A DNA stretch of 45,152 nucleotides, from positions 1-45,152 of the forward strand of contig JAGQRV010000009.1 in NCBI GenBank assembly GCA_020425125.1. The letters run 5' to 3'. Under the pieces are notes generated by a model, which worked only from the letters and a program-made list of their open reading frames with translations, was not told the origin of the DNA and searched no databases. Positions within the stretch are counted from its first letter, which is position 1; the number at the start of each line of letters is the position of its first letter. The DNA comes from Paracoccaceae bacterium (lineage in GTDB: Bacteria; Pseudomonadota; Alphaproteobacteria; Rhodobacterales; Rhodobacteraceae). Shown here in pieces: positions 1 through 45,152 of the stretch. The position numbers and the translations under genes were made by a program.

Positions 1-583
1 ATGCGGGCCGCCGCAGCAGGGGCCGGGGGCGGCGGACGGCGGCACGGGGAGGAGCGGCGCAGCGGGCACGCCATTCCCGGCGCAGCGCCGCCGCGCTCAT
101 CGCTGCCGACAGGATCGCGCCGGCCAGGCCGGGGGCGGCGCCCACGGTCAGGTCAAAGCCGATGCCGAACGGCGCCGCGCAGAGCATGACCGCCCGCATC
201 CGCAGCGTGTCCTGCTGCAGCCGACCGATCATCATCAGGCAGCAGGCCGCGGTGGCGAAGGCGGTGGCGGCACCGCTCCAGGTCAGGCAGCCCGACAGCA
301 GCACCAGAGGCAGGAAGGCAAGCCCCACCCCGCGCAGCCGCGGCCGGCCCGTCGCGGCCAGTGCCGTCAGGGTCTGGCAGGCGCCGATCAGGCAGACGCC
401 GGTGCCGCTCCATTGACCCAGGCAGGCATATTGCAGCGCGTAGCAGCCGGCGATGCCAAGCTGCGCGGTCAGGATCCGCGACCGGCTGCGCAGGAGCGGC
501 CAGACCAGCTGTCCCGCAAGTCCCGCAGTGCCGAAGGCGATCGCGCCGGGCGCGTCGGCGAAGTGTGACAGGATGTGCATCAT
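1..583 (-). CDS. YgjV-like inner-membrane protein (partial, runs off the left edge)
   Basis: The reading frame is open from an ATG at 583 to the window edge, about 194 codons, and has no stop in the window. The translation begins MMHILSHFADAPGAIAF and is made of hydrophobic segments with short polar loops (for example GLAGQLVWPLL, IAGCYALQYACLG, LGWSG-like turns, ATAFATAACCLMMIGR). This layout resembles the small YgjV membrane protein family of about 180 residues, whose function is unknown. A Shine-Dalgarno GAGGAA lies about 6 nt before the start. A second in-frame ATG is at 580. The gene diverges from a TetR regulator across a 201-bp region with repeated CGGTCTG sites, so it is a plausible target of that regulator. 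The last roughly 40 codons before the edge are Arg/Pro-rich and could be a divergent tail. Confidence 0.65.
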   Translation of the reverse strand, partial: MMHILSHFADAPGAIAFGTAGLAGQLVWPLLRSRSRILTAQLGIAGCYALQYACLGQWSGTGVCLIGACQTLTALAATGRPRLRGVGLAFLPLVLLSGCLTWSGAATAFATAACCLMMIGRLQQDTLRMRAVMLCAAPFGIGFDLTVGAAPGLAGAILSAAMSAAALRREWRARCAAPPRAAVRRPRPLLRRPA

Positions 584-607
584 GGCCGTTCCTCAAACAA
601 GACTGTT

Positions 608-763
608 CGGTCTGCTGAATACCTACCAAACGGTCTGTTTCATCGGGAGGCCGTCCCGGGTTTCATTTGTTCTGAAAAGTCAGGGAAATGTATCCGTCCT
701 GTTTCAATGGGACGGTCTGGTTGCGCGGCCGGCTTGCTTCCGGTACCTTTATTTCCAGACCGT
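608..763. promoter_or_regulatory. Cluster of four CGGTCTG/CAGACCG sites between ygjV-like gene and tetR
   Basis: The heptamer CGGTCTG occurs at 608-614, 631-637 and 713-719, and its complement CAGACCG at 756-762. The copies at 630-637, 712-719 and 756-763 extend to the octamer ACGGTCTG/CAGACCGT. Four copies in 156 bp of a divergent promoter region is more than chance would predict. Related GACCGNNTGG-like words are common in TetR-family operators. Binding by the adjacent TetR protein is inferred. Confidence 0.55.
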
Positions 764-775
764 ATGGACTGGAAA
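752..775. promoter_or_regulatory. Inverted repeat overlapping the tetR ribosome-binding site (candidate operator)
   Basis: TTTCCAG at 752-758 and CTGGAAA at 769-775 form perfect 7-bp arms around a 10-bp centre that contains one of the repeated CAGACCGT words. The right arm runs into the GGAAAGGA Shine-Dalgarno of the tetR gene. A protein bound here would block transcription or translation start, as in classic TetR autoregulation. Function is inferred from position and symmetry. Confidence 0.5.
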
Positions 776-784
776 GGATGCGCC

Positions 785-1405
785 ATGTCGGCGAAAGGGG
801 ACCGCGCGAAGGAGAAGATCTACGCCGCCGCCAAGCAGCTGGTGATGGAGAAGGGCTTCGCCGCCACCTCGATCGACGACATCCTGACCCTGGCCGGCAC
901 CTCGAAAGGCGCCTTCTTCCACCATTTCAGCTCCAAGGCCGACCTGTCCGCCGGGCTGGTGCGCTGGCACGCAGGCCGTGACCTGCAGATGTTCCGCCGC
1001 CTCGCGGCCGAGGCCGAGGCACGCCACGACGATCCCTGGGACCAGCTGATCGACTTCCTCTCCGCGTTCGAAGGCTACATTTCCGACCCTGACCAGCCCT
1101 CCCGCGGGTGCATGTACGCGGTCTACACCTATGAAAGCGCGGCGTTCGACGCCGAGGTGCGCGCCTTCGTGGCCGACGTGCTGCGCGACTGGACCGCGAT
1201 CTACATCCGCAAGTTCCAGGAGGTGATCGACCGCTATCCCCCGGCGCAGCCGGTGACCGCCCGCCAGCTCGCCGAGATGGTGGTGTCGCTGATCGAAGGG
1301 GGGCTGGTGCTGCAACGCGCCTACGGCAATACCGGGGTGACCGCCCGCCAGTCGGAACAGTTCCGCGCCTACCTGACCCTGCTCTTCCGCCGCGACGCGG
1401 CCTGA
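785..1405 (+). CDS. TetR/AcrR-family transcriptional regulator
   Basis: A 206-residue protein with an N-terminal TetR helix-turn-helix at about residues 8-55: AAKQLVMEKGFAATSIDDI, then LAGTSKGAFFHHFSSKADL. The HTH recognition part GTSKGAFFHHF is highly characteristic. The C-terminal half is a helical ligand/dimerisation domain of the usual length. The ATG at 785 is preceded by GGAAAGGA. An upstream in-frame ATG at 764 (MDWKGCAM) is possible, but it would place the operator inside the gene. The gene diverges from the YgjV-like gene, which is a likely target together with itself. The ligand is unknown. Confidence in the family is high and in the target moderate. Confidence 0.9.
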   Translation: MSAKGDRAKEKIYAAAKQLVMEKGFAATSIDDILTLAGTSKGAFFHHFSSKADLSAGLVRWHAGRDLQMFRRLAAEAEARHDDPWDQLIDFLSAFEGYISDPDQPSRGCMYAVYTYESAAFDAEVRAFVADVLRDWTAIYIRKFQEVIDRYPPAQPVTARQLAEMVVSLIEGGLVLQRAYGNTGVTARQSEQFRAYLTLLFRRDAA

Positions 1406-1411
1406 CCGGCG

Positions 1412-1436
1412 GCGCGGGCCGGGTCCCGGTCCGCGC
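1412..1436 (+). terminator. GC-rich stem-loop after tetR
   Basis: An 11-bp stem with one G-T pair (GCGCGGGCCGG / CCGGTCCGCGC) and a 3-nt loop starts 7 nt after the tetR stop. No T-run follows, so it is either a weak intrinsic terminator or a 3'-end stabiliser. Confidence 0.4.
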
Positions 1437-1610
1437 ACAGACCGAACCGGGAACGGGAATCGCCAATCGGTGCGATTGATCAATTCCTGAAAAGCCGTGA
1501 CAGGCGCGCGCGAAGGAATTCTTGCCGGCGCCGCCGCCGCTCCCCCGGCTTGATCTCCTGCGCCGAGCCGTGCTTCACTCCTCCGGGATCACCGGGGGGA
1601 GGGGAGCCGC

Positions 1611-2012
1611 ATGGACACGCCGGAGCAGCCGCCGCAGACCAGCCCCGCCATCCGCACCATCGCCATGCCCGCCGACACCAACCCTGCCGGCGACATCTTC
1701 GGCGGCTGGCTGATGAGTCAGATGGACCTCGCCGCCGGGTCCGTGGCCGCGCTGCGCGCCCGCGGCCGCAGCGCCACCATCGCGGTCGAGGGGATGAAGT
1801 TTCTCAGGCCGGTCAAGATCGGCGACGAGGTGTCGCTCTTCGCGGACATCGTCCATATCGGCCGGACCTCGATGCAGATCCAGGTTCAGGCCTGGCGCCG
1901 CGAACGCCATCAGGAGACCGGAGAGAAGGTGACCGAAGCCATGTTCACCTTCGTCGCACTTGACGATGAAGGCCGGGCGCGGCCGGTCGACAAGGCGACC
2001 GTCTCGGCCTAA
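1611..2012 (+). CDS. yciA: Acyl-CoA thioesterase, YciA-like hotdog fold
   Basis: A 133-residue single hotdog-domain protein. The segment MPADTNPAGDIFGGWLMSQM is the hallmark of YciA-type acyl-CoA thioesterases, where the Asp of GDIFGG sits at the catalytic position. The downstream strand VEGMKFLRPVKIGDEVSLFA is also typical. The length matches YciA (about 130 aa). These enzymes hydrolyse a broad range of acyl-CoAs to free acid and CoA in the cytosol. GGGGAGGGGAG precedes the ATG. The gene is a single unit with its own about 200-bp upstream region. It converges on the binding-protein gene with only 7 bp between stop codons. Confidence 0.9.
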   Translation: MDTPEQPPQTSPAIRTIAMPADTNPAGDIFGGWLMSQMDLAAGSVAALRARGRSATIAVEGMKFLRPVKIGDEVSLFADIVHIGRTSMQIQVQAWRRERHQETGEKVTEAMFTFVALDDEGRARPVDKATVSA

Positions 2013-2019
2013 GGCGCTG

Positions 2020-3057
2020 TCATTCCTCGGGAAAGGTGTCGCGCCAGCGGGACATCAGCAGCGCGCGTTTTTGCTGGTCCAGCCCTACCAGCAACACCGG
2101 CGACAGCGGGATCGGCCGCAGTTGCGCCGTGTCGTCCGGGGGCACGTCGACGATCAGATGGGTCCGCGCAAGTTCCGCGCGGCCCGCCGTGGACAGCAGG
2201 AAGTCGATCAGCGCGCCGGCTGCGCCCGGATGCTCCGCATGCTTCGGGATCAGGGCGGCCCGGCTCAGAACCAGGGTGTAATCCCGGGGCAGCACCACGG
2301 CGAGCCGGTCGTCGTCGTCGGCCCGATCGAGTGCGTAGGACCCGAGCACGTTGTAGGCGATGAGATAGCGGCCGGTCTCGACGCCCTCGATGATCTCGGC
2401 CGAACAGCAGGTCGCGATGGCGCCGGTACGCCCGAACGCCTCGATCAGGCTGCCGAAGGTGGTCGCCTGCTGGGAATCCGCAAACGCGAACAGGTAGCCG
2501 AGGCCGGAAGCCGCAATGTCGTAGGTGGCGACGCGCCCCGCATAGGCCGTGTCTGGCCGGCGCAGCAGGTCGAGAAGATCGAACCGCGAGGCCGGAATGT
2601 CGTAGGACGGGACCAGCGCCCGGTTGTAGACGATCACCGCAGGCTCGCTGGTGACGCCGAAGACCTCGTCGCGCCAGCGCCGCTCCGCCGGCAGCGCCGC
2701 AACCGCCGCCGAATGATGCGGCTGGGAACAGCCGTCATTGACGAGTTTTACCTGGAGGTCGATCGCCGAGCTGATGACGAGATCCGCGGCGCCGCTGCCG
2801 ACCGCGCAGGCAGCGCGCTCGAACTCGTAGAGATCGTTCGAGCCCCATTGTTCGTAGGCGACCGCATGGTCCGGAAAGCGTGTCACGAATGACTCGATCG
2901 CCGGCGCGACAAGGGCGATATCGGTGGTGCTACGGGCCAACAGCACATAAGGCGCCTCACTACGACCAAACCGCGTCACCGCCTCGGGCTCGGCCGCATG
3001 CGCCGACAGCGGCAGGGACAGCGCCAGGAGGGTGATCAGGGTGCTCCGCACCGTCAT
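2020..3057 (-). CDS. Periplasmic substrate-binding protein co-translated with the TctE-like kinase
   Basis: A 345-residue protein with a clear signal peptide (MTVRSTLITLLALSLPLSAHA, cut before AEPEA) and a binding-protein fold: YEQWGSNDLYEF, then GAADLVISSAIDLQ and DEVFGVTSEPAVIVYNRALV. These features match family-1/iron-type extracellular solute-binding proteins. Its ATG at 3057 overlaps the kinase stop as ATGA, so the two are translationally coupled. No permease or ATPase genes accompany it. That, and the coupling, suggest a periplasmic sensor partner of the kinase rather than a transport component. BctC/BctE of Bordetella is a known precedent for a periplasmic binding protein signalling to a TctE-like kinase. 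The two Cys at CCSAEII are unusual for an exported protein and could form a disulfide. Confidence 0.8.
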   Translation of the reverse strand: MTVRSTLITLLALSLPLSAHAAEPEAVTRFGRSEAPYVLLARSTTDIALVAPAIESFVTRFPDHAVAYEQWGSNDLYEFERAACAVGSGAADLVISSAIDLQVKLVNDGCSQPHHSAAVAALPAERRWRDEVFGVTSEPAVIVYNRALVPSYDIPASRFDLLDLLRRPDTAYAGRVATYDIAASGLGYLFAFADSQQATTFGSLIEAFGRTGAIATCCSAEIIEGVETGRYLIAYNVLGSYALDRADDDDRLAVVLPRDYTLVLSRAALIPKHAEHPGAAGALIDFLLSTAGRAELARTHLIVDVPPDDTAQLRPIPLSPVLLVGLDQQKRALLMSRWRDTFPEE

Positions 3058-4430
3058 GCCGGGCCTTCGGGTGCCGGCAGCACGATCGCCCCTTCGAAGT
3101 CGCCGCTGTCCGCGATCCGAAATCTCAGTCGCCCGCCATGGGCCTGCGCCACGGCATCGACGATCACCAGGCCCAGCCCGGCGCTCTGGGGCGAGACGCC
3201 GGACCGTCGGCCGTAGCGAACCGGCGCGTTTTCCCAGTGGCTTTCGGGCATGCCGGGGCCGCTGTCGCGAACGCCGAGGCAGGCAATGCCGCTTTCGGTC
3301 CAGACCGCCACCGTGACCGGGGGGCGGCCATGGCGGAAGGCGTTGGTCACGAGGTTCTTGCACGCCTCGGCAAGCGACAGCGCATCGCCCAGTGCCCGGA
3401 CCGGATCCTCGGGCAGGTCCAGCCGCAATTCGCTGTCCGAGACGAGAAGGTCACGGTCGCTTTCCTCCACCGCACGGATCGCGACCGCGCGCAGGTCCAG
3501 CCGCTCCTGCGGTTCGGCGTCGGCGCGATGGATGATCATCGCGTGGCTCAGAAGCTGATCGGCCAGACGCCCGAGATTGACCGACCGGTCATGGATGCGC
3601 GCGATGATCTCGCTTTGCCGCTGCGGATCGGTCTCTTCTGCGGCCAGCTCGGACTGGACCCGCATTGCCGCGATCGGCGTGCGAAGCTGATGTGCGGCGT
3701 CGGCGATCAGGTTCCGGGTCGCCTGAAGCTGCCGGTCGAGCCGGGCCATGAACCGCGACAGCGTGGCCACAAGACCGCCGATCTCGCGTGGCACCGAGAC
3801 GTCGAGCGGCGAGAGATCCTGCGGCGACCGTGCGGCCAGCGCGCGTTCGATCCGGCGCAGCGGCGCCAGCGCGGAGCGCACGGCGAAGACCGTCAGCGCC
3901 GCCATCAGAACCGCGGCCAGCGCAAGCACCGCGAGCGCGTTTCGGGTGATCTGCCGGGCGAGATCCTCGCGCGCCCGAAGCGTCTGGCCGACCATGACGC
4001 GGACGACACCGGACAGTGCCCGTTCGGCGAAAGGCCGCTCGACCACGGCGAGGCGCACTGCCTCGCCGCCGAACCGGCCTTCGGCGAAGTGGCGGCCGGC
4101 AGGCGGGAAGGGGACGTCGTCGTAGCCGGTAACCACTGCACCGGACGGGTCGGCAACGGCGTAAACGATGCGGTCATCAGGCGCGAGTGCCAGAAGCTCG
4201 AATGCCGATACCGGGAGGTCGACCACGACCGCACCGTCGCGGAGCGTGACCGCCCCGGCGATCTGGTTCGCCGCGCCGATCAGCAGCCGGTCATAGGCCT
4301 GCTGCGCGGCCTGCCGGCCATAGGCGAAGGCGGCGAACGTAACCGCCGTCCCGCCGGCTGCGATCAGCAGGATGAGCGCGCCGGCGAGCCGCAGGGAAAG
4401 CGATGCTGACGCGCCCTCAGCCGTCGGCAA
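3054..4430 (-). CDS. tctE: TctE-like sensor histidine kinase
   Basis: Domains in order, taking the TTG start: TM1 at about 14-34 (LSLRLAGALILLIAAGG), a periplasmic 2CSK_N-type sensor region of about 130 residues, TM2 at about 165-185, a HAMP-like linker (SALAPLRRIERAL), the phospho-acceptor box with His at about 247 (DAAHQLRTPIAAM), an N-box (CKNLVTNAFRHG), G1 DSGPGMP and a G2 GLGLVIVDAVAQAHGG. The start is uncertain. TTG at 4430 gives a 14-bp overlap with the response-regulator gene, whereas the only nearby ATG (4472) would overlap by 56 bp and add a non-typical N-terminus. The gene is the second of a tctD-tctE-binding-protein operon and probably controls the divergent tctCBA operon. Confidence 0.88.
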   Translation of the reverse strand: MPTAEGASASLSLRLAGALILLIAAGGTAVTFAAFAYGRQAAQQAYDRLLIGAANQIAGAVTLRDGAVVVDLPVSAFELLALAPDDRIVYAVADPSGAVVTGYDDVPFPPAGRHFAEGRFGGEAVRLAVVERPFAERALSGVVRVMVGQTLRAREDLARQITRNALAVLALAAVLMAALTVFAVRSALAPLRRIERALAARSPQDLSPLDVSVPREIGGLVATLSRFMARLDRQLQATRNLIADAAHQLRTPIAAMRVQSELAAEETDPQRQSEIIARIHDRSVNLGRLADQLLSHAMIIHRADAEPQERLDLRAVAIRAVEESDRDLLVSDSELRLDLPEDPVRALGDALSLAEACKNLVTNAFRHGRPPVTVAVWTESGIACLGVRDSGPGMPESHWENAPVRYGRRSGVSPQSAGLGLVIVDAVAQAHGGRLRFRIADSGDFEGAIVLPAPEGPA

Positions 4431-5088
4431 CGAGCTGATACCCAAGTCCGCGCAACGTGCGGATCGACACATTGCTGCCTTCAAGCTTGCGGCGCATGCG
4501 CGAGACCTGGATCTCGACCGAGTTGAGCCCGATCTCTTCGTCGCCGAAGGCATACATCCGTTCGAAGATGCGTTCCTTCGGGATCACCCGGCCGCGGTTG
4601 GCCAGCATGACTTCGAGCAGGCTGAATTCGCGCCGGGTCAGGGTGACCGGCGTGCCCCCGATATCGAGCGCACAATTGGCCGGGTCGAACCTCAGATCGC
4701 CGAATTCGATCACGCTGGCGCGTTCGGGGGCCTGGCGGCGGGCCAGGGCCCGGACCCGCGCCTGCAATTCGCGCAGATCGAACGGCTTGACCAGATAGTC
4801 GTCGGCGCCGCTGTCAAGAACGGCGACACGGTCGTCCACGTTGCCCCGTGCCGTCAGCATCAGCACCGCCGTCTGGCTGCGGGTATCCCTGAGCACCTTC
4901 AGGACCGCGGTCCCCGACCCGTCGGGAAGCTGGATGTCGAGGATCGCCACGTCGTAATCCTGCACCGCGACCAGGTCCTGCGCCTCGGCCACCGTGCCGG
5001 CGTGGTCGACGGCGTCGCCGCGCCGGGCAAAGCTGGCGACGATCGCTTCGGCGACGTCCCCGGCATCTTCCAGCAGCAAGATCCGCAT
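4417..5088 (-). CDS. tctD: TctD-like OmpR/PhoB-family response regulator
   Basis: A 223-residue regulator with an N-terminal receiver (LLLEDAGDVAE acidic pocket; phospho-acceptor Asp51 in DVAILDIQLPDG; Lys in LVKPFDL at about 101). The C-terminal winged helix covers about 128-220 (LTRREFSLLEVMLANRGRV, then VEIQVSRMRRKL and RTLRGLGYQL). It is the first gene of the minus-strand operon and lies divergent from tctC, as in other TctDE/TctCBA loci. It is expected to bind direct repeats in the 190-bp shared promoter, where an 11-bp-spaced repeat is present at 5178-5199. Confidence 0.92.
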   Translation of the reverse strand: MRILLLEDAGDVAEAIVASFARRGDAVDHAGTVAEAQDLVAVQDYDVAILDIQLPDGSGTAVLKVLRDTRSQTAVLMLTARGNVDDRVAVLDSGADDYLVKPFDLRELQARVRALARRQAPERASVIEFGDLRFDPANCALDIGGTPVTLTRREFSLLEVMLANRGRVIPKERIFERMYAFGDEEIGLNSVEIQVSRMRRKLEGSNVSIRTLRGLGYQLVADG

Positions 5089-5177
5089 GATCGTCCTCCC
5101 TTCGGGTCTGCGCCCGTTCGCAAGAGCCTACGCCGCCTTGGCGGGGCGGCAAAGCCGGCAATGCCGGTGGCGGACCG

Positions 5178-5199
5178 AATTCCGACAGTTTCACGACAG
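5178..5199 (-). promoter_or_regulatory. Pho-box-like 11-bp direct repeat in the tctD/tctC divergent promoter
   Basis: On the minus strand the sequence reads CTGTCGTGAAACTGTCGG, then AATT: two CTGTC words 11 bp apart, each followed by an AT-richer spacer (7+4, 7+4). This is the architecture of PhoB boxes and of OmpR-family sites in general. It lies 80 bp before the tctC start and 90 bp before the regulator start. It may be the TctD site or a true Pho box; sequence alone does not decide. Confidence 0.5.
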
Positions 5200-5278
5200 C
5201 TTTGCTGCCTAGCGTCTAGGGTGTCGGGACCGAGGATTCCTCGGACCCAGGAGGAGAACAGGTGTGAGGAGGACCACC

Positions 5279-6268
5279 ATGACCCTGTCTAGCAAGCTGT
5301 GCGGCCTGGCCGCCGGTCTGGCCGCCGCGACGCTGATCGGCTCGGCTGCGATGGCGTTCGAACCGGAGCAGACCGAATGCATTGCGCCCGCGAATCCCGG
5401 CGGCGGCTGGGACTTTACCTGCCGGCAGGTCGGCAAGACCATGCAGGATCTCGGGCTGGTGCCCGGCACGATGCAGGTGACCAACCTGGCCGGCGGCGGC
5501 GGCGGCGTGGCCTATGCCGAAGTGGTGAACAAGCGCAACGACGACAGCGACCTGATCGTCGCCGCCTCGACCGCGACCGCAACCCGCCTGGCGCAGGGCG
5601 CCTATCCGGGCAACACGATGGAAGACGTGCGCTGGATCGGCTCGGTCGGGGCCGATTACGGCATCATCGCGGTCGCCAAGGATTCGCCCGTCAACACGCT
5701 TCCCGAACTGATGGACAAGGTGAAGAACGACCCGACGAGCGTCGCCTTCGCCGGCGGATCCGCAGTTGGCGGCTGGGACCACCTGAAGGTGCTGATCGTC
5801 GCCGAGAAGTCGGGGATCGAGGATGCGCGGAAGGTCAAGTACGTGGCCTTCGACGGCGGCGGAGAGGCGGTGACCCAGCTGCTTGCAGGGTCGGTTCAGG
5901 CCTTCACCGGCGATGCCTCGGAAGCCAAGGGGTTCGTCGATTCGGGCGACATCAAGGTGCTCGCCGTGCTGTCGCCGGATCGGTTGGAGGGCGATTTCTC
6001 GCAGTTCCCGACCGCGAAGGAGCAGGGCATCGATGCGGTCGGCGCCAACTGGCGCGGCTTCTACGGTCCCGGCGGAATGACCGACGACGCCTATGATTAC
6101 TGGGTCGGGGCCATCGGCGCTGTCTACAACTCGGAAGAGTGGAAGAAGATCATGGAAACGAACGGACTTGCCCCGCTCGACCTGCAGGGCGCCGCATTCC
6201 AGGACTTCGTCGCCCAGTCGATCAGCCAGATCCAGGACATCTCGCGCGAGATCGGCCTGATCAAGTAA
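5279..6268 (+). CDS. tctC: Tripartite tricarboxylate transporter substrate-binding protein TctC
   Basis: A 329-residue exported binding protein. The signal peptide ends near AAMA-FEPEQ. The mature start ECIAPANPGGGWDFTCR holds the conserved PxxPGGGxD loop that contacts carboxylates in the Bug/TctC family. The second typical loop is GGSAVGGWDHL. The ATG at 5279 is chosen because GAGGAGGA sits 5 nt upstream; a GTG at 5264 is in frame but would overlap that Shine-Dalgarno. It is the first gene of tctC-tctB-tctA, which imports di/tricarboxylates or related organic acids with a cation gradient. A stem-loop follows immediately downstream. The two Cys near the N-terminus (ECIAP, FTCR) could form a disulfide. 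Confidence 0.93.
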   Translation: MTLSSKLCGLAAGLAAATLIGSAAMAFEPEQTECIAPANPGGGWDFTCRQVGKTMQDLGLVPGTMQVTNLAGGGGGVAYAEVVNKRNDDSDLIVAASTATATRLAQGAYPGNTMEDVRWIGSVGADYGIIAVAKDSPVNTLPELMDKVKNDPTSVAFAGGSAVGGWDHLKVLIVAEKSGIEDARKVKYVAFDGGGEAVTQLLAGSVQAFTGDASEAKGFVDSGDIKVLAVLSPDRLEGDFSQFPTAKEQGIDAVGANWRGFYGPGGMTDDAYDYWVGAIGAVYNSEEWKKIMETNGLAPLDLQGAAFQDFVAQSISQIQDISREIGLIK

Positions 6269-6286
6269 CACCTGCCGTAACGGCAT

Positions 6287-6312
6287 GGCGCAGGTCCCGA
6301 GGGGCCTGCGCC
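6287..6312 (+). other. Intercistronic stem-loop between tctC and tctB
   Basis: GGCGCAGG and CCTGCGCC make a perfect 8-bp stem, extended inside by CCC/GGG with a bulged T. It starts 19 nt after the tctC stop and has no T-run. Hairpins here commonly stabilise the binding-protein part of the transcript and attenuate the permease genes, giving excess TctC. Function is inferred. Confidence 0.55.
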
Positions 6313-6340
6313 GCTTCCGCATCATGAAATGGAGACAGTG

Positions 6341-6772
6341 ATGGGAGACCGTCTGTTCGGCGGGATCGGGCTTGCGCTCGCCGCCTTCTACGTCTGGCAG
6401 GCCACGACGATCCAGGTCAGCTTCATCAGCGATCCGGTCGGGCCCAAGACGTTTCCGATCATCATCGGCGCGCTCATGGCGCTCGCCAGCCTCGCCATCA
6501 TTGTGAGGCCGGATCCGCGGCCAGATTGGCCCGCAGCCGGACGTCTGGCCGAACTCGGCGCGGCGGTGCTGGTCATGGTGGCCTATGCCTATTCGCTTCC
6601 GGTGATCGGATTCGTGCCGGCCACCGTTCTTGCCGCGGCCTATCTGAGCTGGCGGCTGGGGACCGCGCCGATCACGGCGCTGATCTCGGGCGTCGGCACG
6701 GCCGTCGGCATCTACGTCATCTTCCACCTCATCCTCGGCCTGACGCTTGCCGAGGGTCCCCTCGGAATCTAG
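6341..6772 (+). CDS. tctB: Tripartite tricarboxylate transporter small membrane subunit TctB
   Basis: A 143-residue protein with four hydrophobic segments (about 3-20, 33-52, 65-85 and 93-140, the last pair being LVMVAYAYSLPVIGFVPAT and GVGTAVGIYVIFHLILGL). The motif DPVGPKTFPIIIG near residue 30 is the conserved TctB signature (GPxxFP). An upstream in-frame ATG at 6329 exists, but GGAGACA at 6331 is well placed for the ATG at 6341. It partners TctA in the membrane. Confidence 0.9.
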   Translation: MGDRLFGGIGLALAAFYVWQATTIQVSFISDPVGPKTFPIIIGALMALASLAIIVRPDPRPDWPAAGRLAELGAAVLVMVAYAYSLPVIGFVPATVLAAAYLSWRLGTAPITALISGVGTAVGIYVIFHLILGLTLAEGPLGI

Positions 6773-6781
6773 GGCCCCGAC

Positions 6782-8323
6782 ATGGACGTGTTTTCCTCGC
6801 TGGCGCACGGCTTTGCCGTGGCGCTGACCTTCCAGAACATCTTTCTCGCCCTGATCGGGTGCTTTCTCGGCACCATCATCGGAGCACTTCCGGGGCTCGG
6901 CCCGTCGAACGGTGTCGCTATCCTGATCCCGCTGGCCTTTTCGCTCGGGCTCGATGCGACCGCGGCGCTGATCCTGCTGACCTCGGTCTATTACGGCGCC
7001 ATGTATGGCGGGCGGATCTCGTCGATCCTTCTGAACATTCCAGGGGACGAGCCGGCGCTGATGACCACGCTCGACGGCTATCCCATGGCCCGAAAGGGAC
7101 AGGCGGGGGAGGCGTTGTCGATATCCGGCATCGCCTCGTTCGTCGGCGCCTTCTTCGCCACCTGGGGACTGGTCTTCCTGGCGCCGCAGCTGGTGAAGGT
7201 GGCGCTGCTTTTCGGACCGGCCGAGTATTTCGCGCTCTTCGCGCTTGCCTTCGCAACGCTGGGCGGGGTGTCCTCGACCAACCAGGCCAAGGCCGCCTTT
7301 GCTGCCGCGCTCGGGCTCGGCATCGCGATGATCGGCGTCGACGGCCAGACCGGGGTGCCGCGGTTCGCCTTCGGCGAAGTGCATCTTTATGACGGCATCG
7401 ACTTCCTCGTTGCCATTGTCGGCCTCTTCGCCCTGTCCGAAGTGCTGATCTTTCTCGAGCATCGTGGCGACGGGTCGGGCGAAGGCAAGCACGCCCAGGT
7501 GGGCATGGGCCGGATCGTGCCGTCGTGGAGCATGATCCGCTTCTGCACGCCCGCCATGCTGCGCTCGACCGTGCTCGGCTTCGTGGCCGGGGTGCTGCCG
7601 GGCGCCGGTGCGTCGCTCGGGTCGTTCCTCGCCTATTCGACCGAAAAGGCGGTGTCGGATCGCGAGGGCACCTTCGGCAAGGGCGATGTCAGGGGTGTCG
7701 CGGCGCCGGAGGCCGGCAACAATGCCGCGGCCGGCGGGGCGCTGGTGCCGATGCTGGCGCTCGGCGTGCCGGGATCGGGGACGACGGCGGTGCTGCTGGC
7801 GGTGCTTCTGTCGCTCAACATCACGCCGGGGCCGCTGCTCTTCCAGCAGAATCCCGATGTGGTCTGGGGCCTGATCGCAGCGCTCTTCATCGGCAACCTG
7901 ATGCTGCTGGCGATGAACATCCCGATGGTCGGCATGTTCGCCCGTGTGCTGATGATCCCGCCGCGCTTTCTGATGCCGATCGTCGCGATGGTCTCGTTCG
8001 TGGGCATTTACGGGATCTCCGGCTCGACCTTCGATCTTCTGGTGATGGTGGTGTTCGGCGTGCTCGGCTGGGGCCTGCGGAAGCTCGACGTGCCGCTGGT
8101 TCCGGTGATCCTCGGCATCCTCCTGGGCAACCTGATGGAGGCGAACCTGCGCCGGGCAATGACCATCTCGGACGGCGACTGGTCGGTTCTCGTCTCGTCG
8201 CCGCTGGCCGTGGGCTTGTGGATCGTCGCCATCGTCGGCTTCGTGTTGCCGATCGTCGTCGGCAAGGCATTGAAGAACCGGATGCACATGGCCAAGGAAG
8301 AACCCGGTTCGACCGTCGACTGA
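6782..8323 (+). CDS. tctA: Tripartite tricarboxylate transporter large membrane subunit TctA
   Basis: A 513-residue, roughly 12-helix membrane protein. The two conserved glycine-rich repeats are visible: GTIIGALPGLGPSNGVAIL near residue 30, and GFVAGVLPGAGASLGSFLAY near 270. Further family signatures are YGAMYGGRISSILLNIPGD and PEAGNNAAAGGALVPMLALGVPGS. The length is normal (about 500). The ATG is 9 bp after tctB with a weak Shine-Dalgarno, implying coupled translation. With TctB it forms the cation-coupled channel fed by TctC. Confidence 0.95.
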   Translation: MDVFSSLAHGFAVALTFQNIFLALIGCFLGTIIGALPGLGPSNGVAILIPLAFSLGLDATAALILLTSVYYGAMYGGRISSILLNIPGDEPALMTTLDGYPMARKGQAGEALSISGIASFVGAFFATWGLVFLAPQLVKVALLFGPAEYFALFALAFATLGGVSSTNQAKAAFAAALGLGIAMIGVDGQTGVPRFAFGEVHLYDGIDFLVAIVGLFALSEVLIFLEHRGDGSGEGKHAQVGMGRIVPSWSMIRFCTPAMLRSTVLGFVAGVLPGAGASLGSFLAYSTEKAVSDREGTFGKGDVRGVAAPEAGNNAAAGGALVPMLALGVPGSGTTAVLLAVLLSLNITPGPLLFQQNPDVVWGLIAALFIGNLMLLAMNIPMVGMFARVLMIPPRFLMPIVAMVSFVGIYGISGSTFDLLVMVVFGVLGWGLRKLDVPLVPVILGILLGNLMEANLRRAMTISDGDWSVLVSSPLAVGLWIVAIVGFVLPIVVGKALKNRMHMAKEEPGSTVD

Positions 8324-8338
8324 TCCCGAGAGACCCCC

Positions 8339-9379
8339 GTGCTTCCATCCGCTCCCCTCCGCCTGCTCGGCACGATTGCCTGCGCGGCGGGGGGCGTTCT
8401 CGTCTTCAAGCTGTTGTCCCTGCCGCTGCCCTGGCTGCTTGGGCCGATGTTCGCCGGTCTCGCCGGGTCGCTTGCCCGGCTTCCGTTGCAGCCGATTCCC
8501 AAGGTCAGCGCAGCCATGCGGACCGTCCTGGGCGTTGCGGTGGGCGCTTCGCTCACGCCAGCGCTTCTCCACCGGCTTCCCGACATGGCGCTCAGCGTGG
8601 CGCTGGTCCCGGTGATGGTATGTCTGGTCGGAGTGGCGGGGGTCCCGTACTTCCGCCGTCTCTGCGGCTTCGACACCCCCACGGCCTTCTACTGCGCCAT
8701 GCCCGGCGGCTTTCAGGACATGGTGCTTCTGGGCGAGGAAGCCGGGGGCAGTCCACGCATCCTGAGCCTGGTCCATGCCACCCGGGTACTTGTCATCGTC
8801 GCGGCGATGCCGTTTCTCGTGCACACGATCTGGGGCCGCAGCCTCGATGCCCCGCCCGGGGTCTCGGCCGAGTCGATCCCGCCGCTCGAACTTCTGGTGA
8901 TGCTGGCCTGCGCGGGCGTCGGCTGGTGGGGCGCACGCAAGCTCAGGCTGTTCGGTGCGCCGCTGATCGGACCGCTGGTGCTGGCCGCCGCGGCAAGCCT
9001 GAGCGGCCTCATCCATGCCCGGCCCCCGTCCGAGGCGATCGTCGCGGCCCAGTTCTTTATCGGTCTCGGCGTCGGCACCAAGTTCTGGGGCGTGACCGTC
9101 GCCGAACTGCGCGGCGTGATCGTTGCTGCGCTCGGCTTCTGCCTGATCCTGACCGCGGTCTCGGTCGGCTTCGCCGAGGTGGTGGTCCGGGCCGGCTTTG
9201 CCAGACCGGTCGAGGCCTTCCTGTCCTTCGCGCCTGGCGGACAGGGCGAGATGGCGATCCTGGCGATCGTGTCGGGGGCCGACATGGCCTTCGTCGTGAC
9301 CCATCATCTGGTGCGCCTCTTCGTGGTCATTCTCGGCGCGCCGCTGGCGGCGCGGGCGATGGGTGACCGGCGGCCTTGA
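8339..9379 (+). CDS. AbrB-family membrane protein (putative transporter)
   Basis: A 346-residue polytopic protein of the family historically called AbrB or 'ammonia monooxygenase', which consists of two similar halves. The half-repeats show here: LPLPWLLGPMFAGLAGSL at about 28-45 and LFGAPLIGPLVLAAAASLSG at about 202-221, each followed by a glycine-rich helix (RTVLGVAVGASLTP; FIGLGVGTKFWGVT). AMPGGFQDMVLLGEEAGG and APGGQGEMAILA are the paired re-entrant-like motifs. The start is a GTG, 15 bp after tctA, so it is probably co-transcribed with the transporter. The cargo is unknown. It is a membrane protein, not a DNA-binding AbrB regulator. Confidence 0.8.
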   Translation: MLPSAPLRLLGTIACAAGGVLVFKLLSLPLPWLLGPMFAGLAGSLARLPLQPIPKVSAAMRTVLGVAVGASLTPALLHRLPDMALSVALVPVMVCLVGVAGVPYFRRLCGFDTPTAFYCAMPGGFQDMVLLGEEAGGSPRILSLVHATRVLVIVAAMPFLVHTIWGRSLDAPPGVSAESIPPLELLVMLACAGVGWWGARKLRLFGAPLIGPLVLAAAASLSGLIHARPPSEAIVAAQFFIGLGVGTKFWGVTVAELRGVIVAALGFCLILTAVSVGFAEVVVRAGFARPVEAFLSFAPGGQGEMAILAIVSGADMAFVVTHHLVRLFVVILGAPLAARAMGDRRP

Positions 9380-9427
9380 CTTGTTCCTTCGCCGCGCCGA
9401 GCGTGGCGCCAGAGGAGGGAGGGGCCG

Positions 9428-10612
9428 ATGTCGTACGCATTGATCGCCGCGGCCGAGCGCGAGCTGGACCGGATGGAGGCCGAAGGTCTGGCCAAGCACG
9501 AGCGGGTGCTGACCAGTCCGCAGGGCGCCGTGATCGATGTCGGTCCGGCGCATGTGCTGAACCTCTGCGCCAACAACTATCTCGGCCTTGCCGATCATCC
9601 CCGGCTGATCGAGGCGGCGAAGCGGGCGATGGATGCCCGCGGCCTGGGCCTGGCTTCGGTGCGGTTCATCTGTGGCACCAATGACCTCCACCGGACGCTC
9701 GAAGCGAAGACGGCCGCCTTTCTCGGGATGGACGACGCGATTACCTTCGCGGCCTGCTTCGATGCCAATGGCGGTGTGTTCGAGGCGCTGCTGGGCGAAC
9801 AGGACGCCGTGATCTCGGACAGCCTGAACCATGCCTCGATCATCGACGGGGTGCGGCTCTCCAAGGCACGGCGGCTGCGCTTTGCCTCGAACGACATGGC
9901 CGACCTGAAGGCGCGGCTGGAGGACGCCGCCGATGCGCGCCACCGCCTGGTCGTCACCGATGGCGTCTTCTCGATGGACGGCGTGATCGCGGATCTGCCG
10001 GCGATCTGCGATCTGGCCGAGGCGCATGATGCGCTGGTCATGGTGGACGATTGCCATGCCACCGGCTTTCTCGGTCCGAACGGGGCGGGGACCCCCGATC
10101 ATCACGGCGTGGTCGGCCGGGTCCATCTGGTCAGCGGGACCTTCGGCAAGGCTCTGGGCGGAGCGATGGGCGGGTTCGTTGCCGGTCCGGCGCCGCTGAT
10201 CCGGCTCATGCGCAACCGGGCGCGACCCTATCTCTTCTCGAACGCTCTGGCGCCGGCGCTGGCCGGGGCCGCAATCGAGGCGCTCGCCATGATCGGCGAC
10301 GGCGCCGAACTGCGGGCGCGGCTCGAGGAGAACGCCCGGCATTTCCGCGCCCGGATGTCCGCGCTCGGCTTCACTCTCGCCGGGGCAGGCCATCCGATCA
10401 TCCCGGTCATGCTCGGGGACGCGCCGTTGGCGGTGCGCTTCGCCGCACGGATGATGGAGCTTGGCGTCTACGTCACCGCCTTCTCCTTTCCGGTCGTGCC
10501 GCGCGGCCAGGCTCGGATCCGGACGCAGATGTCGGCGGCGCACACGGTCGACGATCTGGATCGTGCCGTCGACGCCTTTGCCCTCGTAGGCCGGGAGCTG
10601 GGGGTGATCTGA
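9428..10612 (+). CDS. kbl: 2-amino-3-ketobutyrate CoA ligase (glycine C-acetyltransferase)
   Basis: A 394-residue fold-type I PLP enzyme of the alpha-oxoamine synthase family. The PLP lysine is K241 in [11 protein letters not shown]. Other landmarks are [40 protein letters not shown] and [12 protein letters not shown]. The length equals E. coli Kbl (398). It splits 2-amino-3-ketobutyrate with CoA into glycine and acetyl-CoA in the cytosol. GGAGGGAGGGG precedes the ATG. It overlaps tdh (TGATG) and lies 48 bp after the AbrB-family gene, so the whole block from tctC could be one transcript. Confidence 0.96.
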
Positions 10613-11637
10613 TGCGCGCGCTGGTCAAGGAGAGTGCGGCACCGGGTCTGACCCTGAAGGACGTGCCGGTTCCCGTGCCCGGACCCGGCGAGGTGCGCAT
10701 CCGGGTCAGGAAGGCAGCGATCTGCGGCACCGACATGCATATCTGGCGCTGGGACGACTGGGCCGCAAGGACAGTTCCGGTGCCGATGGTGACCGGCCAC
10801 GAATACATGGGCGTGGTCGATGCCCTTGGAGAGGGCGTCAGCGGCGTGCGGCCCGGCATGCGCGTCTCGGGTGAGGGGCACATCCCCTGCGGCGAGTGCC
10901 GCAACTGCCTGTCGGGCCGGGCGCATATCTGTGCGCGGACGCAGGGCGTCGGCGTCAACCGGCCCGGTGCTTTTGCCGAATTCGTGGTGATCCCGGCGGC
11001 CAATCTCCGGCCGCTTCCGGATGCGGTGCCCGACGAGATCGGCGCGATCCTCGATCCCCTGGGCAATGCGGTGCATACCGCGCTTGCCTTCGATGTGGTG
11101 GGCGAGGACGTGCTGATCACCGGCGCCGGACCGATCGGGCTGATGGCTGCGGCGGTCTGCCGGCGCGCCGGGGCGCGGCATGTCGTGGTCAGCGACCTCA
11201 ACGACGACCGGCTGGCCCTGGCGATGCGCATGGGGGCAACGCGCGGGGTCCGCGCCGACCGGGACGACCTTCACGCCGTGATGGACGAGCTCGGGATGCG
11301 CGAGGGCTTCGACGTGGGGCTCGAGATGTCCGGTGCCGCCCCGGCCCTGCAGGCGATGATCGACAACGTGATCTGCGGCGCCAAGATCGCCCTTCTGGGA
11401 CTCTTTTCCGGCCCGCCACGGATTGATCTCAATGCCGCCATCTTCAAGGGCCTGACCTTCGAGGGGATTTATGGCCGGAAGATGTACGAGACCTGGCACA
11501 AGATGCTGGCGCTTCTGGAATCAGGTCTGGACGTGGCGCCGGTGATCTCGCACCGTTTGCCGTTCGAGCGCTATGCCGAGGGGTTCGCAGCCATCGAGTC
11601 CGGCGCGGCCTGCAAGGTGGTGCTGAGTCTCGACTGA
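10612..11637 (+). CDS. tdh: L-threonine 3-dehydrogenase
   Basis: A 341-residue zinc-dependent medium-chain dehydrogenase, exactly the length of E. coli Tdh. Catalytic-zinc ligands are in [11 protein letters not shown] (Cys38, with Thr40/His43) and TGHEYMG. The structural zinc site has four Cys in [15 protein letters not shown]. The Rossmann motif is [10 protein letters not shown], and the acidic residue in VVSDLNDDR selects NAD+. It oxidises threonine to 2-amino-3-ketobutyrate, the Kbl substrate. Its start overlaps the kbl stop by one base. It converges on zur with a 9-bp gap and no visible terminator. Confidence 0.96.
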
Positions 11638-11646
11638 TTGGCCGGC

Positions 11647-12144
11647 TCAGGCGGTCCGCGATCCGCCGCCCCGGCAGGCAGGGCAAAGCCCGACTGCCTC
11701 GATCACCGCCGTCTCGATCAGGAACCCGGCATCCGTCGCGGCCTTGTCCAGAAAGCCGCTGCCGGGCGGAAGGCGGGCTTCGGCGACGCTGTGGCAGCTG
11801 CGGCAGATCAGGAAGGCCGGTGCGTGGCCGCCTCCGGGCGCGGCACAGGCGACGAAGGCATTCAGCCGCTCGATCCGGTGGACGAATCCGATCGAGGTCA
11901 GGAACGACAGGGCCCGATAGGCGACCGGCGGCTGCGACCCGAGCCCTTCGGCGCGCAGCCGTTCCAGCACGTCATAGGCGCCCTGGGCCTTGTGTTCGCC
12001 GAGGAGGATTTCCAGCACCCGCCGACGCACGGGGGTCAGTTGCAGCCTGTAGCGGCGGCAATGATCCTCGGCGGCGGCGAGGACCCGGTCGATGCAGGCG
12101 CCATGGTCATGGGCGGAAAAGCCTGTGGGCGAAGGCTGGGGCAT
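11647..12144 (-). CDS. zur: Zinc uptake regulator Zur (Fur family)
   Basis: A 165-residue Fur-family repressor. The winged-helix DNA-binding domain is N-terminal (LTPVRRRVLEILLGEHKAQGAYDVL, about 36-60; PPVAYRALSFL, about 72-82). Dimerisation-domain Cys pairs C114/C117 (CRSC) and C154/C157 (CPAC) fit a structural zinc site. The terminal C-x2-C and the location beside znuA favour Zur over Fur. The ATG at 12144 is preceded by GGGAG. A TATGT-N4-ACATA palindrome lies in the 80-bp gap to znuA. Zn-loaded Zur would repress znuA and possibly itself. Confidence 0.9.
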   Translation of the reverse strand: MPQPSPTGFSAHDHGACIDRVLAAAEDHCRRYRLQLTPVRRRVLEILLGEHKAQGAYDVLERLRAEGLGSQPPVAYRALSFLTSIGFVHRIERLNAFVACAAPGGGHAPAFLICRSCHSVAEARLPPGSGFLDKAATDAGFLIETAVIEAVGLCPACRGGGSRTA

Positions 12145-12171
12145 GGCGGGACGCTCCCGGTGTGAATGGAC

Positions 12172-12200
12172 TTGCACGAGGGTACCAGAACCACTATCGA
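12172..12200 (+). promoter_or_regulatory. Candidate znuA promoter
   Basis: TTGCAC at 12172-12177 and TATCGA at 12195-12200 are 17 bp apart, a sigma-70-like arrangement. Transcription would start near 12207, inside the Zur palindrome. This leaves a leader of about 18 nt before the znuA ATG. Confidence 0.5.
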
Positions 12201-12206
12201 ATTCGA

Positions 12207-12220
12207 TATGTAATAACATA
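12207..12220. promoter_or_regulatory. Zur-box-like palindrome
   Basis: TATGT-AATA-ACATA is a perfect 5-4-5 inverted repeat in an AT-rich patch within otherwise GC-rich DNA. It lies between divergent zur and znuA, directly after a sigma-70-like -10 element. Alphaproteobacterial Zur boxes are AT-rich palindromes of this general form. Binding is inferred from symmetry and context. Confidence 0.65.
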
Positions 12221-12224
12221 ACAG

Positions 12225-13220
12225 ATGATGCCAATGCTCCACCGTATTGCACTTCCGCTCGCCGCGCTCTGCCTGGGGTCCGCAGTCCATGCCGAAACAC
12301 CGGTCGTTGCGGCCGACATTCCTCCGATCCAGAGCATCGTTTCCGCTGTGATGGACGGAGTCGGAACGCCGGCTCTGCTGATCGGCGGCGGCGGGTCCGC
12401 CCATGACGCAGCGCTGCGGCCATCCGAAGCGCGCGCCCTCCAGAGCGCGGATCTGGTGGTCTGGGTCGGTCCGGCGCTCAATCCCGGCCTGGGGCGGGCG
12501 ATCGCTGCGCTTGCGCCGGACGCGACGGTTCTCACCCTGACCGAATTGCCCGGGACCGAACTCCTGCCCACACGCCTGTCGCCGCTTTTTGCCACGGCGG
12601 CTGCCGAGCATCATCACGCGGACGACGACGATGACGAGCATCACATGGGTGGCGAACCGGCCTCGTCCGATCACGCGCAAGTCGCCGGTCCGCATGCGGA
12701 CGCCCATTCCGTTGATCCCCATGTCTGGTTGGACCCCGACAACGCGGCCGTCTGGGTGGGAGCGATCGCCTCCGCCCTCGCGGCCGCGGATCCCGAGCAT
12801 GCCGATCGCTACGCGGCGAATGCCGAAGCGTTCCGCGTCCGCCTCGACTCGCTCGATGCTAGGGTCGCGGCGATGGTCGCGCCGGTCCGGGGCCGGCCTT
12901 TCGTGGTCTTCCACGATGCATTCCAGTATTTCGAGCACCGGTTTGGCCTGTCCGCCACCGGCGCCATCGCGCTGAGCGACGCCTCCGCACCCGGCCCGGC
13001 GCGGGTTGCCGAGATTCGGGCAGAGGTCGGTCGGCTCAACGTGGTCTGCGCCTTCTCGGAGCCGCAATTCAATCCTGGCCTGATCCGGACCGTCTTCGAG
13101 GGTGTGCCGGTCAAGACCGAAGAACTCGACCCCGAGGGTCTCCACCTGAAACCGGGACCGGACCAGTACCCGTCCCTGATCCTCGGTATTGCCCAGACAG
13201 TCACAGCCTGTCTTTCGTGA
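12225..13220 (+). CDS. znuA: Periplasmic zinc-binding protein ZnuA
   Basis: A 331-residue cluster A-I metal-binding protein with a signal peptide (ends ...GSAVHA-ETPVV). Zinc ligands are recognisable: His60 (GGSAHDAALRP), His166 (VDPHVWLDP) and the His in VFHDAFQYFE. A His/Asp-rich loop spans about 128-161 (AEHHHADDDDDEHH). This loop is diagnostic of zinc rather than manganese binding. ATG codons at 12225, 12228 and 12234 have no Shine-Dalgarno and lie 4-13 bp after the Zur palindrome, so the mRNA may be nearly leaderless. No znuB or znuC adjoins the gene in this window. Confidence 0.92.
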   Translation: MMPMLHRIALPLAALCLGSAVHAETPVVAADIPPIQSIVSAVMDGVGTPALLIGGGGSAHDAALRPSEARALQSADLVVWVGPALNPGLGRAIAALAPDATVLTLTELPGTELLPTRLSPLFATAAAEHHHADDDDDEHHMGGEPASSDHAQVAGPHADAHSVDPHVWLDPDNAAVWVGAIASALAAADPEHADRYAANAEAFRVRLDSLDARVAAMVAPVRGRPFVVFHDAFQYFEHRFGLSATGAIALSDASAPGPARVAEIRAEVGRLNVVCAFSEPQFNPGLIRTVFEGVPVKTEELDPEGLHLKPGPDQYPSLILGIAQTVTACLS

Positions 13221-13266
13221 TTGGCGCGCTCTTGCCAGTTCGCCTGCGGCGCGACACATTCGCGGA

Positions 13267-13902
13267 ATGCAGGCCGTGCCGGAGAAGCCGACAACCGAGG
13301 AACTGATTGCGTGTCCGCAATGCGACGCGCTCTATCGCGTGCCATCCGTGCCCGATGGCGCGCGGCTTAGGTGTTCGCGGTGTCACGCGCTGCTGTTGGC
13401 GCCACGTGCCGGGGCGGTCGAGGCGATCGTAAGTCTGGCAAGCGGCGCGCTTGCTCTCATGGTGGCCTCGATCGCGTTTCCGTTCCTGCATCTGGGGGTT
13501 GCCGGACTGTCGGCCGAGGCGTCGGTGATCGACACGATCCGGTCCTACGCGGTCGTCTCCGGACTGATGGCGCCGCTTTCGGTGCTGCTCGCGGCGCTGA
13601 TCGTCGTTCTGCCGGCAATGCGGCTGGGCGGACTGATCTATGCCCTCGGACCCCTGGTGGCGGGGCGCGATCCGCCGCGGTTCGCGACGCCGGTCTTCAG
13701 GCTTGCGATGAACCTGCGTCCCTGGGCGATGACCGAAGTGTTCATGATCGGCGTGGCGGTTGCCCTGGTAAAGATCGCCGCGTTGGCGACAGTCAGTTTC
13801 GGCCCGTCCTTCTGGACCTTCATCGCCGTGGTTCTCCTCGTCGGTGCGAAAGACACAATGGTCTGCGAAAAGTCGTTATGGCGCGTTCTGACCAGGCCCT
13901 GA
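13267..13902 (+). CDS. pqiA: PqiA-domain membrane protein (N-terminal half equivalent of PqiA)
   Basis: A 211-residue protein. It starts with a zinc ribbon, Cys16/19 (CPQC) and Cys36/39 (CSRC), followed by four hydrophobic helices typical of one PqiA domain (GALALMVASIAFPFLHLGV; APLSVLLAALIVVLP; TEVFMIGVAVALVKIAALATV; FIAVVLLVGAKD). E. coli PqiA has two such domains in one chain; here they are split into two overlapping genes. The start MQAVPEKP is chosen because it gives a compact N-terminus. An upstream in-frame start at 13189 lies inside znuA. The gene lies 46 bp after znuA. It feeds the PqiBC lipid-transport complex at the inner membrane. Confidence 0.85.
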   Translation: MQAVPEKPTTEELIACPQCDALYRVPSVPDGARLRCSRCHALLLAPRAGAVEAIVSLASGALALMVASIAFPFLHLGVAGLSAEASVIDTIRSYAVVSGLMAPLSVLLAALIVVLPAMRLGGLIYALGPLVAGRDPPRFATPVFRLAMNLRPWAMTEVFMIGVAVALVKIAALATVSFGPSFWTFIAVVLLVGAKDTMVCEKSLWRVLTRP

Positions 13903-14528
13903 CCGCACGCGCCGCCGGGCTGGTTGGCTGCCGCCATTGCGGCACGGTCGCGCCGCTGGGCACCGAACTGTGCCCGCGCTGCAAGGGGCGGCTGCACAGC
14001 CGGTTTCCCCACAGCCTGCAGCGCACCTGGGCGTGGTGGATCGCCGGACTGATCACCTATGTGCCGGCGAACCTCTATCCGATGATGATCATGGATACGT
14101 TCGTGACCAGCTACAAAAGCACAATCGTCGGCGGAGCGATCGAACTCATCCATTCCGGTGACGCCTTCGTCGGCCTCGTCGTGATCCTGGCTTCGGTGGT
14201 CATTCCGACCTCGAAATTCCTGGCCATCGCCTATGTGGCTCTGGCCCTCCGGAACCCGCGGAAGGTCAACCCGCACTTGTTGCACAAAGTCTACGAGGTG
14301 GTTGAATTCATTGGACGCTGGTCGATGATCGACGTCTTTGTCGTGGCAATCCTCTCGGCCTTGGTCCACCTTGGAGCGGTGGCCACGATCCTTCCGGGGA
14401 TCGCGGCGATCAGCTTCGGGTCGACAGTGATCTTCACCATGTTCTCAGCGCTCAGCCTCGATCCGCGGTTGATCTGGGACACAACCGAGGAAGCCAAGCG
14501 TGAACGATCCCGTCCCCGGCGAGCCTGA
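13878..14528 (+). CDS. pqiA: PqiA-domain membrane protein (C-terminal half equivalent of PqiA)
   Basis: A 216-residue protein, again with a zinc ribbon (Cys18/21 and Cys32/35) then a PqiA domain of four helices. The family motif TYVPANLYPMMIMDTF is clear, as is FIGRWSMIDVFVVAIL. It overlaps the preceding half-gene by 25 bp and the following pqiB gene by 29 bp, so the three are translationally linked. Together the two halves should form the inner-membrane PqiA unit. The start ATG at 13878 has a weak Shine-Dalgarno, which fits coupling. The Arg-rich tail (RERSRPRRA) is encoded in the overlap. Confidence 0.87.
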   Translation: MARSDQALTARAAGLVGCRHCGTVAPLGTELCPRCKGRLHSRFPHSLQRTWAWWIAGLITYVPANLYPMMIMDTFVTSYKSTIVGGAIELIHSGDAFVGLVVILASVVIPTSKFLAIAYVALALRNPRKVNPHLLHKVYEVVEFIGRWSMIDVFVVAILSALVHLGAVATILPGIAAISFGSTVIFTMFSALSLDPRLIWDTTEEAKRERSRPRRA

Positions 14529-16884
14529 CATCCAGCCCGGAAAGGGGGGGCTTCTCAGCGGGCTGTCGCTGATCTGGCTGGTTCCCGTCGTGGCCATCGG
14601 CATCACGCTGGCGATGGTCTGGCAGGCCTATTCGGACCGGGGCCCGCAGATCGAGATCGTGTTCGACAATGCCGAAGGCGTGGTCGCGAACGAGACCGTG
14701 CTGAAATACCGCAATGTCGATATCGGCAAGGTCGAGGAAGTGCATTTTGCCGACGACCTGCGTAAGGTCATCGTCTCGGTGCGACTGGACAAGTCCATCG
14801 CGCAATATGCGGATTCAAAGGCCCAGTTCTGGATCGTCCGTCCCGAAGTCTCGGCGCAAGGGATCAGCGGTCTCACCACGCTTCTCGGCGGCGTCTTTCT
14901 GGAAGCCTCGCTGGACGAGAAGCCGGGGGAACCGCAGATGCATTTCACCGGGCTGTCCGGTCGTCCGCTGATCAGCGGGAACGAGAAGGGCATCGAGTTC
15001 GTCCTGTCCGCGCCGTCCGGCGGAACGATCGAAGCCGGCGCGCCGATCATCTACAAGGGCGTCAGCGTCGGCCTGATCGATCGGCCCGAACTGAGCGCGG
15101 ATGGCAAGGAAGTCACGGCCAAGGCGTTCGTGCGCGCGCCCTACGACCAGCTCGTCACCACGAATTCGCGGTTCTGGGGCGCATCCGGCGTCCGTGTCGA
15201 CCTGAGCACGAGCGGCCTTCAGGTCGACATCGCCAACCTCTCCGCATTGATCCAGGGCGGGTTGGAATTCGAGGACATGGAGGCGGGCGGCGGTCAGGTC
15301 GAGAAGGGGCATGTATTCTCGGTCTACGCCTCGCGCGACGCGGCCAGCAGCGATACGACGACCGTTCTTGCCGGTCCATCGGTCTCCTATGCCGCCATCT
15401 TCGACAGTTCGATCCTCGGTCTGAGCATTGGCGCGCCCATCCAGTACCAGGGCCTGACCATCGGCACTGTCACGGGGACCAGCGGTGTGGTCAGCGGGGT
15501 CGGCGCCGCCGCCGCCGTCGAAATGCGGGTCGACATGCGGATCGTGCCGGGCCGGCTCGGGATCGACGGCGGTGACATCGAGGCAAAGACCGCTTCGCTG
15601 ATGAAGGATCTCGTCGCCCAGGGCTGGCGCGTGCGGTTGGCGGGGCAGGGTCTGCTCGGGATGTCGCTGAAGGTCGACCTCGTGAAGGTGGCGGATGCGC
15701 CGCCGGAACAGATCGTTCAGGGCCCCGACGGGACCCCGATCCTGCCGCGGACCAAGGAAGTCTCGACGGATCTGGCCGAGACCGCGCGGACGGCAATGAA
15801 CCGGCTTCAAGCGCTCCCGATCGAGCGGATCGCCGACTCGGTGGCGGAGCTCCTCGACAACCTCAACCAGGTTGTCGCCTCGAATGCGGTGCGCGAGGCT
15901 CCGGGCGAGGTCGTGGGACTGGTCGGGGATCTCCGCTCCGTCGTCACGTCCGAAGCGGTCAAGGGAGCGGTGTCGGGTGCCAGCGACTCCCTGACCAGCC
16001 TCAGCCAGATCCTAGAGCAGATGCGCGAAGGCGGCGCCGTGGCGAACCTGATCTCGATCATCGACGAGGCCAACGGAATTGCCCAGTCGCTCGACCAGAC
16101 CGCCACCGGCTTGCCCCAGCTGACCGAGAAGCTGTCGAATCTCGCCGATACCGCGGCGTCGTTGCCGCTCGACAAGCTGATCGACCAGGCGGACGCCGTG
16201 CTGGCCTCCGCGAACGGTCTGATCCAGTCGCCGGGCGTGCAGGGATTGCCGGAGCAGCTCGGCGCCACGCTCCAGGAACTGGACAAGGCGGTGTCGAACG
16301 TGACCGGGATCACCCAGCGCGTGGCCGACAGCACCGCGCTGACCAACCTGCTGGCGGCGCTCGACCGGACGGACTCGATTTCCCGGTCGATCGACCAGAC
16401 ATCCCAAGGATTGCCGGCGCTCGTCGACAAGATCAATGCCGTTGCGAGCGAGGCTCAGGCGTTGCCGCTCGACCAGCTTGTCACCTCGGCCACCGATCTG
16501 GTGAACAGCGCCAATGCCTTGGTCAGTTCAGACGATACGGCAAGGCTCCCGGCGGCTCTTGGATCGGCACTGGATCAGGTAGCTGCGGCCCTCGCCGAAC
16601 TGCGCGAGGGTGGTGCGGTGAACAACCTGAACACCACGCTTGCCTCGGCTAGTTCGGCGGCCGACGCGATCTCGCAAGCGGCGGCGCGGCTGCCGGAACT
16701 TGCCAACCGGCTCGACGCGCTGTCGCAACAGGCGCAAGGGGTGCTGGCCGCCTATGACAGCCGGTCGCCGTTCAACTCACAGACCGTTACGGCGCTGCGC
16801 GACCTCAGTGTCGCAGCCCGGGCGGTGACCTCGCTTGCCCAGTTCATCGAGCGCAAGCCCAACGCCCTGCTGATCGGACGATGA
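14500..16884 (+). CDS. pqiB: PqiB: three-MCE-domain intermembrane lipid transport protein with extended repeat tail
   Basis: A 794-residue protein: an N-terminal anchor helix at about 22-43 (LIWLVPVVAIGITLAMVW), then three MCE domains at about 46-145, 163-275 and 290-395 (VLKYRNVDIGKVEEV; PIIYKGVSVGLID; PIQYQGLTIGTVTG). From about 400 a long helical region forms the needle or tunnel that bridges the periplasm. E. coli PqiB is about 546 residues, so this one is about 250 longer. The excess is a roughly 95-residue repeat at 509-770. The C-terminus (LRDLSVAARAVTSLAQFIERKP) is the canonical PqiB end. The GTG start is preceded by GAGGAAG. Confidence 0.93.
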   Translation: MNDPVPGEPDIQPGKGGLLSGLSLIWLVPVVAIGITLAMVWQAYSDRGPQIEIVFDNAEGVVANETVLKYRNVDIGKVEEVHFADDLRKVIVSVRLDKSIAQYADSKAQFWIVRPEVSAQGISGLTTLLGGVFLEASLDEKPGEPQMHFTGLSGRPLISGNEKGIEFVLSAPSGGTIEAGAPIIYKGVSVGLIDRPELSADGKEVTAKAFVRAPYDQLVTTNSRFWGASGVRVDLSTSGLQVDIANLSALIQGGLEFEDMEAGGGQVEKGHVFSVYASRDAASSDTTTVLAGPSVSYAAIFDSSILGLSIGAPIQYQGLTIGTVTGTSGVVSGVGAAAAVEMRVDMRIVPGRLGIDGGDIEAKTASLMKDLVAQGWRVRLAGQGLLGMSLKVDLVKVADAPPEQIVQGPDGTPILPRTKEVSTDLAETARTAMNRLQALPIERIADSVAELLDNLNQVVASNAVREAPGEVVGLVGDLRSVVTSEAVKGAVSGASDSLTSLSQILEQMREGGAVANLISIIDEANGIAQSLDQTATGLPQLTEKLSNLADTAASLPLDKLIDQADAVLASANGLIQSPGVQGLPEQLGATLQELDKAVSNVTGITQRVADSTALTNLLAALDRTDSISRSIDQTSQGLPALVDKINAVASEAQALPLDQLVTSATDLVNSANALVSSDDTARLPAALGSALDQVAAALAELREGGAVNNLNTTLASASSAADAISQAAARLPELANRLDALSQQAQGVLAAYDSRSPFNSQTVTALRDLSVAARAVTSLAQFIERKPNALLIGR
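16024..16809 (+). repeat. Internal repeats of about 95 codons in the PqiB tail
   Basis: Residues 509-600, 608-700 and a partial copy at 702-770 share an ordered set of motifs. The first is (R)EGGAV-NL or DSTAL-NLL, then SxxQTxxGLPxLxxKL, then ASLPLDKLIDQAD / QALPLDQLVTSAT, and finally ASANGLIQS / NSANALVSS. The predicted structure is helical. The repeats would lengthen the periplasm-spanning tunnel. The alignment was made by eye. Confidence 0.7.
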
Positions 16885-17444
16885 AGATGATGTCGAGACT
16901 GCCCCTGCTCTTCGTCCTTGCGCTGCTGGCCGGTTGCAGCACCAGCGCACAATTGCTGGTCCCGCCCGCCTCGCCGTCGCTTCGGGTCCGTCCCGCGGTC
17001 AGTTCGATCGAGGTGCGCGACATGTCCCTGCCGCGTTACGCTGCTGGTGACGAGGTGGTGGTCCTCAACTCGGACGGCGAGGTCGATGCGCTCCGTGGCA
17101 CGGTCTGGGCGGACGATCCCGAACGCAGTTTGACGCTGGCCCTGTCCGAAAACCTTGCAACCATCACCGGCGCGCGGGTCTCGACAGAACCATGGCCGTT
17201 CCTGGAGCCGCCCGGCGTCTCGATCTCCGTTCGCGTGACGCGGCTTCTGGCGACCGAAGGCGGGATGCTGCAATTTTCCGGCCAGTACGCGATTGCTCCG
17301 GTCACGTCGGGCCTCGCGGACCGGTCCGGACAATTCGCGATTTCCGTTCCGATCGGAGGAAATTCGGCACAGGCGATCGCTCTGGCGCAGAGCCAGGCCG
17401 TCGCCAACCTCGCCGAGACCCTGGCGCGGCGCATCGGGCGCTGA
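16881..17444 (+). CDS. pqiC: PqiC-type outer-membrane lipoprotein (ABC-type transport auxiliary lipoprotein)
   Basis: A 187-residue lipoprotein. The signal sequence ends at the lipobox LLAGC, with Cys19 lipidated. The mature part carries PqiC-family segments (IEVRDMSLPRYAAGDEVVVLN; AQSQAVANLAETLARRI). Its ATG overlaps the pqiB stop (ATGA), completing a pqiA-pqiA-pqiB-pqiC operon. PqiC homologues cap the PqiB tunnel at the outer membrane. A short CTGAGC/GCTCAG hairpin at 17441-17457 spans the stop codon and may mark the transcript end, though it lacks a T-run. Confidence 0.85.
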   Translation: MKMMSRLPLLFVLALLAGCSTSAQLLVPPASPSLRVRPAVSSIEVRDMSLPRYAAGDEVVVLNSDGEVDALRGTVWADDPERSLTLALSENLATITGARVSTEPWPFLEPPGVSISVRVTRLLATEGGMLQFSGQYAIAPVTSGLADRSGQFAISVPIGGNSAQAIALAQSQAVANLAETLARRIGR

Positions 17445-17524
17445 GCCTGCCGCTCAGGGTCGTCCCGGCGGCAGCGCATGCAGTGGCCGAGGTGGCACTG
17501 TGATCATTGCGGACTAGGTTGCTG

Positions 17525-17545
17525 CCCGACGGGACAGTCGGGGAG
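17525..17545 (+). promoter_or_regulatory. Leader hairpin touching the amidoligase Shine-Dalgarno
   Basis: CCCGAC (17525-17530) pairs with GTCGGG (17537-17542) around a 6-nt loop. The right arm includes the first bases of the GGGGAG ribosome-binding site 5 nt before the amidoligase ATG. Folding would partly hide the site. A role in translation control is speculative. Confidence 0.3.
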
Positions 17546-17550
17546 TCGGC

Positions 17551-18549
17551 ATGGATTTTCTGGGTGAGGCGGCAAGCCCGCCACGGCAGCACACGTCGGC
17601 CGGCGACCTGCGTCGGGTGGGTGTCGAGGTCGAGTTTGCGACGGTGACTGCGGCGCAGGGGGCGGATGTGGTTCGCAACCTCTTCGGCGGCCAGATCCGC
17701 ATCGAGGATGCGCACCGCTACCACGTCGAGGGCACGCGCTTCGGCAGCTTCACGAGCGAGCTCGATTCCCGCTTCGCCCACCGTCCCAAGGAAGCCATGC
17801 ACTTGGAACCGGCGGGCGAGTCCGAGCGCATGGAAGGGATCCGGACCGAATTGCGGCGGCTCTTCGGCGAGATCTCTTCGCTGGTGATGCCGTGTGAGAT
17901 CATCTGTCCGCCGATTCCCCATGACGGGCTGGCCCAGCTCGATGCGCTTGTCTGGGCGCTCGAGGCGGCCGGTGCAGAAGGGACCCGCGCCAGTCCCTTC
18001 TACGCCTTCGGCACGCAGCTCAACGTGGAGATTGCAGACGACGATCCGGTCTGGCTTGCGGCGATGTTCAAGGCCTATCTACTGGTCTCGCCGTGGCTGC
18101 GGGCCGTCATGGGAATCGATCTGACGCGCCGGGCGGTCTCGTTCGCCGATCCGTTCCCCGAGGCTTACGTGCATCGCGTGCTCGATCCGGGCTACAGACC
18201 GGGAATCAACGATCTGATCGACGATTACCTTGCTGCAAACCCGACCAGGAACCGCGAGCTTGACATGCTGCCGCTCTTCGCATGGCTGGACGAGGATCGT
18301 GTCCGGACGCGCACCGATGATCCTCGGATCAGCGCGCGCCCGGCGTTCCACTACCGACTGCCGGACGCGAATATCGGCGAACCGGGATGGAGCCTCTGCC
18401 TAGAATGGAACCGCTGGCTTGTCGTGGAACGGCTGGCAGAGGATCGCGACCTGCTCGACCGGATGGCGCGGGACTATCTGGAACGAGCGGAGTCGGGGCA
18501 GGGCAAGGTCTGGCCGATGGCTCTCAGCCAATGGCTGATCCTGGCATGA
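17551..18549 (+). CDS. Amidoligase-family enzyme (glutamine-synthetase-like COOH-NH2 ligase)
   Basis: A 332-residue protein. The N-terminal RRVGVEVEF (GVEVEF at 24-29) is the metal-binding strand typical of amidoligase/GCS-GS-fold enzymes. ASPFYAFGTQLNVEI, SPWLRAVMGIDLT and a C-terminal CLEWNRWLVVERL match the Amidoligase_2 family. The family is predicted to form amide bonds with ATP, possibly on peptides or small amines; no substrate is established. Its stop overlaps the start of a C26 peptidase/amidotransferase gene. That pairing has been noted for this family in comparative-genomic work on amidoligases. It stands apart from the pqi operon (106-bp gap). Confidence 0.78.
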   Translation: MDFLGEAASPPRQHTSAGDLRRVGVEVEFATVTAAQGADVVRNLFGGQIRIEDAHRYHVEGTRFGSFTSELDSRFAHRPKEAMHLEPAGESERMEGIRTELRRLFGEISSLVMPCEIICPPIPHDGLAQLDALVWALEAAGAEGTRASPFYAFGTQLNVEIADDDPVWLAAMFKAYLLVSPWLRAVMGIDLTRRAVSFADPFPEAYVHRVLDPGYRPGINDLIDDYLAANPTRNRELDMLPLFAWLDEDRVRTRTDDPRISARPAFHYRLPDANIGEPGWSLCLEWNRWLVVERLAEDRDLLDRMARDYLERAESGQGKVWPMALSQWLILA

Positions 18550-19247
18550 CGCGCAACCGCCCGCGCATTGCCGTCACCACCTCGGTCCGGTCAAGCTGGC
18601 GCATCTTCCCGATGTTCGCCCTCAACATCTGGTTCGCGGGCGGTCGCGCGGTGCGCTGGACCTCGGCACGGCCGCGCGATCTCGATGACGTCGACGGGGT
18701 TGTGATCGGCGGCGGCGACGACATTTCGCCGGATATCTATGGCGGTTCTATCGTGAGTTCGGCGCGGCTGGATCACGACCGCGATGCGATGGAACGCGCC
18801 CTGGTTCTCGGCGCCCTGGCGCGGCACATGCCATTGCTCGGTGTCTGCCGCGGCGCGCAGATGATCAACGTCGCCTTGGGCGGATCGCTTTGGCAGGACG
18901 CCTACGGGGTCTATACGGCGTCTGAACGCCGCTGGACTGTCCTGCCAAGAAAGTCGGTGGTCGTGGAGCCCAACACGCGCCTGGCGCGGATCGCCGGCAA
19001 CGAGGAGATGCGCGTCAATGCGCTGCATCATCAGGCGGTCGACCGGCTGGGCAGCGGGCTGCAGATTGCTGCGCGCGACAGGGGCGGCATGATCCAGGCG
19101 GTAGAGAGGGTCGAGGCGCCGTTCATGCTCGGGGTGCAATGGCATCCCGAGCATCTGATCTATGCCAAGCGCCAGCGTGCCCTCTTCCGGGCGCTGGTCC
19201 AGGCGGTGCAGGCCAAAGCGGTTCAGGTCGCGAACGCGTCCCGGTAG
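18546..19247 (+). CDS. Class I glutamine amidotransferase-like gamma-glutamyl hydrolase (peptidase C26)
   Basis: A 233-residue protein with the C26 triad: nucleophile Cys101 in LLGVCRGAQMINVALGG, and His200/Glu202 in GVQWHPEHL. GGGDDISPDIYGG is the conserved oxyanion-strand loop seen in PuuD-like enzymes. The start ATG overlaps the amidoligase stop (ATGA), so the pair is co-translated. The likely role is to cleave a gamma-glutamyl-type amide made by, or delivered to, the ligase. Its 3' end overlaps the convergent malonyl-CoA synthetase gene by 25 bp. Confidence 0.85.
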   Translation: MTRNRPRIAVTTSVRSSWRIFPMFALNIWFAGGRAVRWTSARPRDLDDVDGVVIGGGDDISPDIYGGSIVSSARLDHDRDAMERALVLGALARHMPLLGVCRGAQMINVALGGSLWQDAYGVYTASERRWTVLPRKSVVVEPNTRLARIAGNEEMRVNALHHQAVDRLGSGLQIAARDRGGMIQAVERVEAPFMLGVQWHPEHLIYAKRQRALFRALVQAVQAKAVQVANASR

Positions 19248-20737
19248 GCGTCGCGCAGGACGTTCTTCTGCACTTTCCCCATGGTGTTCCGCGGCAGTTC
19301 CGCCCGCACTTCATAGCGCCGCGGCTGCTTGAACCGGGCCAGCGCGGCCCCCACTGCGGCTTCGATCGCGGGAATGTCCGGCGCAGTGCCCTGCTCCGGG
19401 ACCAGAACCGCAAGGACAGATTCGCCGAGATCGGGGTGCGGCACGCCGATCACGGCACTCTCGCGGATGCCGGGCTGGGCATCGAGGATGAACTCGACTT
19501 CCTTGGGGTAGATGTTGAACCCGCCCGAGATGATCAGATCCTTGCTGCGCCCGACGATGGTCAGGTAGCCGTCCGCATCGAACCGGCCCAGATCGCCGGT
19601 CCGGAAGAAGCCGTCGGGCCGCAGATCCTCGGCCGTCTTCTCGGCCATTTGCCAATATCCCTGGAAGACGTTGGGACCGCGCACCTCGACATCGCCGATC
19701 TCGCCCGGCGGCAGGGAGTCTTCGGTTCCCGGCGCGGTCACCCGAACCTCGACGTCCGGAAGCGGCGGCCCTACCGTTCCGGCGCGCCGGTCGCCTTCAT
19801 AGGGATTGGATGTATTCATCCCGGTTTCGGTCATACCGTAGCGTTCGAGGATCCGGTGGCCGGTGCGCGCTTCGAACTGCCGGTGGGTATCGGCCAAGAG
19901 CGGTGCCGATCCCGACACGAAGAGGCGCATGTGCCGCGTCAGGTCGCGGTCGAACCGCGGATCGTCGAGCAGCCGGGTGTAGAAGGTGGGAACGCCCATC
20001 AGCGCCGTTGCTTTCGGCATCCATCCGATCATCGAATCGATGTCGAATTTCGGCAGGAAGATCATCGCACCGCCGGTCAGCGCGACGACGTTGGTTGCGA
20101 CAAAAAGTCCGTGCGTGTGATAGATCGGCAGGGCATGAAGCAGCACGTCGCGGTCGCTGAAGCGCCAGAGCTCTGCAAGCGTTCGCGCGTTCGAGAGCAG
20201 GTTGCCCTGGCTCATCATCGCTCCCTTAGACCGGCCGGTGGTTCCCGAGGTGTAGAGGAAGGCCGCGAGATCGTCTTCCGTTCGCGCGACGGTCGGAAAT
20301 GTGTCCGGCTGGTCGTCGGCGGCCTCAGCAAGCGTCCCGTCGCCGGCAACGCCGAGCGTGTCGAGCCGGGCGTCCGCGCGTTCAGCCATAGCAGCAAGCG
20401 CCTCAGCCTTTCCAGGGGCGCAGACAAACAGGGCAGCGCCGGAGTTTTCAACGAAATAAGCCAGTTCTGACGGGGTGTAGGCCGTGTTGAGCGGCAGGAA
20501 CACTGCCCCGCATTGAACGGCGGCGGCGTAGAGCGCGAGCGCATCGGGCGACTTCTCGATCTGGACCGCGACGCGGTCGCCCGGACGGAGGCCGCGGATA
20601 GTCAGGGCGTGGGCGAAGCGTGCCGTGCGCGCGATGAATTCGGCGTAGCTGATCGTCACGCCGTCGGCCCGGATCAGGAAGAGCGCCGCACTGCCGGCGT
20701 GGCGTCCGAACAGGGCGTCGAAAAGAGGATTGGCCAT
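19223..20737 (-). CDS. matB: Malonyl-CoA synthetase (MatB-like acyl-CoA ligase)
   Basis: A 504-residue ANL-superfamily ligase, the same length as rhizobial MatB. The ATP loop is YTSGTTGRSKGAMMSQGN, the core motif RYGMTETGMNTSNP, the hinge GRSKDLIISGGFNIYPKEVE, and the catalytic Lys sits in LPRNTMGKVQKN. The combination of ALPIYHTHGLF and the MTETGMNTSNPYEG segment is typical of MatB. It activates malonate (possibly methylmalonate) with ATP and CoA in the cytosol. No malonyl-CoA decarboxylase (matA) or malonate transporter gene adjoins it, so it is a lone gene. TctCBA upstream may import a dicarboxylate, but linkage is speculative. Confidence 0.88.
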   Translation of the reverse strand: MANPLFDALFGRHAGSAALFLIRADGVTISYAEFIARTARFAHALTIRGLRPGDRVAVQIEKSPDALALYAAAVQCGAVFLPLNTAYTPSELAYFVENSGAALFVCAPGKAEALAAMAERADARLDTLGVAGDGTLAEAADDQPDTFPTVARTEDDLAAFLYTSGTTGRSKGAMMSQGNLLSNARTLAELWRFSDRDVLLHALPIYHTHGLFVATNVVALTGGAMIFLPKFDIDSMIGWMPKATALMGVPTFYTRLLDDPRFDRDLTRHMRLFVSGSAPLLADTHRQFEARTGHRILERYGMTETGMNTSNPYEGDRRAGTVGPPLPDVEVRVTAPGTEDSLPPGEIGDVEVRGPNVFQGYWQMAEKTAEDLRPDGFFRTGDLGRFDADGYLTIVGRSKDLIISGGFNIYPKEVEFILDAQPGIRESAVIGVPHPDLGESVLAVLVPEQGTAPDIPAIEAAVGAALARFKQPRRYEVRAELPRNTMGKVQKNVLRDAYRDAFAT

Positions 20738-20947
20738 GACACGTTTCCATCGGCTGGCGGGGCGGCGACCCTCGATTTGGGTTCGGGCCGAGTCCTAGCG
20801 GCGTGCGGTGCCTGATGCCAGAGGGCCGCTGCCGGGTGCTCGCTTTCGATCTGTCCACAGCTTTTTTCGGCGCCGGTTAGAAATGGTTAACTTTTGCCTC
20901 GCTACGGTCTCGGCGTGCAGTGGGTGTGTGGCGAGTGACAAAGTGCG

Positions 20948-22420
20948 ATGACCCTGGCAACGGAACGGGCCGGTGGCGAAGGTTACCGGCCCGACGACAT
21001 TTCTGAGCCGGCTGCGCGTGCAGCGCACCATCTGCGCCGGCCGTCCCTCGCGCCGGCCTGGATAGCGTTTGCGGCCATCCTCATCGATGCCATCCTGTTT
21101 TCCCTGGCCACCTGGTTCGCCGAATACGCGGCCACGCCCAACGACACCTTCCGCCCATGGACCGTCGCCGTTCACGGGCTGATCGCCGGGGCGGTGGCGG
21201 TCTGTACTGCCAAGGCCCTTGGCGCCTACCGAATCGAACGGATGCGGCAGGTCGTCCCCTCGATCCTGCGCGGCATGATCGCCTATGGCTGCGCGGCCTT
21301 TCTGGCCGAGGTCGTGGCCCCGCCGCAGGCCCTGGCACTGGAGACGCTGTTCATCCTTCTTGTCACCGCGGTGGTCTTCGTCGCCCCGAGCCGGCTTGCC
21401 TTCGCCTCGGTGGTGAACTGGGCAATCGAATCGGGCCTGACCCAGCGACGGGCCGTGATCTATGGCGGTGGCCCCGAAGCGGAAAAGGTCCTGCGCGCGA
21501 TTTCGTCCCGGCCCAACGACGACATCCGGGTGCACGCCGTGTTCGACGATCGCGGCAATCCGCGTGTGGCCGACCTGGCGCTGGAAGTGCCGAAGATCGG
21601 GCGCTTTGCCGACCTGGTCGGCTTCTGCCGGCGGGCCGAGATCGACATGATCCTGATCACGCTTCCGCCGACCGCCGACCGACGCATCGCCAATCTGCTC
21701 GACCGCCTCCGGGTCCTGCCCGTTCCGGTTCACCTGACGGCATTCAGTTCGGATTACAGCTTTCGCGACGACCGCGGGTCGATCAGCACCCTGATTCCCG
21801 CCAGCTTCCGCCCGGAGCGGAGGATCGCCAAGCTCTGCTTCGATGTCGCCATCGGATCGCTGCTGCTGATCCTGTTGTCGCCGGTAATGCTGGGCGCGGC
21901 CATTGCCATCCGGCTTGACAGTCCCGGACCGGTTCTGTTCCGCCAGCTCCGCCATGGTTTCAACAACCGTCCGGTCCGGATCTGGAAATTCCGCACGATG
22001 TATGCGGACCAGTGCGACCCGGCGGCGCGAAACATCGTGACCCGCGACGACCCGAGAGTGACCCGCGTCGGACGGTTCCTGCGGAAGAGCTCGATCGACG
22101 AACTGCCGCAGCTCTTCAATGTACTCTCGGGGACGCTGTCACTGGTCGGTCCGCGCCCGCATGCGCTCGATGCGCGGTCGAGCCGCCGGGTGGCATTCGA
22201 GAAGATCGTCGACGGCTATTCGGCACGCCACCGCCTGCCCCCCGGCATCACCGGCTGGGCACAGATCAACGGCTGGAGGGGCGAGGTCAGCGACCCCGAA
22301 GCGCTGCGTGCACGGGTCGAACATGACCTTTTCTATATCGAGAACTGGTCGCTGTGGTTCGACCTGACGATCCTCTTGCGCACACCGTTCAGTCTGCTCG
22401 ACACCCGCCGCGCCTACTGA
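20948..22420 (+). CDS. Polyisoprenyl-phosphate sugar phosphotransferase (exopolysaccharide initiation)
   Basis: A 490-residue membrane enzyme. Four N-terminal helices span about 36-155, followed by a CoA-binding-like Rossmann domain (RAVIYGGGPEAEKV, about 172-185). A fifth helix at about 290-315 leads to the bacterial sugar-transferase domain (SPGPVLFRQLRHGFNNRPV, IWKFRTMYAD, SSIDELPQLFNVLSG, LVGPRPHA, PPGITGWAQING). This is the WcaJ/PssA-type architecture that loads the first sugar-1-phosphate onto undecaprenyl phosphate. No other polysaccharide genes adjoin it. The upstream region has two GGTTA words 10 bp apart at 20875-20889, ending in GTTAAC. The start codon lacks a strong Shine-Dalgarno. 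Confidence 0.92.
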   Translation: MTLATERAGGEGYRPDDISEPAARAAHHLRRPSLAPAWIAFAAILIDAILFSLATWFAEYAATPNDTFRPWTVAVHGLIAGAVAVCTAKALGAYRIERMRQVVPSILRGMIAYGCAAFLAEVVAPPQALALETLFILLVTAVVFVAPSRLAFASVVNWAIESGLTQRRAVIYGGGPEAEKVLRAISSRPNDDIRVHAVFDDRGNPRVADLALEVPKIGRFADLVGFCRRAEIDMILITLPPTADRRIANLLDRLRVLPVPVHLTAFSSDYSFRDDRGSISTLIPASFRPERRIAKLCFDVAIGSLLLILLSPVMLGAAIAIRLDSPGPVLFRQLRHGFNNRPVRIWKFRTMYADQCDPAARNIVTRDDPRVTRVGRFLRKSSIDELPQLFNVLSGTLSLVGPRPHALDARSSRRVAFEKIVDGYSARHRLPPGITGWAQINGWRGEVSDPEALRARVEHDLFYIENWSLWFDLTILLRTPFSLLDTRRAY

Positions 22421-22464
22421 CGGCGAACATTCTTGCGCATGTCGATCGCCTGGGCTCGGGCCTG

Positions 22465-23319
22465 TCAGGTCCGGGAGCCGGCTTCGGATCCTAGGCCCGC
22501 GTTGCGCCGATTCAGGTGCAGCCGGCGGACGAACGCGACGAGGAACATCCCCGTCAGCACCAGCACGATGGTCGGCGCCGGGGCGCTGTCGATGAAGAAG
22601 CTCGCGTAGACGCCGGCTTCGCAGGCGGCGACGGTGACAGCTACCGCGACCAGAAGCATCCGCCCGAAGCTGCGCACCAGGAGGAAGGCGATGGCGCCGG
22701 GCGAGATCAGCAATGCCACCGCCAGGATGATGCCGACCGAACTGAGCGTGGCGACAATGGTCAGCGACAGGATCACCAGCAGGCCATAGTGGAGAAGAGC
22801 GACCGGAAGGCCGCTGACCCGCGCCTGGGCCGGATCGAAGGCGTGCAGCAGGAAGTCCTTCCACTTCAGGACAAAGACAGCCGTGACCGCGGCCCCGATT
22901 ACACCGGATGTCAGAAGGTCGTCGCGGCCGACCCCCAACATGTCCCCGAACAACACGTGATCGAGATGCTGGTCGGTGGTGATCGCCGTGAAGAGGACGA
23001 TTCCGAGGCCGAACATGCCAGAGAACACCACACCCATCACCGTGTCCTGCTTGACGCGGCTGTTGCTTTGCAGGAACCCGGTCAGGAGGGCGCAGACCAT
23101 GCCGGCGGCAAAGGCGCCCACGATCAGGGGAATGCCGACGACATAGGCGATCACGATGCCGGGCAGCACGGCGTGGCTGGTCGCGTCGCCCATCAGCGAC
23201 CAGCCCCGGAGCACCAAGAAACAGGATAGAAGCGCCGTCGGCACCGAGATGAGTGCAGCGACGGCGAAGGCGTTCTGCATGAACGGAAACTGGAACGGCA
23301 GCAGAAGCGCCTCGGTCAT
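22465..23319 (-). CDS. sitD: Manganese/iron-type ABC transporter permease, second subunit (SitD-like)
   Basis: A 284-residue permease of the ABC-3 family with about eight hydrophobic helices. LRGWSLMGDATSHAVLPGIVIAY is the conserved region of metal permeases. GILAVALLISPGAIAFLLVRSF-like sequence near 205-230 is also typical. The ATG at 23319 overlaps the stop of the upstream permease (ATGA). It is the last gene of sitA-sitB-sitC-sitD and converges on the sugar-transferase gene with a 44-bp gap. The metal is inferred from the binding protein: Mn(II) or Fe(II), less likely Zn(II). Confidence 0.88.
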   Translation of the reverse strand: MTEALLLPFQFPFMQNAFAVAALISVPTALLSCFLVLRGWSLMGDATSHAVLPGIVIAYVVGIPLIVGAFAAGMVCALLTGFLQSNSRVKQDTVMGVVFSGMFGLGIVLFTAITTDQHLDHVLFGDMLGVGRDDLLTSGVIGAAVTAVFVLKWKDFLLHAFDPAQARVSGLPVALLHYGLLVILSLTIVATLSSVGIILAVALLISPGAIAFLLVRSFGRMLLVAVAVTVAACEAGVYASFFIDSAPAPTIVLVLTGMFLVAFVRRLHLNRRNAGLGSEAGSRT

Positions 23320-24209
23320 TCCGGGCGCTCCGTCAGCGCCGCATCGGCGGGCGCGTCGCGCCGCAGGGCGCCAGCGCTGCGGCGCCGGGCCGCGAGCAGG
23401 CCGTGCTTGGGCGCAAGGACGAACGTGGCGAGGAAGATCAGGGTCTGCAGCGTCACGATGATCCCGCCGGTCGCCCCGTCGAGGAAATAGCTTGCATAGG
23501 CGCCAACGAACGACGTCACCGCGCCGATTGCCACCGCCATCGCGATCAGCCGCGGGAAGCGATCGGTCAGCAGGTACGCCGTCGCGCCGGGGGTGACGAC
23601 CAGCGCAATCACCAGGAAAGCGCCTACGGTCTGCATCGCCGCAACTGTCGACGCGGAGAGCAGCGTGAAGAACACCGCCTTGAGAAATCCCGGCCGGAGG
23701 CCGATGGACCGCGCGTGGTTCTCGTCGAAGAAGACAACCATCAGGTCCTTCCATTTCGCCAGAAGGACGCTCAGCGATATGGCACCGATCAGGACGAGCT
23801 GGAGCGTATCGCCCGGGCTGATCGCAAGGATGTTGCCCAGGGTGATGGTCTGGATGCTGACCGCCATGGGGCGCAGCGACACCATGAACAGACCGAGCCC
23901 GAAGAACGACGTGAAGATCAGGCCGATCACGGCGTCTTCCTTGAGACCCGACCGCTGGTTGAAGAACAGCATCGCGCCGGCTGCGAGCCCGCCCGAGAGG
24001 AAGGCGCCGAGCGCGAAGGGCAGGCCGAGCATATAGGCGCCCGCGACTCCCGGCACGATCGAATGGCTCAGTGCGTCACCGATCAGCGACCAGCCCTTCA
24101 GCATCAGATAGGCCGAGAGAAAGCCGCAGACCGCACCCACCAGCGCCGAGACCCACATCGCGTTGGTCATGTAGCTGTAGCCGAAGGGTTGCAGCAGCGT
24201 CTCGATCAC
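23316..24209 (-). CDS. sitC: Manganese/iron-type ABC transporter permease, first subunit (SitC-like)
   Basis: A 297-residue ABC-3 permease, paralogous to the next gene. It has LKGWSLIGDALSHSIVPGVAGAY, LGNILAISPGDTLQL and FLVIALVVTPGATAYLLTDRFP at the same relative positions. It overlaps both neighbours by ATGA. A heterodimer with SitD is expected in the inner membrane. The C-terminal 30 residues (RRRSAGALRRDAPADAALTERPE) are a hydrophilic, low-complexity cytoplasmic tail. Confidence 0.88.
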   Translation of the reverse strand: MIETLLQPFGYSYMTNAMWVSALVGAVCGFLSAYLMLKGWSLIGDALSHSIVPGVAGAYMLGLPFALGAFLSGGLAAGAMLFFNQRSGLKEDAVIGLIFTSFFGLGLFMVSLRPMAVSIQTITLGNILAISPGDTLQLVLIGAISLSVLLAKWKDLMVVFFDENHARSIGLRPGFLKAVFFTLLSASTVAAMQTVGAFLVIALVVTPGATAYLLTDRFPRLIAMAVAIGAVTSFVGAYASYFLDGATGGIIVTLQTLIFLATFVLAPKHGLLAARRRSAGALRRDAPADAALTERPE

Positions 24210-25114
24210 CGGTCCTCCCCCTCGTGGCGGCGGTCCGAGATCTCGGCCTGACGGCCGCCATACATGACGAGCGGCCGCTCGTCGTCGGTGATCACGCGGA
24301 TGCGCCGCGGATCGTCGTCGTCATGAAGGTCGGCGCCGCCCAGTATGAATTGGCGCAGGACGCCGCCAAAGGCGCGCTCCAGGTTGCTGCGGGTAAAGAC
24401 GGCATCCGTCGGCCCGTACGCCAGGACGGTTCCCTTCACCAGTATGGTGCGGTCGCAGAATTCCGGAACCGAGCCCAGATTGTGGGTCGAGACCAGCATG
24501 ACGCGCCCCTCGTCACGGAGATCGCGCAGAAGCGCGATGATCTGTGCCTCGGTCTTCACATCGACACCGGTGAACGGCTCGTCGAGCAGGATCACCCGCG
24601 CATCCTGCGCCAGCGCGCGGGCGAGAAAGACCCGCTTGCGCTGCCCGCCTGACAGCTCGCCGATCTGCCGCTGCCGGAACGTGGTCATGTCGACCCGGGC
24701 GAGGGCGGCGTCCACGGCGGAACGGTCGGCGGGGCGCGGGCGGCGCAGGAACCCCATATGTCCGTAGCGCCCCATCATCACGACGTCCTCGACCAGAACC
24801 GGAAAGGTCCAATCAACCTCCTCGGCCTGGGGCACATAGGCGATGAGGTTCTGCCGGAGCGCCTCGGGGACGGGGCGCCCAAGCACCCGGATATGGCCGG
24901 CCGCGGCCGGCAGGAAACCCATGATCGCCTTGAACAGGGTGGATTTCCCGGCGCCGTTCACTCCAACCAGCGCGGTGATCGTGCCGTCGGGGATTGCGAA
25001 GCTCGCGTCCCTGAGCGCGGTATGACCGTTGCGATAGGCCACGGTCACGCCCTGGGCGAGTATTCCGCCGGGTTCGACGTCCGTCATGTCCGCGCGCACC
25101 GCGTCTTCGCTCAT
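24206..25114 (-). CDS. sitB: Metal ABC transporter ATP-binding protein (SitB-like)
   Basis: A 302-residue ATPase. Walker A is GVNGAGKSTLFKAI, the Q-loop region YVPQAEEVDWTFPV is typical of the Mn/Zn branch, the signature is ELSGGQRKRVFLARAL, Walker B is VILLDEPFTGVD and the switch His is in STHNLG. The ATG at 25114 (MSEDAV) with AGGTGG upstream is chosen; 25087 is another in-frame ATG. The C-terminus past about 245 holds a DLHDDDDPRR acidic stretch that may be a metal-sensing or disordered tail. It overlaps the sitC gene by ATGA. Confidence 0.9.
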   Translation of the reverse strand: MSEDAVRADMTDVEPGGILAQGVTVAYRNGHTALRDASFAIPDGTITALVGVNGAGKSTLFKAIMGFLPAAAGHIRVLGRPVPEALRQNLIAYVPQAEEVDWTFPVLVEDVVMMGRYGHMGFLRRPRPADRSAVDAALARVDMTTFRQRQIGELSGGQRKRVFLARALAQDARVILLDEPFTGVDVKTEAQIIALLRDLRDEGRVMLVSTHNLGSVPEFCDRTILVKGTVLAYGPTDAVFTRSNLERAFGGVLRQFILGGADLHDDDDPRRIRVITDDERPLVMYGGRQAEISDRRHEGEDR

Positions 25115-25151
25115 GCCGGCCCACCTGTTCCTTTGACGTCTGGCGAATGCG

Positions 25152-26057
25152 TCACGTCCCGTCTCCCGCAAGGCCCTTGACCACGGTTTCGGAGGTGACC
25201 CGCAGAAGGTCGAGATAGGTCGGGACCGGTCCGCCCGGGTCGCTCAGGCTGTCGACGTAGAGGATGCCGCCGAACCGCGCGCCGGTTTCCCGCGCCACTT
25301 GTTGCGCCGGTTTGCTCGATACAGTGCTTTCGCAGAAGACCGCGGGGACGTCGTGTGCCCGGACCCCGTCGATGACTGCGCGCACCTGCTGCGGCGTGCC
25401 GGTCTGATCGGCGTTGATCGGCCAGAGATACAACTCCTTGAGCCCGAAATCCTGCGCGAGATAGCTGAACGCGCCCTCGCATGTGACCAGCCAGCGCTTT
25501 CCTTCCGGGATTGTCGCAACCTCGGCCTGGAGCGGTTCGATGGTCTCGCGGATCCGCGCCTTGTAGGCTTCGGCATTGGCCATGTAGGCCGCCGCATTGT
25601 CGGGGTCATGGGTCGCCAGGGCATGGGCGATGTTGTCGACATAGACTTGCGCATTCTGCAGGCCCATCCAGGCATGGGGGTTGGCCTTGCCCTCATAGGC
25701 GCCGTCGCGGATCGGGATCGGATCGATGCCGTCGCTGAGCGTCGCCGACGGCACGTCGCCGATAGTGTCGAGAAACTGGGCAAACCACCGCTCGAGATTC
25801 AGTCCGTTCCAGAGGATCAGATCGGCGTCCTGGGCTCGCAGGATGTCGCGGGGCGTCGGAGAATAGTTGTGGATCTCTGCGCCCGGCTTGGTGATCGAGA
25901 CCACCTCGGCAGAGTCTCCCGCCACGTTCTGCGCCATGTCGGCAAGGACCGTGAAGGTGGTGACGGCCTTGAACTTCTCGGCGGCCATGCACGCGGATGC
26001 GTCAAGTGAGCCGGCGAGAAGCAGAGCAGTGGCAATGGCGCGAACCGGTGGAATCAC
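25152..26057 (-). CDS. sitA: Metal ABC transporter periplasmic binding protein (SitA/MntA-like)
   Basis: A 301-residue cluster A-I binding protein. Metal ligands fit the His-His-Glu-Asp set of Mn/Fe proteins: His in GAEIHNYSP, His in NPHAWMGLQ, Glu in FCESTVSS and Asp in YVDSLSDPGGP. It has no His-rich loop, unlike ZnuA in this window. The start is GTG at 26057 with GGGAGA upstream. The signal peptide is MIPPVRAIATALLLAGSLDA-like. It is the first gene of the operon, preceded by a Mur-type palindrome, which supports manganese (and possibly iron) as substrate. Confidence 0.9.
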   Translation of the reverse strand: MIPPVRAIATALLLAGSLDASACMAAEKFKAVTTFTVLADMAQNVAGDSAEVVSITKPGAEIHNYSPTPRDILRAQDADLILWNGLNLERWFAQFLDTIGDVPSATLSDGIDPIPIRDGAYEGKANPHAWMGLQNAQVYVDNIAHALATHDPDNAAAYMANAEAYKARIRETIEPLQAEVATIPEGKRWLVTCEGAFSYLAQDFGLKELYLWPINADQTGTPQQVRAVIDGVRAHDVPAVFCESTVSSKPAQQVARETGARFGGILYVDSLSDPGGPVPTYLDLLRVTSETVVKGLAGDGT

Positions 26058-26127
26058 GAGGTTCTCCCGAGGCAATGGTTTGGGTCTTTGCCGAATATAC
26101 CCGTGAACGTGGATCCGGCAATGCAAA

Positions 26128-26142
26128 TGCGAATTATTCGCA
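26128..26142. promoter_or_regulatory. Fur/Mur-type 7-1-7 palindrome before sitA
   Basis: TGCGAAT-T-ATTCGCA is a perfect 15-bp 7-1-7 inverted repeat. It lies 71 bp before the sitA start, in an AT-richer patch. Mur (Mn-responsive Fur homologue) controls sitABCD in alphaproteobacteria through boxes of this geometry. Overlapping TGCAAATGC on the left may extend the site. The rest of 26058-26280 shows no gene. Confidence 0.65.
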
Positions 26143-26280
26143 ATCAACGCGACGCCGGTTCCGACTGTCGGGGCAGGAAGGCCGTGTTGCGCGTCTGACC
26201 CGACCGTGACGGTCAATCTGACAGGCCGCGATCCCGAAATGCGCCAGATGCCTCGGCTGCGCCGCTTAGGCAGTCCTGCC

Positions 26281-27777
26281 TTAGGAGCGGCGCTCCGGCG
26301 CCTCCGCGACCGGAATCTCCAGTTCGAATTCTGCGCCGGGTCCCGCCGAGTCGAGAAGACGGATGCTGCCGCCATGCGCAAGCAGGATACGGCGGCAGAG
26401 GGCGAGGCCCATGCCGGTGCCGCGGCCGCCGGTCTTCGTTGTGAACAACGGATCGAAAATTCGCGTCCGTAGGTCCAAAGGAACGCCCGGCCCGTCGTCG
26501 CGTACCGAAATGACGACCCGGTCCCGCGTCTTTCCGAGACGGGCCGAGACCGACACAAGGCCGTGCCGGCCGGTTTCTGCGAGTGCTTGCTGGGCATTTG
26601 TCATCAGGTTCACGAGCACCTGAACGACCTGCACCTCGTCGGCCAACACGGAGGGCAGCCGTGCGGCGACGTCGAAAGTCAGATCGAGGGGCGCATCAGA
26701 TGCGCCTGCGAGGAAGGTATCGCGCGCCGTTCCGATCAATCCGGCGATGTCGATCGGGGCGAGTTCCAGCGGATTCTCCCGTGCCATGGCGAGGAAGGTC
26801 CGGACGATTCCGACGCAACGTTCCGCGGCGTTGGCCAGTTTCTCGATCCGCATCGCGCGGCGATCGTCCCGGATCTCCTCTTTCAGGATCATCGCGTTGC
26901 CGACGACGATCGACAGCGGGTTGTTCAACTCGTGGGCCACGCCGGCCAGCAATTCGCCCAGGGCCGACATCTTTTCGGACTGGAAGGTGAGATCCTTCTG
27001 GCGTGCCAGTTCGTCCTGCATTTCCAGGTCGTCGGTCAGGTCCATGATGGTCGCGACGACCACGTCCTCGCCGCGATAATCGATCACACGCGCCGACACC
27101 GACGCCGGAAACGGACGGCCATCGGCGCGCCGGCCCTGCATCCGCATGTCGTCGACCCGCGCGCTGGACAACAGCGCGGTGACGAAATCGGCCCGTTCGA
27201 TCCGGTCGGCGAAATGTTCGTTGGTGTTGCGCGCGCTGCCCAGAAGTTCGGTCGCCGCCGGCGTGCGGTAAAGGATCTGACCGTCGCCGATGCGAAACAT
27301 CGTCAGGCTCGCCGGGCACGCCTCGAGCACCTTGGCCATGAGCAGATCGGTTTCGCGCTGCCGCTCGGCCTGGCCTTCGCGATCGACAGTTGCGCTTTCC
27401 ACCCAAGCGTAGCCGCCGGTCGAGATGCTCGTCATCCCAATCCTCGAGGCACCTCCCGGGCCGCGCAACTCAATGGGCTCGGCGGCCAGGCCCCGATTGA
27501 GCAGTTCGGATTCATTCAGTCGCAAGCGATCGCAGACCTGGCCCGGCAGCAAGCCGCGCCTCTCGATCTCGAGAAGGAGGATCGGCCACGATGTCCCGGT
27601 CTCCAGAAAGGCCGAGACCGCCCGATAGGTCTCGCGAAAGCGGCTGTTGACGGCGACAAGACGGCTCTCGCGGTCGAAGATTGCCACTGCATCCGAAACA
27701 AGGCCGATCGTCTCGGCAATCGACAGTTCTTCGCCCGTTTCGGCAGGTGCGCGCCCGGGTCGGGACACTGTATTCAC
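26281..27777 (-). CDS. PAS-domain sensor histidine kinase (cytosolic, no receiver)
   Basis: A 498-residue kinase with no membrane segment. Two PAS-like regions at about 21-130 (VSDAVAIFDRESRLVAVNSRF) and 145-255 (SLTMFRIGDGQILYRTPAATELLG) precede a short coiled coil. The phospho-acceptor His is about residue 282 (LLAGVAHELNNPLSIVVGN), followed by the N-box (LVNLMTNAQQAL), G1 (DDGPGVP) and G2 (GGRGTGMGLALC). It is closely similar to the hybrid kinase at 31337-33538 but lacks the receiver. The GTG start at 27777 overlaps the cyclase stop (GTGA) with GGGAGG upstream; a second GTG is at 27768. It is the last gene of the globin operon and has no adjacent regulator of its own. Confidence 0.88.
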   Translation of the reverse strand: MNTVSRPGRAPAETGEELSIAETIGLVSDAVAIFDRESRLVAVNSRFRETYRAVSAFLETGTSWPILLLEIERRGLLPGQVCDRLRLNESELLNRGLAAEPIELRGPGGASRIGMTSISTGGYAWVESATVDREGQAERQRETDLLMAKVLEACPASLTMFRIGDGQILYRTPAATELLGSARNTNEHFADRIERADFVTALLSSARVDDMRMQGRRADGRPFPASVSARVIDYRGEDVVVATIMDLTDDLEMQDELARQKDLTFQSEKMSALGELLAGVAHELNNPLSIVVGNAMILKEEIRDDRRAMRIEKLANAAERCVGIVRTFLAMARENPLELAPIDIAGLIGTARDTFLAGASDAPLDLTFDVAARLPSVLADEVQVVQVLVNLMTNAQQALAETGRHGLVSVSARLGKTRDRVVISVRDDGPGVPLDLRTRIFDPLFTTKTGGRGTGMGLALCRRILLAHGGSIRLLDSAGPGAEFELEIPVAEAPERRS

Positions 27778-28829
27778 CGTCCTCCCTTGGCCGCCGCGAG
27801 CGCCGGATCGGCCAGCTCCAGCACGGTCGGGGGCTGCGCGGCGGCGGCACCCCGGGCAGGCTGCGGCGTCAGCGAGAACCGCCCGTCGAGGAGGCCGGCG
27901 ATGCTGCCATGCGCGGCCACGCACATCGGGCCGGTCAGAGCGCGGGTCTCGGTCGCCGCGGCGACAGCCGGGCCGAACACGTCATAGATGTATTTCTGCA
28001 CGCCCACGACCGATCCGATCACCGGCCCCGCAGCCAGACCGATCCGGGCATGCCACTTGACAGGGTGGCTCTCGTTCCGGCGTCTGAGATACCGCATGAA
28101 CCGCACTGCGGCATTGGCGACGGATTCCGCGTGGTCAGCCACTGGATCGGGGACACCGGACACGGCAAAATAGCTGTCGCCGCTCGTGCGCACCCGCTCG
28201 CAGCCGAACTGATCACCGATACGGTCGAACGAGGTATAGATATCGTTCAGTTCGCTGACGATCACCGCGGGATCGTTGGCTGCAAGGATCTGGTCGAAAT
28301 CAGTGAAATCGAGCGTCAGCACCGAGACCGACTCGAAGACGCGCGGAGCCACCACGCCGAAGGTCTTGTATTCCTCGTAGGCCGAGCGCGGCATCATGTT
28401 GAGCAGGAGCTTTTCGACCTGCTCCTTCTCGCGCTTGATTTCGTGCGTGTTGCGTTCGACCATCATGGAATAGGAGTCGATCATCGACTCCAGTTCCTTG
28501 ATCCGCGTGATGTTCTGGCAGACGAGCACGGCAATTCCGTCCTCGTCATCGAGGGCACGGTTTAACTCGAGCGCCACCGTCATGGTCCGGCGGCGGAGCT
28601 TGAACGAGGTTTCCGCGGCGAAGCGCGTGCCGGACGTCATCGCAGCGGTCACGTCCGCCATGTCGAGTTCCGGGAATAGCTCGGCAACGCCGCTATCCGG
28701 GGACGCCTGACCGAACCATTCCGTGAAGGTGTCATTTCGGAACTTCAGCGACATCGTGTCGAGTTCGACCAGAGCCACGCCAACGCCGATGGCCCTCAGA
28801 AGCTGTTCGTTGATCGCTTCGATCGACAC
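27774..28829 (-). CDS. PAS-linked class III adenylate/guanylate cyclase-like protein with degraded catalytic residues
   Basis: A 351-residue protein. An N-terminal PAS-like domain spans about 1-110. A signalling helix/coiled coil (about 110-147) ends in LLLNMMPRSAYEEY, which matches the LLPxSVA linker of guanylate cyclases. A class III cyclase domain covers 165-325. Metal Asp174 (TLDFTDFD) and Asp218 (RTSGDSYF) are kept. The substrate Lys is replaced by Arg214. The G-D-x-V-N-x-A-x-R motif reads GPAVAAATE, so the transition-state Asn and Arg are Ala290 and Glu294. It is probably inactive or altered. The GTG start directly follows the globin stop, with AGAGG upstream. It belongs to a globin-cyclase-kinase operon. 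Confidence 0.82.
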   Translation of the reverse strand: MSIEAINEQLLRAIGVGVALVELDTMSLKFRNDTFTEWFGQASPDSGVAELFPELDMADVTAAMTSGTRFAAETSFKLRRRTMTVALELNRALDDEDGIAVLVCQNITRIKELESMIDSYSMMVERNTHEIKREKEQVEKLLLNMMPRSAYEEYKTFGVVAPRVFESVSVLTLDFTDFDQILAANDPAVIVSELNDIYTSFDRIGDQFGCERVRTSGDSYFAVSGVPDPVADHAESVANAAVRFMRYLRRRNESHPVKWHARIGLAAGPVIGSVVGVQKYIYDVFGPAVAAATETRALTGPMCVAAHGSIAGLLDGRFSLTPQPARGAAAAQPPTVLELADPALAAAKGGR

Positions 28830-29189
28830 CTAGGACCTCTTCAGAAGCGGCCGGCGTGCCTCGAACTCGCCGACGATGGCCTCGATATCGGCGTCGTCGA
28901 CCGAGAACTCTTCGAGCGTTTCGCTGACGAGTTCCTTCAGGCGGTCGAAATGGGCGTCTTCGATGATAAGGTGGTGGTGGGCGCGCTCGATATGCGCGTC
29001 GGTGAACGAGGCGGGACCGCCCATCAGGTAGGAGACGAACTTCGTCTGGTGGTCGATCAGCTTGGGCAGGTCGACGTCATCGAAGAACGGACCGATATCG
29101 TCGTCGTCCAGGAGCTTGTCGTAAAGCCGCAGCACGATCCGGCTGACCGTGGAGAAGCCGCCGTATTTCTCGAAGAGCGTCTGGTCCAA
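28830..29189 (-). CDS. glbN: Group I truncated haemoglobin (trHbN-like)
   Basis: A 119-residue 2/2 globin. It shows GGFSTVSRIVLRLYDKLL with Tyr23 at B10, FF at CD1, DHQTKF (His47/Gln48 near E6/E7), the GGP turn of group I, and the proximal His in RAHHHLII (His71 or its neighbours). It binds haem and thus O2 or NO. Here it is co-transcribed with a cyclase-like protein and a PAS kinase, so a sensor or NO-scavenging role is more likely than storage. The start appears to be TTG at 29189, because no ATG or GTG occurs in frame between an upstream stop (29211-29213) and the globin motif. The weak start would limit its level. Confidence 0.87.
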   Translation of the reverse strand: MDQTLFEKYGGFSTVSRIVLRLYDKLLDDDDIGPFFDDVDLPKLIDHQTKFVSYLMGGPASFTDAHIERAHHHLIIEDAHFDRLKELVSETLEEFSVDDADIEAIVGEFEARRPLLKRS

Positions 29190-29288
29190 GATCGCTGATC
29201 CCGTCTGTTGTCATGATTTCCAGCAAGTCATTGACCGCATGGCCATCGTGCCACCGGGCGGCGCGCGCGACAACCGTCTTGGCCATGT

Positions 29289-29317
29289 CTGCCCGGTGTG
29301 CCAGGCCCACCGGGCAG
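29289..29317 (-). terminator. Stem-loop after the cysteine synthase gene
   Basis: CTGCCCGGTG and CACCGGGCAG form a perfect 10-bp stem with a 9-nt loop, 16 nt after the cysK-grx stop. No T-run follows, so it may be a partial terminator or a processing/stabilising hairpin between cysK-grx and the globin gene. Confidence 0.5.
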
Positions 29318-29332
29318 GCAGTTCACGGTTCG

Positions 29333-30811
29333 TCAGCGCGGATGCAACCATGACGGCAGGAAGGAATAGGCGTCGGCCGTCATCGACGTATCGAACCCGA
29401 TCGAACGCGCCAGCAGCGCAGCCTGAAGCTGTCCGGAATTGAATGCGTCGAAGGTCTCGGTCGCACCCCCGACATGCTGTCCGCCGACGAAAATCTGCGG
29501 GATCGTCGGTTGTCCGGTGATTTCGCGCAGGGCTGCGCGGTAACGACCGCCCTTGTCGCCGGCCTGCATCGCCACCGAGTCGAGATCGACGCTGTCGTAG
29601 TCAATCCCCGCCTTGTCGAACATCCGGCGCACCGACCAGCAGAATTCACACCATTCGAGGGCGAACAGCACCACCGGCTTAGTGGAAATGATCTCCTCGA
29701 CCTCTGCCAGAGTAGCCTGATCGGCAGCAGGAGCCTTTGTGGTTGCAGGCGCCGGAGCCGGGCGGGTGTCGAACCGGTAACCGGGTGTGGAGCGCGACAG
29801 CGCCGCCTCTTCGTCATCCATCTCGGCGCCGATATCGGCAAAGAGCGGGGTCGTGAGGTAGCGCTCTCCGGTATCGGGGATCATGGCCAGGATCTTCGCA
29901 CCGGGCTCGGCGCTCCGGGCCACTTCGAGTGCTGCCGCAAAGGTCGCCCCGCCGCTGATGCCGCAGAAGATGCCCTCGCGCCGCGCAAGGTCGCGTGCGG
30001 CCCGCAGTGCGGATTCGCCGGGCACCGGCTGGAACCGGTCGATATGACCGGCCTGCAGCACTTCGTTGGCGAGCGGCGAGATGAAATCCGGTGACCACCC
30101 CTGCATCAGGTGCGGCCGAAACGCGGGGTGGCTGCCCCGCGCGCTGCCATCGGGGCCGAAATCCTGCGCGATTCCGCTGGCCAGGATTGCGGAATTGTCC
30201 GGCTCTGCCGCGACGATCCGTGTCGCCGGGCTCTCGGCCTTCAGGCGACGGGCGATGCCGTTGATCGTGCCGCCCGTGCCGAATCCGGTGACGAGGTAGT
30301 CGAGCCCGTTGGGTCCGAAATCGGCCAGGATCTCGGCGGCCGTGGTACGTTCGTGGACCTCTGCGTTGGCGGGGTTGTCGAACTGACGGGTCAGGAACCA
30401 GCCATGGGTCTCGGCCAGTTCCTTTGCCTTGGCGACCATGCCCGTGCCCTTTTCGGAAGCCGGCGTCAGCACGACGCGGGCGCCGAGGAAGCGCAGGAGT
30501 TTTCGCCGTTCGACGCTGAAGTTCTCGGCCATCACAACGACCAGCGGATAGCCCTTCTGCGCGCAGACCATGGCGAGGCCGATGCCGGTATTGCCACTGG
30601 TCGCTTCGACCACGGTCTGCCCCGGCTTCAGCGAGCCATCGCGTTCTGCCGCTTCGATCACGCCGAGCGCCAGGCGGTCCTTCACCGAACCGAGCGGGTT
30701 GAAGGCTTCGAGCTTGGCGTAGATCTCCACGCCTTCAGGCGCGAGATTGTTGATGCGGACGACCGGAGTGTTGCCGACGGTGTCGAGGATGGACGCATAA
30801 GGGCCAGACAT
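29333..30811 (-). CDS. cysK: Cysteine synthase fused to a C-terminal glutaredoxin domain
   Basis: A 492-residue fusion. Residues about 1-335 are an O-acetylserine sulfhydrylase: PLP Lys44 in NPLGSVKDR, the TSGNTG loop at 71-76, GFGTGGTINGI, and the late CGISGGAT loop. A Pro/Ala-rich linker (about 349-368) leads to a glutaredoxin domain at about 375-470. That domain has the active site WCEFC (Cys388, Cys391), TIPQIFVGGQHVGG with the cis-Pro, and a typical final helix. Ordinary CysK is about 310-330 residues. The fusion links cysteine (or persulfide) production to dithiol chemistry. It sits 35 bp after a small ORF and upstream of the globin gene. Confidence 0.92.
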   Translation of the reverse strand: MSGPYASILDTVGNTPVVRINNLAPEGVEIYAKLEAFNPLGSVKDRLALGVIEAAERDGSLKPGQTVVEATSGNTGIGLAMVCAQKGYPLVVVMAENFSVERRKLLRFLGARVVLTPASEKGTGMVAKAKELAETHGWFLTRQFDNPANAEVHERTTAAEILADFGPNGLDYLVTGFGTGGTINGIARRLKAESPATRIVAAEPDNSAILASGIAQDFGPDGSARGSHPAFRPHLMQGWSPDFISPLANEVLQAGHIDRFQPVPGESALRAARDLARREGIFCGISGGATFAAALEVARSAEPGAKILAMIPDTGERYLTTPLFADIGAEMDDEEAALSRSTPGYRFDTRPAPAPATTKAPAADQATLAEVEEIISTKPVVLFALEWCEFCWSVRRMFDKAGIDYDSVDLDSVAMQAGDKGGRYRAALREITGQPTIPQIFVGGQHVGGATETFDAFNSGQLQAALLARSIGFDTSMTADAYSFLPSWLHPR

Positions 30812-30846
30812 GACGGATTCCTTGGATACGTTACGGGAAGGTAGAG

Positions 30847-31035
30847 TTACCGCTGGCGGTACCAGTAGGGCGGCGCATCCCAGCGGGGCTGCCGGTCAGG
30901 CAGCACCGCGTCCATCTGCGCCCGGCGGCGACGGCGGATCACGAGCCGGCGCAACTGCGCCAATGGTGCGAAACCGAATGGCTCCCGGTGGTGCGGCCGT
31001 GGGCCGGTCGCGGTGCTCGGCGTCGTCATGGTCAT
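30847..31035 (-). CDS. Small Arg-rich protein of unknown function (62 aa, DUF1127-like character)
   Basis: ATG at 31035 has AGGGAAGGA 1-2 nt upstream (5-6 nt before a second in-frame ATG at 31029). The product starts MTMTTPSTATG, has a basic amphipathic helix (PLAQLRRLVIRRRRRAQM, about 25-42) and ends in an aromatic tail (WDAPPYWYRQR). The size and Arg-rich helix recall DUF1127 proteins, some of which bind RNA in Rhodobacter, but I do not see a clear family match. It leads the cysK-grx/globin/cyclase/kinase gene run with a 35-bp gap to cysK-grx. The longer in-frame extension to 31248 has no plausible start. Confidence 0.6.
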   Translation of the reverse strand: MTMTTPSTATGPRPHHREPFGFAPLAQLRRLVIRRRRRAQMDAVLPDRQPRWDAPPYWYRQR

Positions 31036-31239
31036 GTCCTTCCCTGGCTCGGTCTGCGGGCGGCAATTCTGGAAGCTCAGTTGCGATCGGACTGTTCTGG
31101 GCCGGCGATGTTGCTGGCAAATGTCTTGCGGCGGTTGCCCGCGTTTCGATTGTGTCGCCCCGCCGAACCGGAGGTTCGGGCTCTTTCGGAGCAATCGCAG
31201 GTGCTTGAGCTGGATCTCAGGATCCGGCCGGCCCCATTG

Positions 31240-31287
31240 CTGAAACAACTGAAACAGTCTGTCCCGGGTCTGAAAAGCGCTTGAAAC
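31240..31287 (+). promoter_or_regulatory. Tandem GAAAC element before the hybrid kinase (site a)
   Basis: CTGAAACAA-CTGAAACAG is a 9-bp tandem repeat at 31240-31257. Another TTGAAAC ends at 31287, 32 bp after the second repeat, and GTGAGG follows it by 14 bp. The same pattern recurs before the second haemoglobin and before OsmC. It lies 49 bp before the kinase ATG. The remaining sequence of 31036-31336 shows no gene and should also hold the divergent promoter for the small ORF-cysK operon. Confidence 0.6.
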
Positions 31288-31336
31288 ATTGCGGCCCTAG
31301 CGTGAGGAAAGAGACCGGGTGAGCGGAAGGACCGGC

Positions 31337-33538
31337 ATGGACGAGGCCAGCGCCCAAGTTCTGCGCGATGCATTCGAGGCGCTCGAGGATGGCGTGGCGG
31401 TCTTCGACGCCGACCGCCGTCTCCTGGCCTGCAACGCGCGGTATGCCGAGCTTCTCGCGGCGGTGCACGACATGCTGGTGCCGGGCACGCGGTGGGAGGA
31501 TCTGCTGCAGGCCTGCGCGCATCGGCATGTCTATGTGGACGCGGCAGAGGCACAGCGCGAGTGGCTGGCCAATGTTACCGGAACCGACGACGACGGCTCG
31601 AAACGGCTTGACCTCCGGCTGGCCGACGGACGCGTTCACTCGATTGCGTTTCAAGCCATCCGCGACGGCGGGTTTCTGGTGTCGCGGAGCGACGTGACCG
31701 ATCGGCGTCGGAAGGAGGCCGAAGCCGCTGCCCGCGCCCAACTTGCCGAGGCGGTGCTGGCTGCCCTGCCGGTTCCTGCCGCGCTGTACGATCTTGACCG
31801 CCGCAGGACGATCTATGCCTCGCCGGGTGCTGTGGCGCTGATGAAATCAACGGATGAGGTCTCCGAACTGATCCGGGATCCGGCGGACTGGGACCGCACC
31901 ATGGCCGACCTGCGGCGGGACGGCGCGGTCAGCGGGGCAAGGGTCATGCTGGCGATCCGGAACGGCGAAACGATACCCGCAACGCTCGATGCCGTTCTGG
32001 CGGAAATCGACGGCCGGCCTCATGCGCTGGTGGTGCTGTGCAAGGCGCATCGGGATACTGACTATGAGGGATTGCTGCGCGGCGTGGTTCAGGCCTTTCC
32101 GGCGCCGATCCTGATGACGCGGGCAAAGTCGGGGCAAATCCTTTTCAAGAGCCCGGAAATCGACCGGATCTACGGCAGTTCGGAGCATACCACCAGTTTC
32201 TGGGTAGAGCCGACGGATCGGGCCGCGTTCCTAGGTGCGCTTCGCCGCCGGGGCGAGGTCGAGGATTATCGCGCCCGCTTTCGCGGTGCCGACGGGCGGC
32301 CGTTCTGGGGGGCCGTCGCGGCGCGCCTGATTGAATACGAAGGCGAAGAGGTCATCGTGTCCTATTCGCGCGATCTGACGCGGCAAATGGAGATCGAGGA
32401 TGAGCTTGGCCGGCAGCGGGAACAGCTGTTCCAGAACGAGAAGATCGCCGCACTCGGGACGCTCCTAGCCGGCATCTCGCACGAATTGAACAATCCACTT
32501 TCTGTGGTCGTGGGCCACGCCATGATGCTGGAGGACGAGGCCGGCGATCCCGAGGTGCGCCGCCATGCCGGGAAGATCAGCGAGGCAGCGGCGCGCTGCA
32601 CGCGGGTCGTGCGCAGCTTCCTCACCATGGCGCGGGAAAAACCGGAACGCCGCGAGCGGGCCGATCTGGACGAGATCGTGGCGACCGCCGTCGACGTCGC
32701 CGGGTTCAGTGCCGGTGCAGAGATCGACATCCAATGCGATCCTGCGGGCGGCCTTCCTCCGGTCGAGGTCGATGCAGACCAGATCACGCAGGTCGTCATC
32801 AACCTGATCCTCAATGCCGAACAGGCCATCCAGGCGTCCGGGCAGGGCGGTCGGATCATCGTGCGCACCATGCCCGTTTCGGCCAAAGGAACCGTATCGG
32901 TCGTGGTGGAGGACGACGGTCCCGGAATTCCGCCAGACCTGGCCACGCGCATCTTCGAGCCGCTCTTCTCGACCAGGGCCGTGGGCGAGGGAACCGGGAT
33001 GGGGCTGGCCTTCTGTCACCGGATGATCCGCGCGCATGGCGGCGAGATCCGGCTCGATCCGGACCATACCAGGGGCGCGCGCTTCGTCATCGACCTGCCG
33101 GTCCGGGCGGAGCCGGACCGCCCCGACGATCGGGCCGGGGAAGTCACAGGCAGGACGAGCACGGCGCGCGTGCTGATAATCGACGACGAAGCCGATGTGG
33201 CCGAGCTTCATGCCGAGGTGCTTGCGCGGGCAGGTTACGACGTGGTGACCGCGCTCAGCGCGCACGAGGCGGTGGACCTCATGCGGAAATCGCGCTTCGA
33301 TGCGGTGGTCAGCGATCTCAACATGCCGGGACCGGGCGGACGAGGGTTTTTCGAGATGCTCCAGCAGGAATTCCGCGACCTTATGCAGGTCACCGGCTTC
33401 ATCACCGGCGACACGATGGGCCGCGCGTCCCAAAGTTTTCTCGCCGAAGCCAAACGCCCGTATCTGGAAAAGCCGGTCACCCCTGCCGAATTGCGCGACT
33501 TCGTCGGCCGGCTCCTTGCCGACGGAATTCCTCGATGA
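31337..33538 (+). CDS. Hybrid sensor histidine kinase with three PAS-like domains and a C-terminal receiver
   Basis: A 733-residue cytosolic protein. PAS-like domains lie at about 8-124 (LEDGVAVFDADRRLLACNARY), 134-239 and 244-349 (FPAPILMTRAKSGQILFKSPE). The phospho-acceptor His is about 382 (LLAGISHELNNPLSVVVGH), followed by an N-box (VINLILNAEQAI), G1 (DDGPGIP), F (FEPLF) and G2 (GEGTGMGLAFC). The receiver occupies about 608-729 with Asp660 (DAVVSDLNMPGP). ATG at 31337 has GGAAGGA 5 nt upstream and is preferred to GTG at 31319. It overlaps the response regulator (ATGA), so this is a kinase-regulator pair. It is paralogous to the kinase at 26281-27777. Confidence 0.92.
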   Translation: MDEASAQVLRDAFEALEDGVAVFDADRRLLACNARYAELLAAVHDMLVPGTRWEDLLQACAHRHVYVDAAEAQREWLANVTGTDDDGSKRLDLRLADGRVHSIAFQAIRDGGFLVSRSDVTDRRRKEAEAAARAQLAEAVLAALPVPAALYDLDRRRTIYASPGAVALMKSTDEVSELIRDPADWDRTMADLRRDGAVSGARVMLAIRNGETIPATLDAVLAEIDGRPHALVVLCKAHRDTDYEGLLRGVVQAFPAPILMTRAKSGQILFKSPEIDRIYGSSEHTTSFWVEPTDRAAFLGALRRRGEVEDYRARFRGADGRPFWGAVAARLIEYEGEEVIVSYSRDLTRQMEIEDELGRQREQLFQNEKIAALGTLLAGISHELNNPLSVVVGHAMMLEDEAGDPEVRRHAGKISEAAARCTRVVRSFLTMAREKPERRERADLDEIVATAVDVAGFSAGAEIDIQCDPAGGLPPVEVDADQITQVVINLILNAEQAIQASGQGGRIIVRTMPVSAKGTVSVVVEDDGPGIPPDLATRIFEPLFSTRAVGEGTGMGLAFCHRMIRAHGGEIRLDPDHTRGARFVIDLPVRAEPDRPDDRAGEVTGRTSTARVLIIDDEADVAELHAEVLARAGYDVVTALSAHEAVDLMRKSRFDAVVSDLNMPGPGGRGFFEMLQQEFRDLMQVTGFITGDTMGRASQSFLAEAKRPYLEKPVTPAELRDFVGRLLADGIPR

Positions 33539-34254
33539 CCGCCGGGCATCCGACGCTTCTGGTTTGCGACGACGAGGAAGGCATCCGCGGGATGCTCGAG
33601 GAATATTTCTCCAAGCGTGGCTATGCAGTCGTCGTGGCGACGAATACCGACGAAATGCGCGCCGCACTGGCAGAACGGAAGATCGATCTGGTCCTGCTCG
33701 ATATCCGGATGCCCGGCGAGGACGGACTGTCGGCGCTGCGCAGTCTGCGTGTTTCGGATCGGACCCCGGTCGTGATGCTGACGGCCGCCGATGAGTCGGT
33801 CGACCGGATCATCGGGCTCGAGATGGGCGCAGACGATTATGTCGGTAAGCCGGTCGATCTGCGTGAACTGGAGGCGCGAATCAAGGCGGTGCTGCGCCGC
33901 GGGGTGGCAGCCGCGTCGGACTCCGGGACGGATGCTCCGCGGAAATCGATTGCCTTCGCGGGGTTTACGCTCGATCTGGAGGCGGCGCGCCTCACGGATG
34001 CCGAGGGCAAGGAAATCGAGCTGACGGCGATGGAATTCCGGCTGCTGAAGCTGCTGGCGGAGAACCGCAAGCGCGTGCTGAACCGGGATCAGATCCTCGA
34101 ACAGGCGCATGACCGGCCGTGGGATCCCTTCGATCGAAGCATCGACATTCGCATCTCGCGGCTGCGCCGCAAGATCGAGAGCAATCCGCAGAAGCCGGAG
34201 ATCATCCGCACCGTCCGCGGGATCGGCTACGTCTTCGATCCGGACGGAGACTGA
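33535..34254 (+). CDS. OmpR-family response regulator
   Basis: A 239-residue regulator. The receiver spans 1-120 with acidic residues CDDEEG, phospho-acceptor Asp56 (DLVLLDIRMPGEDG), the Thr in VVMLTAADES and Lys in YVGKPVDL. The winged-helix domain spans about 135-235 (LTAMEFRLLKLLAENRKRVLNRD; RSIDIRISRLRRKIE; IIRTVRGIGYVFD). It is co-translated with the hybrid kinase and followed by a terminator-like hairpin. OmpR-type proteins bind tandem direct repeats, so it is the best local candidate for the tandem GAAAC elements. That assignment is inference. Confidence 0.93.
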   Translation: MTAGHPTLLVCDDEEGIRGMLEEYFSKRGYAVVVATNTDEMRAALAERKIDLVLLDIRMPGEDGLSALRSLRVSDRTPVVMLTAADESVDRIIGLEMGADDYVGKPVDLRELEARIKAVLRRGVAAASDSGTDAPRKSIAFAGFTLDLEAARLTDAEGKEIELTAMEFRLLKLLAENRKRVLNRDQILEQAHDRPWDPFDRSIDIRISRLRRKIESNPQKPEIIRTVRGIGYVFDPDGD

Positions 34255-34258
34255 TACG

Positions 34259-34286
34259 CCCCGCCGGGCGAGGTGCGGCGGGGTTT
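34259..34286 (+). terminator. Intrinsic terminator-like hairpin after the response regulator
   Basis: CCCCGCCG and CGGCGGGG form a perfect 8-bp stem with a 9-nt loop followed by TTT, 4 nt after the regulator stop. It lies between convergent genes. Confidence 0.6.
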
Positions 34287-34307
34287 GGGCGGTCCATCTG
34301 GTTTGGC

Positions 34308-34439
34308 TTACATCAGCATCGGCAAGCCGCAGTGGACCAAGACGCCGATGGCGGCGACAGCAGCCAGGCCGGCGGCCTGAAGGCGCCATCCGAAACGCCG
34401 AGGTGGTGCAGCGCGGGCGATGGCCGCTTCAGGCCGCAT
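34308..34439 (-). CDS. Tiny single-helix membrane protein (43 aa)
   Basis: MRPEAAIARAAPPRRFGWR is followed by a hydrophobic helix LQAAGLAAVAAIGVLVHCG and a short PMLM end. GGAGACA lies about 6 nt before the ATG at 34439. It overlaps the preceding 47-aa ORF by 11 bp. Positive residues before the helix predict an inside N-terminus. Function is unknown. Its place after a haemoglobin gene suggests co-expression. Confidence 0.5.
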   Translation of the reverse strand: MRPEAAIARAAPPRRFGWRLQAAGLAAVAAIGVLVHCGLPMLM

Positions 34440-34572
34440 GGCGCTGTCTCCGGGCCTGGACACGCTTGCCGGCGACCGTGTGGCGGGCTGCCCGCGGCCA
34501 GGGGCTGAACGGTCCCCAGATCTCGGCAGCAGGAACGGTTTGGACAACTTTGGCAGGCGCGTGAGCGGTCAT
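34429..34572 (-). CDS. Tiny basic protein (47 aa)
   Basis: ATG at 34572 is preceded by a strong GAGAGGAGAAAG Shine-Dalgarno. The product has an aromatic/proline patch (IWGPFSPWPRAARH) and an Arg-rich end (GKRVQARRQRHAA). No family is recognised. It lies 62 bp after the haemoglobin stop and overlaps the next tiny ORF, suggesting a three-gene unit. Its basic, small character is shared with the 62-aa protein at 30847-31035. Confidence 0.5.
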   Translation of the reverse strand: MTAHAPAKVVQTVPAAEIWGPFSPWPRAARHTVAGKRVQARRQRHAA

Positions 34573-34634
34573 GATCTTTCTCCTCTCTGACATTGGGTTG
34601 GTCGTCGGGTCTGGATGAAGAAGCGGCCGCACGG

Positions 34635-35069
34635 TTACGCGCTCCGCTCGGCGCGGGGCATTCCGCCCGCGATCATGGCGCAGGACACGGTTTCATAGGC
34701 AGCCGCCCAGGCATCGCGGGTGCGCGTCGCGAAAGCGTCGCCCAGCGTCTCGGACAGGGCCGAGATCAGCGCGCCGCCGACCGCGTCGTAATCCTCCGGC
34801 TCGACCCCGTAGCCGGCGTGACGACGGCCGAGATCGTAAAGCGCCGGAAGCAACCGGCCGGGGCGGCCGGCTTCGGCGATGACGAAGGCGACGGCTGCGC
34901 CAAGTTTGCGGCCCTGCGCGTCCATGTCGGTTCCGGCGAACATCGCCGCCTTCTCCGGCGCCCGCTCGAACAGGATTTCGTAGAAGCGGGTGATCAGGGC
35001 CGCACTCTTGGGCTCGGCCAGGGCCCAGCTCTCGCGCAACGTTTCGATGTGGGTTTCGGTCAGGTTCAT
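34635..35069 (-). CDS. Vitreoscilla-type single-domain haemoglobin
   Basis: A 144-residue 3/3 globin aligned to bacterial haemoglobin/flavohaemoglobin globin domains. Tyr30 is at B10 (TRFYEILFERAPE), Gln52 near E7, and the proximal His84 lies in LGRRHAGYGVEPEDY, the family hallmark. The C-terminal helix is WAAAYETVSCAMI. No reductase domain follows, so an external partner is needed for catalysis. Such globins handle O2 or NO. The start ATG at 35069 has GGAGAA upstream; an ATG at 35099 is in frame but lacks a good site. A tandem GAAAC element lies 45 bp upstream. Confidence 0.92.
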   Translation of the reverse strand: MNLTETHIETLRESWALAEPKSAALITRFYEILFERAPEKAAMFAGTDMDAQGRKLGAAVAFVIAEAGRPGRLLPALYDLGRRHAGYGVEPEDYDAVGGALISALSETLGDAFATRTRDAWAAAYETVSCAMIAGGMPRAERSA

Positions 35070-35113
35070 CGGGGTTCTCCGTTCCATCTCTGGCCTCACT
35101 CTGGGGGGCTGGC

Positions 35114-35162
35114 GTTTCAGCCTGACGGCCCGAGCGGGATCGTCTTGTTTCAGTCGTTTCCT
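35114..35162 (-). promoter_or_regulatory. Tandem GAAAC element before the haemoglobin gene (site b)
   Basis: On the minus strand AGGAAACGA-CTGAAACAA (35162-35145) is followed 33 bp later by CTGAAAC (35120-35114), then GTGAGG 14 bp further. Site a shows the same GAAAC-N14-GTGAGG end. It lies 45 bp before the haemoglobin ATG. Confidence 0.6.
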
Positions 35163-35186
35163 TGGGTCAGGTCAGCAACGCCGGAC

Positions 35187-36350
35187 TCAGGCGGCCAGCG
35201 CCGTCTCGGTCTGCGCCACATGCGCCTGTTCAGCCTTCATCACCGCGTGCAGATTCTGGTGCAGCATCTTCAGCTCGTCCGGCGTCCAGTCATGCGCGGC
35301 GATCCGGTCGGTGATCGCGAACAGATCGCGGCTCAGGGCGTCACGGGTCGCCTGCCACGCGGCCAGCGCGCCGGGAGCGCCGCTCAGAATGGCGCGGGCC
35401 AGGCTGTCGGCATCGCGTAGCGCATCGGTGATCCCGTGCGCCGTCGCCGGGTCCTTGAAATAGCCCGCATCGCCGACCAGGGCCCAGCCGGGCCCGAAGG
35501 ACTGGCGCATGAATCCGGGGGCTCCCGGAAAGCGGCGCAGCTTGTCCGACGGTCCCGCAGCGATGACCGCTTCCATGTCCGGAGCGGTCTCGGCGAAGTA
35601 CCGCCGCATCGCGGCATGCGGATCGTTGGCCAGAGCGTCGCGATACCGGGACGCCGCCACCGAGACGAACGCGCAGACCTGCCCGTCGTTGGTCGGGATG
35701 ATCCCGGCGCTCGTGCCCGGCCGGTATATCCAACGGTAGGCGTCGCTTGCCGGGGCATCGAAATAGCCGAACACGGTCGCCGACATGTGGTCCTCTGTCG
35801 CATAGGGCTCCGCGCCCACAAGCGAAGCTACCGTCGAGTTGCGGCCGTCCGCGCCGATCACCAGGTCGGCCGTGATGCGGCGGGTGTGCCCGGCGTTGTC
35901 GCGGGTCATGACGCCCCGCACCCGGCCGGACGGATCCTTGAGCGTCAGTTCAAGCCGCTCGCCATAGCGCAGCTCGGCGCCCGCCTCCGCCGCTGCGTTG
36001 GCCAGGGTGGTGTCCAGAACGGTCCGGCGCGGCGCGTACAGGCCCGCGACCGAACCGGCCGGCTTGATCGCCACATCGACCTGCTGGTCGCCGTAGTCGA
36101 AGACGGTCCGACGGACGACGGGGGTGCCCGCGGCGATCAGCCGGGGCAGGACGCCCCACCGATCAAGCAGCGTCACGCCGGCCCGCATCAGTGCGTGGGT
36201 CGACAGCGTGTCCAGCCCCGGCGGCGCACGGTCGATCACCAGCACCCGGGCGCCGCCGCGGGCGAGGTTCAGCGCGGTCGCGGCACCTGCCGGGCGGGCA
36301 CCGACGACAATGACGTCATAGTCTGGGCGAGAGAAATTGACCTGGGTCAT
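35187..36350 (-). CDS. FAD-dependent oxidoreductase (geranylgeranyl reductase/PHBH-like monooxygenase)
   Basis: A 387-residue flavoprotein. The N-terminal dinucleotide fold is VIVVGARPAGAATALNLAR, with the variation GARPAG instead of GAGPAG. Then come the DLVIGADGRNS motif and a GWALVGDAGYFKDPATAHGI motif, which define group A flavin monooxygenases and GGR-type reductases. It is third in OsmC-FMO-this gene, 18 bp after the FMO. The substrate is unknown. The C-terminal helical region (ELKMLHQNLHAVMKAEQAHV) ends normally. It is cytosolic, with no signal peptide. Confidence 0.85.
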   Translation of the reverse strand: MTQVNFSRPDYDVIVVGARPAGAATALNLARGGARVLVIDRAPPGLDTLSTHALMRAGVTLLDRWGVLPRLIAAGTPVVRRTVFDYGDQQVDVAIKPAGSVAGLYAPRRTVLDTTLANAAAEAGAELRYGERLELTLKDPSGRVRGVMTRDNAGHTRRITADLVIGADGRNSTVASLVGAEPYATEDHMSATVFGYFDAPASDAYRWIYRPGTSAGIIPTNDGQVCAFVSVAASRYRDALANDPHAAMRRYFAETAPDMEAVIAAGPSDKLRRFPGAPGFMRQSFGPGWALVGDAGYFKDPATAHGITDALRDADSLARAILSGAPGALAAWQATRDALSRDLFAITDRIAAHDWTPDELKMLHQNLHAVMKAEQAHVAQTETALAA

Positions 36351-36368
36351 GGTGATGCCTTTCGCGGT

Positions 36369-37610
36369 TCAGGCGGCCTGCCGGTCGGCAAGGCGGGCGA
36401 GCATGTGGTGGGCGAGGTCGCGGGCATCGGCTCCGGCCCCATCGATCAGGGTGGATTTGCGGCGCCGCAGGAACGGCAGCCCAAGCGCATAGAGGCCGGG
36501 TGCGCCGGTCACGACGCCGCCGTCATGGAGAAGGCGGCCCTTGCGGTCGAAGACCGGCAGGTCGAGCCAGGAATGATCCGGCCGGTAGCCGGTGGCCCAG
36601 AGAACGGTCCGAATTTCGCCGCGTGCGAAATCCAGATCGAGCAGCGGCGCGTCCGGCACGGCGGTCGGGGCGAACCGCTCCGGCGGGTCGGTTTCTCCGG
36701 CCAACCCCGCTTTGATGGCAAATGCATCGACGGCGTCGAGAAGCCGGTTCATCTTCAGGTCCGCCAGTGCGCAATGGTTGGCCAGCGCGCCCGAGAACAG
36801 GGCATGTCCGTCCCGGATCATTGTGAGCCGGCCGGCGACGCGAACGCCCATGGCCTGAAGGACATTGAGGTCCAGCGTGTCGGACCCCGCGACGAGCTGC
36901 ATCGAGGGCAGGCGGCGCACGCGGTCGAGATCGTCCACTTCGCGGTATCCGGTATCCTGGAGCCCGGAGGCGTCCATCCACCACTGGATGTCGCGGCCCC
37001 GGTAGCGCCGCGGGGCGCGGACATGTTCGCCCACGGCCAGGGTGACGGGACGCCCCGAGGCATGAATCTCGCGGGCGAGTTGCAGTCCCGTCGCCGAGGC
37101 GCCGACCACCAGCACGCCGCCTTCGGGTAGGTCGGAGGGGCGCTTGTAGGTCAGGGGTGTCGCCGAATGGATGCCGGACGGAAGCGCCGCTTTCGCCGCG
37201 GGAACCGAGGCGGTGACGCAGGCACCGCTGGCGACGACGAGATTGGCGCAAGTCAGGTCGCCCCGGTTGGTCCCGACCCGATACCCGGCCGGGTCGGAGG
37301 TGGCCGACATCACGTCGGTTCCCGTTTGGACCGGCAGTCCGAAGCCCGAGGTATAGGCGGCCAGCCGGGCGGCGACCTCGGCAGAGGCCATGAACCCGTC
37401 CGGGTCTGTTTCGTCATGGGCGTCGCCGGGTAGCCGGCTCTGCCAGTTCGGGGTCAGGAGGCGCAGCGAATCCCAGCGGTCCTTCCGCCAGGAATTCGCC
37501 ACCTCGCCGCGCTCCAGGACGACGTGATCCACCGAATGTGCGCTCAGCACCTGGCTCATGGCGAGCCCGGCCTGTCCGGCGCCGATGATGACGGTCGTAT
37601 GATGGTCCAC
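36369..37610 (-). CDS. Flavin-containing monooxygenase-like NAD(P)-binding protein
   Basis: A 413-residue protein with two dinucleotide folds: VIIGAGQAGLAMS at about 7-19 (FAD) and VLVVGASATGLQLAREI at about 166-182 (NADPH). The WDSLRLLTPNW and LWATGYRPDHSWLDLP motifs are typical of YUCCA/Trk-like FMOs. The start is GTG at 37610 with GGGAG upstream. It sits 39 bp after the osmC gene and 18 bp before the second flavoprotein, suggesting a three-gene operon. Substrates of this branch are soft nucleophiles (N or S) or small carbonyls; the actual substrate is not known. Confidence 0.88.
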   Translation of the reverse strand: MDHHTTVIIGAGQAGLAMSQVLSAHSVDHVVLERGEVANSWRKDRWDSLRLLTPNWQSRLPGDAHDETDPDGFMASAEVAARLAAYTSGFGLPVQTGTDVMSATSDPAGYRVGTNRGDLTCANLVVASGACVTASVPAAKAALPSGIHSATPLTYKRPSDLPEGGVLVVGASATGLQLAREIHASGRPVTLAVGEHVRAPRRYRGRDIQWWMDASGLQDTGYREVDDLDRVRRLPSMQLVAGSDTLDLNVLQAMGVRVAGRLTMIRDGHALFSGALANHCALADLKMNRLLDAVDAFAIKAGLAGETDPPERFAPTAVPDAPLLDLDFARGEIRTVLWATGYRPDHSWLDLPVFDRKGRLLHDGGVVTGAPGLYALGLPFLRRRKSTLIDGAGADARDLAHHMLARLADRQAA

Positions 37611-37649
37611 GACACGCGCTCCCTTTCCGAGGGTTGGAGTGGGCGACCG

Positions 37650-38216
37650 TCAGGCGACGGTCACGCTCACGTTTCCGGGGTTGGCGATGATGTCGAACAC
37701 TGCCGAACGCTTCTGCGACTGGGCGACAACCGCGGCGATTTCCTCCGGGGTCGCGTCCGCGTCGATCTCGAAGCGTACCCGGATACCACTGAAGCCGTTG
37801 CGCACATCCGCGTCGATGCCGAGGACACCGGCCAGGTCCATGTCGCCTTCGACGAACGCGGTGACCTTGCGCAGCTGAATGCCGCGGTGCTGGGCGACCG
37901 AAGCGACGCCGCCGGTGAGGCATGCGCCGAGAGCGGACAGCACGATCTCGATCGGCGTGGCGCCCTGGTTCTTTGCCGCGAACTGCTCGGGATGATCGGT
38001 TGTGATCTCGAAGCGGGCGTTCCGCTCCTGCTCGGCTCCGAGGCCGAAGAAGCCGTCGACGGTCGACTGGGTATGGACGCCGTCGATCCAGTCGCAGCGG
38101 GTGCGCCACTTGAACTGGCCGGCTGCCGGCATGCCGGTGATGGCCTCACGGGCGCCCAGCAGGGCTTCGACATTGACGCCGTTGTCGGCGGCCTTGATTT
38201 CGGTCTGTGCGTTCAT
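37650..38216 (-). CDS. OsmC-family protein
   Basis: A 188-residue OsmC/Ohr-superfamily protein. It shows the start NGVNVEALLGAREAIT, DHPEQFAAKNQGATPIEIVLSAL, and Cys in ALGACLTGGVASVAQHRGIQL. A second Cys is TRCDW. Such proteins act on peroxides or handle thiol/sulfur adducts. The ATG at 38216 has GAAAGGA upstream and matches the usual N-terminus. The frame is open farther to an ATG at 38351 that has an even better Shine-Dalgarno (AGAGGAAA), which would add 45 residues with a basic helix (MGAIRSFFRRMRG). Both starts may be used. Confidence 0.88.
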   Translation of the reverse strand: MNAQTEIKAADNGVNVEALLGAREAITGMPAAGQFKWRTRCDWIDGVHTQSTVDGFFGLGAEQERNARFEITTDHPEQFAAKNQGATPIEIVLSALGACLTGGVASVAQHRGIQLRKVTAFVEGDMDLAGVLGIDADVRNGFSGIRVRFEIDADATPEEIAAVVAQSQKRSAVFDIIANPGNVSVTVA

Positions 38217-38664
38217 GGCGACGTCCTTTCGTTCGCTCTGGTGGATGGAGTGGGTGGTGCCGCGCATGCGGCGGAAAAAGCTGCGAATGGCCCCCATCGG
38301 GCGGTTCGCGATTGCGTCGTCTGTCACGGAGGCGGCGCTCTGCATCGTCATCTTCGGTTTCCTCTTGTTGCGGCTCGAACCCGGTCGTGGTGTCCCGTTC
38401 CGATGCGAAGGAACTTGCAGGTCCGCTGTTTCCGCTGGATGTCCGCGTCGGCCGCCAAATGTTTCAATCGTTGGCGCCATGCATCAGGTGGGTTGCGGAG
38501 CCTTCCGGGGGCTGCGGACGATACGTGGCACGGTCAGTAGGCGATGCGCCGCTGGCCTGCGTGCAGACTGGCTGTCGGAAGATGCCGGATGCGGGGCATG
38601 ACCTTGCCTCTCCGGGTCGGTCAAATTATTGCCGTCGGAGGCGCAAGCAACGTGTCGGGGGCGA
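38217..38664. other. Divergent region between osmC and the transglutaminase gene
   Basis: 448 bp. The OsmC-proximal part (38217-38351) is an in-frame extension with its own start. The rest holds the tandem GAAAC site at 38428-38476 and no convincing gene. ORFs in other frames here are Arg-rich shadows. Confidence 0.5.
38428..38476 (-). promoter_or_regulatory. Tandem GAAAC element before osmC (site c)
   Basis: On the minus strand CGCCAACGA-TTGAAACAT (38476-38459) is followed 33 bp later by CGGAAACAG, whose GAAAC is at 38432-38428. The first half-repeat is weaker (CCAAC). The element lies 77 bp before the upstream osmC start. Its spacing matches site b exactly. Confidence 0.5.
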
Positions 38665-39762
38665 ATGATGACAATCGACAGACGGACGATGTTGAAAGCG
38701 GGCGCGGCCATGTCGTATGCAGGGTTCCTGCCGCGGATGGCCGCTGCGGCCTTTGCGCCGGAACCGAACGGCTGGCGCCGCTTCGAGATCACGACACGGG
38801 TCGAAATCGCCAGGCCCCAGCCGGTCAAGCTCTGGTTGCCGCTTCCGTCGGTCGATGCGCCGGACTGGATGAAACCTGGCGAAACGCTCTGGTCGACGAA
38901 CGCCGATCAGGCCGTCGTGGACACCGATTCCGTTTCCGGGGCCGGATTCCTGTCCGCATCCTGGACTGAAGGTGACGATCCGGCGGTCCTTGAACTCAGG
39001 AATACGGTTTACACGCAGGACCGGCACGTGGATCTGAGCCGGGCGGGCTTACCGACCCGGCTTTCGGACGCGGACCGCGCACTCTACACGGCGCCCACCC
39101 GACTGATCCCTACCGACGGGATCGTCAGGAAGACCGCCGACAGCGTGACCGCGGGCGCGCAGGGCGATCTGGAGAAGGCGCGGCAGATCTACAACTGGGT
39201 CGTCGAAAGTACCGCGCGAAATCCCGAGACGCGCGGCTGCGGACTCGGCGATGTGGCGTCGATGCTCCAGACCGGCGACCTGACCGGGAAATGCGCCGAT
39301 CTGAATTCGCTCTATGTCGGCCTCGCGCGCGCTGCCGGGCTGCCGGCGCGCGATGTCTATGGCCTGCGCGTGGCGCCATCCGAATTCGGCTACAAGAGTC
39401 TCGGTGCAAATTCGTCGGACGTCACCAAGGCGCAGCATTGCCGTGCCGAGGTCTTTCTCGACGATTTCGGCTGGGTCGCCGTCGATCCGGCGGATGTGCG
39501 CAAGGTCATGCTTGAGGAGCCGCCGAAAAACCTGCCGATCGACGATCCCAAGGTCACGGATGCGCGCCAGGCGCTGTTCGGCGGCTGGGAAGGCAACTGG
39601 ATTGCCTACAATTTCGCGCATGACCTCGCACTGCCGGGGGCGGCGGACGGGCCGGTCGATTTCCTGATGTACCCGCAGGCCGAGGTCGGCGGTGTGCGGC
39701 TCGATCCGCTGGATCCGGGGGCGTTCGTCTATACGATCACCGCCCGCGAAATGCCGGCCTGA
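38665..39762 (+). CDS. Tat-exported transglutaminase-like protein
   Basis: A 365-residue protein with a twin-arginine signal (MMTIDRRTMLKAGAAMSYAGF). The transglutaminase-like core has Cys in GDLTGKCADLNSLYVGLAR, His in KAQHCRAEVFL and Asp in GWVAVDPADVRKV, the expected triad order. GLPARDVYGLRV is the usual bridging segment. Such proteins act as periplasmic proteases, amidases or peptide-processing enzymes. Folding before export fits the extra Cys near the catalytic His. GGGGGCGA precedes the ATG. It diverges from the osmC operon. An upstream ATG at 38629 is in frame but breaks the Tat signal position. Confidence 0.85.
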   Translation: MMTIDRRTMLKAGAAMSYAGFLPRMAAAAFAPEPNGWRRFEITTRVEIARPQPVKLWLPLPSVDAPDWMKPGETLWSTNADQAVVDTDSVSGAGFLSASWTEGDDPAVLELRNTVYTQDRHVDLSRAGLPTRLSDADRALYTAPTRLIPTDGIVRKTADSVTAGAQGDLEKARQIYNWVVESTARNPETRGCGLGDVASMLQTGDLTGKCADLNSLYVGLARAAGLPARDVYGLRVAPSEFGYKSLGANSSDVTKAQHCRAEVFLDDFGWVAVDPADVRKVMLEEPPKNLPIDDPKVTDARQALFGGWEGNWIAYNFAHDLALPGAADGPVDFLMYPQAEVGGVRLDPLDPGAFVYTITAREMPA

Positions 39763-40114
39763 TCCGGCCCGGATCGTCCGTCCCTGAGCGTCCCGGATCT
39801 GGTGCAGCCTTCGGAAACGACGGCTGCCCGGATGATTTTCAGGAACGGCCCGCCGTGTCGCCGTGCGGGACGCTCGCCCTTGCGGGCGCCGCGCCACAAT
39901 TCGCGCGAACGGACGGCCTTCGGGACATTGCTGCCCGCGTCGAGAGATCCAAGGTTCAGGACCTCGGCTGAGCGGACCTTCCCGAGTCCAGGATCGGCAT
40001 GTCGGCGAGCTGAGATGGGCGCCGTAACGCTTCGGATTGGTTGATCTCCAAAAGGTTTCGGATACCTTGGGGGCCAACTGGACAGGGATCCGCCCCGGAT
40101 CGAGCGAGGCCGTC
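39763..40114. other. 352-bp intergenic region before thuR
   Basis: No convincing gene. It holds a stem GATCCGG/CCGGATC right after the transglutaminase stop (39761-39775), a GCAGCC/GGCTGC inverted repeat, and a CGCCC/GGGCG hairpin at 39875-39888. A thuE-operator-like word lies at 40048-40061. Confidence 0.5.
40048..40061. promoter_or_regulatory. LacI-type operator candidate before thuR
   Basis: CCAAAAGGTTTCGG matches the perfect operator CCGAAACGTTTCGG (41225-41238) at 12 of 14 positions and lies 54 bp before the thuR ATG. This suggests autoregulation with lower affinity. Confidence 0.55.
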
Positions 40115-41161
40115 ATGACCACCCTACGGGATCTCAGCCGCCATCTCGGGCTTTCGGTGACTCAGGTCAGCCGCGCGCTGAACGGCCACGGCGATGTCAG
40201 CGAGGCGACGCGCCAGCGCGTCGAAGAAGCGGCCAAAAAGCTGAAATACATACCAAATATAGCGGCGCGACGCCTCGTGTCGGGCCGATCTGGTGTCGTC
40301 GGTTTCGTCGAGCGGAGCTTCGAAGGTGTCGCGCGTGACACCATCCTGTTTGAAACGGTGACTGGCCTTTCCAGCCAGTTCTCGGAACGCGGCATTCAGT
40401 TCGTGCTGCATCTCACGCCGGAGGATGTGAGTGCGGATTCGAGATCCATTCTTCCCGTCTACGACCGTCTGTCGCTGGGGGGATCGCTCGACGGTTTCGT
40501 CCTGACAGGCCCGCGCCGCAACGACCTGAGAATTCGTCATTTGTTGAACAACAAGATCCCGTTTGTCGTTCACGGCCGATCGAGTGAGAATCCAGACTAT
40601 CCGTTCTTCGACATCGACAATTATGGCTTGGCGCAGCGCCTGACCCGGCATCTGATTGGCTATGGCCACAGGCGGATAGCCCTGATTTCTGGTCCGGAGA
40701 CCTTTGCCTACACGCAGTTTCGGCTTGCCGGCTTCAAGGACGCATTGGGCGAGGCAGGCATCGCGCCGGTGCCGTTCCTGATCCGTCACGCGGCCATGAC
40801 CGAGGCGACGGGGATGATCGCGACGGCCCAGATGTTCGCGGATCCAAAGCGCGCACCGACTGCGATAATTTGCGGTAACGTATTGATTGCAAATGGGGCA
40901 TACAGGGCTCTCGCAGCTCTCGGTCGTGAAGTCCCTGCCGATGTCTCGGTGGTGGCGCATGACGATGTGGTGTCGCCGGCCCGCACCGACTCGTTCTATC
41001 CGACGCTGACAGTTACGCGGTCAGCGCTATCCGCAAGTTGGGGGCCGTTAGCGGACTTCTTGATCGGAGCGATCGAAGGCAGAGCCGCGGGCGAAATTCA
41101 GGAAGTGGCGCAAGTGGATTTCATCGAACGCGCATCCGTCGCCGCGCCCAGGCCGGAGTGA
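40115..41161 (+). CDS. thuR: LacI-family regulator of the trehalose/maltose-type ABC operon
   Basis: A 348-residue LacI protein. The N-terminal HTH is TTLRDLSRHLGLSVTQVSRALNG, followed by the hinge helix IPNIAARRLVSGRSGVVGFV. The periplasmic-binding-like effector domain carries GRRNDLRIRHLL, GYGHRRIALISG and VVAHDDVVSPART. The ATG at 40115 is chosen because it aligns with LacI N-termini. It lies just before the thuE gene and has operator-like palindromes before itself and thuE. The effector is inferred to be the transported sugar or a derivative. Confidence 0.88.
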   Translation: MTTLRDLSRHLGLSVTQVSRALNGHGDVSEATRQRVEEAAKKLKYIPNIAARRLVSGRSGVVGFVERSFEGVARDTILFETVTGLSSQFSERGIQFVLHLTPEDVSADSRSILPVYDRLSLGGSLDGFVLTGPRRNDLRIRHLLNNKIPFVVHGRSSENPDYPFFDIDNYGLAQRLTRHLIGYGHRRIALISGPETFAYTQFRLAGFKDALGEAGIAPVPFLIRHAAMTEATGMIATAQMFADPKRAPTAIICGNVLIANGAYRALAALGREVPADVSVVAHDDVVSPARTDSFYPTLTVTRSALSASWGPLADFLIGAIEGRAAGEIQEVAQVDFIERASVAAPRPE

Positions 41162-41190
41162 GCTGACGTCCATTCCGTTCCGGAAAGGAT

Positions 41191-41220
41191 TTGACAGATC
41201 ACGGGCGATTCTGGTAGCGA
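41191..41220 (+). promoter_or_regulatory. thuE promoter
   Basis: TTGACA at 41191-41196 and TAGCGA at 41215-41220 are 18 bp apart. The operator follows 4 bp later, covering the expected start site. Confidence 0.6.
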
Positions 41221-41224
41221 TAAC

Positions 41225-41238
41225 CCGAAACGTTTCGG
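41225..41238. promoter_or_regulatory. Perfect LacI-type operator before thuE
   Basis: CCGAAACGTTTCGG is a perfect 14-bp palindrome with the central CG typical of LacI-family operators. It lies at the expected transcription start, 76 bp before the thuE ATG. Confidence 0.8.
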
Positions 41239-41313
41239 AAGCCTCAATGGCGAGTGAACCGTTGGAAGCTCGGCACTGGTGCCGCGTCTGGAACTGCAAA
41301 CGGGAGGAAGCTG

Positions 41314-42597
41314 ATGACTGTATTCTGGAAATCCGGCCTCGTGCTGCCGATCGTCGCGACGACGATAGCGGCGGGCGGCTTCGTGGCGCCCGCCGCGGCG
41401 GTCGAGGTGACATATGCCTCGGGTGTCGTGGGTGCCGCGACGGAGCGATTCAAGGAAATCGTGAAGTCCTGGGAAGAGGCCACCGGCAACACCGTGACCT
41501 TCGTGCCGATGCCGGCCTCGACCTCGGATCAATTCGCCCAGTACAGGCTGTGGCTGGCGGCCGGAAATCCGGACATCGACCTCTACCAGACCGACGTGAT
41601 CTGGGCGCCGCAGCTGGCCGAACAGTTCGTCGACATGTCGGACGTAGCGAGCGACATCGTCGATGCCAGTTTCCCGGCGATCATCGAATCCCAGACCGTC
41701 GACGGCCGTCTGGTGGCGCTGCCGCTCTATACCGACGCGCCGGCGCTCTACTATCGGAAGGATCTGCTTGAGAAATACGGCGCCGCCGTTCCCAAGACGT
41801 GGGAAGAACTGACCGAAACCGCGAAGCTCATTCAGGATGGCGAGCGTGCGGACGGGAAGGGCGATTTCTGGGGTTTCGTCTGGCAGGGAAACGCCTATGA
41901 GGGGCTGACCTGTGACGCGCTGGAATGGGTCAAGTCCTTCGGCGGCGGCCAGATCGTCGAGACCGACGGCACGATTTCGATCAACAACCCACAGGCCGTT
42001 GCGGCGCTCGAACTCGCGACCGGCTGGGTTGGCACGATCTCGCCCCCGGGTGTCCTGGCGTACCAGGAGGAGGAATCCCGCGGCGTCTGGCAGACCGGCA
42101 ACGCGGCATTCATGCGCAACTGGCCCTATGCCTACGCGCTTGGCAATGCTGACGAAAGCCCGATCAAGGGCGAGTTCGACGTGACGCCGCTGCCAAGTGG
42201 CGGCGACAACGACAGTTCGGCCGCGACTCTTGGCGGCTGGAACGTCGCCGTGTCGAAATATTCGCAGCACAAGGATGCGGCGATCTCGCTGGCCCTCTAC
42301 CTGGCCGGTCCGGATGCCCAGAAGGAGCGCGCGATCAAGGACGCGCAGCTGCCGACCATTGTCGCGCTCTATGATGATCCCGACATCGCCGCGGCGCAGC
42401 CGATCGTGCCGCGCTGGAAGGAAGTCTTCATGAATGCCGTGCCGCGGCCGTCCGCGCCGACCAAGGGCGACTACAACGAAGTGTCGTCCAAGTTCTGGTC
42501 CGCCGTGCACGAGACGCTTTCGGGTAACGGCTCCGCGGCCGACAATCTCGAACTCCTCGAAATCGATCTGGACGATCTGAAGGGCAGCGGCTGGTAG
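41314..42597 (+). CDS. thuE: Trehalose/maltose-type ABC substrate-binding protein
   Basis: A 427-residue exported family-1 binding protein. The signal peptide ends near APAAA-VEVTY. It matches the trehalose/maltose-binding protein branch over several blocks: YTDAPALYYRKDLLEKYG, DFWGFVWQGNAYEGLTCDA, GNAAFMRNWPYAYALGNAD, and SAATLGGWNVAVSKYS. GGGAGGAA precedes the ATG at 41314. It is first in the thuE-F-G-K operon. Two tandem hairpins directly follow the stop. The sugar may be trehalose, maltose, sucrose or another alpha-glucoside; the alignment by memory favours trehalose/maltose. Confidence 0.85.
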   Translation: MTVFWKSGLVLPIVATTIAAGGFVAPAAAVEVTYASGVVGAATERFKEIVKSWEEATGNTVTFVPMPASTSDQFAQYRLWLAAGNPDIDLYQTDVIWAPQLAEQFVDMSDVASDIVDASFPAIIESQTVDGRLVALPLYTDAPALYYRKDLLEKYGAAVPKTWEELTETAKLIQDGERADGKGDFWGFVWQGNAYEGLTCDALEWVKSFGGGQIVETDGTISINNPQAVAALELATGWVGTISPPGVLAYQEEESRGVWQTGNAAFMRNWPYAYALGNADESPIKGEFDVTPLPSGGDNDSSAATLGGWNVAVSKYSQHKDAAISLALYLAGPDAQKERAIKDAQLPTIVALYDDPDIAAAQPIVPRWKEVFMNAVPRPSAPTKGDYNEVSSKFWSAVHETLSGNGSAADNLELLEIDLDDLKGSGW

Positions 42598-42633
42598 ACC
42601 GGACCTGCGCCTCCTCCCGGGGCGGTCCGGTCT
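42596..42633 (+). other. First intercistronic hairpin after thuE
   Basis: AGACCGGACC and GGTCCGGTCT are perfect 10-bp arms around an 18-nt loop, starting inside the thuE stop codon. The likely role is 3'-end protection or attenuation. Confidence 0.6.
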
Positions 42634-42636
42634 CCC

Positions 42637-42665
42637 GGGCGGGCGGCAGGATGCGCCGCCCGCCC
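42637..42665 (+). other. Second intercistronic hairpin after thuE
   Basis: GGGCGGGCGGC and GCCGCCCGCCC are perfect 11-bp arms with a 7-nt loop, 3 nt after the first hairpin. There is no T-run, so it probably attenuates rather than ends transcription before thuF. Confidence 0.6.
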
Positions 42666-42740
42666 GACAGGACCACGCCCTGACACGTCCTTCCTCGCCG
42701 GCCCAGAGCGGCCGACAACTCCAGATTCGGGGAGACGACA

Positions 42741-43720
<980 letters not shown>

Positions 43721-43724
<4 letters not shown>

Positions 43725-44554
43725 CCGCAATGGACGTCCTGAAAAAGACCGGCTTCTACGCGCTGGTCGGCGTGATCCTCCTGGTCTCGATCTTTCCGTT
43801 CTACTACGCGATCATCACCAGCCTGAAGACCGGGACCGGCCTGTTCGAGGTCAACTATCTGCCGAAGAGCTTCGATCTTTCGAACTACATCACCGTCCTG
43901 AGCCAGCAGACCTTCCCGCGCAACATCCTCAACTCGGTCTTCATCGCAACGACGACCGTGGTGCTGGCGCTGTTCCTGGCGGTCACGGCGGCCTATGCGC
44001 TGGCGCGGGTGCCGTTCCGGGGCCGGGGGCTTCTGCTGATGACGATCCTTGCGGTGTCGATGTTCCCGCAGATCGCCGTGCTCGCGGGTCTCTTCGAACT
44101 GGTGCGCTTCATCGGCATCTTCAACACGCCTTGGGCGATGATCCTGAGCTACACAATCTTCACGCTGCCGTTCACGGTGTGGGTGCTGACCACCTTCATG
44201 CGCGACCTGCCGGTGGAGATCGAGGAAGCGGCAATCGTCGACGGAGCGACGCCCTGGGTGATCATCAGCAAGGTCTTCCTGCCGCTTCTGTGGCCGGCCC
44301 TCGTGACGACCGGGCTTCTCGCCTTCATCGGTGCATGGAACGAGTTCCTGTTCGCGCTGACCTTCACCTCGTCCGAAACGACGCGGACGGTGCCAGTGGC
44401 GATCGCGCTCCTGTCCGGTGCGTCGCAATACGAAACCCCCTGGGGCGCAATCATGGCCGCATCGGTCCTCGTGACCGTACCGCTGATCGTCCTCGTCCTC
44501 ATCTTCCAGCGTAAGATCGTCGCGGGCCTGACGGCCGGCGGGGTCAAGGGCTGA
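43721..44554 (+). CDS. thuG: Sugar ABC transporter permease (ThuG/MalG-like)
   Basis: A 277-residue permease with six hydrophobic segments. The EAA loop is [32 protein letters not shown] and [22 protein letters not shown] are the MalG-type signatures. Its start overlaps the thuF stop. The short C-terminal tail ([14 protein letters not shown]) is the standard end of this family. Confidence 0.94.
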
Positions 44555-44571
44555 ACCGGGAGACCCGAAAC

Positions 44572-45152
44572 ATGGCAAAAATCCAGCTCACCAATGTCCG
44601 CAAATCCTACGGCGCCGTCGATGTCATCAAGGGCGTCGACCTGGAGATCGAAGCGGGCGAGTTCATGGTCTTCGTCGGCCCCTCGGGCTGCGGCAAGTCC
44701 ACTCTGCTGAGGCTGATCTCGGGCCTGACCAGCATCACCTCGGGCGATCTCCTGTTCGACGGCGAACGCATGAACAGCAAGGTTCCGTCCGACCGCGGTA
44801 TCGCCATGGTGTTCCAGTCCTACGCGCTCTATCCGCACATGAAGGTCTACGACAACATGGCCTTCGGGATGAAGCTGGCGAAAGCGGGCGACCAGGACAT
44901 CCGCACGCGGGTCGAGAAGGCCGCGAAGCTCCTGCAGATCGAGCATCTTCTCGACCGGCTGCCGCGCCAGCTTTCCGGCGGGCAGCGGCAGCGGGTCGCG
45001 ATCGGCCGGGCCATCGTGCGCGATCCGCGGGTCTTCCTGTTCGACGAGCCGCTGTCGAACCTCGACGCGGCGCTGCGGGTCGCGACCCGGCTCGAGATCG
45101 CCAAGCTGCACCACGACATGCAGAAATCCACGATGATCTACGTCACCCACGA
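44572..45152 (+). CDS. thuK: Sugar ABC transporter ATP-binding protein (MalK/ThuK-like, partial at the right edge)
   Basis: The first 193 residues of a MalK-type ATPase. Walker A is [16 protein letters not shown], the Q-loop [12 protein letters not shown], signature [19 protein letters not shown], Walker [13 protein letters not shown] and the switch ends in YVTH at the edge. The C-terminal MalK regulatory domain lies beyond the window. GGGAGA precedes the ATG, 17 bp after thuG. Confidence 0.95.

Follow-up and report, generated by a model that had tools for sequence, protein, structure and literature searches.

Gene content and organization of the locus

The window analysed here is a stretch of 45,152 nucleotides from a Paracoccaceae bacterium. 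On its reverse strand, three genes are arranged as an operon. The first, trHb (28830–29189), encodes a stand-alone group I truncated haemoglobin (Pfam Bac_globin, E = 1.6e-13). It is followed by CHD (27774–28829), whose product matches Guanylate_cyc in Pfam (E = 3.8e-29) and is predicted from AF2 modelling and Foldseek comparison to consist of a PAS domain, a signalling helix and a class III cyclase fold. The third gene, HK1 (26281–27777), specifies a PAS-HisKA-HATPase kinase without a receiver domain, although its PAS matches are weak, falling below or about at the Pfam cut-offs. The stop codon of trHb abuts the start codon of CHD (TAG then GTG), and the reading frames of CHD and HK1 overlap by GTGA.

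A cysteine synthase–glutaredoxin fusion, CysK-Grx (29333–30811, reverse strand), was assigned from its PALP and Glutaredoxin domains with Pfam and NCBIfam. It is transcribed divergently from HHK (31319–33538, forward strand; alternative start ATG at 31337), which encodes a PAS hybrid histidine kinase with a C-terminal receiver. The gene for an OmpR-family response regulator with Response_reg and Trans_reg_C domains (33535–34254, forward strand) starts inside the end of HHK at 33538. Four further genes lie on the reverse strand, all assigned by Pfam: a second, single-domain globin of the Vitreoscilla/Hell's-Gate type (Pfam Globin, 34635–35069); a FAD_binding_3 flavoprotein that is part of a variable enzyme module (35187–36350); a Pyr_redox_3 flavoprotein (36369–37610), for which the closest NCBIfam model is the MSMEG_0569 family, below its cut-off; and an OsmC-like protein (37650–38216), the start of which is inferred, with a longer open reading frame reaching 38480. 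Pfam thus confirms each of the genes named in an earlier, sequence-only reading of this DNA. Neither CHD nor trHb matched any NCBIfam model, and a search of Rfam gave no match in the window. A 133-aa open reading frame at 30847–31248 is probably not a gene, since it has no Pfam match and overlaps the putative operator described below.

Conservation of the trHb–CHD pair

In each of the best 80 of 200 ortholog loci, trHb immediately precedes CHD, with a gap of −11 to +10 nt. Its upstream position recurs in 21/21 further loci, three of which are repeats (the window itself is L108, one genome accounts for both L109 and L005, and L003 derives from the genome of L026). No trHb was found beside other class III cyclases in 28 loci, with approximately 1.5 kb visible on each side. 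The globin is always a separate gene, fusion to CHD being found in none of the 80 loci. An apparent CHD fusion in L073 was rejected as a run-on reading frame without kinase similarity. An OmpR ortholog (at least 200 bits) is nearby in 66 of the 80 loci and an HHK match is present in 72, a count that takes in the CHD-linked kinases. In 11 further trHb–CHD loci with wider flanks, HHK–OmpR orthologs were within reach only at L241 and L247. Gene order varies among the loci; the gene set is conserved outside the window genome, far above chance. The sequence-only reading had named a lack of co-occurrence elsewhere as grounds for refuting it, and co-occurrence is strong in many alphaproteobacteria (trHb–CHD in 80/80 loci, OmpR in 66/80).

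The same reading had treated all the genes as one group, a view that we revise in part. CysK-Grx is linked in 37/80 loci, and the OsmC, flavoprotein and CysK-Grx genes, often absent or located elsewhere, constitute a separable enzyme module outside the core. The Vitreoscilla-type second globin, present in 9/80 loci, is an optional member of the proposed regulon. For CysK-Grx, a thiosulfate/S-sulfocysteine chemistry was considered, as was a cyanide-linked one for the flavoprotein; neither is supported.

The trHb protein has the features of a group I truncated haemoglobin, namely the family match, a proximal His71 and distal Tyr23 and Gln48. The haem-pocket residues Tyr23, Phe36, His47, Gln48 and His71 are kept in the window and are invariant in 80/80 alignment rows complete there. 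The pocket Tyr and Gln presumably sit where group I globins stabilise bound O2. The closest PDB relatives are cyanoglobin (2hz2) and a group 1 truncated haemoglobin (3aq5), and THB1 of Chlamydomonas (4xdi) is also among the relatives.

CHD is a predicted pseudo-cyclase

The CHD protein of the window has 351 residues and starts at the PAS-like part. Guanylate_cyc is its sole Pfam match; no PAS family was matched, and the PAS fold is assigned from the predicted structure. The cyclase fold is intact in the AF2 model (pLDDT 86.8, pTM 0.61), and the first 15 Foldseek matches are all soluble guanylate cyclase chains. Alignment with 8hbh_A extends over 366 columns (E = 1.3e-17) with a TM score by query of 0.50 and an rmsd of 15 Å, so the modelled likeness would be one of domain order and folds, not of exact arrangement.

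Active-site positions were assigned by alignment to adenylyl cyclase 8, and we take the aligned residues to have the corresponding catalytic roles (metal Asp, transition-state Asn and Arg). The metal residues Asp174 and Asp218 are present in the window CHD and the adenine-side Asp283 is kept. Arg214 stands where most intact orthologs have Lys, and Ala290 and Glu294 replace the Asn and Arg of intact orthologs. Of the residue set of an active class III cyclase, the metal Asp pair is therefore present but the Asn and Arg are absent. Both of the latter are found in 49 of 53 orthologs without a kinase directly downstream, compared with 0/44 with one, and the full adenylyl-cyclase set of Lys, Asp, Asn and Arg is found in 47 of the 53. 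The exceptions without a downstream kinase (L006, L052, L054 and L073) have lost one or both of Asn and Arg, and L030, which has a downstream kinase, retains the Asn.

Mean identity is 64% in the kinase group and in the 53 non-kinase orthologs alike. When positions were ranked by excess variability in the kinase group, 294 came first and 290 fifth of 351 relative to all 53 non-kinase orthologs, or second and 15th when the comparison was confined to those 37 non-kinase loci among the 80, which are less diverged. Moreover, the first metal Asp is changed to Ser in two kinase-group proteins and to Asn in one. Although the kinase group conserves the PAS and helix regions better than the full set of 53 does, it shows no such lead over the 37 closer orthologs, and we therefore claim no added constraint on these regions. 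On the tree, kinase arrival and active-site loss require two and three changes, respectively, and probably trace to about one ancestral event. The association between the two therefore does not count as statistically independent evidence; an independent-pairs test comprised two pairs only and was hence powerless. Overall, it is very probable that the window CHD is a class III cyclase fold lacking catalysis, a pseudo-cyclase whose family also has intact members, and this prediction is new in the present analysis. The earlier description of the protein as cyclase-like is accurate for the fold, which is truly of class III, but not for the catalytic residues, which have been lost.

Kinases and a putative operator

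HK1 and HHK are paralogs, the kinase duplication being visible in the sequence, and in the tree the kinases downstream of CHD form one clade beside the HHKs. The phospho-acceptor His is found in every alignment row with a letter at that position (53 HHK and 43 HK1 rows). Two features of an OmpR/PhoB-type system are present in the window: a receiver and winged-helix regulator adjoining a kinase with a phospho-acceptor His, and a putative direct-repeat operator ahead of the regulator's own operon.

Phased TGAAAC direct repeats are found ahead of the kinase–OmpR operon, of the second globin and of OsmC; relatives also have them ahead of the trHb operon. In the window, half-sites 1 and 2 (TGAAACA-AC-TGAAACA, 31241–31256, forward strand) read towards HHK, and further half-sites, TGAAAA at 31271 and TGAAACA at 31282 (together 31271–31288, forward strand), occupy operator positions +30 and +41. 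The candidate operator before the second globin (GGAAACGACTGAAACA, 35146–35161, reverse strand) has three mismatches and a further TGAAAC at +42, and scores 14.3 bits compared with a shuffled maximum of 13.5. Since the whole genome at 3-mismatch stringency gave five matches versus three for the reversed control, the assignment of this site rests on its place, the further half-site and the orthologs. The matrix scan found no convincing site directly before trHb or OsmC in the window; a weak candidate approximately 244 nt before OsmC (38460–38475, reverse strand), at 8.4 bits, is below the shuffled-window maximum of 13.5 and is not claimed.

Motif searches upstream of HHK and upstream of OsmC recovered the same operator independently. 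A matrix scan of the 80 loci (1.58 Mb) gave 198 matches above 16 bits, a total in which a few palindromic sites appear once for each strand, and 161 of these fall in the 400 bp preceding a cluster gene. The reversed matrix gave no matches above 16 bits in the same 1.58 Mb. Sites above 14 bits, counted with the window included, precede 44/52 separate HHKs, 28/38 OsmC genes, 9/9 second globins, 13/80 trHb genes and 11/38 CysK-Grx genes, the HHK and hydrolase counts being partly circular because the matrix was built from HHK upstream regions. TGAAAC occurs at exactly +41 in 44/44 HHK promoters and at +42 in 11/13 trHb promoters, counts that are not independent since the promoters are related. Eight separate HHKs have no site above 14 bits. 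In six of these (L076, L080, L085, L087, L088 and L094) a site precedes the neighbouring hydrolase instead, and the seeming lack probably reflects an HHK start set too far in; in L051 and L099, operator sites are located elsewhere in the locus. A motif search upstream of CysK-Grx alone returned a different pattern, and this gene is therefore tied in mainly via the divergent HHK promoter and the 11/38 upstream sites.

Distant unlinked HHK–OmpR pairs carry perfect operator sites. Furthermore, in system-positive genomes, unlinked close OsmC–flavoprotein loci have a site in 7/16 cases versus 2/36 for distant homologs (Fisher p = 0.002, relatedness not corrected). As judged from the sites, a regulon that includes the OmpR regulator can be proposed with high confidence. 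The earlier proposal of one regulon acting through OmpR draws support from this operator, which several cluster operons, unlinked ones among them, have in common. Binding of the putative operator by the OmpR protein itself is something we infer, and strongly so, and the gas, peroxide or sulfur stress named in that proposal would be a candidate stimulus.

A possible haem-based two-component regulon

The locus looks like a bacterial gas or redox signalling system, and our literature searches turned up no description of a trHb–CHD–kinase–OmpR system. The best explanation overall, to which we assign a probability of roughly 0.6, is a haem-based two-component regulon with trHb, CHD, PAS kinases and OmpR. 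The trHb protein would be the gas- or redox-responsive partner of CHD which, its cyclase chemistry lost in the window lineage, would serve as a nucleotide- or metal-binding adaptor and relay the state of trHb to the PAS kinases HK1 and HHK. These kinases would control how far the OmpR-family regulator is phosphorylated, and the regulator would then bind the TGAAAC direct repeats and turn on its own operon, as well as the second globin and the CysK-Grx, OsmC and flavoprotein genes in varying combinations. We lean slightly towards trHb as the sensor input and have moderate confidence that the kinases are the targets of trHb and CHD; the ligand may perhaps be O2 or NO, which we suggest weakly.

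Soluble guanylate cyclase, the animal NO receptor (H-NOX–PAS–coiled coil–cyclase), likewise places a haem protein alongside a cyclase-fold transmitter, and its PAS–helix–cyclase build appears from the model to be common to CHD. However, its H-NOX domain is fused, whereas here a group I globin with a gene of its own is the presumed haem component, the catalytic Asn and Arg of the window CHD have been lost and a kinase output has been added. We suggest only tentatively that trHb and CHD are a 'split' counterpart, in which the older form makes cAMP and free trHb docks and relays O2 or NO binding, and that one Rhodobacterales/Sphingomonadales/Rhizobiales clade gained the duplicated kinase, its cyclase dying and the sensor pair being rewired away from second-messenger output to the phosphorelay and OmpR regulon. 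In H-NOX/HnoK-type systems, a stand-alone haem protein reportedly controls a partner histidine kinase. Both have the gene of a stand-alone haem protein together with a (hybrid) histidine kinase that signals to a response regulator, but here the haem partner is a Bac_globin truncated globin in place of H-NOX, a cyclase-fold protein stands in between, and the output is an OmpR-type DNA-binding regulator with a defined putative operator. Globin-coupled sensors, presumed gas sensors for signalling, have the globin fused to a transmitter, unlike the present globin, which is of the truncated group I kind and unfused (fusion in 0/80 loci). In Chlamydomonas, the truncated haemoglobin THB1 and a guanylate cyclase are said to act in NO signalling, which would similarly bring a cyclase and a group I truncated globin together in the same pathway; to our knowledge, that pathway has no two-component kinase and is not encoded by an operon. 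Class III adenylyl cyclases with a PAS domain share the fold and metal residues of CHD, but the transition-state residues have been lost in the window clade.

It is also conceivable, if rather unlikely, that both globins are outputs, with OmpR inducing trHb as an NO dioxygenase or an enzyme of O2 chemistry, the kinases sensing otherwise via PAS and the CHD signal being unrelated to haem. Both globins look regulated, since the operator is found ahead of them (13/80 and 9/9), the kinases possess their own PAS domains, and Tyr and Gln occupy what we take to be O2-stabilising positions of the trHb pocket; yet trHb is bound to CHD (80/80, with 0/28 for other cyclases) more tightly than to any enzyme gene, their pairing persists even without a nearby kinase or OmpR ortholog, and a detoxifying enzyme would need no cyclase-fold partner.

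The haem-based regulon assigns CHD a non-catalytic role. That the window protein still makes a cyclic nucleotide or other nucleotide product with an altered site, in a second-messenger pathway parallel to the kinases, seems improbable: the many residues at the Asn and Arg positions in the kinase clade point to a relaxed, unused site and the first metal Asp has given way to Ser or Asn in three members, even though the window protein keeps both metal Asp residues, Asp283 and an intact predicted fold, and 47/53 relatives without a kinase keep the full Lys, Asp, Asn and Arg set. Hardly credible is the notion that shared inheritance or co-transfer alone made the genes neighbours and that they have no signalling function in common, which would suit the variable gene order and the frequent absence or relocation of OsmC, flavoprotein and CysK-Grx but not a common operator of fixed phase before separate operons, some unlinked, with no reversed-matrix matches in 80 loci.

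No role has been assigned to many of the truncated haemoglobins of bacteria, and if some of them are strictly and widely paired with a guanylate-cyclase-like protein and a two-component regulon, these would gain a role in signalling. The CHD family also offers a natural before-and-after pair, an intact cyclase versus a pseudo-cyclase with a kinase, for the study of output change in a signalling protein, and, with an operator defined, the proposed haem-based regulon can be tested directly in marine bacteria that are open to cultivation, for example Ruegeria, Roseovarius and Tropicimonas.

When 16 other genomes were searched with up to two mismatches, several matches to the operator pattern were located away from the cluster, and the control pattern gave four matches in three genomes. 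The off-cluster matches are at L172, L173, L174, L175, L177 and L178, and the Pfam families of genes at L172 and L174 are CHAP, and S-methyl_trans with Indigoidine_A, respectively.

Gene organization and conservation

Pfam matches were obtained for every gene that the sequence-only reading had named, which confirms its gene set. The genes for a stand-alone group I truncated globin (trHb), a PAS-helix-class III cyclase-fold protein (CHD) and a PAS kinase (HK1) form one tight minus-strand operon, with ends abutting or overlapping. On the plus strand, the gene for the OmpR-family regulator is overlapped by that for a receiver-bearing PAS hybrid kinase (HHK) in a second tight operon, and HHK is divergent from a cysteine synthase-glutaredoxin fusion (CysK-Grx). 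The second, Vitreoscilla-type globin, two flavoproteins (FAD_binding_3 and Pyr_redox_3) and OsmC lie next along on the minus strand. Of the papers that our searches of the open-licence PMC library listed, none concerned this gene set, judged by title and opening of the abstract.

Directly downstream of HK1 lies a ZnuA-type metal ABC transporter set (22465-26150, minus strand; two ABC-3 permeases, an ATPase and a ZnuA binding protein); near the best 80 of 200 CHD loci, ZnuA gave a single weak match. At 17551-19247 (plus strand), a peptidase C26 glutamine amidotransferase ORF is overlapped by an Amidoligase_2 ORF, a pair outside the present finding. A stop-free minus-strand frame of 1775 aa (5216-10543) runs antisense to long plus-strand ORFs; it had no match in a Pfam search, and its composition points to a shadow frame, since GC is highest at codon position 1.

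A CHD profile made from an alignment of five orthologs and scanned against 84,980 species genomes found 200 relatives. The best 80 loci were retained, by name members of the Rhodobacterales, Rhizobiales, Sphingomonadales, Kiloniellaceae and Sneathiella. Co-occurrence in other genomes, proposed earlier as a check, was borne out: CHD was directly preceded by trHb in 80/80 of these best loci and OmpR was present in 66, with OsmC in 38, CysK-Grx in 37, Pyr_redox_3 in 34, FAD_binding_3 in 33 and the second globin in 9, several absences reflecting a locus or contig that ends inside the cluster. When 385 alphaproteobacterial genomes were drawn evenly, a CHD match reached an E value of 1e-40 or lower in 35; scores exceeded 300 bits in 17 of these, including the window's genome, and all other matches listed were below 170 bits. 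In further loci, trHb was upstream of 21/21 CHD orthologs (L108 is the window, L109 and L005 belong to a single genome, and L003 comes from the genome of L026) compared with 0/28 other class III cyclases.

Three layouts were distinguished, leaving some loci unplaced. In type A (Ruegeria and others), OmpR-HHK is divergent from hydrolase-methyltransferase-trHb-CHD and no kinase follows CHD. Type B (Salipiger, Defluviimonas, Croceicoccus and others) reads OsmC-flavoproteins-trHb-CHD-kinase-OmpR-(globin)-CysK-Grx. In type C (the window, Tropicimonas and Fluviibacterium), OmpR-HHK is divergent from CysK-Grx, and the order of OsmC, the flavoproteins and trHb-CHD-HK1 varies. A pyridoxal-dependent decarboxylase (L033:3479-4936 and 13 more loci) adjoins CysK-Grx in 14/14 loci that have it; its nearest NCBIfam model, below cut-off, is L-2,4-diaminobutyrate decarboxylase.

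A shared operator upstream of cluster genes

Motif discovery upstream of HHK (62 thinned upstreams, some from CHD-linked kinases) gave TGTTTCAATTGTTTCA, with half-sites arranged as direct repeats, and the same motif was recovered independently from 33 OsmC upstreams. Because the matrix was built from HHK upstreams, there is some circularity in its counts for HHK and the hydrolase. It gave 198 matches above 16 bits in 1.58 Mb, in 75/80 loci, and 161 of the 198 lay no more than 400 bp upstream of a cluster gene; the reversed matrix gave none over 16 bits in the same 1.58 Mb. Above 14 bits, the operator was found upstream of separate HHKs (44/52), OsmC (28/38), second globins (9/9), trHb (13/80) and CysK-Grx (11/38), and before 0/24 kinases directly following CHD, with no reversed match in any upstream set. 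A further TGAAAC, often preceded by a GAAA/GACA half-site, stands at exactly +41 in 44/44 HHK promoters and at +42 in 11/13 trHb, 11/28 OsmC and 4/9 globin promoters, 8/28 OsmC promoters having it at +32 instead.

In the window, the operator precedes HHK (31241-31256, with half-sites also at 31271 and 31282) and the second globin (35146-35161, with a further half-site at +42). Across the whole genome (4.02 Mb), no sequence but the HHK site matches with one mismatch or fewer; three mismatches gave five matches compared with three for the control. With up to two mismatches, the operator occurred in 15 of 16 other genomes, and the control gave four matches in three genomes. The core of the earlier proposal, a regulon answering through the OmpR regulator, is supported in refined form by this operator shared upstream of cluster genes; the diatomic gas, peroxide or sulfur stress that the proposal names would be candidate stimuli. 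Its association with these neighbours is established at the level of sequence, and we strongly infer that OmpR binds it. In type A loci (L057:7737-8576, L058:8648-9478), an alpha/beta hydrolase and a UbiE-like methyltransferase lie between the operator and trHb-CHD, and their substrate may be a clue to the stimulus.

The operator in trans

The OsmC-flavoprotein operon of Hoeflea poritis lies elsewhere on the genome and has two operator sites. Close OsmC-flavoprotein loci of system-positive genomes carried the operator above 14 bits in 7/16 cases, counting a site anywhere in the 3-4 kb locus (L199 at threshold only; L184, which ends at OsmC, scored as a miss), compared with 0/3 in relatives lacking a CHD ortholog and 2/36 distant homologs (7/16 versus 2/36, p 0.002, by a statistic that ignores kinship of genomes). 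Two loci that also carry sites were excluded from this comparison: L214, and L213, the linked cluster of G005, a genome assigned to the same genus as the window's.

The exact 16-mer was present in 12/385 genomes, 4/17 with CHD versus 8/368 without (p 0.001), six of the latter eight being small (1.2-1.4 Mb). Two deep relatives (G230, G323) have HHK-OmpR apart from trHb-CHD and with perfect sites, and an OsmC homolog near another perfect site; G317 has HHK-OmpR-trHb-CHD together, with a perfect operator before both OmpR and trHb; and in G377, where CHD is not above cut-off, HHK-OmpR is near a perfect operator. In these placements, the operator mostly goes with the kinase-OmpR pair. G331 has a perfect operator and none of the HHK, OmpR, trHb, CHD and OsmC genes. 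Among 11 further trHb-CHD loci with wider flanks, HHK-OmpR orthologs were within reach in just two, L241 and L247, and two Sneathiella loci carry trHb-CHD with no operator in the locus or, at up to one mismatch, genome-wide, which argues against a universal link of trHb-CHD to the operator and HHK-OmpR. In Roseovarius aestuarii (L174:6222-8373), a strong operator (28.4 bits) lies away from the cluster, between homocysteine S-methyltransferase-family and Indigoidine_A-family genes.

The predicted CHD model resembles soluble guanylate cyclase

For the window CHD, the predicted model (mean pLDDT 86.8, pTM 0.61; built from 54 sequences) has a PAS-like domain followed by a long helix and then a cyclase fold. 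A Foldseek search with this model placed soluble guanylate cyclase chains, from human or Manduca, in the first 15 positions (E 1.3e-17 to 6.3e-15), with bacterial adenylyl cyclases ranking below. Whole-length rmsd to these chains was large (13-18 A), and the likeness predicted by the model therefore covers domain order and fold, not exact arrangement. Whereas the animal enzyme has a fused haem domain, CHD has none, and the haem protein beside it is encoded by a separate gene directly upstream and has a different fold.

Active-site loss accompanies a downstream kinase

Catalytic Asn and Arg residues, located by alignment to adenylyl cyclase 8, were both present in 49/53 CHD orthologs without a directly downstream kinase compared with 0/44 with one (97 counted; L115 and L121 excluded for broken frames, L003, L005 and L108 as duplicates). 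Lys, Asn and Arg, the specificity pattern of adenylyl cyclases, were all present in 47 of the 53. Kinase-linked CHDs, the window's included, are thus predicted to have given up cyclase activity. Of 351 positions ranked by how far variability in the 44 kinase rows exceeds that in the 53 others, a group of equal mean pairwise identity (64%), 294 comes 1st and 290 comes 5th. Their ranks are 2nd and 15th when the comparison is restricted to the 37 less diverged (76%) loci among the 80 that lack the kinase. Entropy in kinase rows was 1.21 for the PAS region (1.65 in the 53, 1.13 in the 37) and 0.22 for the helix (0.55 and 0.17). Both regions thus remain under constraint; we claim no increase, since kinase rows are better conserved than the 53 but not than the 37.

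Kinase-bearing CHDs form one clade (45 rows, SH-aLRT 99), and the tree requires two changes of kinase state and three of active-site state. Kinase gain and active-site loss would thus be essentially one event rather than repeated convergence. The downstream kinases likewise form one clade (43 rows, SH-aLRT 99) beside 53 HHKs, as expected from a duplication; within it, a receiver was matched in 20/20 rows outside the window's subclade and 0/23 inside.

Globins and a possible signalling route

The nearest PDB structures to trHb are cyanoglobins and group 1 truncated haemoglobins. Tyr23, Phe36, His47 and Gln48 are invariant in the 80/80 rows complete there, as is His71 in 81/81. A ligand-switching haem is plausible, because His47 aligns with the cyanoglobin His adjoining Gln, and this His is the sixth haem ligand of cyanoglobin. 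The haem state of trHb would signal to CHD, which would pass the signal to HK1 and HHK; these would signal to OmpR, acting in turn on the regulon genes. For the trHb-CHD-kinase steps we infer this from strict linkage and from resemblance to guanylate cyclase and H-NOX systems. For the second globin, the nearest PDB entry is 3s1i, and its putative pocket Tyr, Phe, Gln and His are kept in 11 aligned sequences.
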